Made by a program: the position numbers and the translations under genes. A DNA stretch of 64,000 bases from Rhodospirillaceae bacterium (GTDB lineage Bacteria; Pseudomonadota; Alphaproteobacteria; Bin65): assembly GCA_011523655.1 (NCBI GenBank), contig WTGH01000010.1, forward strand, positions 1 to 64,000. The letters are read 5' to 3'. Each line of letters begins with the position of its first letter. The stretch's first letter is position 1. The notes beneath the pieces were generated by a model. That model made no database searches and had not been told where the DNA came from. It was given only the letters and a program-made list of their open reading frames with translations. Positions 1-64,000 of the stretch are shown piece after piece.

Positions 1-157
1 AACCAGGGAGTCCCTACCCTCTTCTCCCTGACACACAACTCTTGACGTTACCCTCGGGCCGGTTCCCCGACGCGCTCCGGGATGATCCCGTACTTGTGCC
101 GGTACGGGGCGGGACACTATGGTCCCGGAATGCGAAGCGGCCCCGGAGGGACGACCC

Positions 158-922
158 ATGCAGCAAAGCGCGACCGCCGCGGAGGCGGAAATCGAGGCCG
201 CAGAGCCGCTGCTGAAGCTCGAGGACGTGGTCACCTATTACGGGTCGATCAGAATTCTCAAGGAGGTCAATCTGGAGGTCTACCCGGGCGAAGTGGTGTC
301 GCTGCTGGGCGGCAATGCGTCGGGCAAGACGACCACCATGAAGACCATTCTCGGCCTGGTGAAGCCCGTTTCCGGTTCCGTCTGGTTCGGCGGCAGGCGC
401 ATCGACGGACTGTCCACGGGCGAAGTGATCGCCATGGGCCTGGCGCCGGTGCCCGAGGCCAGGCGCCTGTTCCCGACCATGACGGTGCGCGAAAACCTGC
501 TCATGGGGGCCTATGTCCACCGCCGCGAGAAGAACAACCGGGCCCAGCAAGACATGGATCGGGTGCTGGAGCTGTTTCCGGCTATCCGCGAACGGCTGGG
601 TCAGACCGGCGGAACGCTTTCCGGCGGCGAGCAGCAGATGGTCGCCGTCGCGCGTGCCCTCATGGCGCGCCCGAAGATGATCCTTATGGACGAGCCGTCC
701 ATGGGCCTGGCGCCGGCCCTGGTCGAGAAGGTCTACGAGGTCATCGCCGGGATCGGGGCCGCCGGCACAACCATGTTCATCGTCGAGCAGAACGCCACCA
801 TGGCGCTGTCCGTGGCCGACCGGGGATATGTTCTTCAGAACGGCCAGATCGTCATCAGCGACACGGCGGAGAACATCCTGAAGAGCGAGAAGATCCGCAA
901 GGCCTATCTGGGCGAGGCCTGA
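158..922 (+). CDS. livF: ABC transporter ATP-binding protein, LivF type
   Basis: Cytoplasmic ATPase of a branched-chain amino acid/amide type ABC importer. The 254-residue product has a Walker A motif GGNASGKT (residues 51-58), an ABC signature LSGGEQQ (about 154-160), a Walker B MILMDEP (174-180) followed by SMGLAP, and a late VEQN segment, which is the LivF form of the switch region. The length is slightly above the usual 235 because of an acidic N-terminal tail. I chose the ATG at 158 rather than 119 because GGAGGG lies 7 bases upstream of it. The permease, LivG and binding-protein genes are not in the window and would have to lie to the left. The imported substrate cannot be read from the sequence. 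Confidence 0.88.
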   Translation: MQQSATAAEAEIEAAEPLLKLEDVVTYYGSIRILKEVNLEVYPGEVVSLLGGNASGKTTTMKTILGLVKPVSGSVWFGGRRIDGLSTGEVIAMGLAPVPEARRLFPTMTVRENLLMGAYVHRREKNNRAQQDMDRVLELFPAIRERLGQTGGTLSGGEQQMVAVARALMARPKMILMDEPSMGLAPALVEKVYEVIAGIGAAGTTMFIVEQNATMALSVADRGYVLQNGQIVISDTAENILKSEKIRKAYLGEA

Positions 923-981
923 GGCGCGCCGGACCGGCATGGTAGCCGAGCCGGCGAGGGTGCCGTTCCGGAGGTCCTGAC

Positions 982-2136
982 GTGCCAGAACGCGCCGCGC
1001 CGTCCCTGTTGTTTTCTCCCCTGAAGCTCCGCGAGGTCGAGCTTCCCAACCGCGTCGTCATATCGCCCATGTGCCAGTATTCGGCCGGCGGCGGCCTGGC
1101 CAACGACTGGCATTTCCAGCATCTGGGGCGCTTCCTCGGGGCCGGGCTGGTCTTCACGGAAGCCACGGCCGTCGAGTCCCGCGGCCGCATCACCCACGGC
1201 GACCTCGGCATCTGGTCCGGCGACCACGCAAAAGCGTTGCGGCGCATCGCCCGCTGCCTGAAAGACCGGGGCGCGGTTCCGGGCATTCAGCTCGCCCATG
1301 CCGGGCGCAAGGCGAGTTCGCGGCGCCCTTGGGACGGCGGCGCGGCGCTCGACGGCAACGATGCCGACGCCGGCGAGCCGCCCTGGGAGACCGTGGCGCC
1401 GAGCGCCGTACCCCTGTCCGACGGAACCACCCCGCCCCGCGCGCCGGACGCCGGTGAAATCGCCGCCATCGTCGACGCTTGGGGTGATGCCGCGCGGCGG
1501 GCGCACGACGCCGGGTTCGACGTCGTCGAAATCCACGCTGCCCACGGCTACCTGCTGCACCAGTTCCTGTCCGCGGTCTCGAACCGGCGCAACGACGCCT
1601 GGGGCGGCACGCTTGAGGGCCGCATGCGGTTTCCCTTGCAGGTGGCGGAGCGGGTGCGCCGGATATGGCCGCAGGAAAAGCCGGTCTTCCTGCGCCTCTC
1701 CGCCAGCGACGAAGGGGATCCCAGTTGGACGATGGACGAGGTCATCGTCTTCGTCAGCGAATTGCAGAAGCTCGGCATCGATGTCATCGACTGCTCGTCC
1801 GGCGGCATCGGCGCCCAGGGATTCGCCATCCGCGGGCGGCGGGTGGCGGGCTTCCAGGTCGGCCTGGCGGAGCAAATCCGCCGGCGCACCGGCCTCTGCA
1901 CGATGGGCGTCGGCCTGATCACCGAAGCCCGGCAGGCCGAGAGCATTCTCCAGCGCGGGCAGTGCGACCTTGTCGCGATCGGCCGCGAGGCGCTGTTCGA
2001 TCCCTGTTGGGTGCTCCACGCGGCCCGCGAGCTCGGGGCGGATCCGGATTTCCGGTTCTGGCCGAGGCCGTACGGCTGGTGGCTTGACTACCGGGCCCGG
2101 ACCGTCGGGCCCGACCCGGACGAACGGGACCGGTAG
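982..2136 (+). CDS. NADH:flavin oxidoreductase, Old Yellow Enzyme family (YqjM/NamA-like)
   Basis: FMN-dependent ene-reductase with a TIM barrel, 384 residues. It has the YqjM-class N-terminal SPMCQYSA with Cys31, the active-site region QLAHAGRK (103-110), the substrate-binding pair HAAH (185-188) within EIHAAHGYLLHQFLS, and a C-terminal GLITEARQAE segment that contributes to phosphate binding. The start is GTG with GGAGG 7 bases upstream. It follows the ABC ATPase after 59 bases and precedes a membrane transporter by 17 bases, so the three may be co-transcribed. By family it reduces activated alkenes (enones, enals), or acts in a dimethylamine/2,4-dienoyl-CoA-like role. The natural substrate is unknown. 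Confidence 0.88.
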   Translation: MPERAAPSLLFSPLKLREVELPNRVVISPMCQYSAGGGLANDWHFQHLGRFLGAGLVFTEATAVESRGRITHGDLGIWSGDHAKALRRIARCLKDRGAVPGIQLAHAGRKASSRRPWDGGAALDGNDADAGEPPWETVAPSAVPLSDGTTPPRAPDAGEIAAIVDAWGDAARRAHDAGFDVVEIHAAHGYLLHQFLSAVSNRRNDAWGGTLEGRMRFPLQVAERVRRIWPQEKPVFLRLSASDEGDPSWTMDEVIVFVSELQKLGIDVIDCSSGGIGAQGFAIRGRRVAGFQVGLAEQIRRRTGLCTMGVGLITEARQAESILQRGQCDLVAIGREALFDPCWVLHAARELGADPDFRFWPRPYGWWLDYRARTVGPDPDERDR

Positions 2137-2153
2137 AAGATCGCAGGCCGGAC

Positions 2154-3104
2154 ATGTCGAAGATACTGGAGGCCGTCGCCCGGCACGCAACCACGCTGTT
2201 GTTCTTCTGCATCTTCGCGGGGTTGATCTTTCCGGACCTGCCGCCGCTGTTCAGTCCCTATCTCGGTGTTTTCGTCTGGCTGGTGCTGTTCCTGTCCATG
2301 GTGCAGGACGACTGGACCGGCACCGTCCGGTTCGTCAAACGGCCGGGTCTTGTCATCGGCATCGGGATCTGGCTGCTGCTGGTCTCGCCCGGGCTTGCCT
2401 GGCTCTTGGGGAAGGGCCTGTCGCTCGACGGCGCCCTGCTGGCGGCGGCGGTTCTGTGGACCGCATCGCCGCCGCTCATGGGCTCGCCGGCCCTCGCGCG
2501 GTTCGTCGGGCTCGATGCGCCGATCAGCCTCGGCGTGCTGTTGACGGTGACGGCGGCGGCGCCTTTCGTGATGCCCGTTGTCGTCCTCGTGCTGCTTGGC
2601 CTCGATCTTGATGTCGGGGTCGGCGAGATGCTGCTGCGCCTGGCCGTCTTCGTCGGCAGCGCGTTTCTGGCGGCGCTGTTGTTCCGACGCGTCCTGGGCG
2701 ACGGCGGCCGGCGCCGCTTCGCGCCCGGGTTCGATGCCGGGTTGGTCGCCGCCCTGATCCTGTTCGCGCTCGGGATTGTCGATGGCCTCGCCGCCCGGTT
2801 CGCGGACGATCCGGGACATGTGCTCCGGATTCTGGCCTTCGTCGTCGGATTGACGGCCCTTCTCTTCGTATCGGGGGGCCTCGCCTTCCTGTTTCTCGGG
2901 CGCCGGTTTGCGCTGACCGTGGGGCTGTCCAGCGGCCTGCGCAACATGGCGATCCTGCTGGGCGCCGTACCGGCAGCCGTCAATGCGGAAATCCTGCTGT
3001 TCCTCGCAGTGGCGCAATTCCCGATCTACATGGCGCCGGCCATGCTGAAACCCCTGGCCCGGCGCCTGGCGGCCGGCGGGGACGGGCCGGCTTCGGGCAA
3101 ATAA
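2154..3104 (+). CDS. Bile acid:sodium symporter (BASS)-like membrane protein
   Basis: Integral membrane protein of 316 residues with about nine to ten hydrophobic helices and short loops, such as FFCIFAGLIF near residue 17, a long hydrophobic stretch near 140, and a C-terminal FLAVAQFPIYMAPAML. The arrangement and the paired TASPPLMGSPALA and SGLRNMAILLGAVP segments resemble the ten-helix BASS fold, where such broken helices carry the sodium and substrate sites. It starts 17 bases after the flavin oxidoreductase, which suggests an operon and uptake or efflux of a compound related to that enzyme. Substrate unknown; an arsenite/organic-anion carrier of the same superfamily is also possible. Confidence 0.6.
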   Translation: MSKILEAVARHATTLLFFCIFAGLIFPDLPPLFSPYLGVFVWLVLFLSMVQDDWTGTVRFVKRPGLVIGIGIWLLLVSPGLAWLLGKGLSLDGALLAAAVLWTASPPLMGSPALARFVGLDAPISLGVLLTVTAAAPFVMPVVVLVLLGLDLDVGVGEMLLRLAVFVGSAFLAALLFRRVLGDGGRRRFAPGFDAGLVAALILFALGIVDGLAARFADDPGHVLRILAFVVGLTALLFVSGGLAFLFLGRRFALTVGLSSGLRNMAILLGAVPAAVNAEILLFLAVAQFPIYMAPAMLKPLARRLAAGGDGPASGK

Positions 3105-3243
3105 TTCCGGTGCTCGTTTCCGGTCCAGGCCGGGAACCGGCGGCACATCGAGTCCGGCGCGCCGGTTGCTGTGGGTCGCGATCTGCTGGAAGGGTATACG
3201 AGCAACTGAAACGAGCGGTCCTGCGTGGCTCGTTCGGCGAAGA

Positions 3244-3957
3244 TCAACCCTGATCGGGCTCGGTCGGCAAGTTGTCTTTCAGATGGGCCTTGATCCGCCG
3301 GATGTGCCTTTCCGCAATACTCTGCGCTTTGCCCGGTTCGCGGGCGTCGATGGCGGCCAGCAGCTCGCTGTGGTCTTCGAGCGACTTTTCGGGCTCGCCG
3401 GGCAGCAGGATATCCGCCACGGGATAGAGCGCCGCGTCGATCCGCAGCGTGCGGTAAATCGAAATCAGCTTGGGATTGCCCGAGGCGGCGTAGATCAGAT
3501 TGTGAAACTCCTGGCCCAGCGCGTGGAATGCGGGATCGTCCCGTTTCCGGAAAGCGGCTCGCTGTGCCTCGTGAACCCTCTTCAACTCCTCGATATCCGC
3601 GGCTTCGGCATTTTCCGCAGCCAGCCCCGCCGCAAGCCCGTCAAGGGCAACGCGAACCGTCAACAATTCCTCCATTTCCTCGACGGTAACGGATTTCACG
3701 AATGCGCCGCGGCGCGGTTGAATTTGCAACAGGCCGCGCGTTTCGAGGGTGTAGAATGCCTCGCGCAGCGGTGTCCGGCTAACGCCCAGCTGTTCGGCCA
3801 GTTCGACTTCGCGCAGCCTCTGGCCCGGTCGATAGCGGCCTTCGAAGATGGCGCGCTCGAGCAGGTTTGCGATTCGCGCCGAAACCGGTAAATTCAAATC
3901 GTCGACAAGGCCCTTGTCTAGATAGGGGCTCCATTTCGGCGCTGCGGCCATCGGCAC
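3244..3957 (-). CDS. GntR-family transcriptional regulator (FCD subgroup)
   Basis: A 237-residue DNA-binding regulator. Residues about 22-95 form the winged HTH of GntR (ISARIANLLERAIFEGRYRPGQRL, then LAEQLGVSRTPLREAF and RRGAFV). Residues about 100-230 form an all-helical FCD ligand domain containing the usual His positions (FHALGQEFHNLI, DHSELLAAI, AERHIRRI) that bind a metal and an organic acid effector. It is divergent from the cobM region and tail-to-tail with the BASS-like transporter. FCD members usually repress a neighbouring catabolic or transport gene, so the 0.9-3.1 kb genes are the natural candidates, although the strand arrangement does not prove it. Confidence 0.85.
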   Translation of the reverse strand: MPMAAAPKWSPYLDKGLVDDLNLPVSARIANLLERAIFEGRYRPGQRLREVELAEQLGVSRTPLREAFYTLETRGLLQIQPRRGAFVKSVTVEEMEELLTVRVALDGLAAGLAAENAEAADIEELKRVHEAQRAAFRKRDDPAFHALGQEFHNLIYAASGNPKLISIYRTLRIDAALYPVADILLPGEPEKSLEDHSELLAAIDAREPGKAQSIAERHIRRIKAHLKDNLPTEPDQG

Positions 3958-4385
3958 TCATCCGTTGCAGCTGCGGATCCGGTTGCCTTCTGGCCCGGCG
4001 GCAGACCCGCCGCCGCGCGCCGTGGCCGCGGGCGGAAAATTGAATTTTTTACACAGTCTTGTGTCGACAGTAAATTAGCCGTTTGTCAATCTCGGTCATT
4101 CCGGGACGATCCTGCTGCGCGGCGCGGCCGCGCCGCTGGCAGCGGCAGCAACAGAAAGGCCCGCGCCATGAGCGCGGCGGCGGAACCGGCCCCCGGGCGC
4201 TCTGGCCGGATTCGCACGAAAATTCCGGCAAGATTCAGGTAAAGATTTCAGATAACGGAATGAAGCCGGGTACGATATAACCGGGCAAAACAAAGGCAAC
4301 TGAAAGATAAAATCATTCCCTCAATTTTTTCTCTCTATTACCAACAGGTATTGAACATCGCCACGCAGACGACGCAGAACAATCG
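3958..4385. other. Divergent spacer between the GntR gene and cobM
   Basis: No gene is supported in these 428 bases. The part near the regulator carries a short dyad, ACACA-GTCT-TGTGT at 4051-4064, next to an AT-rich TTGAATTTTTT run, which is a plausible autoregulatory operator/promoter for the GntR protein. The right part (about 4240-4380) is AT-rich and probably holds the cobM promoter. I looked for a B12-box and cobalamin riboswitch core before cobM and did not see one. Confidence 0.45.
4051..4064. promoter_or_regulatory. Short inverted repeat upstream of the GntR gene
   Basis: Perfect 5 bp arms ACACA/TGTGT separated by GTCT, placed 94 bases upstream of the GntR start codon in an AT-rich stretch. 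GntR/FCD operators are short dyads of this kind. The assignment is positional inference only. Confidence 0.35.
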
Positions 4386-5156
4386 ATGACCGTCCATTTC
4401 ATCGGCGCAGGACCCGGCGCGCCGGACCTGATTACGGTCCGGGGCCGCGCACTGTTGGGTCGCTGTCCGGTGTGCCTCTATGCCGGCTCGCTGGTTCACC
4501 GCGATATTCTTTCGCATTGCCCGCCGGATGCGAAAGTCGTCGATACCGCGCCCATGAGCCTCGACGAAATCATTGCCGAAATCCGCACCGCCCACACCGC
4601 CGGGAAGGATGTCGCGCGGCTGCATTCCGGCGATCTTTCGGTCTGGAGTGCGGTCGGCGAGCAGTTCCGCCGGCTCGACCGGCTCGGCATTCCCTATACG
4701 ATGACGCCGGGCGTTCCGGCGTTCGCCGCCTCGGCCGCCGCGCTGCGGCGGGAATTGACCCTGCCCGGCATCGGCCAGTCGCTGGTTCTGACCCGGACCA
4801 CCGGCCGGGCCACGAAAATGCCGGAACGCGAAACCCTGGAAACCTTCGCGGCGTCCGGCGCGACGCTCGCGATCCACCTCTCGGTCCATGTGCTGGACCG
4901 GATCGTGTCCGCGCTGCTGCCGCATTACGGGCCGGATTGCCCGATTGCCATCGTGTGCCGGGCCAGCTGGCCCGACGAAGCGGTGCTGCGCGGCACGCTG
5001 GGCACGATAGAGACGCTGGCCGCCGAACAGCCGATGGAGCGTACGGCGACGATCCTTGTCGGGCCGGTTCTCGCGGCGGAAGATTTCAGCGAAAGCGCGC
5101 TCTACGACCCCGAATACCGCCGCCGCTTCCGGGGAGGGCCGTCCGGATGCGGCTGA
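4386..5156 (+). CDS. cobM: Precorrin-4 C11-methyltransferase
   Basis: SAM-dependent methyltransferase that methylates C-11 of precorrin-4 in corrin-ring synthesis (cytoplasm). The 256-residue product opens with the tetrapyrrole methylase signature [16 protein letters not shown] (residues 5-20). It has [15 protein letters not shown] in the second glycine loop and a conserved [23 protein letters not shown] core, all characteristic of CobM/CbiF. Its length fits the family. Its 3' end overlaps the end of the opposing cbiD by 55 bases, an unusually deep convergent overlap, so the last ~18 residues of each protein are encoded by shared DNA. Confidence 0.93.
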
Positions 5157-6274
5157 CGCGCCGAATTTCCCACCAGATTGCTGTCGCGGTCGAAGATCAG
5201 CACGTCGATCCCGATGTCCGCTCCGGCGACGACGGCCCCGGCTTCACGCTGAGCCGCAGCGGCGATCGCATCTCCGAGCGCCAGCCCTTCGGTCCCGGCA
5301 ATCCGGAAGGCGAGCGCCGTCGTGTTGGCTTTGGCGATCGCGGCGACCGCCTCGTCGCTCGCCCCGACCTCGCCGGCGACCCGGGCAAGCGCAGCCCGGT
5401 CGACCGCGCCCTTGCCCGAATGCAGGTCGAGCATTCCCTGGGCCAGCTTGGTCATCTTCGCGACACCGCCGGCGATGGTGACCCGGGGCACGGGATGCTT
5501 GCGCAGGTGTTTCAGCATGCCGCCGACGAAATCGCCCATATCGATCAGCGCACCTTCCGGCAGTCCGTAATGGCGCTGGACCGCCGCCTCGGAGGTCGCG
5601 CCGGTGGCGCCGGCGATGTGGGTCAGGCCGGTCGCCCGGGCCACGTCGATGCCGCTGTAGATCGAGTGGATCCATGCGGCGCAGGAGTAGGGAACGACGA
5701 TCCCTGTCGTGCCGAGGATCGACAGGCCGCCGACAATCCCGAGACGCCCGTTCATCGTCTTCTCGGCCAGCTTCTCGCCGCCGGGTATCGAAATCTCGAC
5801 CTCGACATCGCCGGAACCGCCGTGCCTGTCGGCGACCTCGGCGATCGCACCGGCGATCATCTGCCTGGGCACGGGGTTGATCGCCGGCTCGCCGGGCCCG
5901 ACCGGCAGGCCGGGCTTGGTCACCGTCCCGACGCCCGGACCGGCGCGGAACCGCAGGCCGCCATCCGACTTGCGAACGGTGGCTTCGACCAACGCGCCAT
6001 GGGTCACGTCCGGATCGTCGCCGGCGTCCTTGACGATTGCCGCCGTCGCCGAATCCGCCGTCACCTCCTGCCGCGCCAGCGCAAAGGCAACCCGTTCGCC
6101 GCGCGGCAGGGCGATGGTCGCCGGATCCTCGAATGTTCCGGTGAGCAGGGCGGTATAGGCCGATTTGGCGGCAGCGGTGGCGCAGGCGCCGGTAGTCCAG
6201 CCGCGCTTGAGCGGTCGGTCGGGTTTCATGGCGAAAGACATAAGCGCCGGCCGCGCGGCTGTCATCAGGGGCAC
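5102..6274 (-). CDS. cbiD: Cobalt-precorrin-5B C1-methyltransferase
   Basis: CbiD methylates C-1 of the corrin ring with loss of acetaldehyde; it belongs to the anaerobic-type route but replaces CobF in many aerobes. The N-terminal [17 protein letters not shown] (about 23-39) is the family hallmark. Further conserved segments are [20 protein letters not shown] and [11 protein letters not shown] near the C-terminus. It is 390 residues from the first ATG; starts at 6241 or 6229 are also possible, since no strong ribosome site distinguishes them. It is oriented against cobM and cobA, with only 8 bases between its first ATG and cobA. Confidence 0.92.
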
Positions 6275-6282
6275 GACGGTCG

Positions 6283-7092
6283 ATGATCGGCGCCAGGCTG
6301 GAGGGCATGCTGGACGGCGGCCCGGTCTTCGAGCCCGGCTCGGTCTGGCTGGTCGGCGCCGGCCCGGGCGATCCCGGCTATCTGACCGTCAACGCGATCC
6401 GCGCGCTGCAGCAAGCGGATACCGTCCTGCACGACGCGCTGATCGACGACCGGATACTCGATCTCGCACGGCCGGAAGCGCACAGGATTTTCTCGGGCAA
6501 GCGGGCCGGGATCCATTCCATCGACCAGGCCGCCCTGTGCGCCCGGATGGTCGACCTCGCCCGCTCCGGTCAGCGGGTGCTGCGCCTCAAAGGCGGCGAT
6601 CCGATGGTCTTCGGCCGGGGCGGCGAGGAAATGCTGCGCCTCGCCGAAGCCGAAATTCCCTTCCGCATCATCCCCGGCGTCACGGCCGGCCTGGCGGCGA
6701 TGGCGGTGGCGTCGATCCCGGCGACCCTGCGCGACGTCAACCGCGCCGTGGTGTTCGCGACCGGCCATGCCGCGCCCGACACCGATGAGACCGACTGGGC
6801 GGCGCTCGCCGCGCTGGGCCAGCCGCTGGTCCTCTACATGGCGCTGCGCCGGATCGACGGGATCGCCCGCGAACTGATCGCCGGCGGCCTGCCGCCGGCA
6901 ACGCCGCTTGCCGTGATCTCGTCGGCCACCCGGCCGGACGAGGAGATCCTGATCTCCAGCCTGGGCGCTGTTGCCGAAGACCGGCAGCGCTACAACATCG
7001 AACCGCCCGCCATCGTCGTCGTCGGAGACATCGTGAAGACCCGCGAGCGGCTGCTGCGGGTTGCGCCGGCCTTTGCCGGAGCCATCGCTTGA
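6283..7092 (+). CDS. cobA: Uroporphyrinogen-III C-methyltransferase
   Basis: Adds methyl groups at C-2 and C-7 of uroporphyrinogen III to give precorrin-2, the entry step to cobalamin and siroheme. The 269-residue protein carries VWLVGAGPGDPGYLT (about 23-37), DALIDDRIL, RLKGGDPMVFGRGGEE (about 99-114) and IPGVTAGLAAMA, the standard SUMT motifs. It is a stand-alone methylase without a CysG-type dehydrogenase/ferrochelatase domain. It is followed immediately by cobB with a TTGA overlap (TTG start over TGA stop), pointing to translational coupling. Confidence 0.94.
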   Translation: MIGARLEGMLDGGPVFEPGSVWLVGAGPGDPGYLTVNAIRALQQADTVLHDALIDDRILDLARPEAHRIFSGKRAGIHSIDQAALCARMVDLARSGQRVLRLKGGDPMVFGRGGEEMLRLAEAEIPFRIIPGVTAGLAAMAVASIPATLRDVNRAVVFATGHAAPDTDETDWAALAALGQPLVLYMALRRIDGIARELIAGGLPPATPLAVISSATRPDEEILISSLGAVAEDRQRYNIEPPAIVVVGDIVKTRERLLRVAPAFAGAIA

Positions 7093-8420
7093 CCGCCAGG
7101 GCCATCCTTGTCGGCGCGCCGCGGTCCGGGGCCGGAAAGACGACACTCACCGTCGGCCTCATCGCGGCGCTGAACGCACGCGGACGGCGGGTGCGCGCGC
7201 TGAAATGCGGGCCGGATTATATCGACGCGGCGTTTCACAGCGCGGCAAGCGGCGCCGGGTGCGCCAACATCGACAGCTGGGCCATGTCGCCCGGCCATAT
7301 GGCAGCGATCCTCAAGTCGGCCGGCGAGCCGGACGGCCTGGTCGTCGTCGAATCGGCCATGGGCCTGTTCGACGGGATCGCCGGGCAGGCGGGGCACTCC
7401 GGCGCTGCGGCCGATATTGCGGTCCGTTTCGGAATTCCGGTCGTTCTGGCGCTCGACATTGCCGGCCAGGCCCAGTCGGCCGGAGCCGTCGCCAAGGGCT
7501 TCGCCGAATTCGATCCGCGGCTCGAGATCGGCGGCGTCATCCTGAACGGGGTCGCCAGCGAACGGCATCTGCGCACCGCAACCGAAGGCCTGACCGCTGC
7601 CGGTATGGCGCGGCTCGGATGGTTGCCGCGGCGCCGGAAATTCGCCTTTCAGGACCGGCATCTCGGCCTGGTGCAGGCGCGCGAGCGGCACGACCTGGAC
7701 AAGGAGATCGCCGCCCTTGCCGATCAGATCGCCGCGACTGTCGATCTCGACAGGATCGAAGCGCTGGCCCGGCCGGTCCGGGAGATCGGCGACGCCGATG
7801 CCGGGCAGGCCGCGACCTGCGCGCCCGATCCGCCGGGCCAGCGCATCGCCCTTGCCGACGACGACGCCTTCTCCTTCGTCTATCCGCACATGACGGAAGC
7901 GTGGCGCCGTCGGGGTGCGGAAATCGAACGCTTCTCGCCGCTTGCCGACGACCCGCCGCCGGAGGGATGCGACTGCTGCTGGCTGCCCGGCGGTTATCCC
8001 GAGCTGCATGCCGGGCGGATCGCTGCAGCCGGCAGATTTCTCGCCGGCCTCGCGGCCTTCTCCGGAACCCGCCCGGTGCACGGCGAATGCGGCGGCTACA
8101 TGGTTCTCGGACAGACCCTCGAAGACTCCGACGGTGCGGCGCACGCCATGGCGGGACTGCTCGGCCACCGCACGAGCTTCAGGGACCGGAAGCTGCATCT
8201 GGGATATCGGCGAGCGGTAACGACGCAGGACTGCGTTCTGGGAAAGGCCGGCACTGCGGTTCGCGGCCATGAATTTCATTATGCGACGATCCGGGACGAC
8301 AAGGCCGACGACGCCTTCCTCACAGTGTTCGATGGCGAGGGACGGGCGTTGGGCGCCGGCGGCGGCCGCCGGGGCAACACCACGGGAACCTTCTTTCACG
8401 CCATCGCGCGGGAATCCTGA
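7089..8420 (+). CDS. cobB: Cobyrinic acid a,c-diamide synthase
   Basis: ATP- and glutamine-dependent amidation of the a and c carboxylates of (hydrogeno)byrinate. The 443-residue protein has an N-terminal P-loop GAPRSGAGKTTL (about 9-20) with the dethiobiotin-synthetase-like domain, then GPDYIDAAFH and ESAMGLFDG. The C-terminal half is a class I glutamine amidotransferase with the nucleophile Cys in VHGECGGYMVLG and a late FHYATI histidine. The start codon is TTG, overlapping the cobA stop by 4 bases. Sixteen bases separate it from the homocysteine methyltransferase. Confidence 0.93.
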   Translation: MTARAILVGAPRSGAGKTTLTVGLIAALNARGRRVRALKCGPDYIDAAFHSAASGAGCANIDSWAMSPGHMAAILKSAGEPDGLVVVESAMGLFDGIAGQAGHSGAAADIAVRFGIPVVLALDIAGQAQSAGAVAKGFAEFDPRLEIGGVILNGVASERHLRTATEGLTAAGMARLGWLPRRRKFAFQDRHLGLVQARERHDLDKEIAALADQIAATVDLDRIEALARPVREIGDADAGQAATCAPDPPGQRIALADDDAFSFVYPHMTEAWRRRGAEIERFSPLADDPPPEGCDCCWLPGGYPELHAGRIAAAGRFLAGLAAFSGTRPVHGECGGYMVLGQTLEDSDGAAHAMAGLLGHRTSFRDRKLHLGYRRAVTTQDCVLGKAGTAVRGHEFHYATIRDDKADDAFLTVFDGEGRALGAGGGRRGNTTGTFFHAIARES

Positions 8421-8435
8421 GCAAGCCGGACGAAA

Positions 8436-9401
8436 ATGAGCTGCATAACGAAGCGCGAAAATGCGGCGCCCGGCAGAAAGATCGCGCTGCTCGATGGCGG
8501 CGTCGGCCAGGAACTGCACCGGCGCAGCAGTCTTCCGTCCGGCCCCTTGTGGTCGACGCAGGTCATGATCGATGAACCTGAGCTGGTGGAGACCGTGCAT
8601 CTGGAATTCATCGAAGCCGGCGCGCGGATTATCACGGTGAACAGCTATTCCGCGACGCCGCACCGGCTCGCCCGCGCCGGCCGGTCCGGAATGTTCGGAA
8701 TGTTGCAGGACGCCGCCCTCCGCGCCGCGCAGGCTGCACGCGACCGCAGCGGGCGAGACATCCTGATCGCCGGATGCCTGCCGCCGCTGGCGGCATCCTA
8801 CCGGCCGGACCTGACTCTGCCCGAAAACCTCTGTCTGGCGGACTACCGCAGGATCGTCGCGGCCCAGGCGGACCGGGTCGACCTGTTCCTGTGCGAGACG
8901 CTGGCCACCGTCAGGGAAGCGCGCATCGCCACGCTGGCGGCGTGCGAAAGCGGCCGGACGGTGTGGACCGCGCTCACGGTGGACGATGCGGACGGGACGG
9001 TGCTGCGGTCGGGGGAGCCGGTCGCAGACGGCGCCTTCGCGGCGCTCGACGCCGGGGCGTCTGCGGTTCTGATCAACTGCTCTTTCCCGGAGGCCGTCGC
9101 ACGGGCATTGCCGGCAATGGCGGACATAGGCGCGCCGCTCGGGGCTTATGCCAACGGGTTCGTGTCGGTGGAGGCGCTTGAGCCGGGCGGGCCGTTCGAT
9201 GTGCTGGAGGCGCGGGACGACCTGGGCCCGGAGGCCTATGCGTTGTACGCGCTCGACTGGGCAGCAGCGGGGGCGACGATCCTCGGCGGCTGCTGCGAAA
9301 TCGGGCCGGCCCATATCGCGGAACTGGGCCGCCGGCTTCGCCTCGAAGGTTACGAAGTCACCGCCGAACCCGAATACGGTGCTCCGGCCGACAGCGGTTA
9401 G
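8436..9401 (+). CDS. Homocysteine S-methyltransferase family protein
   Basis: Zinc-dependent methyl transfer to homocysteine or a related thiol; 321 residues forming one TIM barrel. The N-terminal LLDGGVGQELHRR, the ITVNSYSATPHRL segment, the zinc cysteine in LINCSFPE and the pair in GGCCEIGP (near residue 287) are the expected motifs of the MmuM/BHMT family. There is no cobalamin-binding domain, so it is not MetH. It lies at the end of the cobA-cobB run with a 15 base gap, which suggests co-expression with B12 synthesis. The methyl donor (S-methylmethionine, betaine or other) is unknown. Confidence 0.85.
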   Translation: MSCITKRENAAPGRKIALLDGGVGQELHRRSSLPSGPLWSTQVMIDEPELVETVHLEFIEAGARIITVNSYSATPHRLARAGRSGMFGMLQDAALRAAQAARDRSGRDILIAGCLPPLAASYRPDLTLPENLCLADYRRIVAAQADRVDLFLCETLATVREARIATLAACESGRTVWTALTVDDADGTVLRSGEPVADGAFAALDAGASAVLINCSFPEAVARALPAMADIGAPLGAYANGFVSVEALEPGGPFDVLEARDDLGPEAYALYALDWAAAGATILGGCCEIGPAHIAELGRRLRLEGYEVTAEPEYGAPADSG

Positions 9402-9437
9402 GCCGGCGGGTCGTTCCTGTGCGGCGGCGGGCGGCGG

Positions 9438-9878
9438 TCAGGGCTGACGCATGGCGCCTTCCGGATCGGAATAGGCGACCGCTTCGATCTCGATCAGGAA
9501 TTCCTCCTTCACCAACCGGTCGACGATCAGCAGCGTATTCGGCGGATACAGGCTTCCGCCGAAGAGCGCCGGAAACAGCTCGGCGCGGATCTTCATAAAT
9601 CGCTCGATATCCTGTGCATGGACCAGGTAGGTCGTGAACTTGACGATATTGTTGAAACCGAGGCCGGTGCCTTCGAGCACCGCGCCCAGATTTTCGAGCA
9701 CCTGGCGCATCTGGGCGTCGAAATCGTTCTTGCCGACCACGCTGCCGTTGCGCCCGACCGATAGCTGGCCGGCGATGTGCAGCGTGCCGCCCGCGGGCAC
9801 GGCGGTGGCGTGAGAATAGAGGCCCTGGGCCGGGCAGGTGTTCGGCGGATTCAGGTAAGCGATGGATTCGGCCGGCAT
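9438..9878 (-). CDS. RidA/YjgF/UK114 family protein
   Basis: Small trimeric enamine/imine deaminase-like protein, 146 residues. The family motifs are SHATAVPAGGTLHIAGQ in the first third, MRQVLENLGAVLEGTGLGFNNIVKFTTYL in the middle and PPNTLLIVDRLVKEEFLIEIEAVAY near the C-terminus. The catalytic Arg position of true RidA is replaced here by the VDRLVK context, so it may be a Rid subfamily with another substrate. I took ATG 9878 as the start because the longer upstream frame has no family similarity. It stands alone between converging and diverging genes. Confidence 0.82.
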   Translation of the reverse strand: MPAESIAYLNPPNTCPAQGLYSHATAVPAGGTLHIAGQLSVGRNGSVVGKNDFDAQMRQVLENLGAVLEGTGLGFNNIVKFTTYLVHAQDIERFMKIRAELFPALFGGSLYPPNTLLIVDRLVKEEFLIEIEAVAYSDPEGAMRQP

Positions 9879-10013
9879 CGTCGTTTCTTTCAAGACAGGA
9901 GAATCTTCGCCCACATTAGTCCGGGGCGCCGGGGAACTCGATCCCGAATTCGCCGGACCGGCCATGCCGTGAACGGAAATGCGTCCGGACCTCGAATATG
10001 ATAGGAGAAGTCG

Positions 10014-10646
10014 ATGTCGAACCGCAGCTTGACACGCCGAACCGTAACGGCCGGGCTCGCGGCCGGCGCGGCCGCAGCGCTGTTGCCGCCCGGCGCCCGT
10101 TCGGCGACTCTCGGATACAAATTCAGGGGGCCGGCGCCCGACCGGGTCCTCGGTCTCGCACCGCCGCCGGCCTGCACGCCCGGCACGATCGGGCGGACCG
10201 CGGGGCCGTTCTACACGCCGTCGACGCCGCGGCGCACCACGCTGCTTGAGCCGGACTCCGGCGGAGAACCGCTGGTCCTTCAGGGGCTCGTACTGACGCC
10301 CGACTGCCGCCCCGTGCCCGGCGCGGTTGTCGATCTGTGGCATTGCGACGAGCGCGGCCGCTACGACAACAGGGGCTTCCGCTACCGCGGCCATCAGTTC
10401 ACCGATAGCGCCGGTGCGTTCCGGTTCGAGACCGTCCGACCCGGCCACTACACCGGGCGGACGCCGCATTTTCACGTCAAGGTGCAAGGCGAGAAGACGC
10501 GCCTGCTGACCACCCAACTGTATTTCCCGGACCTGCGGGAGGCCAACCGGCGGGATTTCATCTATCGCGGCGAACTGTTGCTGCGACTCGACAGGGCCGG
10601 CGGACACTGGCGGGCGCGGTTCGATTTCGTTCCTGCTCCGGTCTGA
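10014..10646 (+). CDS. Tat-exported intradiol ring-cleavage dioxygenase-like protein
   Basis: Predicted periplasmic non-heme Fe(III) dioxygenase, 210 residues. The N-terminus has a twin-arginine signal (LTRRTVTAGLAAGAAAALL, then an alanine-rich stretch to about residue 31). The dioxygenase core includes the family pattern VPGAVVDLWHCDERGRYDN, with one Tyr iron ligand, and GHYTGRTPHFHVKV, giving the second Tyr and the two His ligands. Export is unusual for classical protocatechuate/catechol dioxygenases but common in the Tat-linked subgroup of unknown substrate. It is followed after 48 bases by a quinone reductase-like gene. Confidence 0.82.
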   Translation: MSNRSLTRRTVTAGLAAGAAAALLPPGARSATLGYKFRGPAPDRVLGLAPPPACTPGTIGRTAGPFYTPSTPRRTTLLEPDSGGEPLVLQGLVLTPDCRPVPGAVVDLWHCDERGRYDNRGFRYRGHQFTDSAGAFRFETVRPGHYTGRTPHFHVKVQGEKTRLLTTQLYFPDLREANRRDFIYRGELLLRLDRAGGHWRARFDFVPAPV

Positions 10647-10694
10647 GGCGTCGATTCCGGGAGCCGCCGGCGCCGGGCAAAGGAGGCGGAAAAA

Positions 10695-11318
10695 GTGGCC
10701 GAGTCCCGAACGCTGCGGAACGCCGAACCGAACTGTCTGATCGTCTCCTGCCATCCGCTGAAGGACAGCCTGTGCCATCATCTCGTCAGCCGGGTCGAAG
10801 CCGGACTCGCGGCGAACGGCGTGGCCTACGAGCATCTGGACCTCTACGAACACGGCTTCGAGGCCGCTCTCACCGCCGCCGAGCGGGCGAGCTATTTCGG
10901 CGCGTTCGACGGCAGCGCCACAAGCGCGGAGACCGCGCAACTGAAGCGGGCGGAAACGCTGATCCTCGTCTTTCCGACCTGGTGGTTCGGGATGCCCGCG
11001 CTGCTCAAGGGCTGGTTCGACCGGGTATTGGCGCCCGGCGTCGCCTTCGACAGTGTAGCCGAGACGGGCGCGATCACGCCGGCGCTGGGCAGCCTCAAAT
11101 CCTGCCTGGCGATCACGACGATGACGTCGCCGTGGAAAATCGACCGCCTGTTCCTGCGGCAGCCGGTCAAGCGGGTCCTGAAGGGGGCGATCCTCAAGGC
11201 TTGCGCGCCGCAGGCGGCCTTCGAAATGTTGAGCCTTTACGGCGTGGCGGCGCTCGACGAGGTGCGCCTCGAGGCGTTCTGCCGGAGAATCGACCGGGCG
11301 GTTGCGCAAATCCGCTGA
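10695..11318 (+). CDS. NAD(P)H dehydrogenase (quinone)/flavodoxin-like family protein
   Basis: FMN/FAD-dependent oxidoreductase with a flavodoxin-like fold, 207 residues. The phosphate-binding loop is CLIVSCHPLKDSLCHHL near the N-terminus, and the flavin-contacting segment LVFPTWWFGMPALLKGWFDRVL lies around residues 94-115; both are typical of the KefF/MdaB/NQO group. The start is GTG with AGGAGG about 8 bases upstream. Its position directly after the ring-cleavage dioxygenase suggests a role in handling quinones or catechols. Confidence 0.82.
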   Translation: MAESRTLRNAEPNCLIVSCHPLKDSLCHHLVSRVEAGLAANGVAYEHLDLYEHGFEAALTAAERASYFGAFDGSATSAETAQLKRAETLILVFPTWWFGMPALLKGWFDRVLAPGVAFDSVAETGAITPALGSLKSCLAITTMTSPWKIDRLFLRQPVKRVLKGAILKACAPQAAFEMLSLYGVAALDEVRLEAFCRRIDRAVAQIR

Positions 11319-11329
11319 GCGCGCGGGCC

Positions 11330-11578
11330 TCAGCCTGCCGTGCGACCCCGGCCGTCGATTTCGGCGTGCATTGCCTTGACCGTGTCGCTCGCTGTGGTCT
11401 CGAACAGTGCCGGGATGAGGGCATGGACGAAAGCGGCGGCGCCGGCGCAGAACAGCCGGGCGCCGAAGCGCATCGCAAACGCCATATGTTCCGGGTAGGT
11501 CTCGCCGACGCTGGCCGGATGATCGCGGAATGCGCTCAGCAACGATCGCGCCGGAATGCTCGCTTCCTGCTGGCTCAT
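11330..11578 (-). CDS. DUF6356-like small protein
   Basis: An 82-residue protein with the pattern HPASVGETYPEHMAFAMRFG followed by a short hydrophobic stretch (LFCAGAAAFVHALIPALF) and TASDTVKAMHAEIDGRG. I recognise this layout from the alphaproteobacterial DUF6356 family; its function is not known. It is divergent from the Lrp/AsnC gene, and the two palindromes between them could serve both promoters. Confidence 0.7.
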   Translation of the reverse strand: MSQQEASIPARSLLSAFRDHPASVGETYPEHMAFAMRFGARLFCAGAAAFVHALIPALFETTASDTVKAMHAEIDGRGRTAG

Positions 11579-11657
11579 GTTTCTGGCTCCGCTCGCTCGG
11601 CCACACGCGGCCGATCATCCTTCCTTCAGTGTAACAGGCGCGCCCGGAGCAGATGTC

Positions 11658-11701
11658 CCAAGTTTCTTGGATTTTTCCAGATTATTGGGATATCATCCCA
11701 A
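11658..11701. promoter_or_regulatory. Two palindromes before the Lrp/AsnC gene (putative autoregulatory operator)
   Basis: CCAAG-TTT-CTTGG (11658-11670) and TTGGGAT-ATC-ATCCCAA (11685-11701) are perfect inverted repeats with 3-base centres, their midpoints 29 bases apart. The second ends two bases before the ATG of the Lrp-type regulator. Lrp/AsnC proteins typically bind such repeated dyads in their own promoters. Here the downstream site would also cover the ribosome-binding region. Confidence 0.6.
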
Positions 11702-11702
11702 A

Positions 11703-12164
11703 ATGAGCCATGATCTCGATGAAGCGGATGTGAGAATCCTGCGTTGTCTGCAACAGGACGCGTCGGTCAGCATGGATGAACTGGCCGCGAGGACGAACCT
11801 GTCGCGCAACGCGTGCTGGCGGCGCGTCAAGCTGTTGGAGGAGCGGCGGATCATCCGCGGGCGCGTCGCGCTGATCGACCCGGATGCGGTCGGTCTCGGC
11901 CTGTCGGTCTTCGTCATCATCCGCACCAGCGCCCATGAAGAGGGCTGGCTCGCCAAGTTCGAGGAAGCGGTCCGGACGCTGCCGGAGATTCAGGGCGCCC
12001 ACCGGATGACCGGCGATATCGATTACGTGCTCCGGCTGCGGGTCGCGGACGTCACGGGTTATGACCGGTTCTACAAGCGCCTGATCGCCAAGGTCCCGAT
12101 CTCCGACATTTCGGCCAGTTTCGTCATGGAAGACATCAAGGAGTCGACGGCCCTGCCGATCTAG
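11703..12164 (+). CDS. Lrp/AsnC family transcriptional regulator
   Basis: A 153-residue regulator: N-terminal HTH (LDEADVRILRCLQQDASVSMDELAARTNLSRNACWRRVKLL, residues about 4-45) and a C-terminal RAM effector domain ending in the conserved DIKESTALPI. A longer frame exists upstream, but the ATG at 11703 matches the family start. Its stop codon shares the four bases CTAG (12161-12164) with the stop of the opposing TRAP gene. Probable targets are itself and the divergent DUF6356 gene; control of the adjacent TRAP system is only a possibility. Confidence 0.9.
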   Translation: MSHDLDEADVRILRCLQQDASVSMDELAARTNLSRNACWRRVKLLEERRIIRGRVALIDPDAVGLGLSVFVIIRTSAHEEGWLAKFEEAVRTLPEIQGAHRMTGDIDYVLRLRVADVTGYDRFYKRLIAKVPISDISASFVMEDIKESTALPI

Positions 12165-12640
12165 TTCCGCGTCGTCCGAATGAGACGGATTGTGCCCAGA
12201 ACGATGCAGGTCGCCGCTGTCACGACGATCCCGGCGAATGACGGGACGGCGAAGACGAGATGCGACCACTCCATGTTGGTGGTGCGTTCTCCGGCTTCGT
12301 GCAGTTCCAGCCCGTGTCCGAGGACCGGCCAGGCCAGCACGGCGAAGAACAGGCCGGCGACGATCAGCCAGACGGCGTCCAGGCGGGCATTCGTGCGGCC
12401 GGACAGACGGGTCGTGAACAGGTCGACCGCAATATGCCCGTCTTTGACGAAGGTGTGGGAGAAGGCGAAATAGGCCATCAGCACCATGGTGAGCGTCGAT
12501 ATCTCGATGACGCCGACCAGGTAGAACAGCTTCAGGTTCCGGCCGGCGATATCCAGCACGGTAAGGGTCATCAGGCCAACGATGGCGACGCCGGCGAGCG
12601 CCGCCATTCCGGCCAGCAGCAGCCGTGGCGCGCGCCTCAT
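12161..12640 (-). CDS. dctQ: TRAP transporter small permease (DctQ)
   Basis: A 159-residue inner-membrane protein with four hydrophobic helices, the third and fourth being AVWLIVAGLFFAVLAWPVL and LVFAVPSFAGIVVTAATCIVL. This is the DctQ layout of a TRAP importer. The ATG overlaps the dctM stop as ATGA, so translation is coupled. The gene order in transcription is dctP-dctM-dctQ; the commoner order is P-Q-M. Confidence 0.85.
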   Translation of the reverse strand: MRRAPRLLLAGMAALAGVAIVGLMTLTVLDIAGRNLKLFYLVGVIEISTLTMVLMAYFAFSHTFVKDGHIAVDLFTTRLSGRTNARLDAVWLIVAGLFFAVLAWPVLGHGLELHEAGERTTNMEWSHLVFAVPSFAGIVVTAATCIVLGTIRLIRTTRN

Positions 12641-13938
12641 TGGAAAAATACTCCCGGCAGCCACAAGACAATGACCGGAAAGGCGACGATCAGGAGCAGG
12701 CGCAGCGTATCGGCGACCAGATAGGGAGCGATGCCCTTGAACGCCTGCGCCGCCGATACCTGCGGCAGCTGTTTCGCCAGCACGAAAATGTTCATGCCGA
12801 TCGGCGGCGTCACCGCGCCGAATTCCACGACCATCATGGTGACGATGCCGTACCACACCGGATGGAAGCCCAGATCGCGCATGATCGGGAACAGCACCGG
12901 CGTGGTGACGAAGACGATGGCGATCACGTCGAGAAAGCAACCGAGCACGATCAGCAGCAGAACGACGATCGCCAGGACGAGATATTTCGACAGCTCGAGA
13001 TTGCCGACGGTTTCCGAAAGGAACTGCGGGAAATGGGCGCCGGTGACGAAGAAGGAAAACAGCGATACGCCGATCACGACGAACAGGATCGCGGCGGTCA
13101 GCACGACGGTTTCGGAGACGGCGTCGACGAAGGCGCGCCAGCCGATCTTGCCGGACAGGATGCCGAGCAGCAGCGCGCCGGCCGCCCCGACCGAGGCGCC
13201 CTCGGTCGGCGAGAACAGGCCGCCGAAGATGCCGCCGAGCACCAGAAGGAAGATCGAGACGACGCCCCAGACGCCGCCGAGGGCGCGCAGGCGGTCGATC
13301 CAGGCGATGCGCTCGCCGGCCGGCCCGTCCTGGGGCCTCGCCCACATCCAGACGACCGTGGTCAGCGAATAGAGCAGCACCGCCAGGATGCCCGGCAGGA
13401 TGCCGGCGGCGAACAGCTTGCCGATCGAGACTTCGGTCAGCAGCGCATAGATGATCATGGGGAGCGAGGGCGGAATCAGGATGGCGACCGTCCCGGCCGT
13501 CGCGACCGATCCGGCCGCCAGCGGCCGGCTGTAGCCGTAGCGCAGCATCTCCGGCACTGCGAGCTTGCCCATCGCTGCGACGGTGGCGAGGCTGCTGCCG
13601 CTCACCGCGCCGAAGCCGCCGCAGGCGACGATGCTCGCAATGGCGAGGCCGCCCCTGCGATGGCCGACGAAAGCGTAGGCCGCCTTGTACAGCGACTCGG
13701 CGAACCCGGCCTTCACCGCCAGAATGCCCATGAAAATGAACAGCGGCAGGACCGAGAGGGTGAAGTTGCTCATCGCCTCGACCGGCGCCGAGCCGAGGGC
13801 GAACACGAGCGTATCCCAGCCCAGCAATGCCCAGGTGCCGCCGATGCCGACGACGCCGAGCGCAAGGCCGATCGGCATCCGCAAGGCGATCAGGAGGAGC
13901 AGGATTGCCAGACCGGCAAGGCCGGCGGCGGGTGCCAT
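12637..13938 (-). CDS. dctM: TRAP transporter large permease (DctM)
   Basis: A 433-residue membrane protein with about twelve helices. It carries the family signatures GSSLATVAAMGKLAVPEMLRYGYS (a helix break), ATAGTVAILIPPSLPMIIYALLT and TPPIGMNIFVLAKQ near the C-terminus. DctM drives sodium-dependent uptake of an organic acid delivered by the periplasmic DctP. It lies 80 bases downstream of dctP in the same direction. Confidence 0.93.
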   Translation of the reverse strand: MAPAAGLAGLAILLLLIALRMPIGLALGVVGIGGTWALLGWDTLVFALGSAPVEAMSNFTLSVLPLFIFMGILAVKAGFAESLYKAAYAFVGHRRGGLAIASIVACGGFGAVSGSSLATVAAMGKLAVPEMLRYGYSRPLAAGSVATAGTVAILIPPSLPMIIYALLTEVSIGKLFAAGILPGILAVLLYSLTTVVWMWARPQDGPAGERIAWIDRLRALGGVWGVVSIFLLVLGGIFGGLFSPTEGASVGAAGALLLGILSGKIGWRAFVDAVSETVVLTAAILFVVIGVSLFSFFVTGAHFPQFLSETVGNLELSKYLVLAIVVLLLIVLGCFLDVIAIVFVTTPVLFPIMRDLGFHPVWYGIVTMMVVEFGAVTPPIGMNIFVLAKQLPQVSAAQAFKGIAPYLVADTLRLLLIVAFPVIVLWLPGVFFQ

Positions 13939-14018
13939 GTCGATCGGCCGGGGTTACGGCAGGGCCGGGTCGGACCGGGCCGGACGGAAGCCCGCCCGGC
14001 CCGGCGTAGCGTCTGTTT

Positions 14019-15038
14019 CTATTTCGCTTCTTCTTCGGCGATGGCCTTCTTCATCGCCGCGAGGATTTTCCGCGCCGGCAGGCCCTTCTTTTCCAGCCCG
14101 GCGATATAGGCTTCGCTGACGCCGGCCAGCCGCTTGCGGAAATCGGCCTGCATCCCGGCGTCGGCCATGACCACCTTGTTCTGCTTCTTCGCGATGGCCA
14201 GCCCCTTGGCGTCGACCGGCGTCCAGCAGTTGGAGCTCCAGGCCGCCAGCTTCGGGCCGGTAAAGTCGGAATCGATTACCGCCTTCGCATCCGCCGGCAG
14301 GCCGTCGTAAGCCTTCTTGCTCATGCCCAGGAACATGGTCGCGCCGTTCAGCGTCACACCGAGGCTGTAGTTCGTGACCTCGCCGATCTTCCACGACAAC
14401 ATGCCCGACCACGGGAACAGCGCGCCGTCGATCACGCCCTTCGACAGGCTCTCGTAAATGCGCGGCGCGGGGAGTTGCGCCGGCACCGAACCCAGCGCTT
14501 TCAGCACCATCTGGTGCACGCGGCCGGCGCCGCGCAGGCGCAGGCCCTTCATGTCGTCGATCGTCTTGATCTCCTTGCGCAGGTGGATCTGGTAGAGCGC
14601 CGGAACCACGATGGCGAGAAGGTGAATGTCCTTGAATTCGTTCTGCAAATGCGCCTGCACGACCCGGGTCACGGCCCGCGCGCCGGCGACATTGTCTTTC
14701 ATCAGGAAGGGCAGCGCCGCGAGGCTGGTCAGCGGAAACCGGCCCGGCGTGTAGGTCAGCACGCCCTGGGACATGTCGGTGACATTCTTGGCGAGCTGCT
14801 GATACTGGCGCAGCGGATGGGACAGCGCGGTGCCGGCGAAGAAGCGGGTGAACTTCACCTTGCCGCCGGTGCGCTTGGTGATCGCCTCCATGATGGCGAC
14901 CGGGCCGCACTGGTTGATCGGGTTGCGCTCCGGCGCCATCGAGGCGAATTTGAGCGTGACCGACTGGGCGGAGGACGCGCCGCACAGAGCGGCGAGCGCA
15001 ACTCCCGCGAACGCGACTGACCTGGGCATTGTGGACAT
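14019..15038 (-). CDS. dctP: TRAP transporter substrate-binding protein (DctP)
   Basis: Periplasmic solute receptor of 339 residues. The signal peptide is MSTMPRSVAFAGVALAALCGASSAQS with cleavage near residue 25. The mature part begins VTLKFASMAPERNPINQCGP. It contains the DDMKGLRLRGAG segment with the Arg that binds a substrate carboxylate in most DctP proteins, and YESLSKGVIDGALFPW. ATG 15038 has GGAAGGAA upstream, which favours it over an upstream in-frame ATG. The substrate is probably a carboxylate but cannot be named. Confidence 0.9.
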   Translation of the reverse strand: MSTMPRSVAFAGVALAALCGASSAQSVTLKFASMAPERNPINQCGPVAIMEAITKRTGGKVKFTRFFAGTALSHPLRQYQQLAKNVTDMSQGVLTYTPGRFPLTSLAALPFLMKDNVAGARAVTRVVQAHLQNEFKDIHLLAIVVPALYQIHLRKEIKTIDDMKGLRLRGAGRVHQMVLKALGSVPAQLPAPRIYESLSKGVIDGALFPWSGMLSWKIGEVTNYSLGVTLNGATMFLGMSKKAYDGLPADAKAVIDSDFTGPKLAAWSSNCWTPVDAKGLAIAKKQNKVVMADAGMQADFRKRLAGVSEAYIAGLEKKGLPARKILAAMKKAIAEEEAK

Positions 15039-15230
15039 GAAAATTCCTTCCCTGAAGACGACAGGCCTATCGCCGCGAAGCAATCGCTGCTTCGGAACCG
15101 GAACGAGAGGGCGAATGCCTGCCTGTGCCGTGAGGGATACTACTTGCGGCGCCTCCGGGCTTCAATCCGATACCGGCCGGGGGAGGCGGAAGTGCGTTGA
15201 GCGAAAGGCGCCGCCAGCCGGGGAATACAG

Positions 15231-16835
15231 ATGATCGAGCGCCCGAACTTCCTGTTTTTCATGACCGACCAGCAGCGGGCGGATCACCTGTCCTGCGCCG
15301 GCAACACCCTGCTGCGCACGCCGCACATCGATTCGATCGCGGCGCGCGGCACGCGGTTCGACCGCTTCTATGTCGCGGCGCCGATCTGCATGCCGAACCG
15401 GGCAACGATCCTGACCGGCCGGATGCCGAGCCTGCACGGCGTGCGGATGAACGGCATTCCGCTCGGCCTCGACGCGACCTGCTTTACCCATCTGCTGAAG
15501 CGCGCCGGCTACCGGACGGCGCTGATGGGCAAGGCCCATTTGCAGAACTTCACCGGCCAGGAGAAGGCCTTCGCTACCGAATGGCCGGAGGGCCTCGAAG
15601 CGACGCCGCCGGATTTGAGTGAAGCCGTCCATCCGCTGCGCAAGGGTCCGGCGTACGACCGCGAACTGCGTGCCGACGAATGCGACGATCCCGCGACCGA
15701 CGAAGCCGAAGGGGATTTCTACGGCTTCGACAGCTTCCGGCTCTGCACCTGGCACGGCGACAGCGTGCGCGGCCACTATTCGCGCTGGCTCGAGCAGCGC
15801 CTCCCGGACTCCGACAGCTATCGCAGCCGGGACAACCCGCTGCCCGATCCGCGATACGACGCGCCCCAATGCCGGCGGACGCGCATTCCGGAGGCGCTGT
15901 ACCCGTCAAGCTACATCGCGGACATGACCGTGGACTATCTGGAGAAGTACGCCGCCGAGGGCGCCCGGGCGCCCTTCTTTCTCCAGTGCTCGTTTCCCGA
16001 TCCGCACCATCCCTTTACGCCGCCGGGAAGGTATTGGGACCTGTACGATCCGGCCGACATAGCGCTGCCGGAGAGTTTCTACCACCGGCCCCACGACCAG
16101 ACGCCGGCGCTGGCGGCCATGCACCGGGAGTTCGAGACCGGCGTCGCCGACCGGCGCTGGGTGCTGCCCTACGCGGTCAACGAAGCCGAAGCGAAGCAGA
16201 TCGTCGCCGTCACCTACGGCATGATCGCCCTGATCGACGACTGCATCGGCCGCGTGCTGGCGGCGCTCGAAGAGTTCGGGCTTGCGGCAAACACGGTCGT
16301 CGTCTTTACGAGCGACCATGGCGACTGGATGGGCGACCACGGCATCGTGCAGAAGGGGCCGCTGCACTATCAGAGCCTGATCCGTGTCCCGTTTCTCTGG
16401 TCCGATCCGGCCGCAAGGGACCGCCCGGTCTCGACCGACTCTCTGTGCAGTTCCCTGGACATTGCCCAGTCGATTCTGGCACGGGCCGGCCTCGCACCGT
16501 TCAACGGCATGCAGGGGCAGGACCTTGCCGCCGTGCTCGCTGGCGGCAGGTCGGAGCACGACGGCCTCGTCATCGAACAGCAAACGGCCCGGCCCTATAT
16601 GGGTCTGACAAGTTCGGTCCGCGTCCGCACCTTCCAGGACCGGCGCTGGCGGATGACCTTGTGGGAAGGCCAGGACTTCGGCGAGTTGTACGATCTCGAC
16701 AACGATCCCGGCGAGATCGCGAACCTGTGGGACGACGCCGGACACCGGGCCGTGCGCAAGGACCTCATGGAGCGCATGGCCTGGAAACTGTTCGAATTGC
16801 AGGACCGCTCGCCGCTCCAGACAGGCGAAGCCTGA
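15231..16835 (+). CDS. Sulfatase (arylsulfatase/choline-sulfatase class)
   Basis: A 534-residue sulfatase of the alkaline phosphatase superfamily. Metal ligands appear in NFLFFMTDQQRADHL. The formylglycine site is C53 in CMPNR (residues 53-57) followed by ATILTGRMPSLHG. Later come VVFTSDHGDWMGDHG, with the second set of metal ligands, and QKGPLHYQSLIRVPFLW. No signal peptide is visible, so it acts in the cytoplasm. It would hydrolyse an organic sulfate ester after Cys53 is oxidised by a formylglycine-generating enzyme, none of which is nearby. It is divergent from the TRAP operon, whose cargo could be its substrate or product. Confidence 0.9.
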   Translation: MIERPNFLFFMTDQQRADHLSCAGNTLLRTPHIDSIAARGTRFDRFYVAAPICMPNRATILTGRMPSLHGVRMNGIPLGLDATCFTHLLKRAGYRTALMGKAHLQNFTGQEKAFATEWPEGLEATPPDLSEAVHPLRKGPAYDRELRADECDDPATDEAEGDFYGFDSFRLCTWHGDSVRGHYSRWLEQRLPDSDSYRSRDNPLPDPRYDAPQCRRTRIPEALYPSSYIADMTVDYLEKYAAEGARAPFFLQCSFPDPHHPFTPPGRYWDLYDPADIALPESFYHRPHDQTPALAAMHREFETGVADRRWVLPYAVNEAEAKQIVAVTYGMIALIDDCIGRVLAALEEFGLAANTVVVFTSDHGDWMGDHGIVQKGPLHYQSLIRVPFLWSDPAARDRPVSTDSLCSSLDIAQSILARAGLAPFNGMQGQDLAAVLAGGRSEHDGLVIEQQTARPYMGLTSSVRVRTFQDRRWRMTLWEGQDFGELYDLDNDPGEIANLWDDAGHRAVRKDLMERMAWKLFELQDRSPLQTGEA

Positions 16836-17149
16836 ACCGGATTTTTGCGTCCGGGCAATCGCGGATATCGAGGACACGACGGCCCTGCCGATCCAGGCTG
16901 CCTCTATTCCCGGCGGATCGCGAAAGACGCCTGAGCGGATCGGCGCCCCGGTGCGGGAGCCGACGGCATTGCCTGTCGCCGGCGATCGGGCGGCGGACGG
17001 CCCGGACGGCAGGCGACAAATTTGCTGGCGCGGGAAACCGCGAAAACGGAAACACTGCGCCAACCTGCGCGCCTGGGTAGCCCAGGCAGGAAACATCCGG
17101 GTGCCGGAAGGGCGGTGCCTACCATTCCGATACCCGTGACGGCCGGCTA
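16836..17149. other. Spacer with a relic of an Lrp/AsnC gene
   Basis: No intact gene is seen in these 314 bases. Bases 16858-16893 read IADIEDTTALPI in the + frame, which matches the conserved C-terminal end of Lrp/AsnC proteins (DIKESTALPI in the intact copy at 11.7-12.2 kb). The frame runs on without family similarity to a stop near 17139. This looks like the last few codons of a lost regulator. Confidence 0.35.
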
Positions 17150-17788
17150 ATGCATCCTAATCCCGTTTTTCGACAGGCTTCCCGCGACGCGAACCTGGCA
17201 TTCGCACGAGAGCGGTCGTTCGGCGTGCTGGCGGTGGACGCAGGGGACGCTGCCGGGCCCTTGCTCAGCCATATTCCCTTCCTGCTGGCCGGGGACGGCG
17301 GAGTTGTCCATGCCCATCTCGTCCTGTCGAACCCGATCGCACGCTGCCTGGCGAAGGGAGAAAGGCCGGCCGTGCTGGCGGCCAGCGGCCCCGACGGCTA
17401 CGTTTCTCCCGACTGGTACGAAGCCGGCAACGACCTGGTCCCGACCTGGAACTATGTGGCCGTCCATCTGCGGGGCCGGCTGCGGCTTCGTCCGGAGGAG
17501 ACCCTGCGCCCCCATCTCGATGCGCTCGCGGCGCAATTCGAGCATCGGCTCCTGCCCAAGCCGCCTTGGCGGACGTCGAAGGTGCCCGACCGGCAACTGC
17601 AGGCGATGATGCGCGCGATCCTGCCGATCGAACTGGTTGTGGAGTCTGTCGACGGAACCTGGAAGCTTAATCAGAACCGGGCCGACGAAGCCCGGCTGAA
17701 CGCGGCGCGCCATCTCGAAACGGGCGGGATCGGGGTGGAAACCGCCCGGCTCGCCGGGATGATGCGGAAGCCGCCGGAGCCGGCCTGA
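17150..17788 (+). CDS. PaiB-like FMN-binding split-barrel protein
   Basis: A 212-residue protein of the PaiB/FMN-binding negative regulator family. Recognisable elements are the N-terminal HPNPVFRQAS and LLSHIPFLLAG, the central HLVLSNPIAR, GPDGYVSPDWY and PTWNYVAVHLRGRL, and a C-terminal WKLNQNRADEARLNAARHL. Despite the name, members of this family are better seen as flavin-binding barrel proteins of uncertain role. It stands alone, just downstream of the Lrp relic. Confidence 0.82.
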   Translation: MHPNPVFRQASRDANLAFARERSFGVLAVDAGDAAGPLLSHIPFLLAGDGGVVHAHLVLSNPIARCLAKGERPAVLAASGPDGYVSPDWYEAGNDLVPTWNYVAVHLRGRLRLRPEETLRPHLDALAAQFEHRLLPKPPWRTSKVPDRQLQAMMRAILPIELVVESVDGTWKLNQNRADEARLNAARHLETGGIGVETARLAGMMRKPPEPA

Positions 17789-17910
17789 GTCATGCAGTTT
17801 TTCAATGCCTTCCGAAACCGGCGGCCGGAGCGACGCGGAACTTCCAATCTGCCGCGGAATGGTGCGGCCCGACCCCGCCGGCAGCCGAAGTAACTTCCTG
17901 GCGGCCGCGT

Positions 17911-18615
17911 TCAGGCCGGCGCCGGCTCCGGGCTGTTCGCCGCCGCATTCTCCACCTCCAGCACCTGCTCGAAGGCCTTGAGGAAAACCGCGGGCTCCTG
18001 GGCGCCCGAAACGGCGTATTGCCGGTCGATGATGAAGCAGGGCACGCCCCGGATGCCCATCTGCCGGGCCATCAGGTCTTCCTGCCGGATGCGTTCGGCA
18101 TCCTCGCCGCTGTCCAGATAGGCGCGGGTCTCGTCCGCATCCATCCCGGCGTCGGCGGCGAGCGCGACCAGGGTTTCGCGGTCGCCGATATCCCGGCCCT
18201 CTATGAAGCAGGCGCGGAACAGCCGCTCCACCACCGCATCCTGCAGGCCGGGCCGGCCCCCGGAGTCCTCTGCCGCCCGGCCGGCCCGGTCGATCAGCCG
18301 GTGCGAATCGAGGGTGTTGGGCTGGCGCGCCATGCGGGAGAAGTCGAAGTCGAGGCCGGTCGACGCGCCGGCCTCGCGGATCGCGGAATAGATGTGCTCG
18401 GCCCGCTCGTCGCCGCCGAACTTGGCTGCCAGGTATGCCTTCCGGTCCATGCCTTCCGCCGGCATGTCGGGATTGAGCTGGAACGGCCGCCAGCCGACAT
18501 ACACGTCAAGATCCGGCGGCCTGCGGGCGAGCGCCTCCTCGAAGCGCCGCTTGCCGACATAGCACCACGGGCAGACCGTGTCGGAGACGATATCGACGGT
18601 GATTTTCCGGCTCAT
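17911..18615 (-). CDS. DsbA-family oxidoreductase (FrnE-like)
   Basis: Cytoplasmic thioredoxin-fold protein of 234 residues without a signal peptide. The N-terminal DIVSDTVCPWCYVGKRRFEEAL contains the CPWC active-site pair (about residues 15-18), and the C-terminal MGIRGVPCFIIDRQYAVSGAQ supplies the cis-Pro loop. This pattern is that of FrnE and related 2-hydroxychromene-2-carboxylate isomerase-like proteins, which act as disulfide oxidoreductases or isomerases. It is a single gene with no clear functional neighbours. Confidence 0.85.
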   Translation of the reverse strand: MSRKITVDIVSDTVCPWCYVGKRRFEEALARRPPDLDVYVGWRPFQLNPDMPAEGMDRKAYLAAKFGGDERAEHIYSAIREAGASTGLDFDFSRMARQPNTLDSHRLIDRAGRAAEDSGGRPGLQDAVVERLFRACFIEGRDIGDRETLVALAADAGMDADETRAYLDSGEDAERIRQEDLMARQMGIRGVPCFIIDRQYAVSGAQEPAVFLKAFEQVLEVENAAANSPEPAPA

Positions 18616-18754
18616 GGCCGCTCCCTCGATTGTGCGCCCGGACCTGCGCCGGCCGGCCCCGGTACCGGTCGCGCCGGTCCGACAATAGAGCCGGTCGGGC
18701 CAAAGTCAAAACCGGAACCCGCCCGGAAAAGCGGACGCCGGCCTTCATCCCGGA

Positions 18755-19192
18755 CTATGCGGCCTGCGCCGCCACCACGAGCCGCTGCCCGAGCGCGCGA
18801 AGCGCCGCCTCGACCTGGCCGATATGCGATCGGTGGTCGAGGTCGAGCAGACGACGAATCGACCCTTCCACGGTATCGAGTTTCCGCGCCAGGGCGGCAT
18901 TGCCAATGCCCTGCTCCCGCATCGTGCTGTAGAGCGCGACCTTGGCCGCGACCAAAGCTGGCAGGGAAACCAGCGGACGGCCTCTGGCCGGCGACGGGGC
19001 GGGAATTTTGCGCCGGGCTTCGACATATCCGCCGAGAGCCGCGATGAGACAGTCCTCCGCTTCGGCCAACGCGTCCTGCATCGTGGCGCCTTCGGTCAAA
19101 GCCTCCGGAACATCGGGAAACGTAACCAGAAAACCGCCTCCGTTTCCATCGTCCAGCTTGACGGGATACGCCAGGGTCATTGTCCGAGCCAT
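18755..19192 (-). CDS. hicB: HicB-type antitoxin with C-terminal HTH
   Basis: Antitoxin of a HicAB module, 145 residues. The N-terminal half has the partial RNase-H-like HicB fold (YPVKLDDGNGGGFLVTFPDVPEALTEG, then AEDCLIAALGGYVEARRKIP). The C-terminal half is a helix-turn-helix (GIGNAALARKLDTVEGSIRRLLDLDH) that likely binds its own promoter. I chose ATG 19192 with AAGGA upstream, over an in-frame TTG at 19207. It follows hicA by 19 bases. Confidence 0.88.
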   Translation of the reverse strand: MARTMTLAYPVKLDDGNGGGFLVTFPDVPEALTEGATMQDALAEAEDCLIAALGGYVEARRKIPAPSPARGRPLVSLPALVAAKVALYSTMREQGIGNAALARKLDTVEGSIRRLLDLDHRSHIGQVEAALRALGQRLVVAAQAA

Positions 19193-19211
19193 CCTGTCCT
19201 TCTCCAATCCT

Positions 19212-19424
19212 TCAGATGTCGTCGCGGGATAGGCCGAGTTGCCGAATCATGGCGGCAAGCAGACCGGTACCGATTTCCTTGCGACGGTCCTTGACCGTGG
19301 TGAAACGCTCTCCGTAGTAAAGACGGCCATGGCTGCCCTTGCCCGTTCGCGGTTCGAAGCGCACCGCGACGCCCCTTCGCCGGCCAAGCCTCCGAACACG
19401 CCGGACGAACTCTTCTCCGGTCAT
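19212..19424 (-). CDS. hicA: HicA-type mRNA interferase toxin
   Basis: A 70-residue toxin of the dsRBD-like HicA family. It has MTGEEFVRRVRRLG at the N-terminus and the catalytic His in GKGSHGRLYYGERFTTVKD. By family it cleaves mRNA in translation-dependent fashion and is neutralised by HicB. The toxin gene is first in the operon, the usual order for HicAB. Confidence 0.88.
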   Translation of the reverse strand: MTGEEFVRRVRRLGRRRGVAVRFEPRTGKGSHGRLYYGERFTTVKDRRKEIGTGLLAAMIRQLGLSRDDI

Positions 19425-19550
19425 CGGCTCGCGTACATTTGTGTACGAATTGGGCCTGAGCCAATCCCTTTGTCAAGGTGTATTCCGTCACCATCCGAAA
19501 GTCGGCTCGCGGGCGGACGGCAGCAAACGATCGGCATTCCCGCAAATGTC

Positions 19551-20708
19551 CTACGACTCATCGAGCCGGATGGTTTCGATGCCGCCGTTGCGGACCGCGA
19601 GGGCGAGCCGGCCGTGCTTGAGGGCGAGGGCATCCTCGCCGAACAGGGTGCGGCGCCAGCCGGAAAGCGCCGGGACGTCCGCTTCGTCGTCCACCGCGAT
19701 CCGTTCCAGATCGGCCGCCGACGCGACGAGTTTCTGGGCGACGCGGCCTTTCTCGCAGCGCTCTTTCAGCAGCACCTTGAGAAATTCGATGACCGGCGCC
19801 GCGCCGGCCGGCAGCTCTTCCCGGATCGCGCCGGGTTGCGGTTCGGGCGCCGGCCCGTTCAGACCGCGCTCGACCGCCTTGAGGATCGCCGCGCCGGCCG
19901 GGCCTTCCGCCAGCCCTTTCGAGACGCCGCGCGTGCGCATCAGCGCCGCCACGGTCCGCGGCGCATTGGCGGCGATGTCCACCAGGGCCTCGTCGCGGAA
20001 CACCCGGTTGCGCGGAATATTCTTCTGTTGCGCAAAGCTCTCGCGCCACGCCGCGACCTGTTTCAGGACGCCGAGATACCGGGGCTTGAGGGAGCGTGAC
20101 TTGACCCGCTTCCAGGCATCTTCCGGCTCTGTAATGTAGGTGGCGGCGTCTTCGAGCGCCGCCATGTCCCCCGCGATCCAGTCTTCGCGCCCTGCCGAGC
20201 GGATGCGCTCCCGCAATTTCCGGTAGGCCGTACGCAGATGGGTTACGTCTGAAAGCGCATAGGAGAGCAGCTTCCCGGTCAGCGGCCGGGCGGCCCAGTC
20301 GGCGAAGCGGGCGCCCTTGTCGATCTGCGCCTTGGCCAGCTTGCGCACCAGCTGTTCGTAGCCGACCTGGTCGCCGAAGCCGCACACCATCGCGGCGATC
20401 TGGGTATCGTAGACCGGCGCGGGCGTCTGGCCGGTCAGATGCACGAAAATCTCGATATCCTGCCGGGCGGCGTGGAAGACTTTCACGACATCGGGATTCT
20501 GCATCAGGTCCCAGACCGGCGTAAGGTCCATGCCCGGCGCCAGGGGGTCGACGGCCGCCGCCTCGTCGTCGCCGGCCAGCTGGATCAGGCACAGGACGGG
20601 CCAATAGGTCTTTTCGCGGATGAACTCGGTATCGACGGTGACGAAGTCTTCGGCCGCCAGACGGGCGCACAGCGCGGCGACCTGCGCCGGATCGGTGAGG
20701 AGGGTCAT
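19551..20708 (-). CDS. rnd: Ribonuclease D
   Basis: 3'-5' exoribonuclease involved in tRNA 3' maturation, 385 residues. The DEDDy exonuclease residues are visible: VDTEF (D26, E28), FHAARQDIEIF and SYALSDVTHLRTAY. They are followed by HRDC domains (RNRVFRDEALVDIAANAPRT and later). The ATG at 20708 matches the family start; the longer frame upstream is spurious. It is divergent from the dienelactone hydrolase, with start regions almost touching. Confidence 0.92.
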   Translation of the reverse strand: MTLLTDPAQVAALCARLAAEDFVTVDTEFIREKTYWPVLCLIQLAGDDEAAAVDPLAPGMDLTPVWDLMQNPDVVKVFHAARQDIEIFVHLTGQTPAPVYDTQIAAMVCGFGDQVGYEQLVRKLAKAQIDKGARFADWAARPLTGKLLSYALSDVTHLRTAYRKLRERIRSAGREDWIAGDMAALEDAATYITEPEDAWKRVKSRSLKPRYLGVLKQVAAWRESFAQQKNIPRNRVFRDEALVDIAANAPRTVAALMRTRGVSKGLAEGPAGAAILKAVERGLNGPAPEPQPGAIREELPAGAAPVIEFLKVLLKERCEKGRVAQKLVASAADLERIAVDDEADVPALSGWRRTLFGEDALALKHGRLALAVRNGGIETIRLDES

Positions 20709-20724
20709 GGCCGGGATATACCGG

Positions 20725-21801
20725 ATGGTGCGCCGCAGCGGAACGGCGCGCTTTGGCCTGCTGCTGGTCGGCCTCGCCGCCGCCGTCCTGGTTGCGGGCA
20801 GCGCGCAGGCGGGAGACTGGTCCCGGCTGACGCGGCCCTGGCCGGGCGGGGCGGGCCTCGAAGGCGTCGCCGGGCGGGACATCCGCTTCCCGACCACAAG
20901 CCCGTTCGCGCCGGACGATCTGGACGATGCGGAGCCCGCGACCGGCGTCGGCACCCTCTATCTGCCGAAACCGGAAGCCGCCGGCCGCCTGGGCCGCCGC
21001 AGCGTGCCGCTGGTCGTTCTGCTGCACGGCTCGAGCGGGGTGCGCTGGGCGCGCGAGCACACCTACGGCCGCCAGTTCGCCGCCATGGGGCTGGCCGCGG
21101 TCGCGGTCGACGTGTTCGCCGCGCGCAACGACGGCGGCGGCGGCTTCGTCCGGCGGCTGATCAACGTCACCGAAACCATGATGCTGGCCGACGCCTTCGC
21201 GGCGCTGCGCTGGGTCGCCCGCAAGCATCCGGCGGTCGATCCGGGCCGGGCCTTCGTCATGGGCTTCTCCTACGGTGGCATGGCGGCCGCCTATGCGCTC
21301 GACCGCCGCGTCACCCGCAAGCTGGGCCGGGGCCTGCGCTTCGCCGGCCATATCGCTTTCTACGCGCCCTGCATCGCGCGTTTCGCCAGGCCGCGGACCA
21401 CCGGCGCGCCGCTCCTGATGATGTACGGCACCGCCGACGAGCTGATCGATCCCGTGCGCTGCCGGGCCTATCTGGACGACATGAAGCGCGGCGGCAGCGC
21501 GGGCCGGCTGATCGCGATAAAGGACGCGCCGCACCAGTGGGACGGCGGCTGGTCCCGGTTCCGCATCGGCCGGCAGATGCATGGCTGCCGCTTGCGCGTC
21601 GAGCCCGACGGCGCGATCCGCGACCTCAACACCGGGCTGGTCATGGCCTCGCCGGTGCTGCGCATGACCATCCTCGGCCTGTGCGTCGGCGGCCCGCCCT
21701 ACCTGATCGGCCGCGACGACCGCGCCCGGCGCATCTCCAACCGCGCCGTCGGCCGGTTTCTGCAAGCGATTCTCACGGGTAACGAGCCGTTCGGGGAATA
21801 G
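20725..21801 (+). CDS. Secreted dienelactone hydrolase family protein
   Basis: Alpha/beta hydrolase of 358 residues with an N-terminal export signal (RFGLLLVGLAAAVLVAGSAQA). It has the oxyanion region VVLLHGSSGVRW, a nucleophile elbow GFSYGGM with Ser in place of the Cys of classical dienelactone hydrolases, an acid in YGTADELIDP and a base in APHQWDG. The start is uncertain. ATG 20725 gives a clean signal peptide; ATG 20707 lies directly behind a GAGGAGGG run but with only a 2-base gap, and it overlaps the rnd start codon on the other strand. Substrate unknown. Confidence 0.82.
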   Translation: MVRRSGTARFGLLLVGLAAAVLVAGSAQAGDWSRLTRPWPGGAGLEGVAGRDIRFPTTSPFAPDDLDDAEPATGVGTLYLPKPEAAGRLGRRSVPLVVLLHGSSGVRWAREHTYGRQFAAMGLAAVAVDVFAARNDGGGGFVRRLINVTETMMLADAFAALRWVARKHPAVDPGRAFVMGFSYGGMAAAYALDRRVTRKLGRGLRFAGHIAFYAPCIARFARPRTTGAPLLMMYGTADELIDPVRCRAYLDDMKRGGSAGRLIAIKDAPHQWDGGWSRFRIGRQMHGCRLRVEPDGAIRDLNTGLVMASPVLRMTILGLCVGGPPYLIGRDDRARRISNRAVGRFLQAILTGNEPFGE

Positions 21802-22591
21802 GGCGGATTTGCGGCGGTTCCGACCCGTGTCTCCCTTCCCCGTCATACCGACCGGAGCCGCTCTTCCCCGCCGGGCCCACTCCAGTGAATGTGTCATGAA
21901 ATGTCATGGTCTGTAATGATCCTGCATTTCCACCTTCCATTGCCGCCCCGGACTTGTTCCGGGGCCCAGGGCCACCCCGAAAAGTCTCAGCCCGTGGCCC
22001 CTTCGACAGGCTCAGGGCAGGCCCCTGGACCCCGGATCGCCGCTGCGCTCCGTCCGGGGTGGCACGGAGGAGTGGCGGTGAGTCCGGGCCATGGGGCCCA
22101 CTCCAGTGTCATGAAATGTCATGATTCGTCATGACCGCCTCCTTCTTCGCCCGCTCCCGTCATTCCGACCGGAGCAGTCCGCAGGACTGCGGAGTGGAGG
22201 AATCCCGGCGCCGGACCCGGGTTCCTGTCGGACAGATCGAGCCGAGTTCCCTCCGCTCGCCGGCGCTCGGTGGGGATGACGGAAAGGGGAACGGCCGGCG
22301 CTGCCCGCCGGATCGTCAGGTTCATGTTTTGTTTTGATCGTTCATTTATCAAATTCCGCTTAACTTCGTGGAATTGCGCTGTTTTTCGGTTGGCCGGAAA
22401 TCAAAACAGACCGGTCTTTCTACCGTGTTTTTTTGCCGGGCCTCTGTCCAAAGGGCTGGAGAAAACGCAGATTTGTTCATATAATGTTCTCTGACGCGAC
22501 GTCAAGCCTTTTTCGGGGCGGCGTCCGGGGCGCCCCTTCGTTTCCGTGACGACGAGCTTCGACCTGGCTGGCAAGCGAGCAGGGGCGTTCG
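21802..22591. repeat. Gene-free spacer packed with dispersed repeats
   Basis: No convincing gene in 790 bases. A 15 bp unit GGGCCCACTCCAGTG followed by TCATGAAATGTCATG occurs at 21873-21908 and again at 22094-22123. Between them lies a strong inverted repeat (GGGGCCCAGGG near 21960, CCCCTGGACCCC near 22024). A third block at 22150-22285 begins CCGTCATTCCGACCGGAG and ends GGGGATGACGG, so its ends pair; a partial copy (CCGTCATACCGACCGGAG) lies at 21840. The part from about 22310 to 22500 is AT-rich without clear structure. These look like REP-type mobile repeats. Confidence 0.6.
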
Positions 22592-23377
22592 CTACCCCTC
22601 CCACACCAGCGCCAGTACCCTGAGCGGCGAGCCGCTGCCCTGCTTGATCTTGAGCGGGGCGGTGAAGAGCACGCTGCCGGTCGGCGGCAGCAGGTCGAGG
22701 TTGGTCAGGCATTGCAGGCCGTAGCGCCCGGCGCCGTGGATATAGTAGTGGCACGGGTAGGGCGGGCGCAGGTGCATGGCCTGGCCGGCGTCGGTGCCGA
22801 TGCACTCGCTGCCGAAACCCATGACGTCGCGCTCCTCGACGAGGAAGCGCACGGCGTCGGTGTCCGGTCCCGGCGTGTGCTGCCCTTCCTCGTCGAAATT
22901 CTGGTAGGATTCCGGGTCCGGCCGCTTCGACCAGTCGGTGCGCATCAGGACCCAGGAGCGCGGCGGGATTTTGCCGTGCTCCTCCTCCCAGTTGCGCAGG
23001 AAGTCGGCGCTGAGCAGGTAGTCGGCGTTCTGCTCGACATGCTTCACGCAATCGACGACGCAGGCCGGCGCGACCATGTTCTCGACCGGCACGGTATCGG
23101 TGCTGTTGTTGGGCAGGTTGCGGCCGGAGACCCAGTGGATCGGCGCGTCGAAATGGGTGCCGGTATGCTCGCCGCACGAGAAGTTGTTCCAGTAGGCGGC
23201 GAGGCCGCGGTCGTCGTAGCGCGAGACCTCCTCGAGCCGGAACGGCCAGCACTGGCCCATCTCCGGCGGCAGTTCGATCTGCGGAAAATCCGGCGTCAGG
23301 GTCTGGGTCAGGTCGATCACGCGGATTTGCCGCTCGGCGATGCCGCGGACCATGTCCAGAAGCGGGTTGGCGGTCAT
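22592..23377 (-). CDS. Cyclase family protein (kynurenine formamidase-like metal hydrolase)
   Basis: A 261-residue metal-dependent hydrolase of the cyclase family. The metal motif HTGTHFDAPIHW (residues 71-82) is intact, and RVIDLTQTLTPDFP near the N-terminus and the late GFGSECIGTDAGQ are typical. Known members hydrolyse N-formylkynurenine or isatin, or act in polyketide pathways; the actual substrate here is unknown. The preceding gene in the same direction is the DUF35-SDR fusion, 155 bases away with a long inverted repeat between them. Confidence 0.85.
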   Translation of the reverse strand: MTANPLLDMVRGIAERQIRVIDLTQTLTPDFPQIELPPEMGQCWPFRLEEVSRYDDRGLAAYWNNFSCGEHTGTHFDAPIHWVSGRNLPNNSTDTVPVENMVAPACVVDCVKHVEQNADYLLSADFLRNWEEEHGKIPPRSWVLMRTDWSKRPDPESYQNFDEEGQHTPGPDTDAVRFLVEERDVMGFGSECIGTDAGQAMHLRPPYPCHYYIHGAGRYGLQCLTNLDLLPPTGSVLFTAPLKIKQGSGSPLRVLALVWEG

Positions 23378-23419
23378 GCTGCTTCCTTCATTCCAGACGG
23401 CTTCCTAACGACCGGACGT

Positions 23420-23532
23420 CCCTCGATACGCCCCGGATTTAATCCCGGGCTACTCGGGATGAGGGTGTGAAATAAGTTCACGCTTCCTTCACCCTGAGTA
23501 GCCCCGGTCCCCGGCCGGGGCGTATCGAAGGG
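23420..23532. repeat. Long inverted repeat between the cyclase and DUF35-SDR genes
   Basis: The arms CCTCGATACGCCCCGG (23421-23436) with GGGCTACTCGGGATGAGGGTG and CACCCTGAGTAGCCCC with CCGGGGCGTATCGAAGGG (ending at 23532) pair over most of their length. The right arm abuts the stop codon of the DUF35-SDR gene. The RNA would form a long hairpin that could terminate or stabilise transcripts. The GGGGCGTATCGA unit is of the kind scattered in many alphaproteobacterial genomes. Confidence 0.7.
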
Positions 23533-24813
23533 CTACTCGCCATGGGCCAGCTCGCGTTCCAGCACCTTGGGATCGCGGCGCCAGCGTTCGTACCAGTCCT
23601 TCGCGACGTCGCCGGGATAAACGTCCTCGGCGCCGCCCTGCAAGGCGCCGACGATGGCGCGGGCGAGGGCCGCCGGCGTCACCTTGGGCGGGCGCAGTTC
23701 CTGGTTCCATTCGACGTCGAGCGGCCCCGGATACAGGTTGATCACCCGCACGCCGGACCGGTGCATGCCCGCACGCATCGCCTGGGCGAGCGAATGGGCC
23801 GCCGCCTTGGAGGCCGAGAAGGTGCTCTGGTCCGGCTTGTTGGCGAGCGCGAAGATCGACAGGACGTTGACCCACGCCACCGCATTGGTCTCGGTATCGG
23901 CGCCGCGGGACATCATCACCGGCCCGAACTCCTGGGCCAGGCGCAGCAGGCCGAAATAATTGATCTCCATCTCGGCGCGGGCGTTCTCCGTGCCGTAGCG
24001 CCCGCCGACGGTATAGGCCCGGTGCTGCTCGGCCGTGTTGACCAGGATATCGACCTTGGGGCCGATCTGGCCGGCGCAGCGCTTGACCGAATCCGGGTTG
24101 GTCACGTCCAGGTCGACCACCGTGACCTCCGGCAGCGCCTTGATCTCCTCGAAACCGGGGATCTTCTTCCACGGCGCGGCCTCGCCGACCCAGACCAGGT
24201 CGGACCCGGCCGCGATCATGGCCTTCACGACCGCCTGGCCGACCGGGTTCTTGCCGTCGGTCACGAAGACCTTGCGGAATTTCGGATCGCAGGTCAGTTC
24301 GCGCATCTGGGGATCGTCGCTCATATGGGGCGTATCCTTTTCCGGCAGGGCCAGCAGCACCGCCTGTCCCGACCGGTCCAGCATAGCGCGGATGCGGACC
24401 CGGGCCGGCGGTTCGGCGCAATCGCCATGGACATGGACGATCAGGCTGGGCGCCACCGTCTCCGATTCGCCCGGGGCCCCGTCGCCGTCCAGCTTCACGA
24501 TGCCGAGCCGCCAGGGCAGGCGCTCGCGGAAATAGTTCTCCATGGCGTGGCGCAGGGTGGTGTGCGCCACCAGTTCGCCGCGGCCGCTGTGGGGCGTCCA
24601 GTCCAGCCGGTCCGACAGGCATTCCCGGCAGGCTTCGCGCGGCGGATACTGGACGGCGCCGCAGTCCCGGCAGACCTGGAGTTCGAAGACGCCGCGCGCC
24701 GCGCCCGAGGTCAGGCCGAGCGAAATCCGGCTGCGCGGCGCCGGCGGCAGCATCGGCGCCCTTGTGCGCAGGACCGGGTTCTTGCGCTTCGGTTTCTTGA
24801 GCGGGGCGGCCAC
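23533..24813 (-). CDS. Fusion protein: DUF35 zinc ribbon/OB-fold plus SDR-like domain
   Basis: A 426-residue two-domain protein. Residues about 33-160 are a DUF35 acyl-CoA-associated domain with a zinc ribbon (C48, C51, C62, C65) and an OB-fold. Residues about 178-400 resemble a short-chain dehydrogenase, but key positions deviate. The catalytic Tyr is Phe332 in FSASK (Ser319 and Lys336 are in place), the dinucleotide loop reads VTDGKNPVG rather than TGxxxGxG, and NNAG is VNTAE. DUF35 proteins partner thiolase-like enzymes, and a thiolase-like gene lies just 4 bases upstream. The SDR half may therefore bind rather than oxidise a substrate. Function inferred only. Confidence 0.8.
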   Translation of the reverse strand: MAAPLKKPKRKNPVLRTRAPMLPPAPRSRISLGLTSGAARGVFELQVCRDCGAVQYPPREACRECLSDRLDWTPHSGRGELVAHTTLRHAMENYFRERLPWRLGIVKLDGDGAPGESETVAPSLIVHVHGDCAEPPARVRIRAMLDRSGQAVLLALPEKDTPHMSDDPQMRELTCDPKFRKVFVTDGKNPVGQAVVKAMIAAGSDLVWVGEAAPWKKIPGFEEIKALPEVTVVDLDVTNPDSVKRCAGQIGPKVDILVNTAEQHRAYTVGGRYGTENARAEMEINYFGLLRLAQEFGPVMMSRGADTETNAVAWVNVLSIFALANKPDQSTFSASKAAAHSLAQAMRAGMHRSGVRVINLYPGPLDVEWNQELRPPKVTPAALARAIVGALQGGAEDVYPGDVAKDWYERWRRDPKVLERELAHGE

Positions 24814-24817
24814 GGAC

Positions 24818-25987
24818 TCAGTCTCCCGCCGCCAGGATGGCCGCTGCGGAACAGACGCCGCGGTCGTAGCTGATCATGCCGAAGCCGCCGACCAGGCCGA
24901 TCTTGGCGTCCGGGACCGGGTTGCCGAGCGCCTGCCCGGTGACCTGGCGGATCGTCTCGACCGTGCCGAGAAAGCCGCCCGCGCCGCCGGCCTGCCCGAC
25001 GGAAAGCTGGCCGCCGGAGGTGTTGATCGGGAAGCTGCCGCCGGTCGTCAGGCTGTGGCTGCGCACGAAGTCCGGCGCCTCGCCCTTGGCGCAGAAGCCC
25101 AGATCCTCGAACTGCAGCATGTTGATCACGGGATAGTCGTCGTAGGTCTCGAAGAAATCGATGTCGTCCGGGCTCACGCCGGCCATGCCGTAGAGTTCGC
25201 CGCCGTCCATCGCCCAGCCGCCGCGGTACTGCACCGGGTCGTCCGGAAAGGCGTTGTGCCGCTCGATGGTGCCGAGAATGCGCCCGAAGCTCAAGCCGAG
25301 GCCGCGCGCCTCCTCCTCGCGCATGACGAGATAGGCTTCGGCGCCGGCGCAGGGCATGACGCAGTCGAACAGATGCACCGGCTCGGCGATCGGCCGGGCG
25401 GTCATATACTGCTCCAGGGTCAACGGCGCCTTGAACAGGGCGTGGGGATAGGCGAGGGCGTTCTCCCGTTGCGCCACGCACATCTTGCCGAAATCCTCCC
25501 GCCGGGCGCCATAGGTCCGCATGTAATAATCGGTGAGAAAGGCGAAACTGGCGTTCGGCCCTCCCGTTCCAATGGGATAGACGGCGTCCTTGCCAAACTG
25601 GCTGAAGTTTTCGAGGCCCTGGCGGAAGCTGTCGATATGGTTTGTGTCGCCGGCCACGCAGGCGACGATGTCGGCGTCGCCGGCCTGGACCGCGCGCGCC
25701 GCCCGGCGCATCGCGACGACGCCGGTGACGCCGCCCATCGGTATGAAGTCGAGCCAGCGCGGCGTCAGCCCGTGATGCTGGACGATACCGACGGCGGTAT
25801 CCGGCGCCAGCGACATGCTGGTCGCGCACACGCCGTCGAAGCGGTCCTTGGAGAGGCCGGAGTCCCGGACCAGCGCGGCCAGGGCGCGGCCGATCCACCA
25901 GTGCGCGCCCCGGGTCGAGAAGCGGACATAGGGGATCGAGACCGGCGTCGTGACAACGATCCCGTCATACGGCGCGCGCCGGGTCAT
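24818..25987 (-). CDS. Thiolase-like protein (SCP-x/lipid-transfer type)
   Basis: A 389-residue thiolase-fold protein. It has the internal GGVTGVVAMRRAARAVQAGDADIVACVAGD segment, FDCVMPCAGAEAYLVM, and the C-terminal ETYDDYPVINM, INTSGGQLSVGQAGGAGG and GLVGGFGM. The usual thiolase nucleophile context is replaced by VCATSMSLAP, as in non-thiolytic SCP-x/Ltp proteins. The next gene encodes a DUF35 fusion. In steroid side-chain catabolism such pairs (Ltp2 with the ChsH2 DUF35 domain) form a retro-aldolase, a reasonable model here. The start at 25987 overlaps a small upstream frame as ATGA; an in-frame ATG at 26023 is also possible. Confidence 0.85.
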   Translation of the reverse strand: MTRRAPYDGIVVTTPVSIPYVRFSTRGAHWWIGRALAALVRDSGLSKDRFDGVCATSMSLAPDTAVGIVQHHGLTPRWLDFIPMGGVTGVVAMRRAARAVQAGDADIVACVAGDTNHIDSFRQGLENFSQFGKDAVYPIGTGGPNASFAFLTDYYMRTYGARREDFGKMCVAQRENALAYPHALFKAPLTLEQYMTARPIAEPVHLFDCVMPCAGAEAYLVMREEEARGLGLSFGRILGTIERHNAFPDDPVQYRGGWAMDGGELYGMAGVSPDDIDFFETYDDYPVINMLQFEDLGFCAKGEAPDFVRSHSLTTGGSFPINTSGGQLSVGQAGGAGGFLGTVETIRQVTGQALGNPVPDAKIGLVGGFGMISYDRGVCSAAAILAAGD

Positions 25988-26397
25988 GGGCGAATCATGG
26001 GCGGCGCTTCCCGAGCCGAACAAGATTGCCCTGAAAAAAGCGCCGCCGGAATCCCCCTCCCCTTGGGGGAGGGGCTAGGGGAGGGGTCGTCCGGCAGCGC
26101 GCCGATGCCGGTTCCGGCAAGGCTTCGGTCGCCGCTTACCCCTCCCCCTAACCCCCTCCCCCAAGGGGAGGGGGGACTGCCTTGCTTGCCCTGTTGAAGC
26201 CCGGTCGCGGCCTTTCGCAGGGGAATCCTCTGAAAAGGGGAAAAAACGTTTCCGGCCGGTCCGGACCGAAGGACAGGCGCCGGCGCGGCGGTTGCGGCGT
26301 CTGCGGCCGATGAAAACAGCAGCCAGGCCAGGGCGAGGATCGCCGCGGCCCACCAGGGGGCGGGCATCCGTTTGCGCAGCGGCCGGCCTCCCGGCAA
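25984..26397 (-). CDS. Doubtful small secreted protein running through a repeat
   Basis: A 137-codon frame that begins 3 bases after the coxL stop and ends in an ATGA overlap with the thiolase start. The first 40 residues look like a signal peptide (WWAAAILALAWLLFSSAADA), but the rest is translated palindromic repeat (26053-26174), rich in Pro, Ser and Gly. It may be the remnant of a small gene invaded by the repeat, or not a gene at all. The start would be TTG at 26397 or ATG at 26367. Confidence 0.25.
   Translation of the reverse strand: MPGGRPLRKRMPAPWWAAAILALAWLLFSSAADAATAAPAPVLRSGPAGNVFSPFQRIPLRKAATGLQQGKQGSPPSPWGRGLGGGVSGDRSLAGTGIGALPDDPSPSPSPKGRGIPAALFSGQSCSAREAPPMIRP
26053..26174. 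repeat. Dispersed palindromic repeat, copy 1
   Basis: Two inverted arms, CCCCTCCCCTTGGGGGAGGGG (26053-26073) extended by CTAGGGGAGGGGTCG, and a right arm (about 26137-26173) containing CCCCTCCCCCTAACC and CCCCCAAGGGGAGGGG. The arms also fold internally. The same family recurs at 39231-39350, where the integrated element has split it. Confidence 0.8.
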
Positions 26398-26399
26398 GC

Positions 26400-28709
26400 C
26401 TAGGCCGCCCTGCGCGCGCCGTTCAGCAGCCGGAAAACCGCCTGCGGCGTCGCCGGCATGTCGATATGGTCGATTCCGGTCGCCGGGCGCAGGGCATCGA
26501 CCAGGGCGTTGATCGCGGCGGGCGGCGCGCCGATCGCGCCGGCCTCGCCCGCGCCCTTAATCCCCAGCGGGTTGGTCGTGCAGCGCACGTTGCGGGTGGC
26601 GAAGCTGAAGAACGGGAAATAATCCGCCTTGGGCATGTTGTAGTCCATGAACGACCCGGTCTCGAGCTGGCCGCTCGCCGGATCGTACCAGGTGAATTCG
26701 TGCAGGGCCTGCCCCAGCCCCTGGACAATTCCGCCATGGACCTGGCCCTCGATCAGCAGCGGGTTGATGACGGCGCCGAAATCGTCGACCACCGTGTAGC
26801 GCAGGATCGCGATCTCGGCCGTCTCGGCGTCGACTTCCAGTTCGACGACATGGGCGCCGTTCGGAAACGTGTCGGCCTCGGGCGTGCGTTCGAAGGAGTC
26901 GTCCAGCGGTTCGCCGTTCTCCTGCGCCCGGCGGGCGACATCGAACAGGTCCACCTCCCGGTCGGTGCCGGCGACCCGGTAGGCGCCGTCGCCATATTCG
27001 ACGTCCCCGGCCGCGGCCTCCAGCATGTCGGCGGCGGTCCGCCGTCCCTTGCCGATAATGGCCGCGGCCAGCCCGAGCATCGCCGACCCGCCGACCGGGA
27101 CCGAGCGCGAGCCGCCGGTCATGCCGGGCGGGGCGCGGTCGGAATCGCCCTGGAATATCCGGATATTCTCCATATCGATGCCCAGTTCGCCGGACAGGAT
27201 CTGGCTGTAAGACGTCTTGTGGCCCTGGCCGTTGTCCATCGTCCCGATGGCGACCGTGAGAATGCCGTCGTCGCCGAAACTGCCGGCCGCGACCTCCGGC
27301 GGGCCGCCGCCGCAGCGCTCGATATAGGTGGCGAGGCCGATGCCGCGATACTTGCCGCGCCGCAGCGACTCGGCCCGGCGCGCCTCGAAACCGGCCCAGT
27401 CGGCCTGCGCCATCGCCTGGTCCATCAGCGCCTCGAACTCGCCGCTGTCATAAGTGTCGCCCAGGCAGGTGGTATAGGGCATCCGGTCCGGCCGGATGAA
27501 ATTGATCCGGCGGAATTCGTCGGGCGACCGGCCGGTTTCCAGCGCCGCCTTGTCGATGACCCGCTCGACGATATAGGCGGCTTCCGGCCGCCCGGCGCCG
27601 CGATAGGCGTCGACCGGCACCGTATTGGTCAGCACGCCCTTCACCGTCGTGTAGATGACCGGGATATCGTAGAGCCCGGCCAGCATGTCCATGCCGAAGC
27701 AGGCGACCAGCGGGGCGAAGGTCGACAGGTAGGCGCCCTCGTTGGCGAAGGTGTCGGCGCGCAGGGCGAGGATGCGGCCGTTCCGGTCCAGTCCCAGCTT
27801 GCAGTAGGTGATGTTGTCCCGCGCCTGGACGTCGGAAAGGAAGCCTTCGGACCGCTCGGAAGTCCATTTGACCGGCCGCCCGAGCCGGCGCGCCGCCCAG
27901 ACCACCAGCGCCTGCTCCGCATGCGGAAAGACCTTCATGCCGAATCCGCCGCCGACATGGCCGGTGGTGACGCGCAGGTTCGACGGATCGATCCCGAAGA
28001 CCGGTTGGGCGAGGATGTCGCGGATCAGGCTCGGCCCCTGGGTCGAGGCCGCGAGCGTCGTGCGCCCGGACGCGGCGTCGTGCACAGCGAGCGCGCTGCG
28101 CGGCTCCATCGGGTTGGCGACCACCCGGTTGTTGACCAGCCGGAGTTCGCAGACATGGTGCGCCCGGGCCAGCGCCGCCTCGACGCCGGCCTCGTCGCCC
28201 TTGTGCCAGTCGTAGATCAGATTGTTGGGGATGTGGTCGTAGAGCAGCGGGGCGCCGTCCGCCGCCGAATGCTCCGTGTGGACGGTGACCGGCAGTTCCT
28301 CATAGTCGACCGCAATCCGCTCGGCGGCGTCGCGCGCCTGGGCCAGGGTTTCGGCCACGACCAGCGCCACGGGATGGCCGACATAGCGCACCCGATCGCC
28401 GGCCAGGATGCCGTGCGGCGAGTCGTGGCGCTCCGAACCGTCCCGGTTCTCGAGCGGGACCAGGCAGGGCAGGTCGCCGAGGCCGTCGGCGGTCATATCC
28501 GCTCCGGTCAGGATTCCGATCACGCCCGGCGCGGCGGCGGCCTCCGTACTGTCGATGCCGAGAATGCGGGCGTGGGCGTGGGGCGAGCGCAGAACACAGG
28601 CCCAGGCCTGGCCGTCGATCGAGGTGTCGTCGGTATAGGCGCCGGCGCCGGTCACCAGCACCCGGTCCTCGATCCGGGCCGCCGCCTGGCCCACTCCGAA
28701 TTTCGTCAT
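26400..28709 (-). CDS. Xanthine dehydrogenase/CO dehydrogenase-type molybdopterin subunit (CoxL-like, form II)
   Basis: Large molybdenum hydroxylase subunit, 769 residues. It has the N-terminal RIEDRVLVTGAGAYTDD, HVGGGFGMKVFPHAEQALV for cofactor contact, the form II active-site loop AYRGAGRPEA (around residue 367) and the catalytic Glu in KGAGEAGAIGAPPAAINAL near the C-terminus. Form II loops are common in aldehyde or N-heterocycle hydroxylases, so CO oxidation should not be assumed. ATG 28709 was chosen over an upstream frame. No medium (FAD) or small (2Fe-2S) subunit gene and no maturation gene is adjacent, which is unusual because these enzymes normally need all three subunits. Confidence 0.9.
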   Translation of the reverse strand: MTKFGVGQAAARIEDRVLVTGAGAYTDDTSIDGQAWACVLRSPHAHARILGIDSTEAAAAPGVIGILTGADMTADGLGDLPCLVPLENRDGSERHDSPHGILAGDRVRYVGHPVALVVAETLAQARDAAERIAVDYEELPVTVHTEHSAADGAPLLYDHIPNNLIYDWHKGDEAGVEAALARAHHVCELRLVNNRVVANPMEPRSALAVHDAASGRTTLAASTQGPSLIRDILAQPVFGIDPSNLRVTTGHVGGGFGMKVFPHAEQALVVWAARRLGRPVKWTSERSEGFLSDVQARDNITYCKLGLDRNGRILALRADTFANEGAYLSTFAPLVACFGMDMLAGLYDIPVIYTTVKGVLTNTVPVDAYRGAGRPEAAYIVERVIDKAALETGRSPDEFRRINFIRPDRMPYTTCLGDTYDSGEFEALMDQAMAQADWAGFEARRAESLRRGKYRGIGLATYIERCGGGPPEVAAGSFGDDGILTVAIGTMDNGQGHKTSYSQILSGELGIDMENIRIFQGDSDRAPPGMTGGSRSVPVGGSAMLGLAAAIIGKGRRTAADMLEAAAGDVEYGDGAYRVAGTDREVDLFDVARRAQENGEPLDDSFERTPEADTFPNGAHVVELEVDAETAEIAILRYTVVDDFGAVINPLLIEGQVHGGIVQGLGQALHEFTWYDPASGQLETGSFMDYNMPKADYFPFFSFATRNVRCTTNPLGIKGAGEAGAIGAPPAAINALVDALRPATGIDHIDMPATPQAVFRLLNGARRAA

Positions 28710-29046
28710 CGCGTTTCTTGCCTGTTGGGTTGCCTGCACGCCGAACTCGTTCCGGTGCGGCAGCGGTAATGCCGCGCCCGGCACGGTGCGCCAAACTTAG
28801 CGTGCAGGGCAGGGGCGGCAAGCGGATTCCGCGGCGGGTTCCACGGCGGATTCCATAGTGCTGGGGCGACCGCTGGACCCGGCCGGTTCGACCGGTTTCG
28901 GGACCCGTCCGCGGCCGTACACGAAGCTGTGATTTCGGCCTGCATTTTTTCGCTTTTCAACGCCGGATAAAGGGCGTAGAGGCCGCTCCCACCCTGAATC
29001 GGCCCGTGCAGCACAGGCGCACCGGGCCCGGCCGATCGGCACGACC

Positions 29047-29940
29047 ATGAACTATGATCGTCGCTCCGCCGCGTATCCCGTCCATCGGCAACCGCTCTTG
29101 CAGCGCCTGCTGTCGCAGGTGTCGACGGAAACCCTGCCGGACCCGGACCAGGTCGACAAGGTGTGCGCGCACGTTCCGGCGGGCACCCGGGTCTTCGTCG
29201 CCTCGTTGCCGTCGCGCGACCGGACCGATACCGTGAGCGCCGCGAAAACCCTGAACGCGCGGGGCTATATCGCCGTGCCGCATATCGCGGCGCGGGCCCT
29301 GCCGAGCCACGCGGCGCTTGAGGATTTCCTCTACCGGCTGACCGGCGAGGCCGGTTGCCGCGAGGCGCTGGTTATCGCCGGAGACCGGCCCGAGGTCGCC
29401 GGGCCGTTTGCCGAAAGCATGGATGTGCTGCTGACCGGCGCCCTGGAGCGGCACGGCCTGCAAACGATCCATGTCGGCGCGCATCCCGAGGGCAACCGCC
29501 TCATCGGCGACGACGCCCTGCGCGAGGCAATGCTCAGGAAGGATCACTACGCCCGCAGCAGCGACGCCGATTTCGATTTCGTCACCCAGTTCGTCTTCGA
29601 AGGCGCCACGGTCGTCGACTGGGCGCAAAAAATGCGCGGCCTGGGCATCGGCCTGCCGGTGCGCCTCGGCATCGCCGGCCCCGCCGATCTGGCGACCCTG
29701 CTGCGTTATGCGAAAATCTGCGGCATCGGCGTTTCGACCCGCGCCCTGATGCGCCAGGGCGCCGGCAGCGTGAAGCTGATCCGCCGGACCGTGAAACCGG
29801 ACGACCTGATCGCCGGCCTGGTCGCCGCGGCGGGGAGCGATCCGCTGCCCGAGATCGCCGGGCTGCACATTTTCCCCTTCGGCGGCGTCGGCCGGGCGAT
29901 GGACTGGCTGGCCGAGGCCCGCAAGGCGGCCGGGCTTTAG
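29047..29940 (+). CDS. Methylenetetrahydrofolate reductase-like protein
   Basis: A 297-residue TIM-barrel flavoprotein related to MetF. The pattern is FVASLPSRDRTDTVSAAKTLNARGYIAVPHIAARAL, then CREALVIAGDRP, and VGAHPEGNRL where MetF has its AGYPE motif. It is divergent enough that it is probably not the housekeeping MetF. It lies 147 bases upstream of a Rieske oxygenase in the same direction. By analogy with aerobic O-demethylation pathways it could process one-carbon units carried on tetrahydrofolate. This is inference from context. Confidence 0.78.
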   Translation: MNYDRRSAAYPVHRQPLLQRLLSQVSTETLPDPDQVDKVCAHVPAGTRVFVASLPSRDRTDTVSAAKTLNARGYIAVPHIAARALPSHAALEDFLYRLTGEAGCREALVIAGDRPEVAGPFAESMDVLLTGALERHGLQTIHVGAHPEGNRLIGDDALREAMLRKDHYARSSDADFDFVTQFVFEGATVVDWAQKMRGLGIGLPVRLGIAGPADLATLLRYAKICGIGVSTRALMRQGAGSVKLIRRTVKPDDLIAGLVAAAGSDPLPEIAGLHIFPFGGVGRAMDWLAEARKAAGL

Positions 29941-30087
29941 CCGCCTCCGACCGGAGCACGGCCGCCCGCAACCGGCTTTCCGCAATCCTGGGAATTCCCG
30001 CAGCGTCCCGAATGATGTAAGGCTGGCACCCGGCCCGGCGGCGGTGTGCGCCTGCGGGCCGCGCCGCACCCGCATCGGACCGCCGTC

Positions 30088-31377
30088 ATGCCCGCCTATA
30101 CCGCCATCGACCATGCCGCTGCCCAAAGCAACACGGGCGGCCTGGTCTGGCCCGCCGAGGGCTGGAGCCGCGTTCCGTTCGAACTGTTCACGAGTCCGGA
30201 CATCCACGAACGCGAAGACGAACGGCTCTTTCGCGGCCCGCACTGGAACTATCTCGGGCTCGAAGTCGAGGTCCCCGAACCCGGCGACTACACGACGTGC
30301 CACGTCGGCGCGACGCCGGTCGTGCTGGTACGGGACGAGGGCGGGGCGCTGCGCGCCTTCGTCAACCGCTGCGCCCATCGCGGCGCCGAGGTGGTGCGCC
30401 GGCCGCGCGGCAATGCGCGCGGCTTCACCTGCATCTACCACAACTGGAGCTATGACCGGGCCGGCCGGGTCGTCGGCGTGCCCTGGGAGAAAGGGCGCGG
30501 CGGCGTCGGCGGCTACGACGCGGCGTTCGACAAGGCGCAGCACCGGATGCGGCCGCTGCGCGTCGCATCGTGGGCCGGCGTGGTCTTCGGCACCTTTTCC
30601 GACGATGCGCTGCCGCTGGAAGACTATCTGGGCCCGGCCATCCGCGAGCGGCTTTCGGCAGTGTTCGCCCGGCCGATGACGGTAACCGGCTATCAGCGCC
30701 ACACGATCCGGGCCAACTGGAAGCTGCTTTACGAAAACTCGCGCGATTTCTATCACGCGCCCCAGCTGCACAAGTTTTTCGGCGCGTTCGGCATCGTCCA
30801 GCCCGACCAGGCGGCCCGCGCCGAGATGTGGCACGAAGGCACCCATTGCCTGCTGACAATCTACCGGAGCCCGGAGGCCCGCAAGCAACGCACCAAACTG
30901 GAGGAGCCGCGCGTCGCCGCCTTTCGCACCGCGCTGCCCGACGACATCGCCATTTCGATCGTGGGGATTTTCCCGAACTGCCTGTTCACGCTGATCGGCA
31001 GCGCGTTCAGCATCCGCCAGTTCCGGCCCAAGGCGCCGGACCGCTTCGAGGTGGTCTATACCTACTTCACCTATGCCGACGATCCGGAATGCCTGCGCGA
31101 ACACCTGTTCCAGAACAACCAGTTCGGGCCGGCCGGCTATGTCGCGATGGAAGACGCCGAGGTGGTCGAGAAACTCCAGGCGCGAATTGCATTGGGTGCG
31201 GAGAAGGGCGCCAGCCTGGTGGCGATGGACGGCACGGACACGACTCCCGAGCGGATCGACCACATGGTCAGCGAGGCCAACCTGCGGGCGATGTGGAAGG
31301 GCTACGCCCGGTTCATGGGTTTCGCGCCGCCGGAGCCGGGCGGGTCCGCCGCAGGCGGGGAGCGGTCGCCCCGGTGA
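30088..31377 (+). CDS. Rieske aromatic ring-hydroxylating oxygenase, alpha subunit
   Basis: Catalytic subunit, 429 residues. The Rieske [2Fe-2S] ligands are C95 and H97 in NRCAHRGAE, and C115 and H118 in FTCIYHNWSY. The mononuclear iron site is in YENSRDFYHAPQLHKF, with the bridging Asp and two His. ATG 30088 is preferred to the upstream GTG at 30046 because the protein then starts just before the conserved NTGGLVWPAEGW region. Its stop is overlapped by the beta-subunit start (GTGA). Ferredoxin and reductase genes are absent nearby. The substrate is probably an aromatic acid brought in by the TRAP system encoded next door. Confidence 0.92.
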   Translation: MPAYTAIDHAAAQSNTGGLVWPAEGWSRVPFELFTSPDIHEREDERLFRGPHWNYLGLEVEVPEPGDYTTCHVGATPVVLVRDEGGALRAFVNRCAHRGAEVVRRPRGNARGFTCIYHNWSYDRAGRVVGVPWEKGRGGVGGYDAAFDKAQHRMRPLRVASWAGVVFGTFSDDALPLEDYLGPAIRERLSAVFARPMTVTGYQRHTIRANWKLLYENSRDFYHAPQLHKFFGAFGIVQPDQAARAEMWHEGTHCLLTIYRSPEARKQRTKLEEPRVAAFRTALPDDIAISIVGIFPNCLFTLIGSAFSIRQFRPKAPDRFEVVYTYFTYADDPECLREHLFQNNQFGPAGYVAMEDAEVVEKLQARIALGAEKGASLVAMDGTDTTPERIDHMVSEANLRAMWKGYARFMGFAPPEPGGSAAGGERSPR

Positions 31378-31865
31378 GCGGCATCGGGCTCGCCGTCGAC
31401 CGCGACGCCCTGTTCGCGATCGAGCAGATGAACAAGGCCTATGCCCGCTGCCTCGACGACGACCGGCTGGAGGAATGGCCCGACTTCTTCCTCGACGACG
31501 CGCGCTACCTGATCCAGTCGCGCGAGAACCGGGACGCCGGCCTCTACGGCTACATCCTGTATTTCGAAAACAGGGCGATGATGCGCGACCGGATCAAATC
31601 GTTGCGGATCGCCAACTATTACAACCTGCATACCGACCGGCACCTCATCACGAATGTCGATATCCTCGGCGTGGCCGACGGGGTCTACGACGCCCGGGCG
31701 AACTATGCCGTGATCCAGACCGACGCCGAGGGACGGTCGGACCTGTTCTCCGCCGGCGAATATGTCGACCGGATCGTGTTCCGCAACGGCGTGCCGAAGT
31801 TCAGGGAGCGGCTGGTCCTGCTCGATACCTCGAACATCGTCGGCCTGCTGGCGGTCCCCCTTTGA
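31374..31865 (+). CDS. Aromatic ring-hydroxylating oxygenase, beta subunit
   Basis: Small structural subunit, 163 residues, of the SnoaL-like alpha+beta fold. It has FAIEQMNKAYARCLDDDRLEEWPDFFLDDARYLI near the N-terminus, NLHTDRHLITNVDI in the middle and a C-terminal FRERLVLLDTSNIVGLLAVPL. The GTG start overlaps the alpha-subunit TGA stop, which implies coupled translation in equal amounts as needed for an alpha3beta3 complex. The gene is hidden in a longer unrelated reading frame, so I set the start at 31374. Confidence 0.9.
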   Translation: MSGIGLAVDRDALFAIEQMNKAYARCLDDDRLEEWPDFFLDDARYLIQSRENRDAGLYGYILYFENRAMMRDRIKSLRIANYYNLHTDRHLITNVDILGVADGVYDARANYAVIQTDAEGRSDLFSAGEYVDRIVFRNGVPKFRERLVLLDTSNIVGLLAVPL

Positions 31866-31980
31866 TTCGCCCTAATGCGTTGTCCGCAGACCGGGGCTGG
31901 GTTATGACAAGACGTTGCAGGCTGGCGGGCGGAGCCCGGTCCACGACGCCTGCTGATCGTAAGTCTGGGAGGAAAAATCC

Positions 31981-32973
31981 ATGAAGTTTCACAGATTTGC
32001 CGTGCCCGCCGCCGCCGCGGCCGTGCTCGCGGCAGGTGCGGTTCCGTCGGCGGTCAGCGCTGCGGAAGTCACGTTGCGCGGCGCCAGCTGCTTCCCGATC
32101 GGCGCCCCGCCGGGCCGGCCGTTCGAAGCGGTCGCCAAGGAGATCAACGCCAAGGGCAAGGGCGTCGTGCAGGTCAAGATGCTCGGCGGCGCGCCGGCCA
32201 TCGGCAGCCCGTTCACGATGACCCAACGCATGGCCAAGGGCGCCTACGACATCATCGGCTGTACCGAAGCCTATTTCGGCAATGTGCTGCCCGAAGCGCC
32301 CGTGCTGCGCCTGCAGGAAAAGACCTTCGCCGAACTGCGCAAGAACGGCGGCATCGCCTATGTCCAGAAGCTCCTCAACGCCAAGGGCATCCACTATGTC
32401 GGGCGGCATCACGATTTCGGCCCGTTCCATCTCTATCTGAGCAAGCCGATTACCGGGCCGAACCTGAAGGGCCTGCATCTCCGCGTGGCGCCGGTCTACA
32501 CGGCGTTCTTCACGCGGCTGGGCGCGACGGTGCAGCGGGCGGCGATGCCGCAGATTTACACCCTCATGGAAAACGGCACGGTGCAGGGCTACGGCTGGCC
32601 GCTGGGCGGCTACCCGCCGCCGTGGCACAAGGTGACCAAGTACCGGGTCGATCCCGGCTTCTACAACTCGTCGCTGCACACCCTGCTCAACCTGCGCAAA
32701 TGGAAGACGCTGAGCAAGAAGGCCCAGGACATCATTACGGCGGTCGTTCTGGAAAGGGAAGGCAAGGTCGAGGGCACGAGCAAGACCGCCATGGCGCGGG
32801 ACGAGAAACAGCGTGCCTTCCATGCCAAGGGCGGCATAAAAACGATTACCTTCAACGAAGCCGACACCAAAAAATGGTCGGACACGGCGCGCGACGCAGC
32901 GTGGGACGAGGTGATCGAGCGCAGCCCGGAGCACGGGCTGAAGCTCAAGGCGCTGTTCGCCGGCAAGGGCTGA
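31981..32973 (+). CDS. dctP: TRAP transporter substrate-binding protein (DctP), second system
   Basis: Periplasmic receptor of 330 residues with a signal peptide ending near AVSAAE (about residue 28). The mature protein has GASCFPIGAPPGRPFEA, ITGPNLKGLHLRVAPVYTAFF with the substrate-binding Arg, and MPQIYTLMENGTVQGYGWPLGG. GGAGG lies about 10 bases before the ATG. It follows the Rieske oxygenase genes by 115 bases, suggesting that it binds that enzyme's aromatic or alicyclic carboxylate substrate. A terminator follows before the permease genes. Confidence 0.92.
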   Translation: MKFHRFAVPAAAAAVLAAGAVPSAVSAAEVTLRGASCFPIGAPPGRPFEAVAKEINAKGKGVVQVKMLGGAPAIGSPFTMTQRMAKGAYDIIGCTEAYFGNVLPEAPVLRLQEKTFAELRKNGGIAYVQKLLNAKGIHYVGRHHDFGPFHLYLSKPITGPNLKGLHLRVAPVYTAFFTRLGATVQRAAMPQIYTLMENGTVQGYGWPLGGYPPPWHKVTKYRVDPGFYNSSLHTLLNLRKWKTLSKKAQDIITAVVLEREGKVEGTSKTAMARDEKQRAFHAKGGIKTITFNEADTKKWSDTARDAAWDEVIERSPEHGLKLKALFAGKG

Positions 32974-32989
32974 TCCGGATGGCGTAGCG

Positions 32990-33024
32990 GGGCGGCCGGT
33001 CCCTTGCGGCCGGCCGCCCTTTTT
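32990..33024 (+). terminator. Intra-operon rho-independent terminator/attenuator
   Basis: A perfect 10 bp stem, GGGCGGCCGG (32990-32999) with CCGGCCGCCC (33010-33019), a 10-base loop and then TTTTT (33020-33024). It sits between dctP and dctQ of the same operon. Partial read-through would give more receptor than permease, as TRAP systems require. Confidence 0.85.
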
Positions 33025-33041
33025 CCGTTCCGGGTTCCGAT

Positions 33042-33572
33042 ATGCAGGCCACCCCGTCCTTTCTCGACCTGTTCGAGGCGGGTTTCGAACAGGTGAATCG
33101 CTTCATCGCGGCGCTGGTGGCGCTGTCCATCGGCGTTTTTACGCTCCTGATCCCCATCGACCTGTTCCTGCGCAAGCTCGGCTGGGGCAACCTGCCCTGG
33201 CTGCACGAAGGCGCAGAGTACGCGCTCTATATCGGCGTCTTCCTGTCGGCGGCCTGGGTGCTCAACAAGGGCGCCCATGTCCGGGTCGATATCGTCATTG
33301 CCGCGCTGCCCGGCCCGGTTGCCCTGCGGCTGGAGAGACTGCTCGATATCGGTGGCGCGCTGCTCTGCGCGGCGATGTGCTACTGCGGCCTGACCGGCAC
33401 GATCGGCGAGTTCGAGCTCGGCACGTTGCCGGACAAGGACCTGCGCATCCCGAACTGGTACATGCTGCTGGTCTTCGCGGTTTCGTTCGCCCTGCTGGCG
33501 ATCGAATTCCTGCTGCGCTACCGGCGGGCGGGCAAGGCCGGCGAAATCGCTTCCTCGGAAGCGGGGTTCTGA
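33042..33572 (+). CDS. dctQ: TRAP transporter small permease (DctQ), second system
   Basis: A 176-residue inner-membrane protein with four predicted helices: residues about 20-45 (FIAALVALSIGVFTLLIPIDLFL), about 60-75, about 100-120 and about 140-160 (WYMLLVFAVSFALLAIEFLL). This is the DctQ pattern. It stands three bases before dctM and 17 bases after the terminator. Confidence 0.9.
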   Translation: MQATPSFLDLFEAGFEQVNRFIAALVALSIGVFTLLIPIDLFLRKLGWGNLPWLHEGAEYALYIGVFLSAAWVLNKGAHVRVDIVIAALPGPVALRLERLLDIGGALLCAAMCYCGLTGTIGEFELGTLPDKDLRIPNWYMLLVFAVSFALLAIEFLLRYRRAGKAGEIASSEAGF

Positions 33573-33575
33573 GCG

Positions 33576-35051
33576 ATGGAATGGTATTTCGCCATGATCC
33601 TGCTGCTGGGGATCGTGTGCGCGTTCCTGTTCCTCGGCATGCCCGTGGCGTTCGCCTTCATGGCGGCGAACCTGTTCGGCACGGCCCTGTTCATCGGCGA
33701 CTTCGCGCTGACCGGCGACTGGACGATCGCGGCGATCGCGCTCGAAAGCATGCCGATGGAGTTCCACTTGGCGGTGCGCTATTCGCTGACGCCCATCGCC
33801 CTGTTCCTGCTCATGGGCGAAATCCTGTTGCAGACCGGAGTCGCCTTCAAGGCGATCGGCGCGATCGAACGCCTGATCGCCCGGATTCCGGGGCGCCTGT
33901 CCATCGTCTCGATCGTCGGCGGCACGATCTTTTCGTCTCTTTCCGGTTCGACCATCGCCAACACCGCCATCCTGGGCAACGTCCTGTTGCCGGACATGGT
34001 GAAGCGCGGCTACCAGCCGTCGATCTCCATGGGGCCGATCATGGCGGTCGGCGGCATCGCCATGCTGATCCCGCCCTCGGCGCTGGCCGTGCTGCTGGCA
34101 AGCATCGCCGAGCAGTCCGTCGCGCTGCTGCTGGTCGCCGGAATCGTGCCGGGCATCCTGATGGCGCTGCTGTTCTTCGCCTATGTCATCGGGCGCTGCA
34201 CCCTCGATCCGAGCCTGGCGCCCGGCTACGATCCGGACCAGAGCCACCTCGACGTGCCGCTCACCGTCGCGATCAACGGCCGCAGCGGTCCGCTCTGGTC
34301 CGTAACCTACAGCGGCCGTGCGCTCCGGGCGGTCAACCGCATCCTGCCGTTCGTCCTCTATATCTTTCCGCTGTTCTCCATCTTCGTCGTGGTGGTCGGC
34401 AGCATTTTCCTCGATTTCGCTTCGCCGACCGAGGCCGCCGCTCTGGGCTGTCTCGCCGCGCTCGGCGCCTGCTATTTCTTCCGCCTGTTCCGCAGCCGGA
34501 TCGCCGTGACCGGCGTCGAAGGCGCCGACTTCGACTGGCGCGCGATCGCCAAGGCGCTGGTCGAGACCGCCAAGATCAACACGATGATCCTGTTCATCAT
34601 CGCCGGCTCGCTGGTCTTCACCCAGTCGCTGGCAGTGTCCGGCGCCACCCGCGGCCTGCTCGAGAGCCTGACGGCGCTTCAGCTCACGCCGCTCACCGTC
34701 GTCATCATGATGATGGTCGTGCTGCTGTTCCTCGGCGCCTTCATGGACCAGGTGAGCATGCTGCTGCTCACCCTGCCGTTCTTCCTGCTCGGCGCGACCT
34801 CGCTGCAGGCGACCTACGATATCGACCCGATCTGGCTGATGGTGCTGATCCTGATCACCATGGAGATCAGCCTGCTGACGCCGCCCTTCGGCCTGCTGCT
34901 CTATGTGATGAAGGGCGTGGCGCCGTTCGACGTCACCATCGGGGCGGTCATCCGCTCGGCGTTGCCCTTCATCCTGATCGAGCTTCTGGTCCTGATCCTG
35001 CTGATTTTCGTCCCGGAGGTGGCGACCTGGCTGCCCAGACAGATCGGCTGA
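33576..35051 (+). CDS. dctM: TRAP transporter large permease (DctM), second system
   Basis: A 491-residue membrane protein with about thirteen helices. It includes GTIFSSLSGSTIANTAILGNVLLPDMVKRGYQPS, GPIMAVGGIAMLIPPSALAVLLASIAEQS and a C-terminal LLTPPFGLLLYVMKGVAPFD, the standard DctM signatures. The operon order is dctP-terminator-dctQ-dctM, the usual one, unlike the 12-15 kb TRAP set. Confidence 0.95.
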   Translation: MEWYFAMILLLGIVCAFLFLGMPVAFAFMAANLFGTALFIGDFALTGDWTIAAIALESMPMEFHLAVRYSLTPIALFLLMGEILLQTGVAFKAIGAIERLIARIPGRLSIVSIVGGTIFSSLSGSTIANTAILGNVLLPDMVKRGYQPSISMGPIMAVGGIAMLIPPSALAVLLASIAEQSVALLLVAGIVPGILMALLFFAYVIGRCTLDPSLAPGYDPDQSHLDVPLTVAINGRSGPLWSVTYSGRALRAVNRILPFVLYIFPLFSIFVVVVGSIFLDFASPTEAAALGCLAALGACYFFRLFRSRIAVTGVEGADFDWRAIAKALVETAKINTMILFIIAGSLVFTQSLAVSGATRGLLESLTALQLTPLTVVIMMMVVLLFLGAFMDQVSMLLLTLPFFLLGATSLQATYDIDPIWLMVLILITMEISLLTPPFGLLLYVMKGVAPFDVTIGAVIRSALPFILIELLVLILLIFVPEVATWLPRQIG

Positions 35052-35079
35052 AAGCCGGCCCGGCCGCGGCGGCCGGGCC

Positions 35080-36183
35080 TTACGGTTCGCCGCGTCCGCC
35101 CGGGTCTTCGAAGCGCCGGCGGAATACGGTCGGCAGGACGAGCACGACCAGGGCGATCCGGATGACGTGATGAGCGGCCACGAACGCCGCCTCGATGCCG
35201 AGGGCAAGCGCGATCAGGCTCATTTCCGCCAGCCCGCCCGGCGCGAGCGCCAGCACGAGCGCGGGGATCGACGCATCGACGAAGGCGGAGGCAGCCGCCG
35301 CCAGCAGGATGGTCAGCGAGATCATGATCGCGGTCGACCCGAGCGAATGGACGACCAGGCGCAGGACGCGGCGGATCGGGACGCCGGCGAAACGGGCGCC
35401 GAGGGTTGAGCCGACGACAACCTGCGCAATGGCGACCAGCGGGCCGGGCGGCGCGATGGTGCTGGCGCCCACCAGATGGAGCAGGGCGCTGACGATCATC
35501 GGGCCGGTCAGCGCCGCAGCGGGGATTTTCAGGGCCTTTGCGCCGAAATACCCGGCGACGCCGCCGGCCGTCAGGATGGCCGCTTCGTCCAGCGAAATGT
35601 CGCCGAAGGCAGCGCCGAGCGACGCCCGGCTGCCCTGATCGTACAGGCCGAGGGCGATGAAGCCGAAGGGCACGATCAACACCGTCACCAGCACGCGGGT
35701 GGCGTGGACCAGCGCGACCGAGAGATAGTCGCCGCGCATTTCCTGCGCGATCAGCACCATTTCGTTGAGGCCGCCGGGCGTGGAAGCGCAATATGCGGTG
35801 ACCGGGCCGTGCCCCAGGCGCCGGAAGTACCAGAAGAGCAGGCTGGTACTGAGTCCGACATAGGCAAGCAGGGCGATCACCGAGGCCCACCACTCGGGAA
35901 TTCGTGCCGCAACTTCCGGCGTGAACTGGGCGCCCAGCATGACGCCGATGATCGCGATCAGCGGCTGGCGCACCTTGTGGGAGGCGATCATCGGCACGCC
36001 GGCGATCGCGCCGACGGTCGTGAAGACGAGGGCGCCGATCATCCAGGCGAGCGGCAGGTTCGCCTGATCGAACAGCCAGCCGCCGGCCGCGCCGACGAGA
36101 AAGGTGATCGACAGGCGGAAGACCCAGGTGCGGCGCGGCAGGGCCGCCGCCGCGGCCGGGCCCTCCACGCTCCGGCCGGTCAC
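35080..36183 (-). CDS. AbrB family membrane protein (ammonia monooxygenase-like annotation)
   Basis: A 367-residue polytopic protein built of two similar halves, each with the repeated pattern seen in [24 protein letters not shown]-type and [21 protein letters not shown]-type segments (PGGL/AEM motif). This is the AbrB duplication family (PF05145), unrelated to the AbrB DNA-binding protein; several members are putative regulators or carriers. The GTG start at 36183 overlaps the NAD kinase stop (GTGA), so the two are translationally linked. It is tail-to-tail with the TRAP operon. Confidence 0.82.
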
Positions 36184-36947
36184 GGCAGGAACTGCTCGCG
36201 CAGGATGCGCTCTTCGAGATTGTGCTCCGGATCGAACAGCAGGGAGAGCGTCATGTCGGCGGCCTGCCGGACGGTCACCGTCGCCACGTCCCGGACTTCG
36301 GTCGAGTCGGCGACGGCGCTGACAGGGCGCTTTGCCGGTTCGAGAATTTCTACGGTTACGGTGGCCGTGTCCGGCAGCAACGCGCCGCGCCAGCGCCGCG
36401 GGCGGAAGGCGCTGATCGGTGTGAGCGCCAGGAGCCTGGCGCCGATCGGGACGATCGGTCCCTGCGCCGACAGGTTGTAGGCCGTGCTGCCGGCCGGCGT
36501 CGCGACCAGGGCGCCGTCGCATGCCAGTTCGGCCAGCCGCTCGACGCCGTCGATCAGGATACGCAGTTTCGCGGTCTGGTGCGTCTCGCGAAGCAATGAC
36601 ACGTCGTTGATCGCGACCGCTTCGACCGTTCGCCCTGCTACGGTCCGGGCCTGCATCAATAGCGGATGGATATCGACCCGCTGAGCCGCTTCCAGCCGTT
36701 CCGCCAGTCCCGCCGGCTCGAATTCGTTCATCAGAAAGCCGACGCTGCCCAGATTCATGCCGTAGACGGCGACGTCGCGGTCCAGCGTGGTGCGCAGGGT
36801 TTCGAGCATGAAGCCGTCTCCGCCGAGAACGACGAGACGGCGCGCTTCCGCCGCCGGAACGATCGGATAGCGCGCGGTCAGCCCGGCCAGCGCCGACTGC
36901 GCCTCGGGCGTGTCGGCGGCGACGATCGAGAAAGGCGAAACGGCCAT
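36180..36947 (-). CDS. nadK: NAD kinase
   Basis: Phosphorylates NAD to NADP; 255 residues. The motifs are [13 protein letters not shown] (GGDG at 42-45), [14 protein letters not shown], the NE/D-type [10 protein letters not shown], and the ATP/NAD-binding [24 protein letters not shown]. Complete and typical in length for alphaproteobacteria. It heads a small operon with the AbrB-like gene. Confidence 0.94.
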
Positions 36948-37088
36948 CGGCTATGCCTGTCGATTTCCGGCGGAACCGGAGTCCACGGGTGACTCCGGCC
37001 TTCGCGACAAGACATGGCCAAAATGCCCGCTGCCGTCAAACGGCGGTTCGCCTGCCCGGCGGCCGGCGCCGAGACGGAAGGAGCGGCC

Positions 37089-38588
37089 TCACCGCTCCCC
37101 GGCGGCGATTTTTTCCCGCTGCCGGCGCTGCCGGTTGGTGAGCGCGATGCCGATCATCGCCACGGCCATGACGGCGAGGAGGCCGGCCGAATAGGGGCGC
37201 TCGACGAAGATCGCCATGTCGCCGCCGGCCGTGCCGAGGGCCTGGCGCAGCCGCGCCTCGAAGATCGGCCCGAGCACGAGGCCGAGCACGATCGGCACGA
37301 TCGGGATGTTGTGGCGCTTCAGGATGTAGCCGATCAGGCCGAAGACCAGCGCCATCAGCGGATGGACGATGTTGTAGCTCGCCGTGTAGGTGCCGACCAG
37401 GGTCAGCGCCAGGATGATAACGCCGATGAACTTGGTGTTGACGCGCGACAGCGCCACGATCAGCCGGGTCGCGAACAGCAGGAAAATCAGGATCACGATG
37501 TTCATCGCCAGCAGGGAGAGATAGAGGCCGGAGATGAACTCGGGGCGCGTGGCGAACAACTCCGGCCCCGGGATCACATTGTGCACCATGAAAACCGACA
37601 GCATCATCGCGGTCAGCGCTTCGCCGGGAATGCCGAGCGCGAGCAGGGGCACCAGCGCGGCGGCCGGCACGGCGTTGTTGGCGGCCTCCGAGGCGATCAG
37701 CCCTTCCGGCGCGCCCTTGCCGAACAGGTCCGGCGTCTTCGAGGTCTTCTGCGCCAGCGTGTAGCTGAAGAACTGGGCGAGAAACTCGCCGACGCCGGGC
37801 AGGATGCCCATGAAGACGCCGAAGCCGGACGAGGAGAACAGGGTCTTGGGATAGCGGAAGGCTTCGGCAAGGCCTTGGAAGAAGCGGCCGGTCAGCCGCG
37901 GCGGCTCGCCGGACTGGTCGTCCTCGGTCAACAGGACGAAGGCCTGGGACATGGCGAACAGGCCGAGCACCACCGGGATCAGCGGCACGCCGCCCTGGAG
38001 CCAGACCTGGCCGAAGGTGAAACGCTGGGTGTTGAACGCGGTCTCCAGCCCGACGGTGGCGAGGAACAGGCCGAAGGCCAGCGTGATCGCCGCCGCCAGC
38101 ACCCGGCCGCGGTGCGCGACCACGACGAGCACCATCGCCATCAGCGCCGCCATGGCGAATTCCGCCGAACCGAAATTCGAGGCGATGTCCGCGAGCGGCT
38201 GCGCCATCGCGATCAGCACGACCACGCTGACGATGCCGCCGACGAAGCTGGAACTGTAGGCAAGCGACAGGGCGCGGCGCGCCTGGCCGGCGAGCGTCAT
38301 CGGATAGCCGTCGTAGGTCGTCAGCACGTTGACCGGCGTGCCCGGCGTGTTGATCAGGATCGCCGGGATCGCGCCGCCGTACCAGGCGCCGGAATAGATG
38401 CCGAGCAGCAGGGTGAGCGCGGTCAGCGGATCCATCGCGTAGGTCGCCGGAAGCAGGACGGCGATGGCGACCGCCGGCCCCAGGCCCGGTATCGCGCCGA
38501 TGATGACACCGCTGATCGCCCCGGCGAAGAGCGCGATCAGGACGTGCCACTGGCCGAGCTGGCTCAGTCCGGCGAGGATCGCGTCCAT
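37089..38588 (-). CDS. tctA: Tripartite tricarboxylate transporter large permease
   Basis: A 499-residue membrane protein with about twelve helices. The signature AISGVIIGAIPGLGPAVAIAVLLPATYAMDP near the N-terminus and the second copy FMGILPGVGEFLAQFFSYTLAQKTSK identify TctA. IPAILINTPGTPVNVLTTYDGYPM is also conserved. ATG 38588 fits the family start. It follows tctB by 17 bases on the minus strand. The partner receptor gene tctC lies 11 kb upstream, beyond the integrated element. Confidence 0.95.
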   Translation of the reverse strand: MDAILAGLSQLGQWHVLIALFAGAISGVIIGAIPGLGPAVAIAVLLPATYAMDPLTALTLLLGIYSGAWYGGAIPAILINTPGTPVNVLTTYDGYPMTLAGQARRALSLAYSSSFVGGIVSVVVLIAMAQPLADIASNFGSAEFAMAALMAMVLVVVAHRGRVLAAAITLAFGLFLATVGLETAFNTQRFTFGQVWLQGGVPLIPVVLGLFAMSQAFVLLTEDDQSGEPPRLTGRFFQGLAEAFRYPKTLFSSSGFGVFMGILPGVGEFLAQFFSYTLAQKTSKTPDLFGKGAPEGLIASEAANNAVPAAALVPLLALGIPGEALTAMMLSVFMVHNVIPGPELFATRPEFISGLYLSLLAMNIVILIFLLFATRLIVALSRVNTKFIGVIILALTLVGTYTASYNIVHPLMALVFGLIGYILKRHNIPIVPIVLGLVLGPIFEARLRQALGTAGGDMAIFVERPYSAGLLAVMAVAMIGIALTNRQRRQREKIAAGER

Positions 38589-38605
38589 GGCCCGCCCGGT
38601 CCCGG

Positions 38606-39160
38606 CTAGAAATACCGCTGGAGAAACACGGCGACGCTCTTGGGCAGCAGGTCGTACAGGTCGGCCGGCGGCACCCAGATTTCGAGGCCGAGACGGAACA
38701 GCAGCACCATCGCCAGCGTCGCGCCCAGCGCCGCCAGCAGCCATTTCGGCTGCCGCAGTCCGACGCGCAATCCGAGGCAGGCGACGAACAGGAAGGTCGA
38801 GAGCCCATAACCGATCAGTCCGAGCAGGACGATATAGGCGACGTACCAGGCGAAGAATTCGGCCGACTTGAGCCAAATCCAAATCTCGCCTGCCAGCGCG
38901 GGGCCGCTTGTCTTTGCCCTCGCAAATTCCCCGTCTCTCCAAAGCTTTACTACGAAAAGCAGAGATACCGCGGTAAGCAGGCCGAGGGTCAGCAGCGGCA
39001 TCAGCCAGGGCTGGGTGAACCAGCCCTCGTCGCCCGGCGAGGTGCCTGTCTGGAGTGGCATCAGCGCGAGCCCGCCGGCGCCGAAGACGAAGAAGAACAG
39101 GGCCACGACCGTCCGGCCGGGCACGCCTTCCTGCGCGGTGTCTTCGTCAAACGCGGACAT
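38606..39160 (-). CDS. tctB: Tripartite tricarboxylate transporter small permease
   Basis: A 184-residue protein with four helices (VVALFFFVFGAGGLALM, PLLTLGLLTAVSLLFVV, AWYVAYIVLLGLIGYGLSTFLFVACLGL and LLAALGATLAMVLLFRLGL), the TctB layout. Directly before the ATG lies a run of GATCGAGCCCCC tandem repeats in place of a ribosome-binding site. The upstream frame stays open through the repeats (IEPPIEPPFEP), so initiation could also be further upstream. Confidence 0.88.
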   Translation of the reverse strand: MSAFDEDTAQEGVPGRTVVALFFFVFGAGGLALMPLQTGTSPGDEGWFTQPWLMPLLTLGLLTAVSLLFVVKLWRDGEFARAKTSGPALAGEIWIWLKSAEFFAWYVAYIVLLGLIGYGLSTFLFVACLGLRVGLRQPKWLLAALGATLAMVLLFRLGLEIWVPPADLYDLLPKSVAVFLQRYF

Positions 39161-39208
39161 GGGCTCGAACGGGGGCTCGATCGGGGGCTCGATCGGGGCT
39201 CGATCGGG
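39161..39208. repeat. Tandem 12 bp repeat abutting the tctB start codon
   Basis: About four copies of GGGGGCTCGATC (+ strand), the first diverged (GGGCTCGAAC) and the last shortened by one base. They end exactly at the tctB start codon. Copy-number slippage would change the spacing of any upstream signal, and frame shifts would arise from the 11 bp variant copy. Confidence 0.75.
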
Positions 39209-39230
39209 AAAGTCGCCGGCGCTCCGGTTT

Positions 39231-39350
39231 CCCCCTTCCCTTGGGGGAGGGGGTCAGGGGGAGGGGTCTGCCGCGATCCGCTTCAATTCCGAAAGCGGCC
39301 GTGAGCGCGCCGGCAAGCAACTCCTCCGCTAACCCCTCCCCCAAGGGGAG
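39231..39350. repeat. Dispersed palindromic repeat, copy 2, interrupted by the integrated element
   Basis: Left arm CCCCCTTCCCTTGGGGGAGG (39231-39250) extended by GGGTCAGGGGGAGGGG, and right arm CTAACCCCTCCCCCAAGGGG (from 39329). The right arm is cut after CCAAGGGGAG at 39350. The missing GGGGG appears at 49452-49455, on the far side of the element, as expected if the repeat was the insertion target. Compare the intact copy at 26053-26174. Confidence 0.75.
39340..39350 (+). other. Left attachment core (attL)
   Basis: CCCAAGGGGAG, identical to 49441-49451. To its left the host palindromic repeat continues; to its right the sequence changes to element DNA with lower GC. The direct repeat of 11 bp is short, but the continuity of the host repeat across the two copies supports it. 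Confidence 0.6.
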
Positions 39351-39401
39351 CCGTTTGGCATAGACAGGGCTTGACACACCTAGTCACCCCTTCCCTAACC
39401 T

Positions 39402-39419
39402 ATTGAAATTAATTGCAAT
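39402..39419 (+). repeat. 18 bp repeat, copy A
   Basis: ATTGAAATTAATTGCAAT, 88 bases upstream of the integrase start and 51 bases inside the left end. Related copies lie at 41317-41334 (inverted) and 41388-41405 (direct). Candidate integrase arm site or regulator operator. Confidence 0.5.
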
Positions 39420-39427
39420 CCTATGTC

Positions 39428-39457
39428 TTGCCATGACAGGGCAGGACACTATATGAT
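39428..39457 (+). promoter_or_regulatory. Putative integrase promoter
   Basis: TTGCCA (39428-39433), an 18-base spacer and TATGAT (39452-39457), 32 bases before the integrase ATG. The integrase also has AAAGG 7 bases upstream of its start. Confidence 0.55.
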
Positions 39458-39489
39458 ATGCGTAAAGTGGTAAACAGAAAGGTACTGAT

Positions 39490-40641
39490 ATGAAGCGTCC
39501 AAAGACACTCACAGCCGCCTTTGTTCGCAACGTGAAAGCGCGGGGCAGGTTCGGAGACGGGCGGGGCGGGCACGGCCTGTCCCTGCTAGTACAGAAAACG
39601 AAATCCGACCGCTGGTCTAAGACTTGGAGCCAAAGGCTTCGCATTGGCGGCAAAAAACCTGTCAGCATCGGCCTTGGCTCTTATCCTGCCGTCACCCTGT
39701 CCGAAGCGCGGGACCGCGCCCTTCGGAATGCGCGGGCCGTTCAAGAGGGGCGCGACCCCCGCGGGCCGGGTGTGCCGTCATTCCATGAAGCCGCCGCCCG
39801 GACAATCGACCTTCAATCACAAGCATGGACCGGAAACAAGACGGAAGCCCTTTGGCGGAATACTCTGGCGACCTATGCCGCCCCGATTGCCGAGCGCCGG
39901 ATTGACACGATACAAGTTGCGGACGTGTTGACGGTGATTTTGCCGATTTGGCATGACAAGCCGGAACTGGCGCGCAAATTCCGGCAGATGCTTTCCGCGG
40001 TGTTCAAGTACAGCATTGCGCACGGATGGCGGCAGGATGATCCAGCCCATGCTGTAGGGGCCATTCTGCCGAAACAGAACGGCAAGACGGTTAAGCATCG
40101 GGAAGCCGTACCGCACGCCAAGGCGGCGGACGCACTCGCCAAGGTCCGGGGAGTTACCGCCGTTGCTACCGCGAAATTGGCGTTGGAATGGATCATGTTG
40201 ACGGCTTGCCGGTCGGGTGAGGCACGCGGCGCGACGTGGGATGAAATAGACCTAGAAGCGGGTGTTTGGGTTGTGCCTGCCGAGCGCATGAAGGGCGGCA
40301 AGGAATGGCGTGTTCCTCTGTCTGCCGCGGCCCTAGACGTGTTAGAGCGGGCGGCGGCACACCGGGACGCTTCCGGCCTGATTTTCCCCTCTGTCCGCGG
40401 GCGGGTTATGACGGACAAGGTTTTGTCCGGCTTGCTCAAAGACGCCAAGGTTGCCGCGACGGTACACGGCTTTCGTACCAGCTTCCGCACATGGGCCGGC
40501 GACACTGGCGAGGAAAGGGAACTGGCGGAACTGTCCCTCGCACACTGCATCGGCAATTCCGTTGAGCAAGCCTACGCCCGCACAGACTTGTTGGAGCGTC
40601 GCCGCGGCCTTATGGAGCGTTGGGCCGGATACATCTGTTAG
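39490..40641 (+). CDS. int: Tyrosine integrase (P4-type with arm-binding domain)
   Basis: Site-specific recombinase of 383 residues. The N-terminal 90 residues form the arm-DNA-binding domain (LSLLVQKTKSDRWSKTWSQRLRIGGKKPVSIGLGSYPAVTLSEARDRA). The catalytic set is Arg in ACRSGEARGATW, HGFR in VHGFRTSFRTWAGD, His in SLAHCIGNSVEQ and the nucleophile Tyr in AYARTD. It lies at the left end reading inwards. Related integrases usually target tRNA genes; here no tRNA is seen and the target appears to be an intergenic palindromic repeat. A strong terminator follows the gene. Confidence 0.94.
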   Translation: MKRPKTLTAAFVRNVKARGRFGDGRGGHGLSLLVQKTKSDRWSKTWSQRLRIGGKKPVSIGLGSYPAVTLSEARDRALRNARAVQEGRDPRGPGVPSFHEAAARTIDLQSQAWTGNKTEALWRNTLATYAAPIAERRIDTIQVADVLTVILPIWHDKPELARKFRQMLSAVFKYSIAHGWRQDDPAHAVGAILPKQNGKTVKHREAVPHAKAADALAKVRGVTAVATAKLALEWIMLTACRSGEARGATWDEIDLEAGVWVVPAERMKGGKEWRVPLSAAALDVLERAAAHRDASGLIFPSVRGRVMTDKVLSGLLKDAKVAATVHGFRTSFRTWAGDTGEERELAELSLAHCIGNSVEQAYARTDLLERRRGLMERWAGYIC

Positions 40642-40678
40642 AGCCGCCTAGAAGCCCGTACAGGGCCAGGAAGGCACA

Positions 40679-40705
40679 GGGCCGGGGAAACACCCCGGCC
40701 CTTTT
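40679..40705 (+). terminator. Rho-independent terminator after the integrase
   Basis: Perfect 9 bp stem GGGCCGGGG (40679-40687) with CCCCGGCCC (40693-40701), loop AAACA, then TTTT. It separates integrase transcription from the alpA promoter. Confidence 0.9.
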
Positions 40706-40781
40706 CTTTGGCTGGCAGCGGCCCTTAAACGGCGCTCTAGGGTGTGACTATCTGTCCAGTGTTGAAGGCCGATGCTAGGAA

Positions 40782-40811
40782 TTGACAGGAAAGGAAAACA
40801 ATCCTTATTAT
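40782..40811 (+). promoter_or_regulatory. Strong sigma-70-like promoter for alpA
   Basis: TTGACA (40782-40787), 18-base spacer, TATTAT (40806-40811), located 34 bases before the AlpA-like start. It is the best consensus match in the element and probably drives the early or regulatory transcript. Confidence 0.75.
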
Positions 40812-40845
40812 CGACAAACACAAAAGAAAGGCCCATCCGGTGCTT

Positions 40846-41007
40846 ATGAGGATCAAAGAGATTGGCGAAATGCTAGGGGTTTCGTCCCGCACCGTACACC
40901 GCTGGTACAAAGAGGGGAATTTCCCCCCGCCCATTCGTTTGTCAAAGAACTGCGTTGCTTGGAAGCGCGAGATTGTTGAGGCATGGATTTCGGAACGGCA
41001 ATCCTAG
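40846..41007 (+). CDS. alpA: AlpA-like excisionase/regulator
   Basis: A 53-residue MerR/AlpA-type helix-turn-helix protein: MRIKEIGEMLGVSSRTVHRW, then YKEGNFPPPIRL and WKREIVEAWISER. AlpA proteins act as excisionases or activators of the integrase in P4 and PICI-type satellites. An in-frame GTG at 40840 could be the true start. It is preceded by a strong promoter and followed by 468 bases without a convincing gene. Confidence 0.85.
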   Translation: MRIKEIGEMLGVSSRTVHRWYKEGNFPPPIRLSKNCVAWKREIVEAWISERQS

Positions 41008-41475
41008 CCTTCAAGGTCCGCGCGGGGAGTATCCACCGGCGCGCGGGAAACAATAACGGCCTACCGGGGGATGTAACAAAGGCCGAAACCTAGACCAAGC
41101 CGCCCAAAGAGAAAGCGTCGGCGAAAGCGGCAATCAGGGCGGGCGGTGTGCAGACAGGGCGTTACCGCGGGGCGTTACCGCGTAAGGAACTGCAAGGGAT
41201 GGAGCTACGCTGCTGCCATTCCCGCCGTAGCGACGGAATACGTTGCCCGGTGCTGGTCTGTCCCTGTAACCGGGGATAGACCAATTGCGCCTTTGCTCTG
41301 GAATACACCCCCGAGCATTGCAATCAATTGCAATTATCGAACCTTGTAGAACCGGCCCGAAGGGCTACACTGGAACATCCCTCCGGTATTGAAATTGATT
41401 GCAATGCGAGGGGGAAGGGTAGAGTAGAGATAGATTAGGGAATAGTCCCATAACCCTAGACAGGGAGTAGAGAAG
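41008..41475. other. Regulatory spacer in the element
   Basis: No gene supported. It contains a tandem GGCGTTACCGCG/GGGCGTTACCGCG pair (41158-41181) and two facing copies of the 18 bp ATTGCAAT-type repeat (41317-41334 and 41388-41405) that enclose 53 bases. The right half is purine-rich up to the ribosome-binding site of the next gene. Control of the structural operon probably lies here. Confidence 0.45.
41317..41405. repeat. Inverted pair of the 18 bp repeat, copies B and C
   Basis: ATTGCAATCAATTGCAAT (41317-41334) faces ATTGAAATTGATTGCAAT (41388-41405); one is the reverse complement of the other with a single mismatch. With copy A at 39402 they make three sites in the first 2.1 kb of the element. 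Confidence 0.6.
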
Positions 41476-41712
41476 ATGAGCACCGAGAACGTCGCTGCAT
41501 TCCGAAAAGAGATTTCGGAAATTGCGGATCGCATCTGTCAGCTTGAGACCGATGAAATCTATGGGTTGAAGCTAGGCGAGATCGAGGAAGATTATCGCCC
41601 CATAGTCGAAGGCTTGGAGCTTGCCGTCATCAAGGCACTGTCCGATGCCAGACTGTCCCTCTCGGCTATCGAAGACTTGTTCAAGCCCATGATCGAACAG
41701 ACCGGCGGCTAA
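41476..41712 (+). CDS. Small acidic helical protein of unknown function
   Basis: A 78-residue, largely helical, acidic protein (RKEISEIADRICQLETDEIYGLKLGEIEEDY, then AVIKALSDARLSLSAIEDLFKPMIEQ) with heptad-like spacing that could form a coiled coil. GGGAG lies about 9 bases upstream. I do not recognise a family. It occupies the place where a small terminase would be expected, between alpA and terL, but no DNA-binding motif is visible; an anti-repressor or TerS-like role is speculation. Confidence 0.6.
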   Translation: MSTENVAAFRKEISEIADRICQLETDEIYGLKLGEIEEDYRPIVEGLELAVIKALSDARLSLSAIEDLFKPMIEQTGG

Positions 41713-41737
41713 CCCAAAAAGAAAGCGGCCCATCCCT

Positions 41738-41819
41738 GCGTCCGGGAAAAGAGAGGAAAACCGGACGCGGGGACAGGCCAGTGCGTGTGCAAACGTGCAG
41801 ACACGGGGAGACTGCACAC
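41738..41819 (+). other. Two consecutive inverted repeats before terL
   Basis: GCGTCCGG (41738-41745) pairs with CCGGACGC (41761-41768), and GTGTGCA (41785-41791) pairs with TGCACAC (41813-41819). Neither has a T-run, so they are not simple terminators. Their position just upstream of terminase is where packaging sites or structured leaders are often found. Confidence 0.4.
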
Positions 41820-41896
41820 CGCCAATATGCCACCCTCCCGCAATATGTGTCAAATACATATTTCCCGCCCGCATGGCCTAGACATGCGTTCAGTGC

Positions 41897-42001
41897 ATGG
41901 CTTGGGACCCTGCCGCGCCAGATTTTGAACTAGCAGGGACCGGCGGGGGAACCCTGCTATGTAAATTTGCGCTTATCTGGACGGTCGGGAAAAGGGCTTG
42001 A
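41897..42001 (+). CDS. Short frame overlapping the start of terL
   Basis: A 34-codon frame beginning MAWDPAAPDFELAGTGGGTL and ending at TGA 42001, overlapping the terL frame by 35 bases in another phase. The WDPAAPD opening resembles the first residues of some phage terminases. It may be the lost or frameshifted N-terminus of TerL (the GGGAAAAGGG tract at 41988-41997 is a likely slip site) or a short leader peptide. Confidence 0.3.
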   Translation: MAWDPAAPDFELAGTGGGTLLCKFALIWTVGKRA

Positions 42002-43454
42002 AACTGGCGAGCCATGCGTCTATTGCATGGATATGGCGTTGCTGTTCAAATTCCAGAAAGATTTTCTGGCGGGTTGTTTGGACCCTGAAATTGACACTGC
42101 CGCCCTTAGCGTACCGCGGGGAAACGGCAAGTCATGGCTGGCCGGACACCTTGTTTCCCGGATACTCAACCCAAGTGACAAGCTATTTGCACCGGGAACC
42201 GAAAGCGTTTTGTTTTCAGGCTCTATTGAACAATGCCGGATCGTATTTCGGTTTGCCCGGAAAAGATTGGAGCCTTTGGGGGGATATAGGTTTGTAGACA
42301 GCGCAACCCGCGTTGCAATTACTCACAAGGCGACCGGGACCAGATTGCGGGTAATCGGAAGCAACGCAAAGACAAGTTTCGGATTAGTGGATACCCCGTT
42401 TGCGATTTGCGACGAACCGGGAGCATGGGAAACGAACGGCGGAACCTTGCTCTATGACGCTATCGCAACCGCACAGGGCAAACCGGGAAGCCCATTGAAG
42501 GCCGTATTTATCGGGACACTTGCCCCCGCAAAAGGCGGCTGGTGGCATACCATGATAGAAACCGGAACGCACGGTTCAACCTATGTCCAATCTTTGCAGG
42601 GCGATAGAGACAAGTGGGACCAGTGGGAGGAAATACAACGCTGCAACCCCTTGTCCGCAATAGACGAAAATTTCAAAAGGAAACTACTTGAGGAACGCGA
42701 CGCGGCCCTAGCGGATAGCCGATTGAAGGCAAGGTTTTTTTCGTACCGTCTCAACATCCCATCGGCAGACGAAAGCGAATTGCTATTGACTGTAGACGAT
42801 TGGCAAAAGGTATCTGCAAGGCCCATAGAAGGCCGTACAGGGCGGCCAATCGTGGGATTGGACCTTGGGGCGCATAGAGCATGGAGCGCGGCCCTGGCGA
42901 TATGGCCGAACGGCAGGACGGAAGCTATTGCCGTTGCTCCCGGTATCCCCGACATACGGGAACAGGAAAAGCGGGACCGCGTGCCGGAAGGCATGTATCA
43001 GAAATTAGTCGATAAAGGGTTATTGCAATTGGCTGCAAATTTGCGCGTGCCTCCCCCGTCATTGCTAATTAACTGGGTACGCGAAAAATGGGGCGTTCCC
43101 CATGCGGTTGTTTGCGACAGGTTTCGGCTTGCGGAATTACGGGATTGCTCTTTGCCTTGTGAGTTAATCTCCCGCGTTGCGCGCTGGTCCGATGCAAGTT
43201 TTGATATTCGGGCGTTGCGGAAAATTGCAAAAGACGGTCCCTTGTCCGTCACAGAGGAAAGCCGGCCCTTGATCCTTGCCAGTCTGTCCGCGGCCCTAGT
43301 GGAAAACGACAAACAAGGATCAATGCGGCTTATCAAACGGGGAACCGAAAACGCGGCCCGCGATGACGTTGCAGCGGCCTTCACACTGGCGGCGGGGGAA
43401 TTTGAAAGGCGGCGGGCAAGGCCGGCAATCGGCACATACGGCGGTCTGGTCTAA
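41967..43454 (+). CDS. terL: Phage terminase large subunit
   Basis: DNA-packaging motor, 495 residues from a TTG start. The ATPase half has Walker A VPRGNGKSWLAG (about residues 48-59), a Walker B region FAICDEPGAW, and a coupling segment VFIGTLAP. The nuclease half begins near residue 295 with VGLDLGAHRAWSAALA, followed by HAVVCDRFRLAEL and NAARDDVAAAF, the acidic metal-binding positions. The start is uncertain: ATG 42027 or 42033 are alternatives, and an upstream frame at 41897 may hold displaced N-terminal codons. Its stop overlaps the HNH start (TAATG). Confidence 0.9.
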   Translation: MRLSGRSGKGLETGEPCVYCMDMALLFKFQKDFLAGCLDPEIDTAALSVPRGNGKSWLAGHLVSRILNPSDKLFAPGTESVLFSGSIEQCRIVFRFARKRLEPLGGYRFVDSATRVAITHKATGTRLRVIGSNAKTSFGLVDTPFAICDEPGAWETNGGTLLYDAIATAQGKPGSPLKAVFIGTLAPAKGGWWHTMIETGTHGSTYVQSLQGDRDKWDQWEEIQRCNPLSAIDENFKRKLLEERDAALADSRLKARFFSYRLNIPSADESELLLTVDDWQKVSARPIEGRTGRPIVGLDLGAHRAWSAALAIWPNGRTEAIAVAPGIPDIREQEKRDRVPEGMYQKLVDKGLLQLAANLRVPPPSLLINWVREKWGVPHAVVCDRFRLAELRDCSLPCELISRVARWSDASFDIRALRKIAKDGPLSVTEESRPLILASLSAALVENDKQGSMRLIKRGTENAARDDVAAAFTLAAGEFERRRARPAIGTYGGLV

Positions 43455-43741
43455 TGGCGGGCAAGGCCGGCAAGCGGGTTTACAAGACAAAGCAATGGCA
43501 GATTGTGAGGCAACAAGTCTTTGCGCGGGATAACTGGCGTTGCGTGAAGTGCGGAAGGATGGGAATATTGGAATGTGACCATATCGAGTCGATACAAAAG
43601 GGCGGCGATTGGTTTAGGCTCAACAATCTGCAAACGCTATGCCGAGGGTGTCACATTGGAAAAACTAGACAGGAAAACCGGAAAGGCTTACCTTCAGCGG
43701 AATGCGCAACCTTTTTAAGGATGGCGACCGATGCCCCGTGA
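43454..43741 (+). CDS. HNH endonuclease
   Basis: A 95-residue HNH nuclease. C-x2-C in CVKCGRMG and C-x2-H in LCRGCH form the zinc site, with the HNH core ECDHIESIQKGGDWFRLNNLQTLC. Small HNH proteins encoded next to TerL assist DNA cleavage during packaging in HK97-like phages. It overlaps terL upstream and the next gene downstream by 11 bases, so the cluster is tightly coupled. Confidence 0.9.
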   Translation: MAGKAGKRVYKTKQWQIVRQQVFARDNWRCVKCGRMGILECDHIESIQKGGDWFRLNNLQTLCRGCHIGKTRQENRKGLPSAECATFLRMATDAP

Positions 43742-44492
43742 AAGACTGGATCAAATCATCAAGGTTGCATCCGTCAGTGTTGCGGACCCGGACCCTTCGG
43801 ATGCTTTCGTTTACAATGTTTCGGCAAACGACGAACTGATAGAGGAATGGCGTATTCCGCTGTTCAATCAGGACGATCCCGACATTGTGTCCCTTCAAAT
43901 CGACCTAGGAGACTTTTACCCGGTCGGTACATTTCCGAAGGGATACGATATCATAGTCGGGCGGGAAAAAGACGATCCCGACGCTGTATCCTACACCATT
44001 TCGGAGTTTATCGCTTTCGCCGATGCTTTCGATTTGGTGCCCGAAGTCCGCGACGGAAACGCGGTATTCCCGCCCATTCCCGAAGGGCAGAGAATACGCG
44101 GCTTCAATCGGCAAACGGTTGCGACGGCGCGCGCCCGGCTTGACCGGCCCTTTCAAAGCCCAGGACACGGTTTGCGCTTTGTGTCGGCATGGGTGGGGGC
44201 AACGGGCGGGCGTTCCGGCACGTTGTACAAGGAAACCGCCCGGCAGGTATGGGCGCGGCAGGTTAATTTGCGGGCCGTTCCCGCGGTCGGGGCGATAGAC
44301 GATCCGAAGGCCGCGGGGATCGAGTACCGCGGGGAATGGCTGGTACAGGATACAGCGGTTAAGGTCGGTGACGTGCTGCTAATCCCGAACGGGACAGAGG
44401 AAAGGCGGTACGTCGTTCAGGAAACCGAATGGGAAGATTTGCGGGCAACGCAAACGACAGTCACCGCGACGCTTGACCAGCCTGCCGCCTAG
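43731..44492 (+). CDS. Putative head-closure/structural protein
   Basis: A 253-residue protein. The N-terminal ~145 residues are unfamiliar, acidic and likely beta-rich. The C-terminal ~90 residues (RQVWARQVNLRAVPAVGAID, then YRGEWLVQDTAVKVGDVLLIPNGTEERRYVVQETEWED) resemble a small beta-barrel like those of phage head-closure (SPP1 gp16-type) proteins. The position between terL/HNH and a gp10-like neck gene agrees with this. The identification rests mostly on context. Confidence 0.55.
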   Translation: MPRERLDQIIKVASVSVADPDPSDAFVYNVSANDELIEEWRIPLFNQDDPDIVSLQIDLGDFYPVGTFPKGYDIIVGREKDDPDAVSYTISEFIAFADAFDLVPEVRDGNAVFPPIPEGQRIRGFNRQTVATARARLDRPFQSPGHGLRFVSAWVGATGGRSGTLYKETARQVWARQVNLRAVPAVGAIDDPKAAGIEYRGEWLVQDTAVKVGDVLLIPNGTEERRYVVQETEWEDLRATQTTVTATLDQPAA

Positions 44493-44495
44493 ATC

Positions 44496-45047
44496 ATGGC
44501 CGCTATCGTCTATCGCGTCGAATTATTAGTCGCGGACGCTCCCGATTTTGTTACGCCGGAAGGTCAAAGGGCGTATGGCCGTTTTGAACAGGAAAGCGAC
44601 AAACTACTAAAGGCGGCTATGGACGAAACCCGGAAGCTATTGCGCCGGGAAGCCCCCAAGCGGCCCGGAAGCCGCCGCCTTGCCAATTCGCTTCGGGTAT
44701 CGAAAATCCGCCGAAAAAGAAAACGCGGCCTGCCGGTTGTCGTAGGGTATCAAGTATCTTCGGGCCGCTCCCGAAGGGTGTTCTATGCTTCAATAACAGA
44801 GACAAGACAGGGAACCCGCGTAAGCGGCTGGTTTTCCGATTTTCTGGAAACCCTAGAGAAAAGCCCCGAACTGGAGAATTTGCAGCGGGAGATTGTGGCA
44901 TTATTCACACAGGCCATTGCAATTGAATTTCGCTTCCGTTCCCGAAAAGACATGATCGGACGAATAAAGGTTGATTTTCCTAAAGCGCGTGTTGTACCTT
45001 TGGGGAGGGATGGCTTTAGAGCCACGGTTAATTTCGGCAGAGGGTGA
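44496..45047 (+). CDS. HK97 gp10-like neck/tail-completion protein (putative)
   Basis: A 183-residue basic protein. The segment MDETRKLLRREAPKRPGSRRLANSLRVSKIRRKRKRG follows the gp10-family pattern of a long helix, then PKRxG and LxNSLRV, and a beta-rich continuation VVVGYQVSSGRSRRVFYASITETRQGTR. The C-terminal part is longer than in HK97 gp10 and contains an extra helix. It begins three bases after the preceding stop. A neck role is likely but not proven. Confidence 0.6.
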   Translation: MAAIVYRVELLVADAPDFVTPEGQRAYGRFEQESDKLLKAAMDETRKLLRREAPKRPGSRRLANSLRVSKIRRKRKRGLPVVVGYQVSSGRSRRVFYASITETRQGTRVSGWFSDFLETLEKSPELENLQREIVALFTQAIAIEFRFRSRKDMIGRIKVDFPKARVVPLGRDGFRATVNFGRG

Positions 45048-45054
45048 CGGGACC

Positions 45055-46329
45055 ATGCGACGGTCACAGGAACTGACAATCAAAATTTCGGAGGCGCGGG
45101 AGCGCCTTAACAAAGCAATCGAAAAACGCAACGCCCTTGGCGACAAGGAACCGGATGGCGAATTGCTTTCCGAAATGGACGCTGCGTCAAAAGCCCTTCC
45201 GCCGTTGGAGATTGAATACCGGGCCGCGGTTCAAGCGGAAGCGGCGGAAGACGAAGCCGCGACACGCGACAACCCGGACAGCGAAATGCGGGAACGCCAA
45301 CGCCTAGAAGGGCAATGCAGCGTTACCGCTTTCATGGCGGAAGCGGTTGCCGATAAGCCGGTGAAGGGCGCAGAAGCCGAATACCGGGCGGCGGAATTGG
45401 GCGACAACGCCGCGGAGGGTTTCATGCCGCTTCGCTTGTTGGCCGAACCGCAAAGCGAAGAGCAACGCACCGAAAAGCGCGCCGTGACGCCCGTTGCCGA
45501 TGCCGCTACCGGCTTGGGCTCGCAATCTGACATTATGGGCCGGGTTTTTGAGCGGTCCATTGCCGCACAATTGGGCGTTGCAATGCCCGCCGTCCCGATG
45601 GGAACGCGGACTTGGCCTATCTTGACCGGAGGCACTACGGTTTCCCAGCAAGCGCCTTCCGGGGAGCAGGCCGCGGTTGCCGGCACGTTTGCCGGAACGG
45701 AACTTTCCCCCCGCCGGTTGACCGGCAGTTACGAATTTCGGGTTGAAGATTTGTCCTTGCTTCGCGGTTTGGAACCGGCATTGCGGCGCGATTTGCGCGC
45801 CCTGATAACGGACCAGATGGATCAGCAAATCTTGAATGGCGACGGAACCGATCCGAACGTCAACGGGTTTTTCGCCAAGCTAGGCGACCCTGACGCGGCA
45901 ACCGGCTTGGCCGGCCATACGGAATTTGTTGCCGCCTTTACTGGCATGGTTGACGGCAAACATGCGTATTCCCTTGCGGATGTCCGCGCCATTATCGGCA
46001 AGGCCACATATACCCGCATGGAAAGCGTCTACCGTTCCAACAATGCAGACGAAAGCGCCTATTCGTACCTGTCCCGCCGGGCCGGTATCATCCGTGTTTC
46101 GTCTCGTATGCCGGCGGTTGCGAGTAACGATCAAGAAGCGATTTTCGCCCTTACCAGCGTTCCCGGTACAACCGCGGTTGCGCCGATTTGGAGCGCCGCG
46201 CAATTGATCCGTGATCCGTACACGCTGGCGCAAAAGGGCGAAGTGCGCATTACTATGCTGGCGCTTTGGAATTTCGCCGTCTTGCGCACCGCAGCTTTCG
46301 CCCGTTACGAATTTCAAGTTACGTCCTAG
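45055..46329 (+). CDS. Major capsid protein, HK97 fold
   Basis: A 424-residue precursor. Residues 1 to about 125 form a charged helical delta-type scaffolding domain (LTIKISEARERLNKAIEKRNALGD), followed by the mature HK97-fold domain. Recognisable parts are GRVFERSIAAQLGV, LSPRRLTGSYEFRVEDLSLLRGLEPALRRDLRALITDQMDQQILNGDGTDPNVNGF and a C-terminal TLAQKGEVRITMLALWNFAVLRTAAFARYE. ATG 45055 has no strong ribosome site but starts the conserved scaffold. The capsid gene comes before its protease, opposite to the usual phage order. Confidence 0.9.
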   Translation: MRRSQELTIKISEARERLNKAIEKRNALGDKEPDGELLSEMDAASKALPPLEIEYRAAVQAEAAEDEAATRDNPDSEMRERQRLEGQCSVTAFMAEAVADKPVKGAEAEYRAAELGDNAAEGFMPLRLLAEPQSEEQRTEKRAVTPVADAATGLGSQSDIMGRVFERSIAAQLGVAMPAVPMGTRTWPILTGGTTVSQQAPSGEQAAVAGTFAGTELSPRRLTGSYEFRVEDLSLLRGLEPALRRDLRALITDQMDQQILNGDGTDPNVNGFFAKLGDPDAATGLAGHTEFVAAFTGMVDGKHAYSLADVRAIIGKATYTRMESVYRSNNADESAYSYLSRRAGIIRVSSRMPAVASNDQEAIFALTSVPGTTAVAPIWSAAQLIRDPYTLAQKGEVRITMLALWNFAVLRTAAFARYEFQVTS

Positions 46330-46338
46330 GGCGGACTA

Positions 46339-46863
46339 ATGGCGGACGGTCTAGAGCGCCGGGCGTTCGAGTTTCGGGCGTCCGATGATGGCGTATTGCA
46401 GGGAATTGTCATTCCCTACAATCAGGCCGCGACTATTGGCGATTTTTCCGAAAAGTTTTTGCCCGGAAGCGTCCAATTTTCGGATGTGATAGCCAATCGG
46501 CAACACGATAGATCGAAACCCCTTGCCCGTACCGGAATGGCCGGCGGTTTGTCTCTTACGGACGGACCGGACGCTTTGCGCGCCCGGATCGAATTGCCGG
46601 ACACTCAAGACGGGCGGGACGTTCGGGCATTGGTAAAGCGGCGCGTGTTGCGCGGCCTGTCTGCCGAATTTCGCGTGCAGCGGGATATGTGGGAAGGCCG
46701 GTCCCGGACTATCCATGCCGCAACCCTCACGGGATTGGCTATTGTGGACAAACCGGGATACGGGGGAGCAACTGTTGCAGAGGTCCGGGCCGCCGTCGCC
46801 AGACTTGAAGCGGGTTGCTTGAAGGCAAAACCGGGAGCGCCCTTGTTGTGGCCGTCACTGTAA
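46339..46863 (+). CDS. HK97-family prohead protease
   Basis: A 174-residue serine protease of family U35. It opens with ERRAFEFRASDDGVLQGIVIPYNQAATIGDFSEKFLPGSV. The catalytic His lies in NRQHDRSKPLAR and the Ser in RVLRGLSAEFRV, and LTGLAIVDKPGYGGATV closes the domain. It cleaves the delta domain of the capsid precursor during maturation. It starts 9 bases after the capsid stop and overlaps the connector gene. Confidence 0.92.
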   Translation: MADGLERRAFEFRASDDGVLQGIVIPYNQAATIGDFSEKFLPGSVQFSDVIANRQHDRSKPLARTGMAGGLSLTDGPDALRARIELPDTQDGRDVRALVKRRVLRGLSAEFRVQRDMWEGRSRTIHAATLTGLAIVDKPGYGGATVAEVRAAVARLEAGCLKAKPGAPLLWPSL

Positions 46864-47174
46864 CGACCCTTGCCATAGACTTGCAGGTTCACACCGACCC
46901 AGATACACCCCCGGTTGAGCCGCTGGCGGGCGTCCTAGGCCGCGCCCTTGATACGGCGCGGGCACTTGTGGAGAAACGAACGGCAACCGACACCCCGGAA
47001 GCCGTGAAGGATGCAGCGATAACCGCAATTGCAAGCTACCTGTACGACCGGCCTACCGCCCCCCAGGGCGAAAGGTTTAGCAACCCGTGGCGTAGCAGCG
47101 GGGCCGCATCCATTCTAGCGCCGTGGGTAGTATTGCGTGCGCAAGCCATCAACGGGGATGCAGACAATGAGTAG
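46848..47174 (+). CDS. gp6-like head-tail connector protein
   Basis: A 108-residue helical protein. The signature is TPEAVKDAAITAIASYLYDRPTAPQGERFSNPWRSSGAASILAPWVVLRA, matching the gp6/head-tail adaptor family. The start is taken as GTG 46848, with GGGAG 10 bases upstream; a longer TTG start at 46815 is possible. It overlaps the protease end by 16 bases. Confidence 0.78.
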   Translation: MAVTVTTLAIDLQVHTDPDTPPVEPLAGVLGRALDTARALVEKRTATDTPEAVKDAAITAIASYLYDRPTAPQGERFSNPWRSSGAASILAPWVVLRAQAINGDADNE

Positions 47175-47469
47175 AATTGAAATTGACGAAATTCTTTCAG
47201 CGGGAAACCCGCTTTCCGAACAAGTGGATTTTACCGATAAGGACAGGGTTTCGGTTCATGTTTCCCGCCTTTCAAATTCCGGCGCTTTTGTCGTTACGCT
47301 TGAAGCAACCCTTTTAGGCGCGGGGGATTGGGCTGTTATTGGCAGGTTTTCCGATACCAAGCTAACCGATACATCTTCAAATCTTTCCGTGCTGAATGTC
47401 GGGCCGTCCTTGTCTTATCGCTTCCGCCATGTTTCGGGCGAAAATGTCCGCGTTATGTTACGGAATTAA
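47167..47469 (+). CDS. Small beta-rich virion-like protein of unknown function
   Basis: A 100-residue protein, mostly beta-strand by appearance (DRVSVHVSRLSNSGAFVVTLEATLLGAGDWAVIGRF, then LSYRFRHVSGENVRVML). No family recognised. It overlaps the connector gene by 8 bases and ends 3 bases before the portal, so it belongs to the head operon and could be a decoration, neck or portal-accessory protein. Confidence 0.65.
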   Translation: MSRIEIDEILSAGNPLSEQVDFTDKDRVSVHVSRLSNSGAFVVTLEATLLGAGDWAVIGRFSDTKLTDTSSNLSVLNVGPSLSYRFRHVSGENVRVMLRN

Positions 47470-47472
47470 ACT

Positions 47473-48516
47473 ATGTGGCCGTTTGGAAAATCCGCTCCCC
47501 CGGTTGAGGAACGCGCCAGTTACACGGACGCGGCGGTTGCCGCTTTACTGGATGCCGCAACCGGGGGAGGGAAAGCCGACTATAAGGAAACCGCCGCCGC
47601 ACAGGCCGCAGCGGGATTGGTAGGGCGTTCCCTTGCGCTTGCCACAATAGAAGGCGGGACGCCCGCCCGAACCGGCTTAACGCCCGCCTTGTTGCATGAT
47701 TTAGGGTGCGCTTTGATCCTTGACGGGGAAGCGGTCTACAGGATCGACGTGACGCAGGCCGGGATTGTCATTCTGCAAAGGGCTTCCGATTGGGACATAA
47801 CGGGCGGACCTAACCCCTTGTCATGGCGCTACCGCCTAACCCTGCCGGGACCGTCCCGAAACGAACAAGTTATTTTGCCGGGGGATGCAGTCTTTCACCC
47901 TCGCATGAATGTTTCCGCTTCCGAACCGCACAAGGGACAATCGCCTATTGCCGTTGCCGTACAGTCTGCCCGCCTTGCCGCGGGATTGGAAAAGCAAATG
48001 GCAAATGAGGCAACGCAACCGTCCGGGCAATTGCTCCCCCATCCCGACGGTGTAGAAGGCAATATCCTAGACGATATTAAGGCCGATTTGAAAAAGATGG
48101 CGGGCCGGTCCATGCTTGTGCCGTCTATGGCCGGGGGATGGGGCGATGGCAAGGCTAACGCACCGGCAGACTGGCAACCGCGCCGCTTAGGTTTCAATCC
48201 TGCCGAAACCGTCCTAGGCGTCCGGGAGAGCGTCTATAAGAGCCTTGTTGCCGCGGCAGGCATTCCGCCCGCCCTGTTCGGGGAAAGCCGTGCAGAAGGC
48301 GCGCGAGAAGCCCTGAGGCAGTTTTTACATTTTGCCCTTGAGCCGATGGCCGCAATTATCGCGGTTGAGGCAAGCGCGAAACTTGCCGCCCCTGTCCGGT
48401 TCGGTTTCGATAGGTTGTTTGCAAGCGACATTCAGGGCCGGGCGCGGGCGTTCAAATCGCTTCGGGATGGCGGTATGAGTAAGGCCAGCGCGGCGCGCGT
48501 CACCGGCATGGCATGA
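47473..48516 (+). CDS. Portal protein, HK97 family
   Basis: A 347-residue portal. It contains DLGCALILDGEAVYRIDV, PGDAVFHPRMNVSASEPHKGQSPIAVAVQSARLAAGLEKQMANEATQPSGQLLPHP and a C-terminal LVAAAGIPPALFGESRAEGAREALRQFLHFALEPMAAII, typical of the HK97 portal. It is somewhat shorter than the usual 400-450 residues. The portal is last in the head operon here, whereas in most phages it directly follows terL. Confidence 0.88.
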   Translation: MWPFGKSAPPVEERASYTDAAVAALLDAATGGGKADYKETAAAQAAAGLVGRSLALATIEGGTPARTGLTPALLHDLGCALILDGEAVYRIDVTQAGIVILQRASDWDITGGPNPLSWRYRLTLPGPSRNEQVILPGDAVFHPRMNVSASEPHKGQSPIAVAVQSARLAAGLEKQMANEATQPSGQLLPHPDGVEGNILDDIKADLKKMAGRSMLVPSMAGGWGDGKANAPADWQPRRLGFNPAETVLGVRESVYKSLVAAAGIPPALFGESRAEGAREALRQFLHFALEPMAAIIAVEASAKLAAPVRFGFDRLFASDIQGRARAFKSLRDGGMSKASAARVTGMA

Positions 48517-48755
48517 TGGCGATTAAGTGGGCGCACAGGGACCGGGATACCGCCATGCGCACTACGGGCCTTCCCGCTGGCCTCTATGTCGGCAAATCGG
48601 GCGGGGCGGGCCTTACCAAGGATGTTGCTTTCCTGCGCGCCAAGAAAAAGCCGTGTGCCTGTTGCGGGACCCTATTCCGCCCTACCCTGAAACGCCGGAT
48701 GCTTTGTGTTGATTGTTACAGGAATGGCGGACCTGCCGACGATATGCCGGACTAG
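48513..48755 (+). CDS. Small zinc-ribbon protein
   Basis: An 80-residue basic protein with two CxxC pairs (CACC and CVDC, residues about 48-68) that probably bind one zinc ion. ATG overlaps the portal stop (ATGATGG context), so it is the last gene of the head operon. Function unknown; a DNA-binding or transcription-control role is possible. Its stop shares CTAG with the opposing gene. Confidence 0.65.
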   Translation: MMAIKWAHRDRDTAMRTTGLPAGLYVGKSGGAGLTKDVAFLRAKKKPCACCGTLFRPTLKRRMLCVDCYRNGGPADDMPD

Positions 48756-49093
48756 GCAACCTTCCGGCTCTTAGCGGCCATGCGTTCCTTGTGCCGGGCG
48801 GCAGTTTGCCTTTCTGACAAATCCTCCCGCCATTGCTCTATCAGCAATTCCGCGTCGGCTTCGGAAAATGCGTCAAGCCTTTCCGGTACGGCCCGATCAA
48901 GGCCGGCGCAAAGTCCCTCTATGATGATCCTTTGGGCGGGTGTGATCCGCGGATCGTCCCTTGCCGTGTCGGCTTCCGTGGTATCCAATGCCCTAGCGTA
49001 TTCCCTTTGCAGGGACCGCTTGCCGAGTTTCCAGCCGACCAATCCCCCAATGAGGGAAAAGCAAACGGCAAAGCCTGTAATAGCAACCCACAT
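48752..49093 (-). CDS. Small membrane-anchored protein, only gene on the minus strand of the element
   Basis: A 113-residue protein with one N-terminal membrane helix (MWVAITGFAVCFSLIGGLVGW) and a charged cytoplasmic helical region (LDAFSEADAELLIEQWREDLSERQTAARHKERMA). ATG 49093 has GGAG 8 bases upstream, better than the longer frame start. Its orientation against the head operon suggests that it is expressed in the integrated state, for example as an exclusion or phage-interference protein. That is inference; no family is recognised. Confidence 0.55.
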   Translation of the reverse strand: MWVAITGFAVCFSLIGGLVGWKLGKRSLQREYARALDTTEADTARDDPRITPAQRIIIEGLCAGLDRAVPERLDAFSEADAELLIEQWREDLSERQTAARHKERMAAKSRKVA

Positions 49094-49163
49094 GATCCGC
49101 TCCTCTGCGTCAAAAGCGACCAGAATCAAACCTAGTCATATCGTGTCTGTTTAGGACAATGGG

Positions 49164-49373
49164 GTGTCTGGTCCATTAACCGCACCCCTAGCCATGACTG
49201 TTCATGCACTTGCCGATATAGCAATTGACTGGATTGCTGAGGAATACGCCGGAGATACCGGCCTTGACCTACCGCCGGCCCTCAAAAAGCACTTGATGCA
49301 GCTTGGGGAGAAAGATGTGAAAATCAAATGGCACTGGTATGGATGTAAAATTCTGTTTATCAAACACCTCTGA
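49164..49373 (+). CDS. Doubtful small protein near the right end of the element
   Basis: A 69-codon frame (or 59 from ATG 49194): MTVHALADIAIDWIAEEYAG, then LDLPPALKKHLMQLGEKDVKIKWHWYG. Codon use is plausible, but ribosome-binding signals are weak. It is the last frame before the right attachment core. No family recognised. Confidence 0.35.
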   Translation: MSGPLTAPLAMTVHALADIAIDWIAEEYAGDTGLDLPPALKKHLMQLGEKDVKIKWHWYGCKILFIKHL

Positions 49374-49607
49374 TAGGCAAAGTGGTAACGAATTTTGAGG
49401 AATGGCGGAAAACTGCCGTTTTTCATACCTTACCGGCTCACCCAAGGGGAGGGGGATATGGCTGCATGGCCGCACCCATGCGACACCATCCGAGGGAAGA
49501 CAGTTCCCGCGTCGCATTTTCGCAGAGCAATCCGGCAAAAAGGACGGCGAACGAGACGCCGGCCGGCCCCGCCGGTCAGGCGGCAGGGGCCGGTCCGGCG
49601 ACAGGCG
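49374..49607. other. Right end of the element and restored host spacer
   Basis: Element DNA ends at about 49440. From 49441 the host repeat resumes (CCCAAGGGGAGGGGGATATG), after which GC content rises again. A GC-rich inverted repeat (GGCCGGCCCCGCC with GGCAGGGGCCGG, about 49561-49595) lies just beyond the tctC stop and could end its transcript. No other gene is seen. Confidence 0.55.
49441..49451 (+). other. Right attachment core (attR)
   Basis: CCCAAGGGGAG, identical to the left core at 39340-39350. It is followed by GGGGG, which completes the host palindromic repeat arm that is truncated on the left side. Confidence 0.6.
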
Positions 49608-50558
49608 CTACTTCTTCAGATCGCCCATTTCCTTGAGCATGCCGCGGACGATGTCGAAATCGCGGTCGATCTGCTTCTTCGATTCGGCCGGGCCCTTCCA
49701 GTAGATGATCGCGCCGGTCGTCTTGGCGACCTTCTTGGCGGCCTCGCTGGTAAGCGCCTTCTTCGCCGAGGCTTCGATCTTGTCCTTGACGTCCTGCGGC
49801 GTGCCCTTGGGCACGAACAGGCCGTTCCACAGCAGCGGCAGCTCGCGGCCCTTCACCTGCTCGGCGAGCGTCGGCACGTTCGGCAGGATCGAGATGCGGT
49901 TGTCCGCGAACGCGGCCAGGACCTTGATGTCCTTGAGGCACGGCAGCACGAGCTGGGCCGTCGTGTTGATGACGTCGGCGTCCTTGGCCTTGAGCGTCGC
50001 GCAGGTCAGCTCGTCGAAGGCCGCGTTGGACCCGAAGGAGAAGCCCATCTGCTTGGCGGCCAGGATGGTCGCCCGCGTCGGGATCAGTCCGTAGCCGAAA
50101 TGGCCCAGCCGCACCTTGTTCTTCTTCGCATGGGCGGCGAGCTCGGCGATGTTGCCGTAGGGCGCATCGCCCCGGGCCGCGAGCAGGAAGGGATAGGTCA
50201 CGAAAATGCCGACCGGGTCGAAGGTGTCGCGCTTCCACGGCGCGTTGCCCATCAGGACGTGGACCGTCGGAATGCCGATGACGAAGCTGCCGACGGTGTA
50301 GCCGTCGGGCTTGGCGCGCGCGACCGTCGAGGCGCCGACCACGCCGCCGCCGCCGGGCCGGTTCACCACCGCGGCCGGGACGCCGTAATCCTTGGTCATC
50401 TGCTTGGCGATCAGGCGGGTCAGCACGTCTTCCAGGTCGCCGGGCGGCCAGGGCACGACGAACTGGATCGGACGTTCCGGATAGGCGGCCTGGACCGGGG
50501 CCGCGGCGATACCGAGGGCGGTCAGCGCCGTAAGGGTGGCTGCAACAACTCTTTTCAT
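49608..50558 (-). CDS. tctC: Tripartite tricarboxylate transporter substrate-binding protein
   Basis: Periplasmic Bug-family receptor, 316 residues. It has a signal peptide MKRVVAATLTALTALGIAAAPVQA, then YPERPIQFVVPWPPGDLEDVLTRLIA and the NRPGGGGVVGASTVARAKPDGYTVG motif that binds the ligand carboxylate. ATG 50558 has GGGAGGAG upstream. Its partners tctB and tctA lie on the same strand but now 10.4 kb away because of the integrated element; without it the gap would be about 0.35 kb. Confidence 0.92.
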   Translation of the reverse strand: MKRVVAATLTALTALGIAAAPVQAAYPERPIQFVVPWPPGDLEDVLTRLIAKQMTKDYGVPAAVVNRPGGGGVVGASTVARAKPDGYTVGSFVIGIPTVHVLMGNAPWKRDTFDPVGIFVTYPFLLAARGDAPYGNIAELAAHAKKNKVRLGHFGYGLIPTRATILAAKQMGFSFGSNAAFDELTCATLKAKDADVINTTAQLVLPCLKDIKVLAAFADNRISILPNVPTLAEQVKGRELPLLWNGLFVPKGTPQDVKDKIEASAKKALTSEAAKKVAKTTGAIIYWKGPAESKKQIDRDFDIVRGMLKEMGDLKK

Positions 50559-50653
50559 GGGTCTCCTCCCGTTCCGATAAGGCGCGCAACATCGGGCCAA
50601 AATCGAGGCGGCGCAAGGAAAAATCCGCGCCGCGGCCGGCGGTGGGCCGCGCC

Positions 50654-51223
50654 TCAGGGCCTGAAACGCAGGAAGGAGAAGCGCGCCCTGCCGTAGCTGC
50701 GGCTGTCCAGCGTCTCGAAGCCGTTCGGCGGCTCGGGAACCGGCGATCCGGCGGCGCTTTCCGCCACGCAGAGCGCGCCGGTCGCCAGCCAGCCTGCCGC
50801 GGCCAGGGCCGTCAGGGCGTCGGCGATGGCATTTCCGGCATAGGGCGGGTCGAGAAAGGCCAGCGTGCAGGGGGCGGCGGCGGGTGGCGGGTCCGTCGCG
50901 TCGGCCCGGAGGACCGTTGCGCGGCCGTCGACGCCGAGTGCGGCGATATTGGTGCGGACGCAGGCAATGGCGTCGTCGTCGTTGTCGATGAAGACGGCCT
51001 GCGCCGCGCCGCGCGACAGGGCTTCGAAGCCCAGGGCGCCGGTGCCGCAGAAGGCGTCGAGCACACCGGCGCCGGCGACGCTGGACGCTCCGTCGCCGGA
51101 AAAGGCGCCATGGACCAGGCGGTTGAACAGGGCCTCGCGCGCCCGGTCGGCGGTCGGGCGGACCGCGCCGCCCGGCGGCGCGGCGAGGCGCCGGCCCTTA
51201 AGGCTTCCGCCGACGATGCGCAT
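50654..51223 (-). CDS. rsmD: 16S rRNA (guanine966-N2)-methyltransferase
   Basis: A 189-residue methyltransferase. It has MRIVGGSLKGRRLAAPPG at the N-terminus, RPTADRAREALFNRL, motif I VLDAFCGTGALGFEALSRGA, and the catalytic DPPYAG. These are the family signatures of RsmD. Its start overlaps the end of the preceding pseudouridine synthase by 26 bases. Confidence 0.93.
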   Translation of the reverse strand: MRIVGGSLKGRRLAAPPGGAVRPTADRAREALFNRLVHGAFSGDGASSVAGAGVLDAFCGTGALGFEALSRGAAQAVFIDNDDDAIACVRTNIAALGVDGRATVLRADATDPPPAAAPCTLAFLDPPYAGNAIADALTALAAAGWLATGALCVAESAAGSPVPEPPNGFETLDSRSYGRARFSFLRFRP

Positions 51224-52055
51224 TGCCTGCCGACTTCCCTTTCGGCTGCTGCTGTGATCTTCCAGCCGGTCCGGACCGGTCGCCGCCGCCGGCGAACCCG
51301 GGCCAGTGCGGCAGCTGTTGGCGCAAGACCCGTTCCGGTATCCGTTCGACCGCGCCGGACGCCAGCTTGCCGAGCTGGAACGGCCCGTACGCCGTGCGGA
51401 TCAGCCGGTTCGCGGTCAGCCCCAGATGGGCGCACAGCTTGCGGATTTCCCGGTTCTTGCCCTCCCGGATGCTCATGGTGAGCCAGGCGTTGGCGCCCCC
51501 GGACCGCTCGGGCTGCCGGTCGAGCCGGGCCTGGACCGGCCCGTAGCGGACACCGTCGACGGTGACGCCGTCGGCCAGCCGGGCCAGCGCGGCCTCGTCG
51601 GGCCGGCCCTTGACCCGGACCCGGTAGCGCCGGGTCCAGCCCGTCGAGGGGAGTTCGAGAAAACGGGCGAGGTCGCCGTCGTTGGTCAGCAGCAGCAGGC
51701 CCTCGGTCGTCAGGTCGAGCCGGCCGACGGTCATCACCCGCGGCAGATCCGGCGGCAGCCGGTCAAAAACGGTCGGCCGGCCCTGCGGATCGCGGTTCGT
51801 CGTCACCAGGCCCGCCGGTTTGTGGTAGCGCCACAGGGCCGGCGGCGCGCTGGCCTTCAGCGGTTGGCCGTCCACGACGATCCGGTGATGCGGCAGCACG
51901 GCGAAAGCGGGCGTGTCGAGCACGCGGCCGTCCACCGCAACCCGCCCGGCGGCGATCCAGCGCTCGGCCTCCCGGCGCGAGCACAGGCCGGCCCGCGCGA
52001 TTCGCTTGGCGATGCGCTCGCCCTTGCCGGCGCTATCGTCACTGTCTCCGGTCAT
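51198..52055 (-). CDS. rluB: 23S rRNA pseudouridine synthase, RluB/RsuA family
   Basis: A 285-residue enzyme. The N-terminal S4 domain is ERIAKRIARAGLCSRREAERWIAAGRVAVDG. The catalytic domain has WRYHKPAGLVTTNRDPQGRPTVFDRL, the Asp in VGRLDLTTEGLLLLTNDG, and SIREGKNREIRKLCAHLGL. The C-terminus is a basic, low-complexity tail. ATG 52055 was chosen; longer upstream frames lack similarity. The exact subfamily (RluB, RluE or RsuA) is not settled by sequence alone. It is coupled to rsmD. Confidence 0.88.
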   Translation of the reverse strand: MTGDSDDSAGKGERIAKRIARAGLCSRREAERWIAAGRVAVDGRVLDTPAFAVLPHHRIVVDGQPLKASAPPALWRYHKPAGLVTTNRDPQGRPTVFDRLPPDLPRVMTVGRLDLTTEGLLLLTNDGDLARFLELPSTGWTRRYRVRVKGRPDEAALARLADGVTVDGVRYGPVQARLDRQPERSGGANAWLTMSIREGKNREIRKLCAHLGLTANRLIRTAYGPFQLGKLASGAVERIPERVLRQQLPHWPGFAGGGDRSGPAGRSQQQPKGKSAGNAHRRRKP

Positions 52056-52917
52056 AGTCGAGGGCTCGCACACGCCGGGCCCATGGACAAGCCCCCGCGT
52101 TCCGCTTGAGGGAGCCGTGGACACGGCAAGTCCCTCGGATTCCTCTGCAAAGAGCCGCCCGGAAATCATTTGCGGCGGGCAACGCAATCCTGCGTGCCCT
52201 TCCATCCTTGCCGCCCTGCACTCCCCATACAGCGGGCTCCGCCGGGCCGGTCTCCAACAATATTTCCTTTTTTTCGATAATATTCCTTGACACGGGCGAT
52301 CCCGCGCCCTATATCGGCCCCGTCAATGCCCGAAGTGCGCCTGCCGCGGCCGGCCGACACCCCCCGAAAAGAAGCAAACGAAGAAACAGTCGGGAGCCCG
52401 TGCGGGACCGTTCCGTTTTTCGTCTCTCCGGCCCGCTCTCCGGCCCGCCGCCGCCAATCGGCGATCCAGGGTGCCGCCCTGTGCGCCATTGGGCCTGACG
52501 GCCGGACCCCATACGGTTCCACCCTCCGGTTCGACCCTCCGATTCCGCCGGGCCATCGCGCCCCGATCCTGCCCGGCGGTGCCGCCGCCGGTGTCGAGAA
52601 GCGCTCCCGTTCGGCCGGGAGGCTGGAAAATTTCCTATCGAGATTGATTTTGCGCATTTCCGAAAGACGTCTTTCCAACGATTCCAAAGGGTTAGGGCAG
52701 CCGGGCGCACAAAAAAAGAAAAAGAAAAAAATTGAACATTCATTCAAAATCCGGCCGTTTTCCGGCATCCGGCACGCCCTTTCGCAGAGGAATCCTTTGG
52801 GGAGGGGGATTCGATCAGTACCCAATTCGCAGAGAAATCTTCAAGGGGAGGAGCCGCGCGGCAAGTCCCGATCGCTCTGCCTTGCCGAAGTGCGGCCGGG
52901 CGGCTACTTCCCAGATC
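52056..52917. other. Long spacer before rlmN with an early promoter
   Basis: No convincing gene in 862 bases on either strand. It holds a near-consensus promoter at 52287-52315, a GC-rich middle, a purine tract of about 21 bases (52711-52731, A-runs broken by G), and an AT-richer part before rlmN. If the promoter serves rlmN, the leader is about 600 bases long. Confidence 0.5.
52287..52315 (+). promoter_or_regulatory. Near-consensus promoter with long leader
   Basis: TTGACA (52287-52292), 17-base spacer, TATATC (52310-52315). The nearest coding start downstream on this strand is rlmN at 52918. It could drive rlmN with a long untranslated leader, or an unrecognised small RNA. Confidence 0.6.
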
Positions 52918-54057
52918 ATGGACAGCATCGCGCCCGCACGGCAGGACGAACCCGCGCCGCCGCCTGTCCCCGCCGCGAACGGGGCAGGGCGGCCATCCCT
53001 GGTCGGGGCCGACATGGCCGGCCTCGGCGAAGCGGTGCGCGCCCTCGGCGAGCCGCCGTTCCGGGCGAAGCAGTTGCGGCACTGGATCTATCACCGCGGC
53101 GCGCGCGGCTTCGAGGAGATGACCAGCATTTCCAAGGCGGCTCGCGCGAAACTCGCCGAGCGCTACACGCTGGGCCGGCCGGCACCGGCGGATGCGCAGG
53201 TCTCGGCCGACGGCACGCGCAAATGGCTATTGCGTTTCCCGGACGCCAGCGAGGCGGAGATGGTGTTCATCCCGGAGGAGGACCGCGGCACGCTGTGCAT
53301 CTCGTCCCAGGTCGGCTGCACGCTCAACTGCCGCTTCTGCCATACCGGCACCCAGCCCTGGGTGCGCAACCTCGGCGCCGGCGAGATCGTCGGCCAGCTG
53401 ATGCTGGCGCGGGATGCGCTGGACGACTGGCCGTCGGGCAGGAAAGACCGGAAGATTACCAATATCGTCCTGATGGGCATGGGCGAGCCGCTCTACAACT
53501 ACGATAATGTCGCCCGCGCCGCCGGCATTATGACTGACGGCGACGGCATCGCCATTTCCCGCCGCAGGCTGACCCTGTCGACCGCCGGCGTCGTGCCGGT
53601 CATGCGGCAATGCGGCGAGGAACTGGGCGTCAACCTCGCCGTCTCGCTCCATGCCGTGACCGACGCCATCCGCGACGAGATCGTGCCGCTCAACCGGCGC
53701 TACCCGATCGCCGAACTGCTCGACGCCTGCCGCAACTATGGCGGCGTCAACAACGCAAGGCGCATCACCTTCGAATATGTCATGCTCAAGGGCGTCAACG
53801 ACAGGGACGCCGACGCGCGCGAACTGGTCCGGCTGCTGAAGGACATCCCGGCCAAGATCAACCTGATCCCGTTCAACCCCTGGCCGGGCGCGCCCTATGA
53901 ATGCTCCCGCGAGAAGCGCATCCGCGCCTTCATGACGATCTGCCTCGACGGCGGCCTGACCTGCACCGTGCGCACCCCGCGCGGCCGGGACATCATGGCC
54001 GCCTGCGGCCAACTCAAGAGCGCGAGCGAACGGAAGAGGGCGGCGGCGCGGGCGTAG
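52918..54057 (+). CDS. rlmN: Dual-specificity 23S rRNA/tRNA adenine-C2 methyltransferase
   Basis: Radical SAM enzyme of 379 residues that methylates A2503 of 23S rRNA and A37 of some tRNAs. It has [29 protein letters not shown], the radical SAM cluster [44 protein letters not shown], and the conserved C-terminal Cys in [24 protein letters not shown] 52918 fits the family start. The last 82 codons are duplicated 3.2 kb downstream as a pseudogene fragment. Confidence 0.93.
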
Positions 54058-54195
54058 CGAAGCTTGCGCGACGGCAGAGTTTCGGCGGTATTGCTCATCC
54101 CGGCGATCGATTGCAGGAGTTTCAACCGTCCTTCCTGCGCTTCATCGAATGTTCGCGTTTTTGTCCTGATTGACATTTCCTTAGATGCTGCACCA

Positions 54196-54241
54196 CCCCG
54201 GCAATTTTGCTGGGGTCATCCATTTCCCGATGGCCTACCGT
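54196..54241 (+). promoter_or_regulatory. Lux-box-like operator and promoter 1 (luxR copy 1)
   Basis: Dyad CCCCGGCAATTTTGCTGGGG (54196-54215) runs into the -35-like GGGTCA (54213-54218). After exactly 17 bases follows TACCGT (54236-54241). The dyad centre lies about 42 bases before the expected transcription start. The regulator ATG is at 54303. Weak -35 and -10 elements fit an activator-dependent promoter. Confidence 0.65.
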
Positions 54242-54302
54242 TGGTCAAACCGCCACGCTCATGAGGGCTCCTGGGAGTTTCTCCGGAATTGGTAATGGAG
54301 TC

Positions 54303-55451
54303 ATGAGCAACAGAACGGCGTTCGATCGCATTCTGGCGTCGCTGTACGATGCCGCGCTCGACGACACCCGCTGGCCGGCATGTTCCGCCCTCATCGACGA
54401 GGCCTGCCGGACCAAAGGCAACATACTGGCCTTCGCCCGCGGACAATCCCCGGAAGACGTGGAAATCTACCTGGCGCCGCTCTATTACCGCGGCGAACGC
54501 CGCTACGACCTGGAGCGCGCATATTTCGACCACTACTACCCGCGGGACGAACGGATACCGCGGCTGATTCGCCTGCCCGACGGCGATGTCGTCCACGTCA
54601 CCAGCCTGTACACCGAAGAGGAGCTGAAGACGTCGGCGGCATTCAACGAGAACCTGCCCGTCGGCCAGTATCAGAATGGCGTCAACGTGCGCATGGATGG
54701 ACCGAACGGAACGCGCATCACCTGGTGCACGGCCGATCCCGTCGACGGGGAAGGGTGGTCGTTCGCCCAGACGGCGTTCATCCGGGAATTGCTGCCGCAT
54801 CTTCGCCAATACGTGATTGTCCGGCAGGTGCTCGGCGACGCTAAGGCGATGCGCGCGTCCCTTACCGAACTGCTAGACAAGAGCGGGCTCGGGATCGTCC
54901 ATCTCGACGGGCGCGGGCGGATCGTTACCGCGAACGACCGCGCAAGAGGCATCCTTCGAAAGGGCGATGCGCTCTTCGACAGGGGCGGATTTCTCCATGC
55001 CCGGTTACCCGCCGATGACGCCAGCCTTCAAGCCACCCTCGCGCGCGCGCTGCCCGGTCGGAGAGAGCCAGAGGAAAGCGGTTCGCTAGCGATCCGCCGC
55101 CCCAACCATCTGCCGGGGCTGACGGTGCACATCAACCCCGTCGGCGACGGCGAGATCGACTTCCGCCCCTGGCGCGTCGCCGCGCTCGTCTTGGTAATCG
55201 ATCAGGAGCCGAAGGGCATCGATCCCGATTTCGTGGCGGCGGTCCTCGGCCTCACCCCGGCGGAAAGCCGCGTGGCGGTGCTCCTGGCCGAGGGCAGGAC
55301 GGTCCGCGATATCGCCGCCGCGACGGGCCGCTCGGAAAAGACCGTCCGCTGGCACGTGCAGCAGATATTCGAGAAGCGGGGCATCTCCCGGCAGACCGAC
55401 CTCGTGCGGCAGGTTCTGTCGCTCGATGGCACTTCTGCTTCCGGACCCTGA
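54303..55451 (+). CDS. PAS/LuxR-type HTH transcriptional regulator, copy 1
   Basis: A 382-residue regulator. Residues 1-160 are a sensory region without a family I can name (RTAFDRILASLYDAALDDTRWPACSALIDEACRTKGN). Residues about 185-260 look PAS-like (LLDKSGLGIVHLDGRGRIVTANDRARGILRKGD). Residues about 318-375 are a LuxR/GerE HTH (GLTPAESRVAVLLAEGRTVRDIAAATGRSEKTVRWHVQQIF). No acyl-homoserine lactone domain and no luxI gene is present. A paralogue of equal length lies at 57492-58640. GGAG lies 5 bases before the ATG. A lux-box-like dyad upstream suggests autoregulation. Confidence 0.85.
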   Translation: MSNRTAFDRILASLYDAALDDTRWPACSALIDEACRTKGNILAFARGQSPEDVEIYLAPLYYRGERRYDLERAYFDHYYPRDERIPRLIRLPDGDVVHVTSLYTEEELKTSAAFNENLPVGQYQNGVNVRMDGPNGTRITWCTADPVDGEGWSFAQTAFIRELLPHLRQYVIVRQVLGDAKAMRASLTELLDKSGLGIVHLDGRGRIVTANDRARGILRKGDALFDRGGFLHARLPADDASLQATLARALPGRREPEESGSLAIRRPNHLPGLTVHINPVGDGEIDFRPWRVAALVLVIDQEPKGIDPDFVAAVLGLTPAESRVAVLLAEGRTVRDIAAATGRSEKTVRWHVQQIFEKRGISRQTDLVRQVLSLDGTSASGP

Positions 55452-55775
55452 ATTCGACCCGCACGCCGGCGGTAACAGGTCCGGCAAGCGTTTACCACGA
55501 CCTGAAGTTCAGAGGTGGCGTTCCGGGGCGGAGCGGCACTTCAGGCCGCTCGCAATAGACCGGTCCTGCCGCATATCGTCCGGATTCCCGCTATTCCTTC
55601 AGGACATTGCGCCCGAAAAAATTCTAACCGATCCCCGCAATGTTGCCGGGGTCACGATGCTGCCGAACGCCTAAGATTCACCCAACTCGCAAAGGTCGAC
55701 AATCGCACACGGCGGGAGCTTTGCGAGGACGATGTCTTTTCCATCCCATCCGGTAGCAACCAGGGAGCAGGCTCG
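55452..55775. other. Spacer between luxR copy 1 and the hydrolase
   Basis: 324 bases without a gene. The left two thirds show no clear structure. The right part holds operator-promoter 2 (55633-55677) and a leader of about 90 bases. The spacer is recognisably homologous to the one after luxR copy 2. Confidence 0.5.
55633..55677 (+). promoter_or_regulatory. Lux-box-like operator and promoter 2 (hydrolase)
   Basis: Dyad CCCCGCAATGTTGCCGGGG (55633-55651) overlaps GGGTCA (55649-55654); 17 bases later comes TAAGAT (55672-55677). The hydrolase ATG is at 55776. Same geometry as the three other sites. Confidence 0.65.
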
Positions 55776-56987
55776 ATGAACTTGGTTCGCATCGTCATTG
55801 CCGCAGCTGTTGCGCTGTCTGCGGTTGAAGTTGGTTCGACTGCCTACGCCGCCGATCCTGCTGAAAAACGGATCGATCGGAATTTCGAGCCGGGGAAGAA
55901 TCGCGGAAAGCGCATTTCGGCCATTCCCGTATCGGCGCTCCGGAAGGCCAAGGGCAGCGTGAACGTACAGATCGACGGCCGCGAACACCGGCTCGAAACC
56001 CTGACCGTCACCCCGCCGGGTTCGGGACCGTTTCCGCTCGCCGTCGTTTCCCACGGCACGCCGACGCGCGGTGGCCGGGATGCGCTTCGAAGATTGCGGA
56101 TTCGGATGTTGCTGCCGATCGCCGAGGACTTTGCCCGGCGCGGCTATAAGGCCGTCGTCTTTGCGCGTCGGGGTTATGCGTCTTCGACCGGACCTTTCGC
56201 CGAGAGCTATGGACGATGCAGCGACGCGAGCCAGGCGACTTTCTTCCATGCCGCATTCGAAGGCGCGAAGGACTTCGGCGCGGTCATCGATGCGTTCGCG
56301 CGCCGGCCCGATGTCGACGGCTCGACGATCATCGCCGCCGGCCATTCCAGCGGCGGCTTTGCTGCGAGTGCCTTGGCCATCATTCCGCCGCACGGCCTGA
56401 CCGGCATTGTCAATTTCGCAGGTGGACGCGGGGGAGCGGGCAAGGGCAGAAATTGCAGCGAAGCCGGCTTTGTCGGTGCTTTCGGCGAATTCGGCAAGGG
56501 CGCGAGAGTGCCAGCGCACTGGCTGTATTCCACGACAGACCGGCTGTTTGGGCCGGAGCTGGTCGGACGGGCCTTCGAGGCCTATGCGGGCCGCGGTGCG
56601 CCGGTCCGGCTCGACATGGTCGGCCCGCTCTGGTTTACCGGCAACGGCCATATGATTACCGCAATCGGCGCGCGCGAACTGTGGCGACCGCGGATCGACG
56701 ATTTCCTCAATGCGATCGGGGCGCAGAACTGGAAACGGGCACCCGACGACGCGGCCGTCGAGAGAGTGCCTCCTCCACCGGGCCTCGGCTCTGGATGCCA
56801 TAATTGGTGGCAACGCTATCTTGGCTACGGCGGTCACAAGGCATTCGCCACGAGCGACGACGGCCATTGCGGGCCGTCGCGATGGCACGACACTGTCGAA
56901 AGGGCGAGAGCGGCTGCGATGCGGCGCTGCGAACGGCGAGGAAGCGGATGCCGAGTCGTTTCCGTCGACGGCAAGATGGTGCGCTAG
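55776..56987 (+). CDS. Secreted alpha/beta hydrolase with C-terminal Cys-rich extension
   Basis: A 403-residue exported protein. The signal peptide is MNLVRIVIAAAVALSAVEVG with a cleavage site after AYA (about residue 25). The hydrolase core has VSHGTPTRGG, GYASSTGPFAESYGRCSD, the nucleophile elbow AAGHSSGGF (Ser near residue 190) and a late GNGHMI His. The last ~80 residues (YGGHKAFATSDDG, then ERARAAAMRRCERRGSGCRVVSVDG) look like a DUF4189-type small domain with paired Cys. GGGAG precedes the ATG. A truncated second copy of the 5' part lies at 60031-60297. Substrate unknown. Confidence 0.8.
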   Translation: MNLVRIVIAAAVALSAVEVGSTAYAADPAEKRIDRNFEPGKNRGKRISAIPVSALRKAKGSVNVQIDGREHRLETLTVTPPGSGPFPLAVVSHGTPTRGGRDALRRLRIRMLLPIAEDFARRGYKAVVFARRGYASSTGPFAESYGRCSDASQATFFHAAFEGAKDFGAVIDAFARRPDVDGSTIIAAGHSSGGFAASALAIIPPHGLTGIVNFAGGRGGAGKGRNCSEAGFVGAFGEFGKGARVPAHWLYSTTDRLFGPELVGRAFEAYAGRGAPVRLDMVGPLWFTGNGHMITAIGARELWRPRIDDFLNAIGAQNWKRAPDDAAVERVPPPPGLGSGCHNWWQRYLGYGGHKAFATSDDGHCGPSRWHDTVERARAAAMRRCERRGSGCRVVSVDGKMVR

Positions 56988-56997
56988 CGGCCGTCCA

Positions 56998-57245
56998 ACG
57001 CGCGCGAACTGGTCCGGCTGCTGAGGGACATCCCGGCCAAGATCAACCTGATCCCGTTCAACCCCTGGCCGGGCGCGCCTTACGAGTGCTCCAGCCAGAA
57101 CCGCATCCGCGCCTTCATGACGATCTGCCTGGACGGCGGCCTGACCTGCACCGTGCGCACCCCGCGCGGCCGGGACATCATGGCCGCCTGCGGCCAACTC
57201 AAGAGCGCGAGCGAGCGGAAGAGGGCAGGAGGGCAGCGGGTGTAG
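56998..57245 (+). pseudogene. Truncated duplicate of the rlmN 3' end
   Basis: The last 82 codons of rlmN are repeated with only a handful of base changes, beginning at the GCGCGCGAACTGG point that matches 53814 in the intact gene and ending at its own TAG. The radical SAM part is missing, so this cannot be functional. It marks the left breakpoint of a duplicated block that also contains the LuxR-type gene. Confidence 0.9.
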
Positions 57246-57385
57246 TGTCGACGGCGTGACGGCAGGGCTCCTGCGGTATCCCTCATCGCGGCGCTCGATT
57301 GCAGCGGTATCGATGGCCCTACCTGCGTTTCGCAGAATGCGCACGCAGGCATTTCCGACCGACTTTCCGGCGATTTCCACTCCGG

Positions 57386-57430
57386 CCCGGCAAAATTGCG
57401 GGGGTCGGACATTTCCCGATGGCCTACAGT
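57386..57430 (+). promoter_or_regulatory. Lux-box-like operator and promoter 3 (luxR copy 2)
   Basis: Dyad CCCGGCAAAATTGCGGGGG (57386-57404), GGGTCG (57402-57407), 17 bases, TACAGT (57425-57430). The following CATTTCCCGATGGCCTAC is shared with site 1. The regulator ATG is at 57492, the same distance as in copy 1. Confidence 0.65.
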
Positions 57431-57491
57431 CGAACGACCCTCCACGCCAGCAACGTGCGCCGAGAGTTTCTCCGGAAGCGAATATGGAGTC

Positions 57492-58640
57492 ATGAGCAGC
57501 AGAACGGCGTTCGACCGCATTCTGGCATCCCTGCACAACGCTGTGCTCGACGATACGCACTGGCCGGCCTGCTCAGCCCTCATCGACCAAGCCTGCCGGA
57601 CGAAGGGCAACATGCTAACCTTCGCCCGCGGGCGATCCCAGGACGAAGTGGAAATCTACTTGGCGCGCCTCTACTTCCGCGGTGAACGCAACCAGGCGTT
57701 GGAGCGCGAATATTTCGACCACTACTACCGGCGGGACGAACGGATTCCGCGCCTGATTCGCCTGCCCGACAGTGACGTTGTCCACGTCCCCAGCCTGTAC
57801 ACCGAAAACGAGCTGAAGACGTCGGCGACGTACAACGAGCATTTGCCGACAAGCCAGTTCCAGAACGGCGTTCACGCGCGCATGGATGGACCGAACGGAA
57901 CGCGCATCAACTGGTGTTCTTCCGATCCCGTCGACGGGGACAGCTGGTCGTTCGATCAGATTGCCACTATCCGGGCGCTGCTTCCCCATTTTCGCCAATA
58001 TGTAATTGTCCGGCAGGCGCTCGGCGATGCGAGGGCGCTGGGCGCGTCCCTCACCGGGCTGCTGGAGACCAGCGGCCTCGGTATCGTCCATCTCGACGGG
58101 CGCGGGCGGATCGCCACTGCGAACGACTGCGCAAGAGGCATCCTTCGAAAGGGCGAAGCGCTCTTCGACCGGGACGGATTTCTCCAAGCCCGATTTTCCG
58201 CCGACAACGCAGGCCTTCAGGCCACCCTCGCGCGCGCACTGCCCGGTTGGGGCGCCCAGGGGGAAAGCGGTTCGCTCGCGATCCACCGCGCCAACCATCT
58301 GCCGGGGCTGACGGTGCACATCAACCCCGTCGGCGACGGCGAAATCGACTTCCGCCCCTGGCGCGTCGCCGCGCTCGTCCTGGTAATCGACCAGGAGCCG
58401 AAGGGCATCGATCCCGATTTCGTGGCGGCGGTCCTCGGCCTCACCCCGGCGGAAAGCCGCGTGGCAGTGCTCCTGGCCGAAGGCAGGACGGTCCGCGATA
58501 TCGCCACCGCGACGGGCCGCTCGGAAAAGACCGTCCGCTGGCACGTGCAGCAGATCTTCGAGAAGCGCGGCATCTCCCGGCAGACCGACCTTGTGCGGCA
58601 GGTGCTGTCGCTCGACGGCGCGCCCGATTCCAGACCCTGA
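57492..58640 (+). CDS. PAS/LuxR-type HTH transcriptional regulator, copy 2
   Basis: A 382-residue paralogue of the protein at 54303-55451, colinear with it. The N-terminal sensor region has diverged (for example YFRGERNQALEREYFDHYYRRDERIPRL against YYRGERRYDLERAYFDHYYPRDERIPRL). The last ~125 residues, including the HTH, are almost identical at both protein and DNA level. The two therefore probably recognise the same operator but may sense different signals. GGAG precedes the ATG as in copy 1. Confidence 0.85.
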   Translation: MSSRTAFDRILASLHNAVLDDTHWPACSALIDQACRTKGNMLTFARGRSQDEVEIYLARLYFRGERNQALEREYFDHYYRRDERIPRLIRLPDSDVVHVPSLYTENELKTSATYNEHLPTSQFQNGVHARMDGPNGTRINWCSSDPVDGDSWSFDQIATIRALLPHFRQYVIVRQALGDARALGASLTGLLETSGLGIVHLDGRGRIATANDCARGILRKGEALFDRDGFLQARFSADNAGLQATLARALPGWGAQGESGSLAIHRANHLPGLTVHINPVGDGEIDFRPWRVAALVLVIDQEPKGIDPDFVAAVLGLTPAESRVAVLLAEGRTVRDIATATGRSEKTVRWHVQQIFEKRGISRQTDLVRQVLSLDGAPDSRP

Positions 58641-59026
58641 ATTCGATACGCGGGCCGGCATATGGGTCGGTGCCGACAGGACCGGCAGTCTTTCGCGTTA
58701 ACCCGGCATAGAGGACTCAGATTTTCAGGCGGAAAGGCACTTCTGGTCGGCTTCAGAACACGGATACCGCCATCTATCGGCCGAATTGTCGCGAGTTTTT
58801 GAGGTTTCGGCGTTAGAAATTTTTCGGCTAATCCCCGTAAAATTGCTGGGGTCACAATTCAACTGATCGCTTAGAATTTAACAACCAGGAACCCTTCGTC
58901 TGCGGCTCCTTGTCGAGCATGGGGTCTTAGCAAGGCCCCATCTCGCGCCTGCGACGCCGGCTCCGGTAAAGCCACGGCTTGCTGGACTTGGCGATGCCTG
59001 TTTCCTACTCGAACAGGAGAATTTCA
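58641..59026. other. Spacer between luxR copy 2 and the lipoprotein gene
   Basis: 386 bases without a gene. It contains operator-promoter 4 (58833-58877), and then a leader of about 140 bases with a weak hairpin (GGGGTCTTAGCAAGGCCCC near 58921). The region around the operator is homologous to the spacer before the hydrolase gene. Confidence 0.5.
58833..58877 (+). promoter_or_regulatory. Lux-box-like operator and promoter 4 (lipoprotein)
   Basis: Dyad CCCCGTAAAATTGCTGGGG (58833-58851), GGGTCA (58849-58854), 17 bases, TAGAAT (58872-58877), the best -10 of the four. The lipoprotein ATG is at 59027. Confidence 0.65.
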
Positions 59027-59932
59027 ATGAATCGCAATTCAATCGCCGCTTTGGTTACCGGTGCCAGTATGGTTCTTGCGGCATGCGGCGGAGGCGGAAC
59101 CGCTACCGACCAATCACTCATGCCCGCACCCGAAACGCCGCCGGTTCCACAAATTTCATATAGCACGATCAAGTATTCAATTCCGATCGATACAACGGTC
59201 GAAGTCTTGGATGATGAAAATAGAATTATAGGGATCATGATAGGAAATACTTTAGTGCAACACAGGCTCGGAAGTGTAAGAGGTACGTTTCAACGACCGA
59301 CTATTGGAGATATCTTGCAAGATGAGGATACCTCGCAAGATGAGAACGTTCGTGTCCGTAATGTCCATTCCCACTGGAACATGACAACTGATGAGGTTTC
59401 ACGGTATTCATATATGGAATTCGGGGCTTGGTCGAAAGTAGCACCGAAAGTCGACGGCAATGCTCAATTTGACTATCGATACGAGAGTATCGGCGGCAGC
59501 TATCTGGCGAGCCTTAACGGTGCAGCGACGCCGGTTGCAAACCTGCCGACTTCCGGGGGTGCAACCTACACGGGACAGGTTACAGGCTTCCTTCAAGGTC
59601 ATGGTGTCGATGGCCAAATTGGCAAATTCGACGGCGATGTCGACATAATTGCAGACTTTTTGGATGCCTCAATAACTATGGATATGGTTTCCACCAGAGG
59701 TAATAGCCTCGTACTCACCGGCTCAATTCAGGGAAATACCTTTTCGGGAACTCATATTGAGCGAATGAGCGACACTCCAGTACTTCAGGCCGAAGGCGCG
59801 ATGGCAAATATGAAGGGCGGTTTTTTTGGCGTGCAAGCGGGCGAGGCCGGCGGCGTCTTTGAAATTGTCGGAGGCCGCGCACAGAATCCGGGCCGCATGT
59901 TTGGGGCTTTCGGTGGGAAAAAACCAAACTAG
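59027..59932 (+). CDS. TbpB-like surface lipoprotein (Slam-dependent type)
   Basis: A 301-residue lipoprotein. The signal peptide ends in LAACGGGG with the acylated Cys near residue 19, followed by a flexible linker (PAPETPPVPQ). The C-terminal half is a probable eight-stranded barrel ending in MKGGFFGVQAGEAGGVFEIVGG and GRMFGAFGGKK. This is the hallmark GFFGP-x-A-x-E-x-GGVF...GAFGG pattern of transferrin-binding protein B, haemophilin and other Slam-exported surface lipoproteins. AGGAGA lies 7 bases upstream. Base composition is clearly more AT-rich than neighbours, suggesting recent transfer. No slam or TonB receptor gene is nearby. Confidence 0.75.
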   Translation: MNRNSIAALVTGASMVLAACGGGGTATDQSLMPAPETPPVPQISYSTIKYSIPIDTTVEVLDDENRIIGIMIGNTLVQHRLGSVRGTFQRPTIGDILQDEDTSQDENVRVRNVHSHWNMTTDEVSRYSYMEFGAWSKVAPKVDGNAQFDYRYESIGGSYLASLNGAATPVANLPTSGGATYTGQVTGFLQGHGVDGQIGKFDGDVDIIADFLDASITMDMVSTRGNSLVLTGSIQGNTFSGTHIERMSDTPVLQAEGAMANMKGGFFGVQAGEAGGVFEIVGGRAQNPGRMFGAFGGKKPN

Positions 59933-60030
59933 TTGCCGAATTGCGCATCCGGCAATTTGAGAAAGACTAATCGTTAGCGTTCGCTTGACAGGTATGGACA
60001 ACGCGCCGCAATTCCGTAGCAATCGAGGAA

Positions 60031-60297
60031 GTGGATTTATGCGGCTGGATTTGTATTGCCATTATCCCGGTAATCGACCTGTCCGACGTCAATTTTGTTG
60101 ACGGGAGTTATGCCGCTGATCCGGCCGCAAATTGGACCGACAAGAACTTCAATCCGGCAAAGAAATGCAGAAAACGGATTCCTACCATCCCGGTATCGGC
60201 GCTCCGGATTGCCAAGGGTAACGTGAAAGTACGGACCGACGGCCATGAACACTGCCGCGAAACCCTTACCGTCACGCCTCCGGATTCCGGACCGTTC
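60031..60297 (+). pseudogene. Truncated duplicate of the secreted hydrolase 5' end
   Basis: Codons 1-89 align with the N-terminal ~86 residues of the hydrolase at 55776 (YAADPA, then KNFNPAKKCRKRIPTIPVSALRIAKGNVKVRTDGHEH). Homology stops at DSGPF, just before the opposing acyl-CoA dehydrogenase ends. The catalytic domain is missing and the signal peptide is altered. It marks the right edge of the duplicated block. Confidence 0.85.
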
Positions 60298-60306
60298 CTC
60301 CCACCC

Positions 60307-61449
60307 CTACAACCCCATTTGCCGCACCGCCAGGTCGCGCATGATTTCCTCGGAGCCGCCGCCGATGGCGACGACCTTGACCTCGCGGTACATGCGCTCG
60401 ACGATATTTCCGCGCAGATAGCCGGCGCCGCCGAAGATCTGCATGGCCTCGCTGCACACGAATTCCAGCGCCTTGGTCGAATGGAACTTGGCCTTGGAGA
60501 TTTCCGCCACCGGCATCCGGTCCTCGTTGACCGACCAGCAGATCCAGTTCAGCAGCGCCTCGACGGCGTCGATCCGGGCCGACATGTCGGCCAGCTTGTG
60601 GCGGATGACCTGGTGTTCGATCAGGCGTTTGCCGAAGGTCCGGCGCTGCCGGGCGTAGTCGACGCATTCCTCGAAGCAGGCCTGCATCATGCCGAGGGCC
60701 TGGGCGACCAGGCCGACGCGCTCCAGGTTGAAATTCTCCATGATCGCGATGAAGCCGCGGTCTTCCTCGCCCATCAGGTTTTCCGCCGGCACCCGGCACT
60801 CGTCGAAATAGAGCGTCGCCTGGTCCGAGCACCACCAGCCCATCTTGCGGTCGAGCGGCGTGCGGCTGAAATTCTCCGTATCGGCCTCGACGAGGAACAG
60901 CGATATGCCGGCCAGCCCCTCGCCGCCGGTGCGCGCCGCGACGACGAAATAGTCGCTCGTCATGCCGCCGGTGATGAAGGTCTTGCTGCCCTTGATGACG
61001 AAGTGGTTGCCGTCCTTCCAGGCCCGGGTCTGCAGGTTGGCGACGTCCGATCCGCCGCCCGGCTCGGTGATGCAGAGCGACGAGCCCTTGCGCCCGGAGA
61101 CGATGTCCGGCAGCGCGCGCGCCTTGATCTCCTCCGAGGCGAGGATGTGGATCGGCGCGGTCGAGATGTTGCGCCCGCCGACCGCCGCGCCGACGCCGGT
61201 CGCGCCGCATTTAGCCAGCTCGACGGCGCCGTCCTTGCGCATGAAGCAGTCGTCGAAGCCGAGCCCGCCATATTGCTCGTTGATGCCGAAGCCGAAAAAG
61301 CCGAGCGCGCCCAGCTTCTCGTGGATCTCCCACGGGATCGCCCCGGCCTCGTCCCATGCGTCGACATGGGGCCTGATCTCCGCCGCCACGAACTTCGCGA
61401 TCGTCTCGCGATACGCGGCGCGCTCCGGGGTGTCGAACGGGTTCTTCAT
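60307..61449 (-). CDS. Acyl-CoA dehydrogenase
   Basis: FAD-dependent acyl-CoA dehydrogenase, 380 residues. It has EKLGALGFFGFGINEQYGGLGFDD, CITEPGGGSDVANLQTRA (flavin/substrate loop), GSKTFITGGMTSDYFVVAART, YARQRRTFGKRLIEHQVIRHKLADM, and a C-terminal MQIFGGAGYLRGNIVERMYREVKVVAIGGGSEEIMRDL. The GGGSEEI segment places a Glu near the usual catalytic-base loop of long/short-chain enzymes. It is a single gene, convergent with the truncated hydrolase copy. Chain-length specificity is unknown. Confidence 0.93.
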   Translation of the reverse strand: MKNPFDTPERAAYRETIAKFVAAEIRPHVDAWDEAGAIPWEIHEKLGALGFFGFGINEQYGGLGFDDCFMRKDGAVELAKCGATGVGAAVGGRNISTAPIHILASEEIKARALPDIVSGRKGSSLCITEPGGGSDVANLQTRAWKDGNHFVIKGSKTFITGGMTSDYFVVAARTGGEGLAGISLFLVEADTENFSRTPLDRKMGWWCSDQATLYFDECRVPAENLMGEEDRGFIAIMENFNLERVGLVAQALGMMQACFEECVDYARQRRTFGKRLIEHQVIRHKLADMSARIDAVEALLNWICWSVNEDRMPVAEISKAKFHSTKALEFVCSEAMQIFGGAGYLRGNIVERMYREVKVVAIGGGSEEIMRDLAVRQMGL

Positions 61450-61633
61450 CGGCGGGGTTTCCGGTGAATACGAAGCATCCGCCTTGCCCTACACGCTTAC
61501 ACTGCCGAACGGAATGCGCATTCCGGTTCGAAAGGGCCCGTCGCGGCGAGTCAGGGTCCCGTTTGCAGACCGGCTTGAACGCCGTCGCGCGCTGGGCGAT
61601 AAGCCGGGCTTGTGACCAACGGACCACTCGCGG

Positions 61634-63076
61634 ATGTACGAGAACGCCTTCAATTCCATTGAGCGCGAATTGCGCAACGAAGCCGGCATCGCCAACGAAC
61701 TGGACTATGTCGAGCAGATCTCCTGGGTGCTGTTCCTCAAGTACCTCCACGACCTCGAAACCGAGCGCCGGGACCGGGCGGAACTGAACGGCGAGAGATA
61801 CGAAGCCCTGATCGGTCCGGACTTCGGATGGGCGGACTGGGCCGCGCCGCGGACGGCGGAAGGCGGCTTCGACCACAACGAAGCCCTGGTCGGCGACGAT
61901 CTGATCGATTTCGTCGACCGCGACCTGTTTCCCTATCTCGGCGGCTTCCGGCAATCGGCCGCCGGCCCGCGTACGATCGAATACAAGATCGGCGAAATCT
62001 TCACCGAACTGCGCAACAAGTTCCGCTCCGGCTACATCCTGCGCGATGTGCTGGAGATCGTCGACGGCCTGTCCTTCAACACGCAGGACCAGCGCCACGA
62101 ACTCTCGGAACTTTACGAAAGCCGCATCCGCCGCATGGGCAATGCAGGCCGCAACGGCGGCGAATATTACACGCCGCGCCCGCTGATCCGCGCCATGATC
62201 CGGGTGATCGATCCGAAGATCGGCGAGACCGTCTACGACGGCGCCGTCGGCTTCCTGTGCGAGGCGTGGGAGCATATGCGCCGGCCCGGCCTCAGCGCCT
62301 CGCAACTCGAAATGCTCCAGAACGAGACCTTCTTCGGTCAGGAGAAGAAGTCCCTCGCCTACATCATCGGCATCATGAACATGGTGCTGCACGGCATCGA
62401 GGCGCCGAACATCGTCCACACCAACTCGCTCAACGAGAATGTGATGGACTTCCAGGAGCGCGACCGCCACGACATCGTGCTCGCCAATCCCCCCTTCGGC
62501 GGCGGCGAGCGGCGCGAGGTCCAGCACAATTTCCCGATCCGCTCGGGCGAGACCGCCTATCTCTTCCTCCAGCATTTCATCCGCAAGCTGCGCGCCGGCG
62601 GCCGGGCGGCGGTCGTCATCAAGAACACCTTTCTCAGCAATCCGGACAGCGCGGCGGTCTCCCTTCGCCGGGAACTGCTGGAGTCCTGCACCCTCCATAC
62701 GATCCTCGATTGTCCACAGGGCACCTTCCAGGGCGCCGGCGTCAAGACGGTGGTGCTGTTCTTCAAAAAGGGCGCGCCGACGCGGGACATCTGGGTCTAC
62801 CAACTCGATCCCGGCCGCTCCCTCGGCAAGACCAGCCCGTTGAACGACGGCGACTTGGCAGAGTTCGTAGACTTGCAAGAGACCTTCGCAGAAGGTCCGC
62901 AAAGTTGGCGCGTCGCCCGCGCCGACCTCGACCCGGACACGCTGGACCTCTCGGTCAGGAATCCCAACGCGCCCAAAGAGGCGCCTCTGCGCAGCCCGGA
63001 AGAGATCATCGCCGACATGCTCGCCCGCGACGCCGAGACAGCGAAGATTCTGGAGAATATCCGGGGGATGCTTTGA
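61634..63076 (+). CDS. hsdM: Type I restriction-modification DNA methylase (HsdM)
   Basis: A 480-residue N6-adenine methylase subunit. The N-terminal HsdM domain (NELDYVEQISWVLFLKYLHDLE) is followed by the NGGEYYTPRPLIRAMI segment and motif IV NPPFGGGE. Motif I, the SAM loop, reads VYDGAVGFLCEA near residue 202; family members normally have YDGAVGSAGFLCEA, so three residues (Gly-Ser-Ala or Ser-Ala-Gly) are missing. This could cripple SAM binding. The stop overlaps the hsdS start (TGATG). hsdR is not in the window. Confidence 0.9.
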   Translation: MYENAFNSIERELRNEAGIANELDYVEQISWVLFLKYLHDLETERRDRAELNGERYEALIGPDFGWADWAAPRTAEGGFDHNEALVGDDLIDFVDRDLFPYLGGFRQSAAGPRTIEYKIGEIFTELRNKFRSGYILRDVLEIVDGLSFNTQDQRHELSELYESRIRRMGNAGRNGGEYYTPRPLIRAMIRVIDPKIGETVYDGAVGFLCEAWEHMRRPGLSASQLEMLQNETFFGQEKKSLAYIIGIMNMVLHGIEAPNIVHTNSLNENVMDFQERDRHDIVLANPPFGGGERREVQHNFPIRSGETAYLFLQHFIRKLRAGGRAAVVIKNTFLSNPDSAAVSLRRELLESCTLHTILDCPQGTFQGAGVKTVVLFFKKGAPTRDIWVYQLDPGRSLGKTSPLNDGDLAEFVDLQETFAEGPQSWRVARADLDPDTLDLSVRNPNAPKEAPLRSPEEIIADMLARDAETAKILENIRGML

Positions 63077-64000
63077 TGGACGCCATGCCTTCTCCGTGGC
63101 CCCTCGCGTCCCTTGGCGAATTGTGCCGGATCGAGCTAGGAAGCACGCCGCCCAGAAAAAGCGGCGCGATGTGGGATTCTGAAAAGTCCACCAACAACGT
63201 ATGGCTTACAATCGCAGACCTGCCGAAAAGTCTTAATGCGTCAGCATTTGACAGCAAAGAATATGTGTCCGACCTCGCAGCGGCAAACATGCGGAAAATT
63301 CCTGCCGGCACGTTACTTGTCAGCTTTAAGTTAACGCTCGGTCGCCTTGGTTACGCAGGGATTGATCTTTTCTCCAACGAAGCAATAGCTTCGTTGCTTG
63401 ATATCGACGAGAGTAAAGTTCAAAAACGCTTTCTCTATTGGGCCCTGTCAGCATTCGATTGGGACAAGGCGGCAGAAGGCGATCAGAAAATCAAAGGGAA
63501 GACATTAAACAAGGCAAAGTTGAAGCGAATACCGATTTCACTCCCGCCGTTGGAGGAACAACGGCGGATCGTTGCGGTTCTGGACGAGGCCTTCGAGGGT
63601 CTGGACCGTGCCCACGCCCATATCGAAGCCAATCTCCGACAGAGCAAAGAGGTATTCGACGAAGCGATCAGCAAATGCTTTCAAAATATACCGGAGAATT
63701 CCAATCTTAGCACACTTGGGAAAATCGCAACGTTTCGTAATGGACTAAATTTTACTCGAACTAGCCAAGGGGAACAAGTCAGAGTAGTTGGGGTCGGTGA
63801 TTTCAAAGATAATTTTGATGTGCCGATTTATGAGATAGGGACCGCTCGGATAAACGGCAGTTTGGATGAAAATGATCGACTGAAACGTGGAGATGTCTTG
63901 GTAGTGAGGTCTAACGGAAATCGGCAATTGATTGGCCGTACTATGTTAGTTCCGGAGATCGATGAGCCAACTTCATTTTCCGGATTCACAATACGCATTC
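63076..64000 (+). CDS. hsdS: Type I restriction-modification specificity subunit (HsdS), cut by window end
   Basis: The first 308 codons of the DNA-recognition subunit, open to the end of the window. The first target-recognition domain (WPLASLGELCRIELGSTPPR, then WLTIADLP and FKLTLGRLGYAG) is followed by the conserved helix IPISLPPLEEQRRIVAVLDEAFEGLDRAHAHIEANLRQSK. A second TRD begins near residue 213 (LSTLGKIATFRNGLNF). The DNA becomes distinctly AT-richer through the TRDs, as is common for shuffled hsdS genes. ATG overlaps the hsdM stop. Confidence 0.9.
   Translation, partial: MDAMPSPWPLASLGELCRIELGSTPPRKSGAMWDSEKSTNNVWLTIADLPKSLNASAFDSKEYVSDLAAANMRKIPAGTLLVSFKLTLGRLGYAGIDLFSNEAIASLLDIDESKVQKRFLYWALSAFDWDKAAEGDQKIKGKTLNKAKLKRIPISLPPLEEQRRIVAVLDEAFEGLDRAHAHIEANLRQSKEVFDEAISKCFQNIPENSNLSTLGKIATFRNGLNFTRTSQGEQVRVVGVGDFKDNFDVPIYEIGTARINGSLDENDRLKRGDVLVVRSNGNRQLIGRTMLVPEIDEPTSFSGFTIRI

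Follow-up and report, generated by a model that had tools for sequence, protein, structure and literature searches.

The window analysed here (64,000 nucleotides, positions 1-64,000 of the forward strand of contig WTGH01000010.1) comes from the 4.27-Mb genome of a Rhodospirillaceae bacterium (GCA_011523655.1; genome G000) and contains a single inserted unit of 10,101 bp at 39336-49451, with the 15-bp core CTC(C/A)CCCAAGGGGAG at both ends (39336-39350 and 49437-49451). In the sister genomes G005 (94-96% identical) and G003, the flanks are contiguous and one copy of the core stands in place of the attL-to-attR unit; G001, G002 and G006 of the same genus also have the locus without the insert, making five sister genomes in which it is absent. 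The empty-site junctions of G005 and G003 place the ends within 4 bases of those first proposed (39340-49451), and the measured length agrees with the proposed size of about 10.1 kb. The GC content across the unit is 0.53-0.60, compared with 0.65-0.70 around it, and the genes on either side of the insertion point are tctB and tctC, which belong to a tripartite tricarboxylate transporter cluster as judged from their translations. The element is a complete integrated unit, and its stretch 41476-48755 is already found, with identical sequence, among the viral contigs of IMG/VR (L004). The window has two copies of a MITE/REP-like inverted repeat of about 115 bp with arms CTCCCCCAAGGGGAG, at 26057-26170 and 39235-39350; the element occupies the right arm of the second copy, and its attB is a dispersed repeat, as against a tRNA gene in most relatives. 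Its features are as follows:

39336-39350, no strand: attL core CTCCCCCAAGGGGAG, present once where the site is empty in G005 and G003, in an arm of the ~115-bp inverted repeat
39402-39419, no strand: candidate operator box 1, ATTGAAATTAATTGCAAT, 70 bp before int
39490-40641, plus strand: tyrosine integrase (PF00589, PF22022, PF13356; 46% to the integrase of relative L014)
40840-41007, plus strand: AlpA-like regulator (PF05930, 7.9e-10, 38.9 bits against a cut-off of 21; start GTG, or ATG at 40846)
41317-41334, no strand: candidate operator box 2, ATTGCAATCAATTGCAAT, 5' of orf78
41388-41405, no strand: candidate operator box 3, ATTGAAATTGATTGCAAT, 70 bp before orf78
41476-41712, plus strand: orf78 (DUF4351 below cut-off), in the slot of a replication gene in most relatives checked
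41967-43454, plus strand: terminase large subunit, TerL (phrog_9, 7e-34; start TTG at 41967 or ATG at 42027)
43454-43741, plus strand: HNH endonuclease, packaging-associated type (PF01844)
43731-44492, plus strand: orf253, no family and no homologue among relatives, found only in this member
44496-45047, plus strand: HK97 gp10-like/Neck1 connector, weak (PF04883, 20.1 bits against a cut-off of 21.4; phrog_5, 0.003)
45055-46329, plus strand: major capsid protein, HK97 fold, with a helical N-terminal (delta-like) domain (PF05065; fold search with a model)
46339-46863, plus strand: prohead serine protease, S78 (PF04586, 1.6e-16)
46815-47174, plus strand: gp6-like head adaptor, all-helical, probable start 46848, conserved in the family, no database match
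47137-47469, plus strand: orf110 (ORF call), between adaptor and portal, candidate head-completion protein by position
47473-48516, plus strand: portal protein (PF04860, 3.3e-13)
48513-48755, plus strand: orf80, zinc-finger-like, kept 3' of the portal in several relatives
48752-49129, minus strand: orf125 (ORF call), N-terminal membrane helix by inspection
49164-49373, plus strand: small ORF, doubtful (ORF call)
49437-49451, no strand: attR core CTCACCCAAGGGGAG, present once where the site is empty in G005 and G003

The genes from the integrase to orf80 form one run in a single direction (39490-48755), followed 3' by the two small ORFs. None of the reading frames of the element has an internal stop, and TerL carries its Walker A (SVPRGNGKS), Walker B (AICDEP) and nuclease (GLDLG) motifs, in keeping with the original prediction that the genes are apparently intact. 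The gene list given there is supported by family matches for the integrase, AlpA, TerL, HNH, capsid, protease and portal, and less firmly for the connectors, of which the gp10-like protein falls below its cut-off and the gp6-like protein is without a match; a fold search with a model of the latter returned nothing convincing. No tail, lysis or replication family was detected in the ORFs of the element, as had been claimed, and no ORF gave a family match to a small terminase subunit (TerS), a role that orf78 may have. Rfam families were also searched for within the element and none was found. A search of the 4.27-Mb genome for the palindrome ATTGNAATNNATTNCAAT, allowing one mismatch, gave three sites, all of them within the element (boxes 1 to 3), compared with none for a reversed control. 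AlpA or a regulator of the helper is likely to bind there.

Two further elements of this kind are present in the same genome, G000:C16 (9,739 bp, 47-bp repeat, tRNA-Lys TTT) and G000:C6:187 kb (10,247 bp, 46-bp repeat, tRNA-Lys CTT), and two more in G001, in tRNA-Ser and tRNA-Arg; in the head cassettes of these relatives, capsid and portal show 29-37% identity. A single scan of GTDB genomes, made with a TerL alignment, yielded 20 loci, nearly all in MAGs with sponge-project bin names, in Alphaproteobacteria, Gammaproteobacteria, Gemmatimonadota, Binatota, Nitrospinota, Latescibacterota, Chloroflexota and Actinomycetes. Judging from the bin names (RHO, COS, CAR) and the sponge host species listed in PMC8163846, most of these hosts would be sponge symbionts. 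IMG/VR, likewise scanned with TerL alignments (the portal alignment A6 being too divergent for a pattern scan), contributed about 80 contigs with the same gene order, many of them from isolate genomes. Nearly all of the approximately 100 further loci from the two sources keep the order terL-HNH-capsid-protease-(adaptor)-portal, and they provide the syntenic, tail-less relatives for which a search had been proposed. The family is rare at strict thresholds in samples of 385 genomes of the class and 398 of the phylum. One complete member of 10,645 bp, with the core CCCTTCGTTGGGGAAGGGTGTCCCACT, resides on a 1.58-Mb replicon of a cultured strain, Pseudorhodobacter turbinis S12M18. Decayed family fragments with stops (L015, G002:C168 and G004:C64) are found in sister genomes, indicative of past insertions and loss.

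To check host assignment, the flanking proteins of two long contigs were compared among MAGs. That of L048 is 89% identical to a protein in the other Nitrospinota MAG and at most 56% identical elsewhere; for L044 the identity is 68-70% in the other two Gemmatimonadetes MAGs, with no more than 29% outside them. Because these proteins match MAGs of the same phylum best, we accept the Nitrospinota and Gemmatimonadota hosts, and by this evidence the presence across phyla is real for L048 and L044, the short contigs resting on binning. The original description of the host as an alphaproteobacterium is correct for the copy in the window and too narrow for the family, which spans several phyla.

The size of the members varies little. 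The 16 elements with both ends identified, mostly in tRNA genes, measure 10,078 bp on average (SD 414, range 9,494-10,661), and IMG/VR members with terminal att repeats measure 9.6-10.5 kb. In mismatched flank pairs, a 16-bp repeat arose in 1.4% of cases and a 14-bp repeat in 15%, for which reason the border of L050 rests on the position of its tRNA. If the element's own head sets the limit on packaging, a constant size of about 10 kb even in distant hosts is what would be expected.

No tail module was detected in the stretches examined of about 100 syntenic relatives. Among the first 25 of the 50 families matched in a PHROGs scan of 99 non-core ORFs from 15 elements were integrases, replication proteins and HNH proteins, and many of the larger unassigned ORFs of relatives were scanned singly after that tally. 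The sole "tail fiber" match among the listed families (L034:3107-3592, phrog_817) has an endolysin family among its matches as well, a lysis enzyme being the likelier identity; the tape measure family PF10145 was found in none of 35 IMG/VR records, some of which are 17-26 kb long. Tail genes of very divergent sequence may exist in the family, and a 10-kb element would leave little space for them. We rejected an intact or defective tailed prophage, as neither tail nor lysis genes were detected; close relatives forming full prophages with both at the same site, named at the outset as the finding that would overturn the proposal, were looked for and none appeared among the ~100 relatives.

In most relatives checked, a RepA/AAA_25, VapE-like, O-like, TOPRIM or PriCT gene occupies the slot that separates alpA from terL, and L038 has its replication gene near one end, outside this slot. 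In the window element the slot contains orf78 only, with no replication gene. The suggestion that the element is even more minimal than known types, with no primase, is therefore accurate for this copy and does not extend to the family. End repeats of 99 bp show four IMG/VR contigs (L079, L158, L160 and L162) to be circles of 9,236-10,095 bp; they carry TerL, capsid and portal, and a search for an integrase in these four gave no match. A large ORF of 673-714 aa in L158 and L160 appears primase-like from its position and our reading of it, with no family match. As these contigs demonstrate, the family includes forms that are not integrated. The circular members, lacking an integrase, do not prove the excision of integrated copies, and they could be non-integrating satellite viruses.

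Such circles raise the alternative that the family consists of autonomous small HK97-type viruses or phage-plasmids, which would enter cells independently of a tail or by means of an unrecognised minimal one, and of which the integrated copies would be proviruses. The circular members (9.2-10.1 kb), which have head genes and lack an integrase, the primase-like ORF of L158 and L160 and the related size of 9-11 kb everywhere are all compatible with this, as are unassigned ORFs, among them proteins of 764-816 aa in which the gp6-like adaptor lies at one end and a further region that fits no family clearly is fused behind it (L051:13567-16017, L079:3484-5778 and L162:3263-5563), that of L051 with a weak tail-fibre match. 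However, a portal with HNH/TerL packaging normally accompanies a tail, most members have no lysis gene, and the absence of a replication gene in the window copy makes at least this copy dependent. We therefore regard the autonomous-virus explanation as improbable.

In a fold search, the predicted capsid model matched HK97 prohead I (Z 13.6), the capsid of the cf-PICI EcCI2 (9gyi; Z 13.3, rmsd 4.7, 229 aligned, tied with HK97 and encapsulins) and that of the Rhodobacter capsulatus gene transfer agent (6tb9; Z 12.9). EcCI2 9gyi was not recovered by a capsid sequence search of the PDB, in which the first capsid profile and the portal profile gave insignificant matches only and a larger capsid profile gave weak matches to three phage capsids. 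Among 50,697 phage genomes, the portal, the window capsid and the window TerL had no match. By the TerL of the bin65 member, the closest named phages are those of the HK97 group (HK97, HK446 and HK106), at 28% identity; they share the HK97-fold capsid, but these are full tailed phages of 37-42 kb. The TerL tree places the window TerL in one fully supported group with members from Alphaproteobacteria, Gammaproteobacteria, Nitrospinota and Chloroflexota (up to 67% identical), a group that the portal tree does not keep. This conflict between the two trees suggests that members have exchanged working modules.

The HK97-type head and the match to 6tb9 also bear on whether a gene transfer agent, or another domesticated head cluster, lies at this locus. 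Gene transfer agents are kept vertically and carry tails. By contrast, the element has its own integrase and AlpA and lacks tail genes, and it does not behave as a vertically inherited cluster: its presence is patchy, insertion sites differ in close relatives and, rather than a single conserved locus across members of the genus, the opposite is seen. Such an origin is extremely unlikely. A decayed prophage remnant that kept its head cassette by chance would explain why half of a normal phage genome is missing, and truncated family fragments with stops do occur in G002 and G004. Yet in the window element all frames are open and exact att borders are matched by empty sites, the same reduced set, order and size are found in many phyla, and no full-length phage with these head proteins exists among the 50,697 genomes. 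The recurrence of the same reduced unit largely refutes the remnant reading, to which we give very little weight.

Capsid-forming phage-inducible chromosomal islands (cf-PICIs) have been described mainly from enterobacteria, Pasteurella and Firmicutes. As defined in published work (PMC10690885; PMC10803314), cf-PICIs such as EcCIEDL933 and EcCI2 have an integrase, AlpA, terminase, HNH, capsid, protease, portal and connectors at a chromosomal att site, and no tail. The window element has an integrase with att repeats, AlpA, capsid, protease and portal, TerL with HNH, and no tail genes; of its connectors, the gp10-like protein scores under the Pfam threshold and the gp6-like one, conserved in the family, has a weak fold match. 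The replication module typical of PICIs is absent from this element and present in most relatives checked. The family further differs in its size of about 10 kb, against a mean cf-PICI genome of 14 kb (PMC10803314), in that no TerS was found and in the order terL-HNH-capsid-protease-adaptor-portal, and the window capsid matches that of EcCI2, the sole cf-PICI capsid compared, in fold and not in sequence. Although the family would work like cf-PICIs, we do not claim membership, given that no TerS match was obtained, this copy has no replication gene and the likeness to the EcCI2 capsid is one of fold. It is apparently an undescribed, large family of same-sized tail-less elements, and earlier mention of some members is possible.

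Other systems share parts of this organization. In Streptomyces, the satellites MulchRoom and MiniFlayer carry genes for packaging and for a capsid, have no obvious replicase and depend on a helper (PMC10690885), as the window element presumably does, a likeness drawn from their description; they differ in their direct terminal repeats and virulent helpers, and one of them no longer has its integration module. The Acinetobacter schindleri plasmid pHZE33-1-1 (L164; NZ_CP044475.1, 45348-51228) bears a tail-less capsid-protease-portal-HNH-TerL-connector cluster, but this is plasmid-borne and in another gene order, with a capsid 24% identical to that of the Pseudorhodobacter member. Tailless prophages have been reported from marine Vibrio (PMC11630473); these are presumably a different kind of tailless phage. 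P4-like, PLE and PICMI satellites, which have no capsid set of their own, were set aside because the element encodes capsid, protease and portal, as were Charybdis elements, which are 4.6 kb and have no HK97 hallmark (PMC12324425).

Taken as a whole, the gene set, the lack of a tail and the ~100 syntenic relatives are best explained as first proposed, by an element that makes its own heads and takes its tails from a helper. The window element is thus probably, as far as sequence can tell, an intact integrated phage satellite that forms capsids and borrows tails in the manner of cf-PICIs; from this we infer its helper dependence and the formation of particles. Read from the sequence, the tyrosine integrase inserted the 10,101-bp unit at the 15-bp core. 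An incoming or resident tailed phage could then trigger AlpA-dependent excision, with the three palindromes as the likely switch, and since this copy has no replication gene, the circle would be replicated by helper or host. TerL and HNH would package it, probably by cos cleavage, into the element's own heads of about 10 kb capacity, formed from the capsid with its cleavable-type N-terminal domain and the maturation protease. Helper tails would join the portal/connector end of these heads, and helper lysis would release the chimeric particles. Because the head would be the element's own and the tail alone borrowed, different helpers could carry it to different hosts, which would account for its spread over several phyla. 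Cf-PICIs depend on their helper for tails only (PMC10690885) and are reported to use the tails of diverse phages, widening their host range (PMC13345910). In the window genome, no tape measure of one common family was found that could mark a resident helper, nor any HK97-type portal besides those of the elements themselves.

More speculatively, the members could be satellite viruses of the HK97 type, with heads only (tails being borrowed or absent) and genomes of about 10 kb, that make up an old lineage of their own with no sequence relationship to sequenced phages save for the distant similarity in TerL. They would circulate between phyla in sponge microbiomes and marine Rhodobacterales-type hosts and swap packaging modules, and their non-integrating circular forms would act as viruses in their own right; we consider this possible, though we would not favor it. 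The family is wider than the described cf-PICIs, with its fixed size of about 10 kb, its uncultured symbiont phyla and its head proteins mostly absent from phage databases. This suggests an old and general strategy in which heads are made and tails borrowed, and which may let genes pass from one phylum to another in sponges and other dense communities. The member in P. turbinis S12M18 opens induction, particles and helper range to direct test.

Several relatives vary around the common core. The integrase lies near an att end, away from alpA, in L035:17115-18200, L038:2154-3212 and L039:18165-19205, and L035 carries an integrase at either end, two in all. Cargo is also seen: L039 carries a PD-T7-4-type anti-phage defence gene (11693-12445; 1e-78) between terL and HNH, and L036 encodes a protein (16262-17017) resembling the protease part of RT-protease defence systems.
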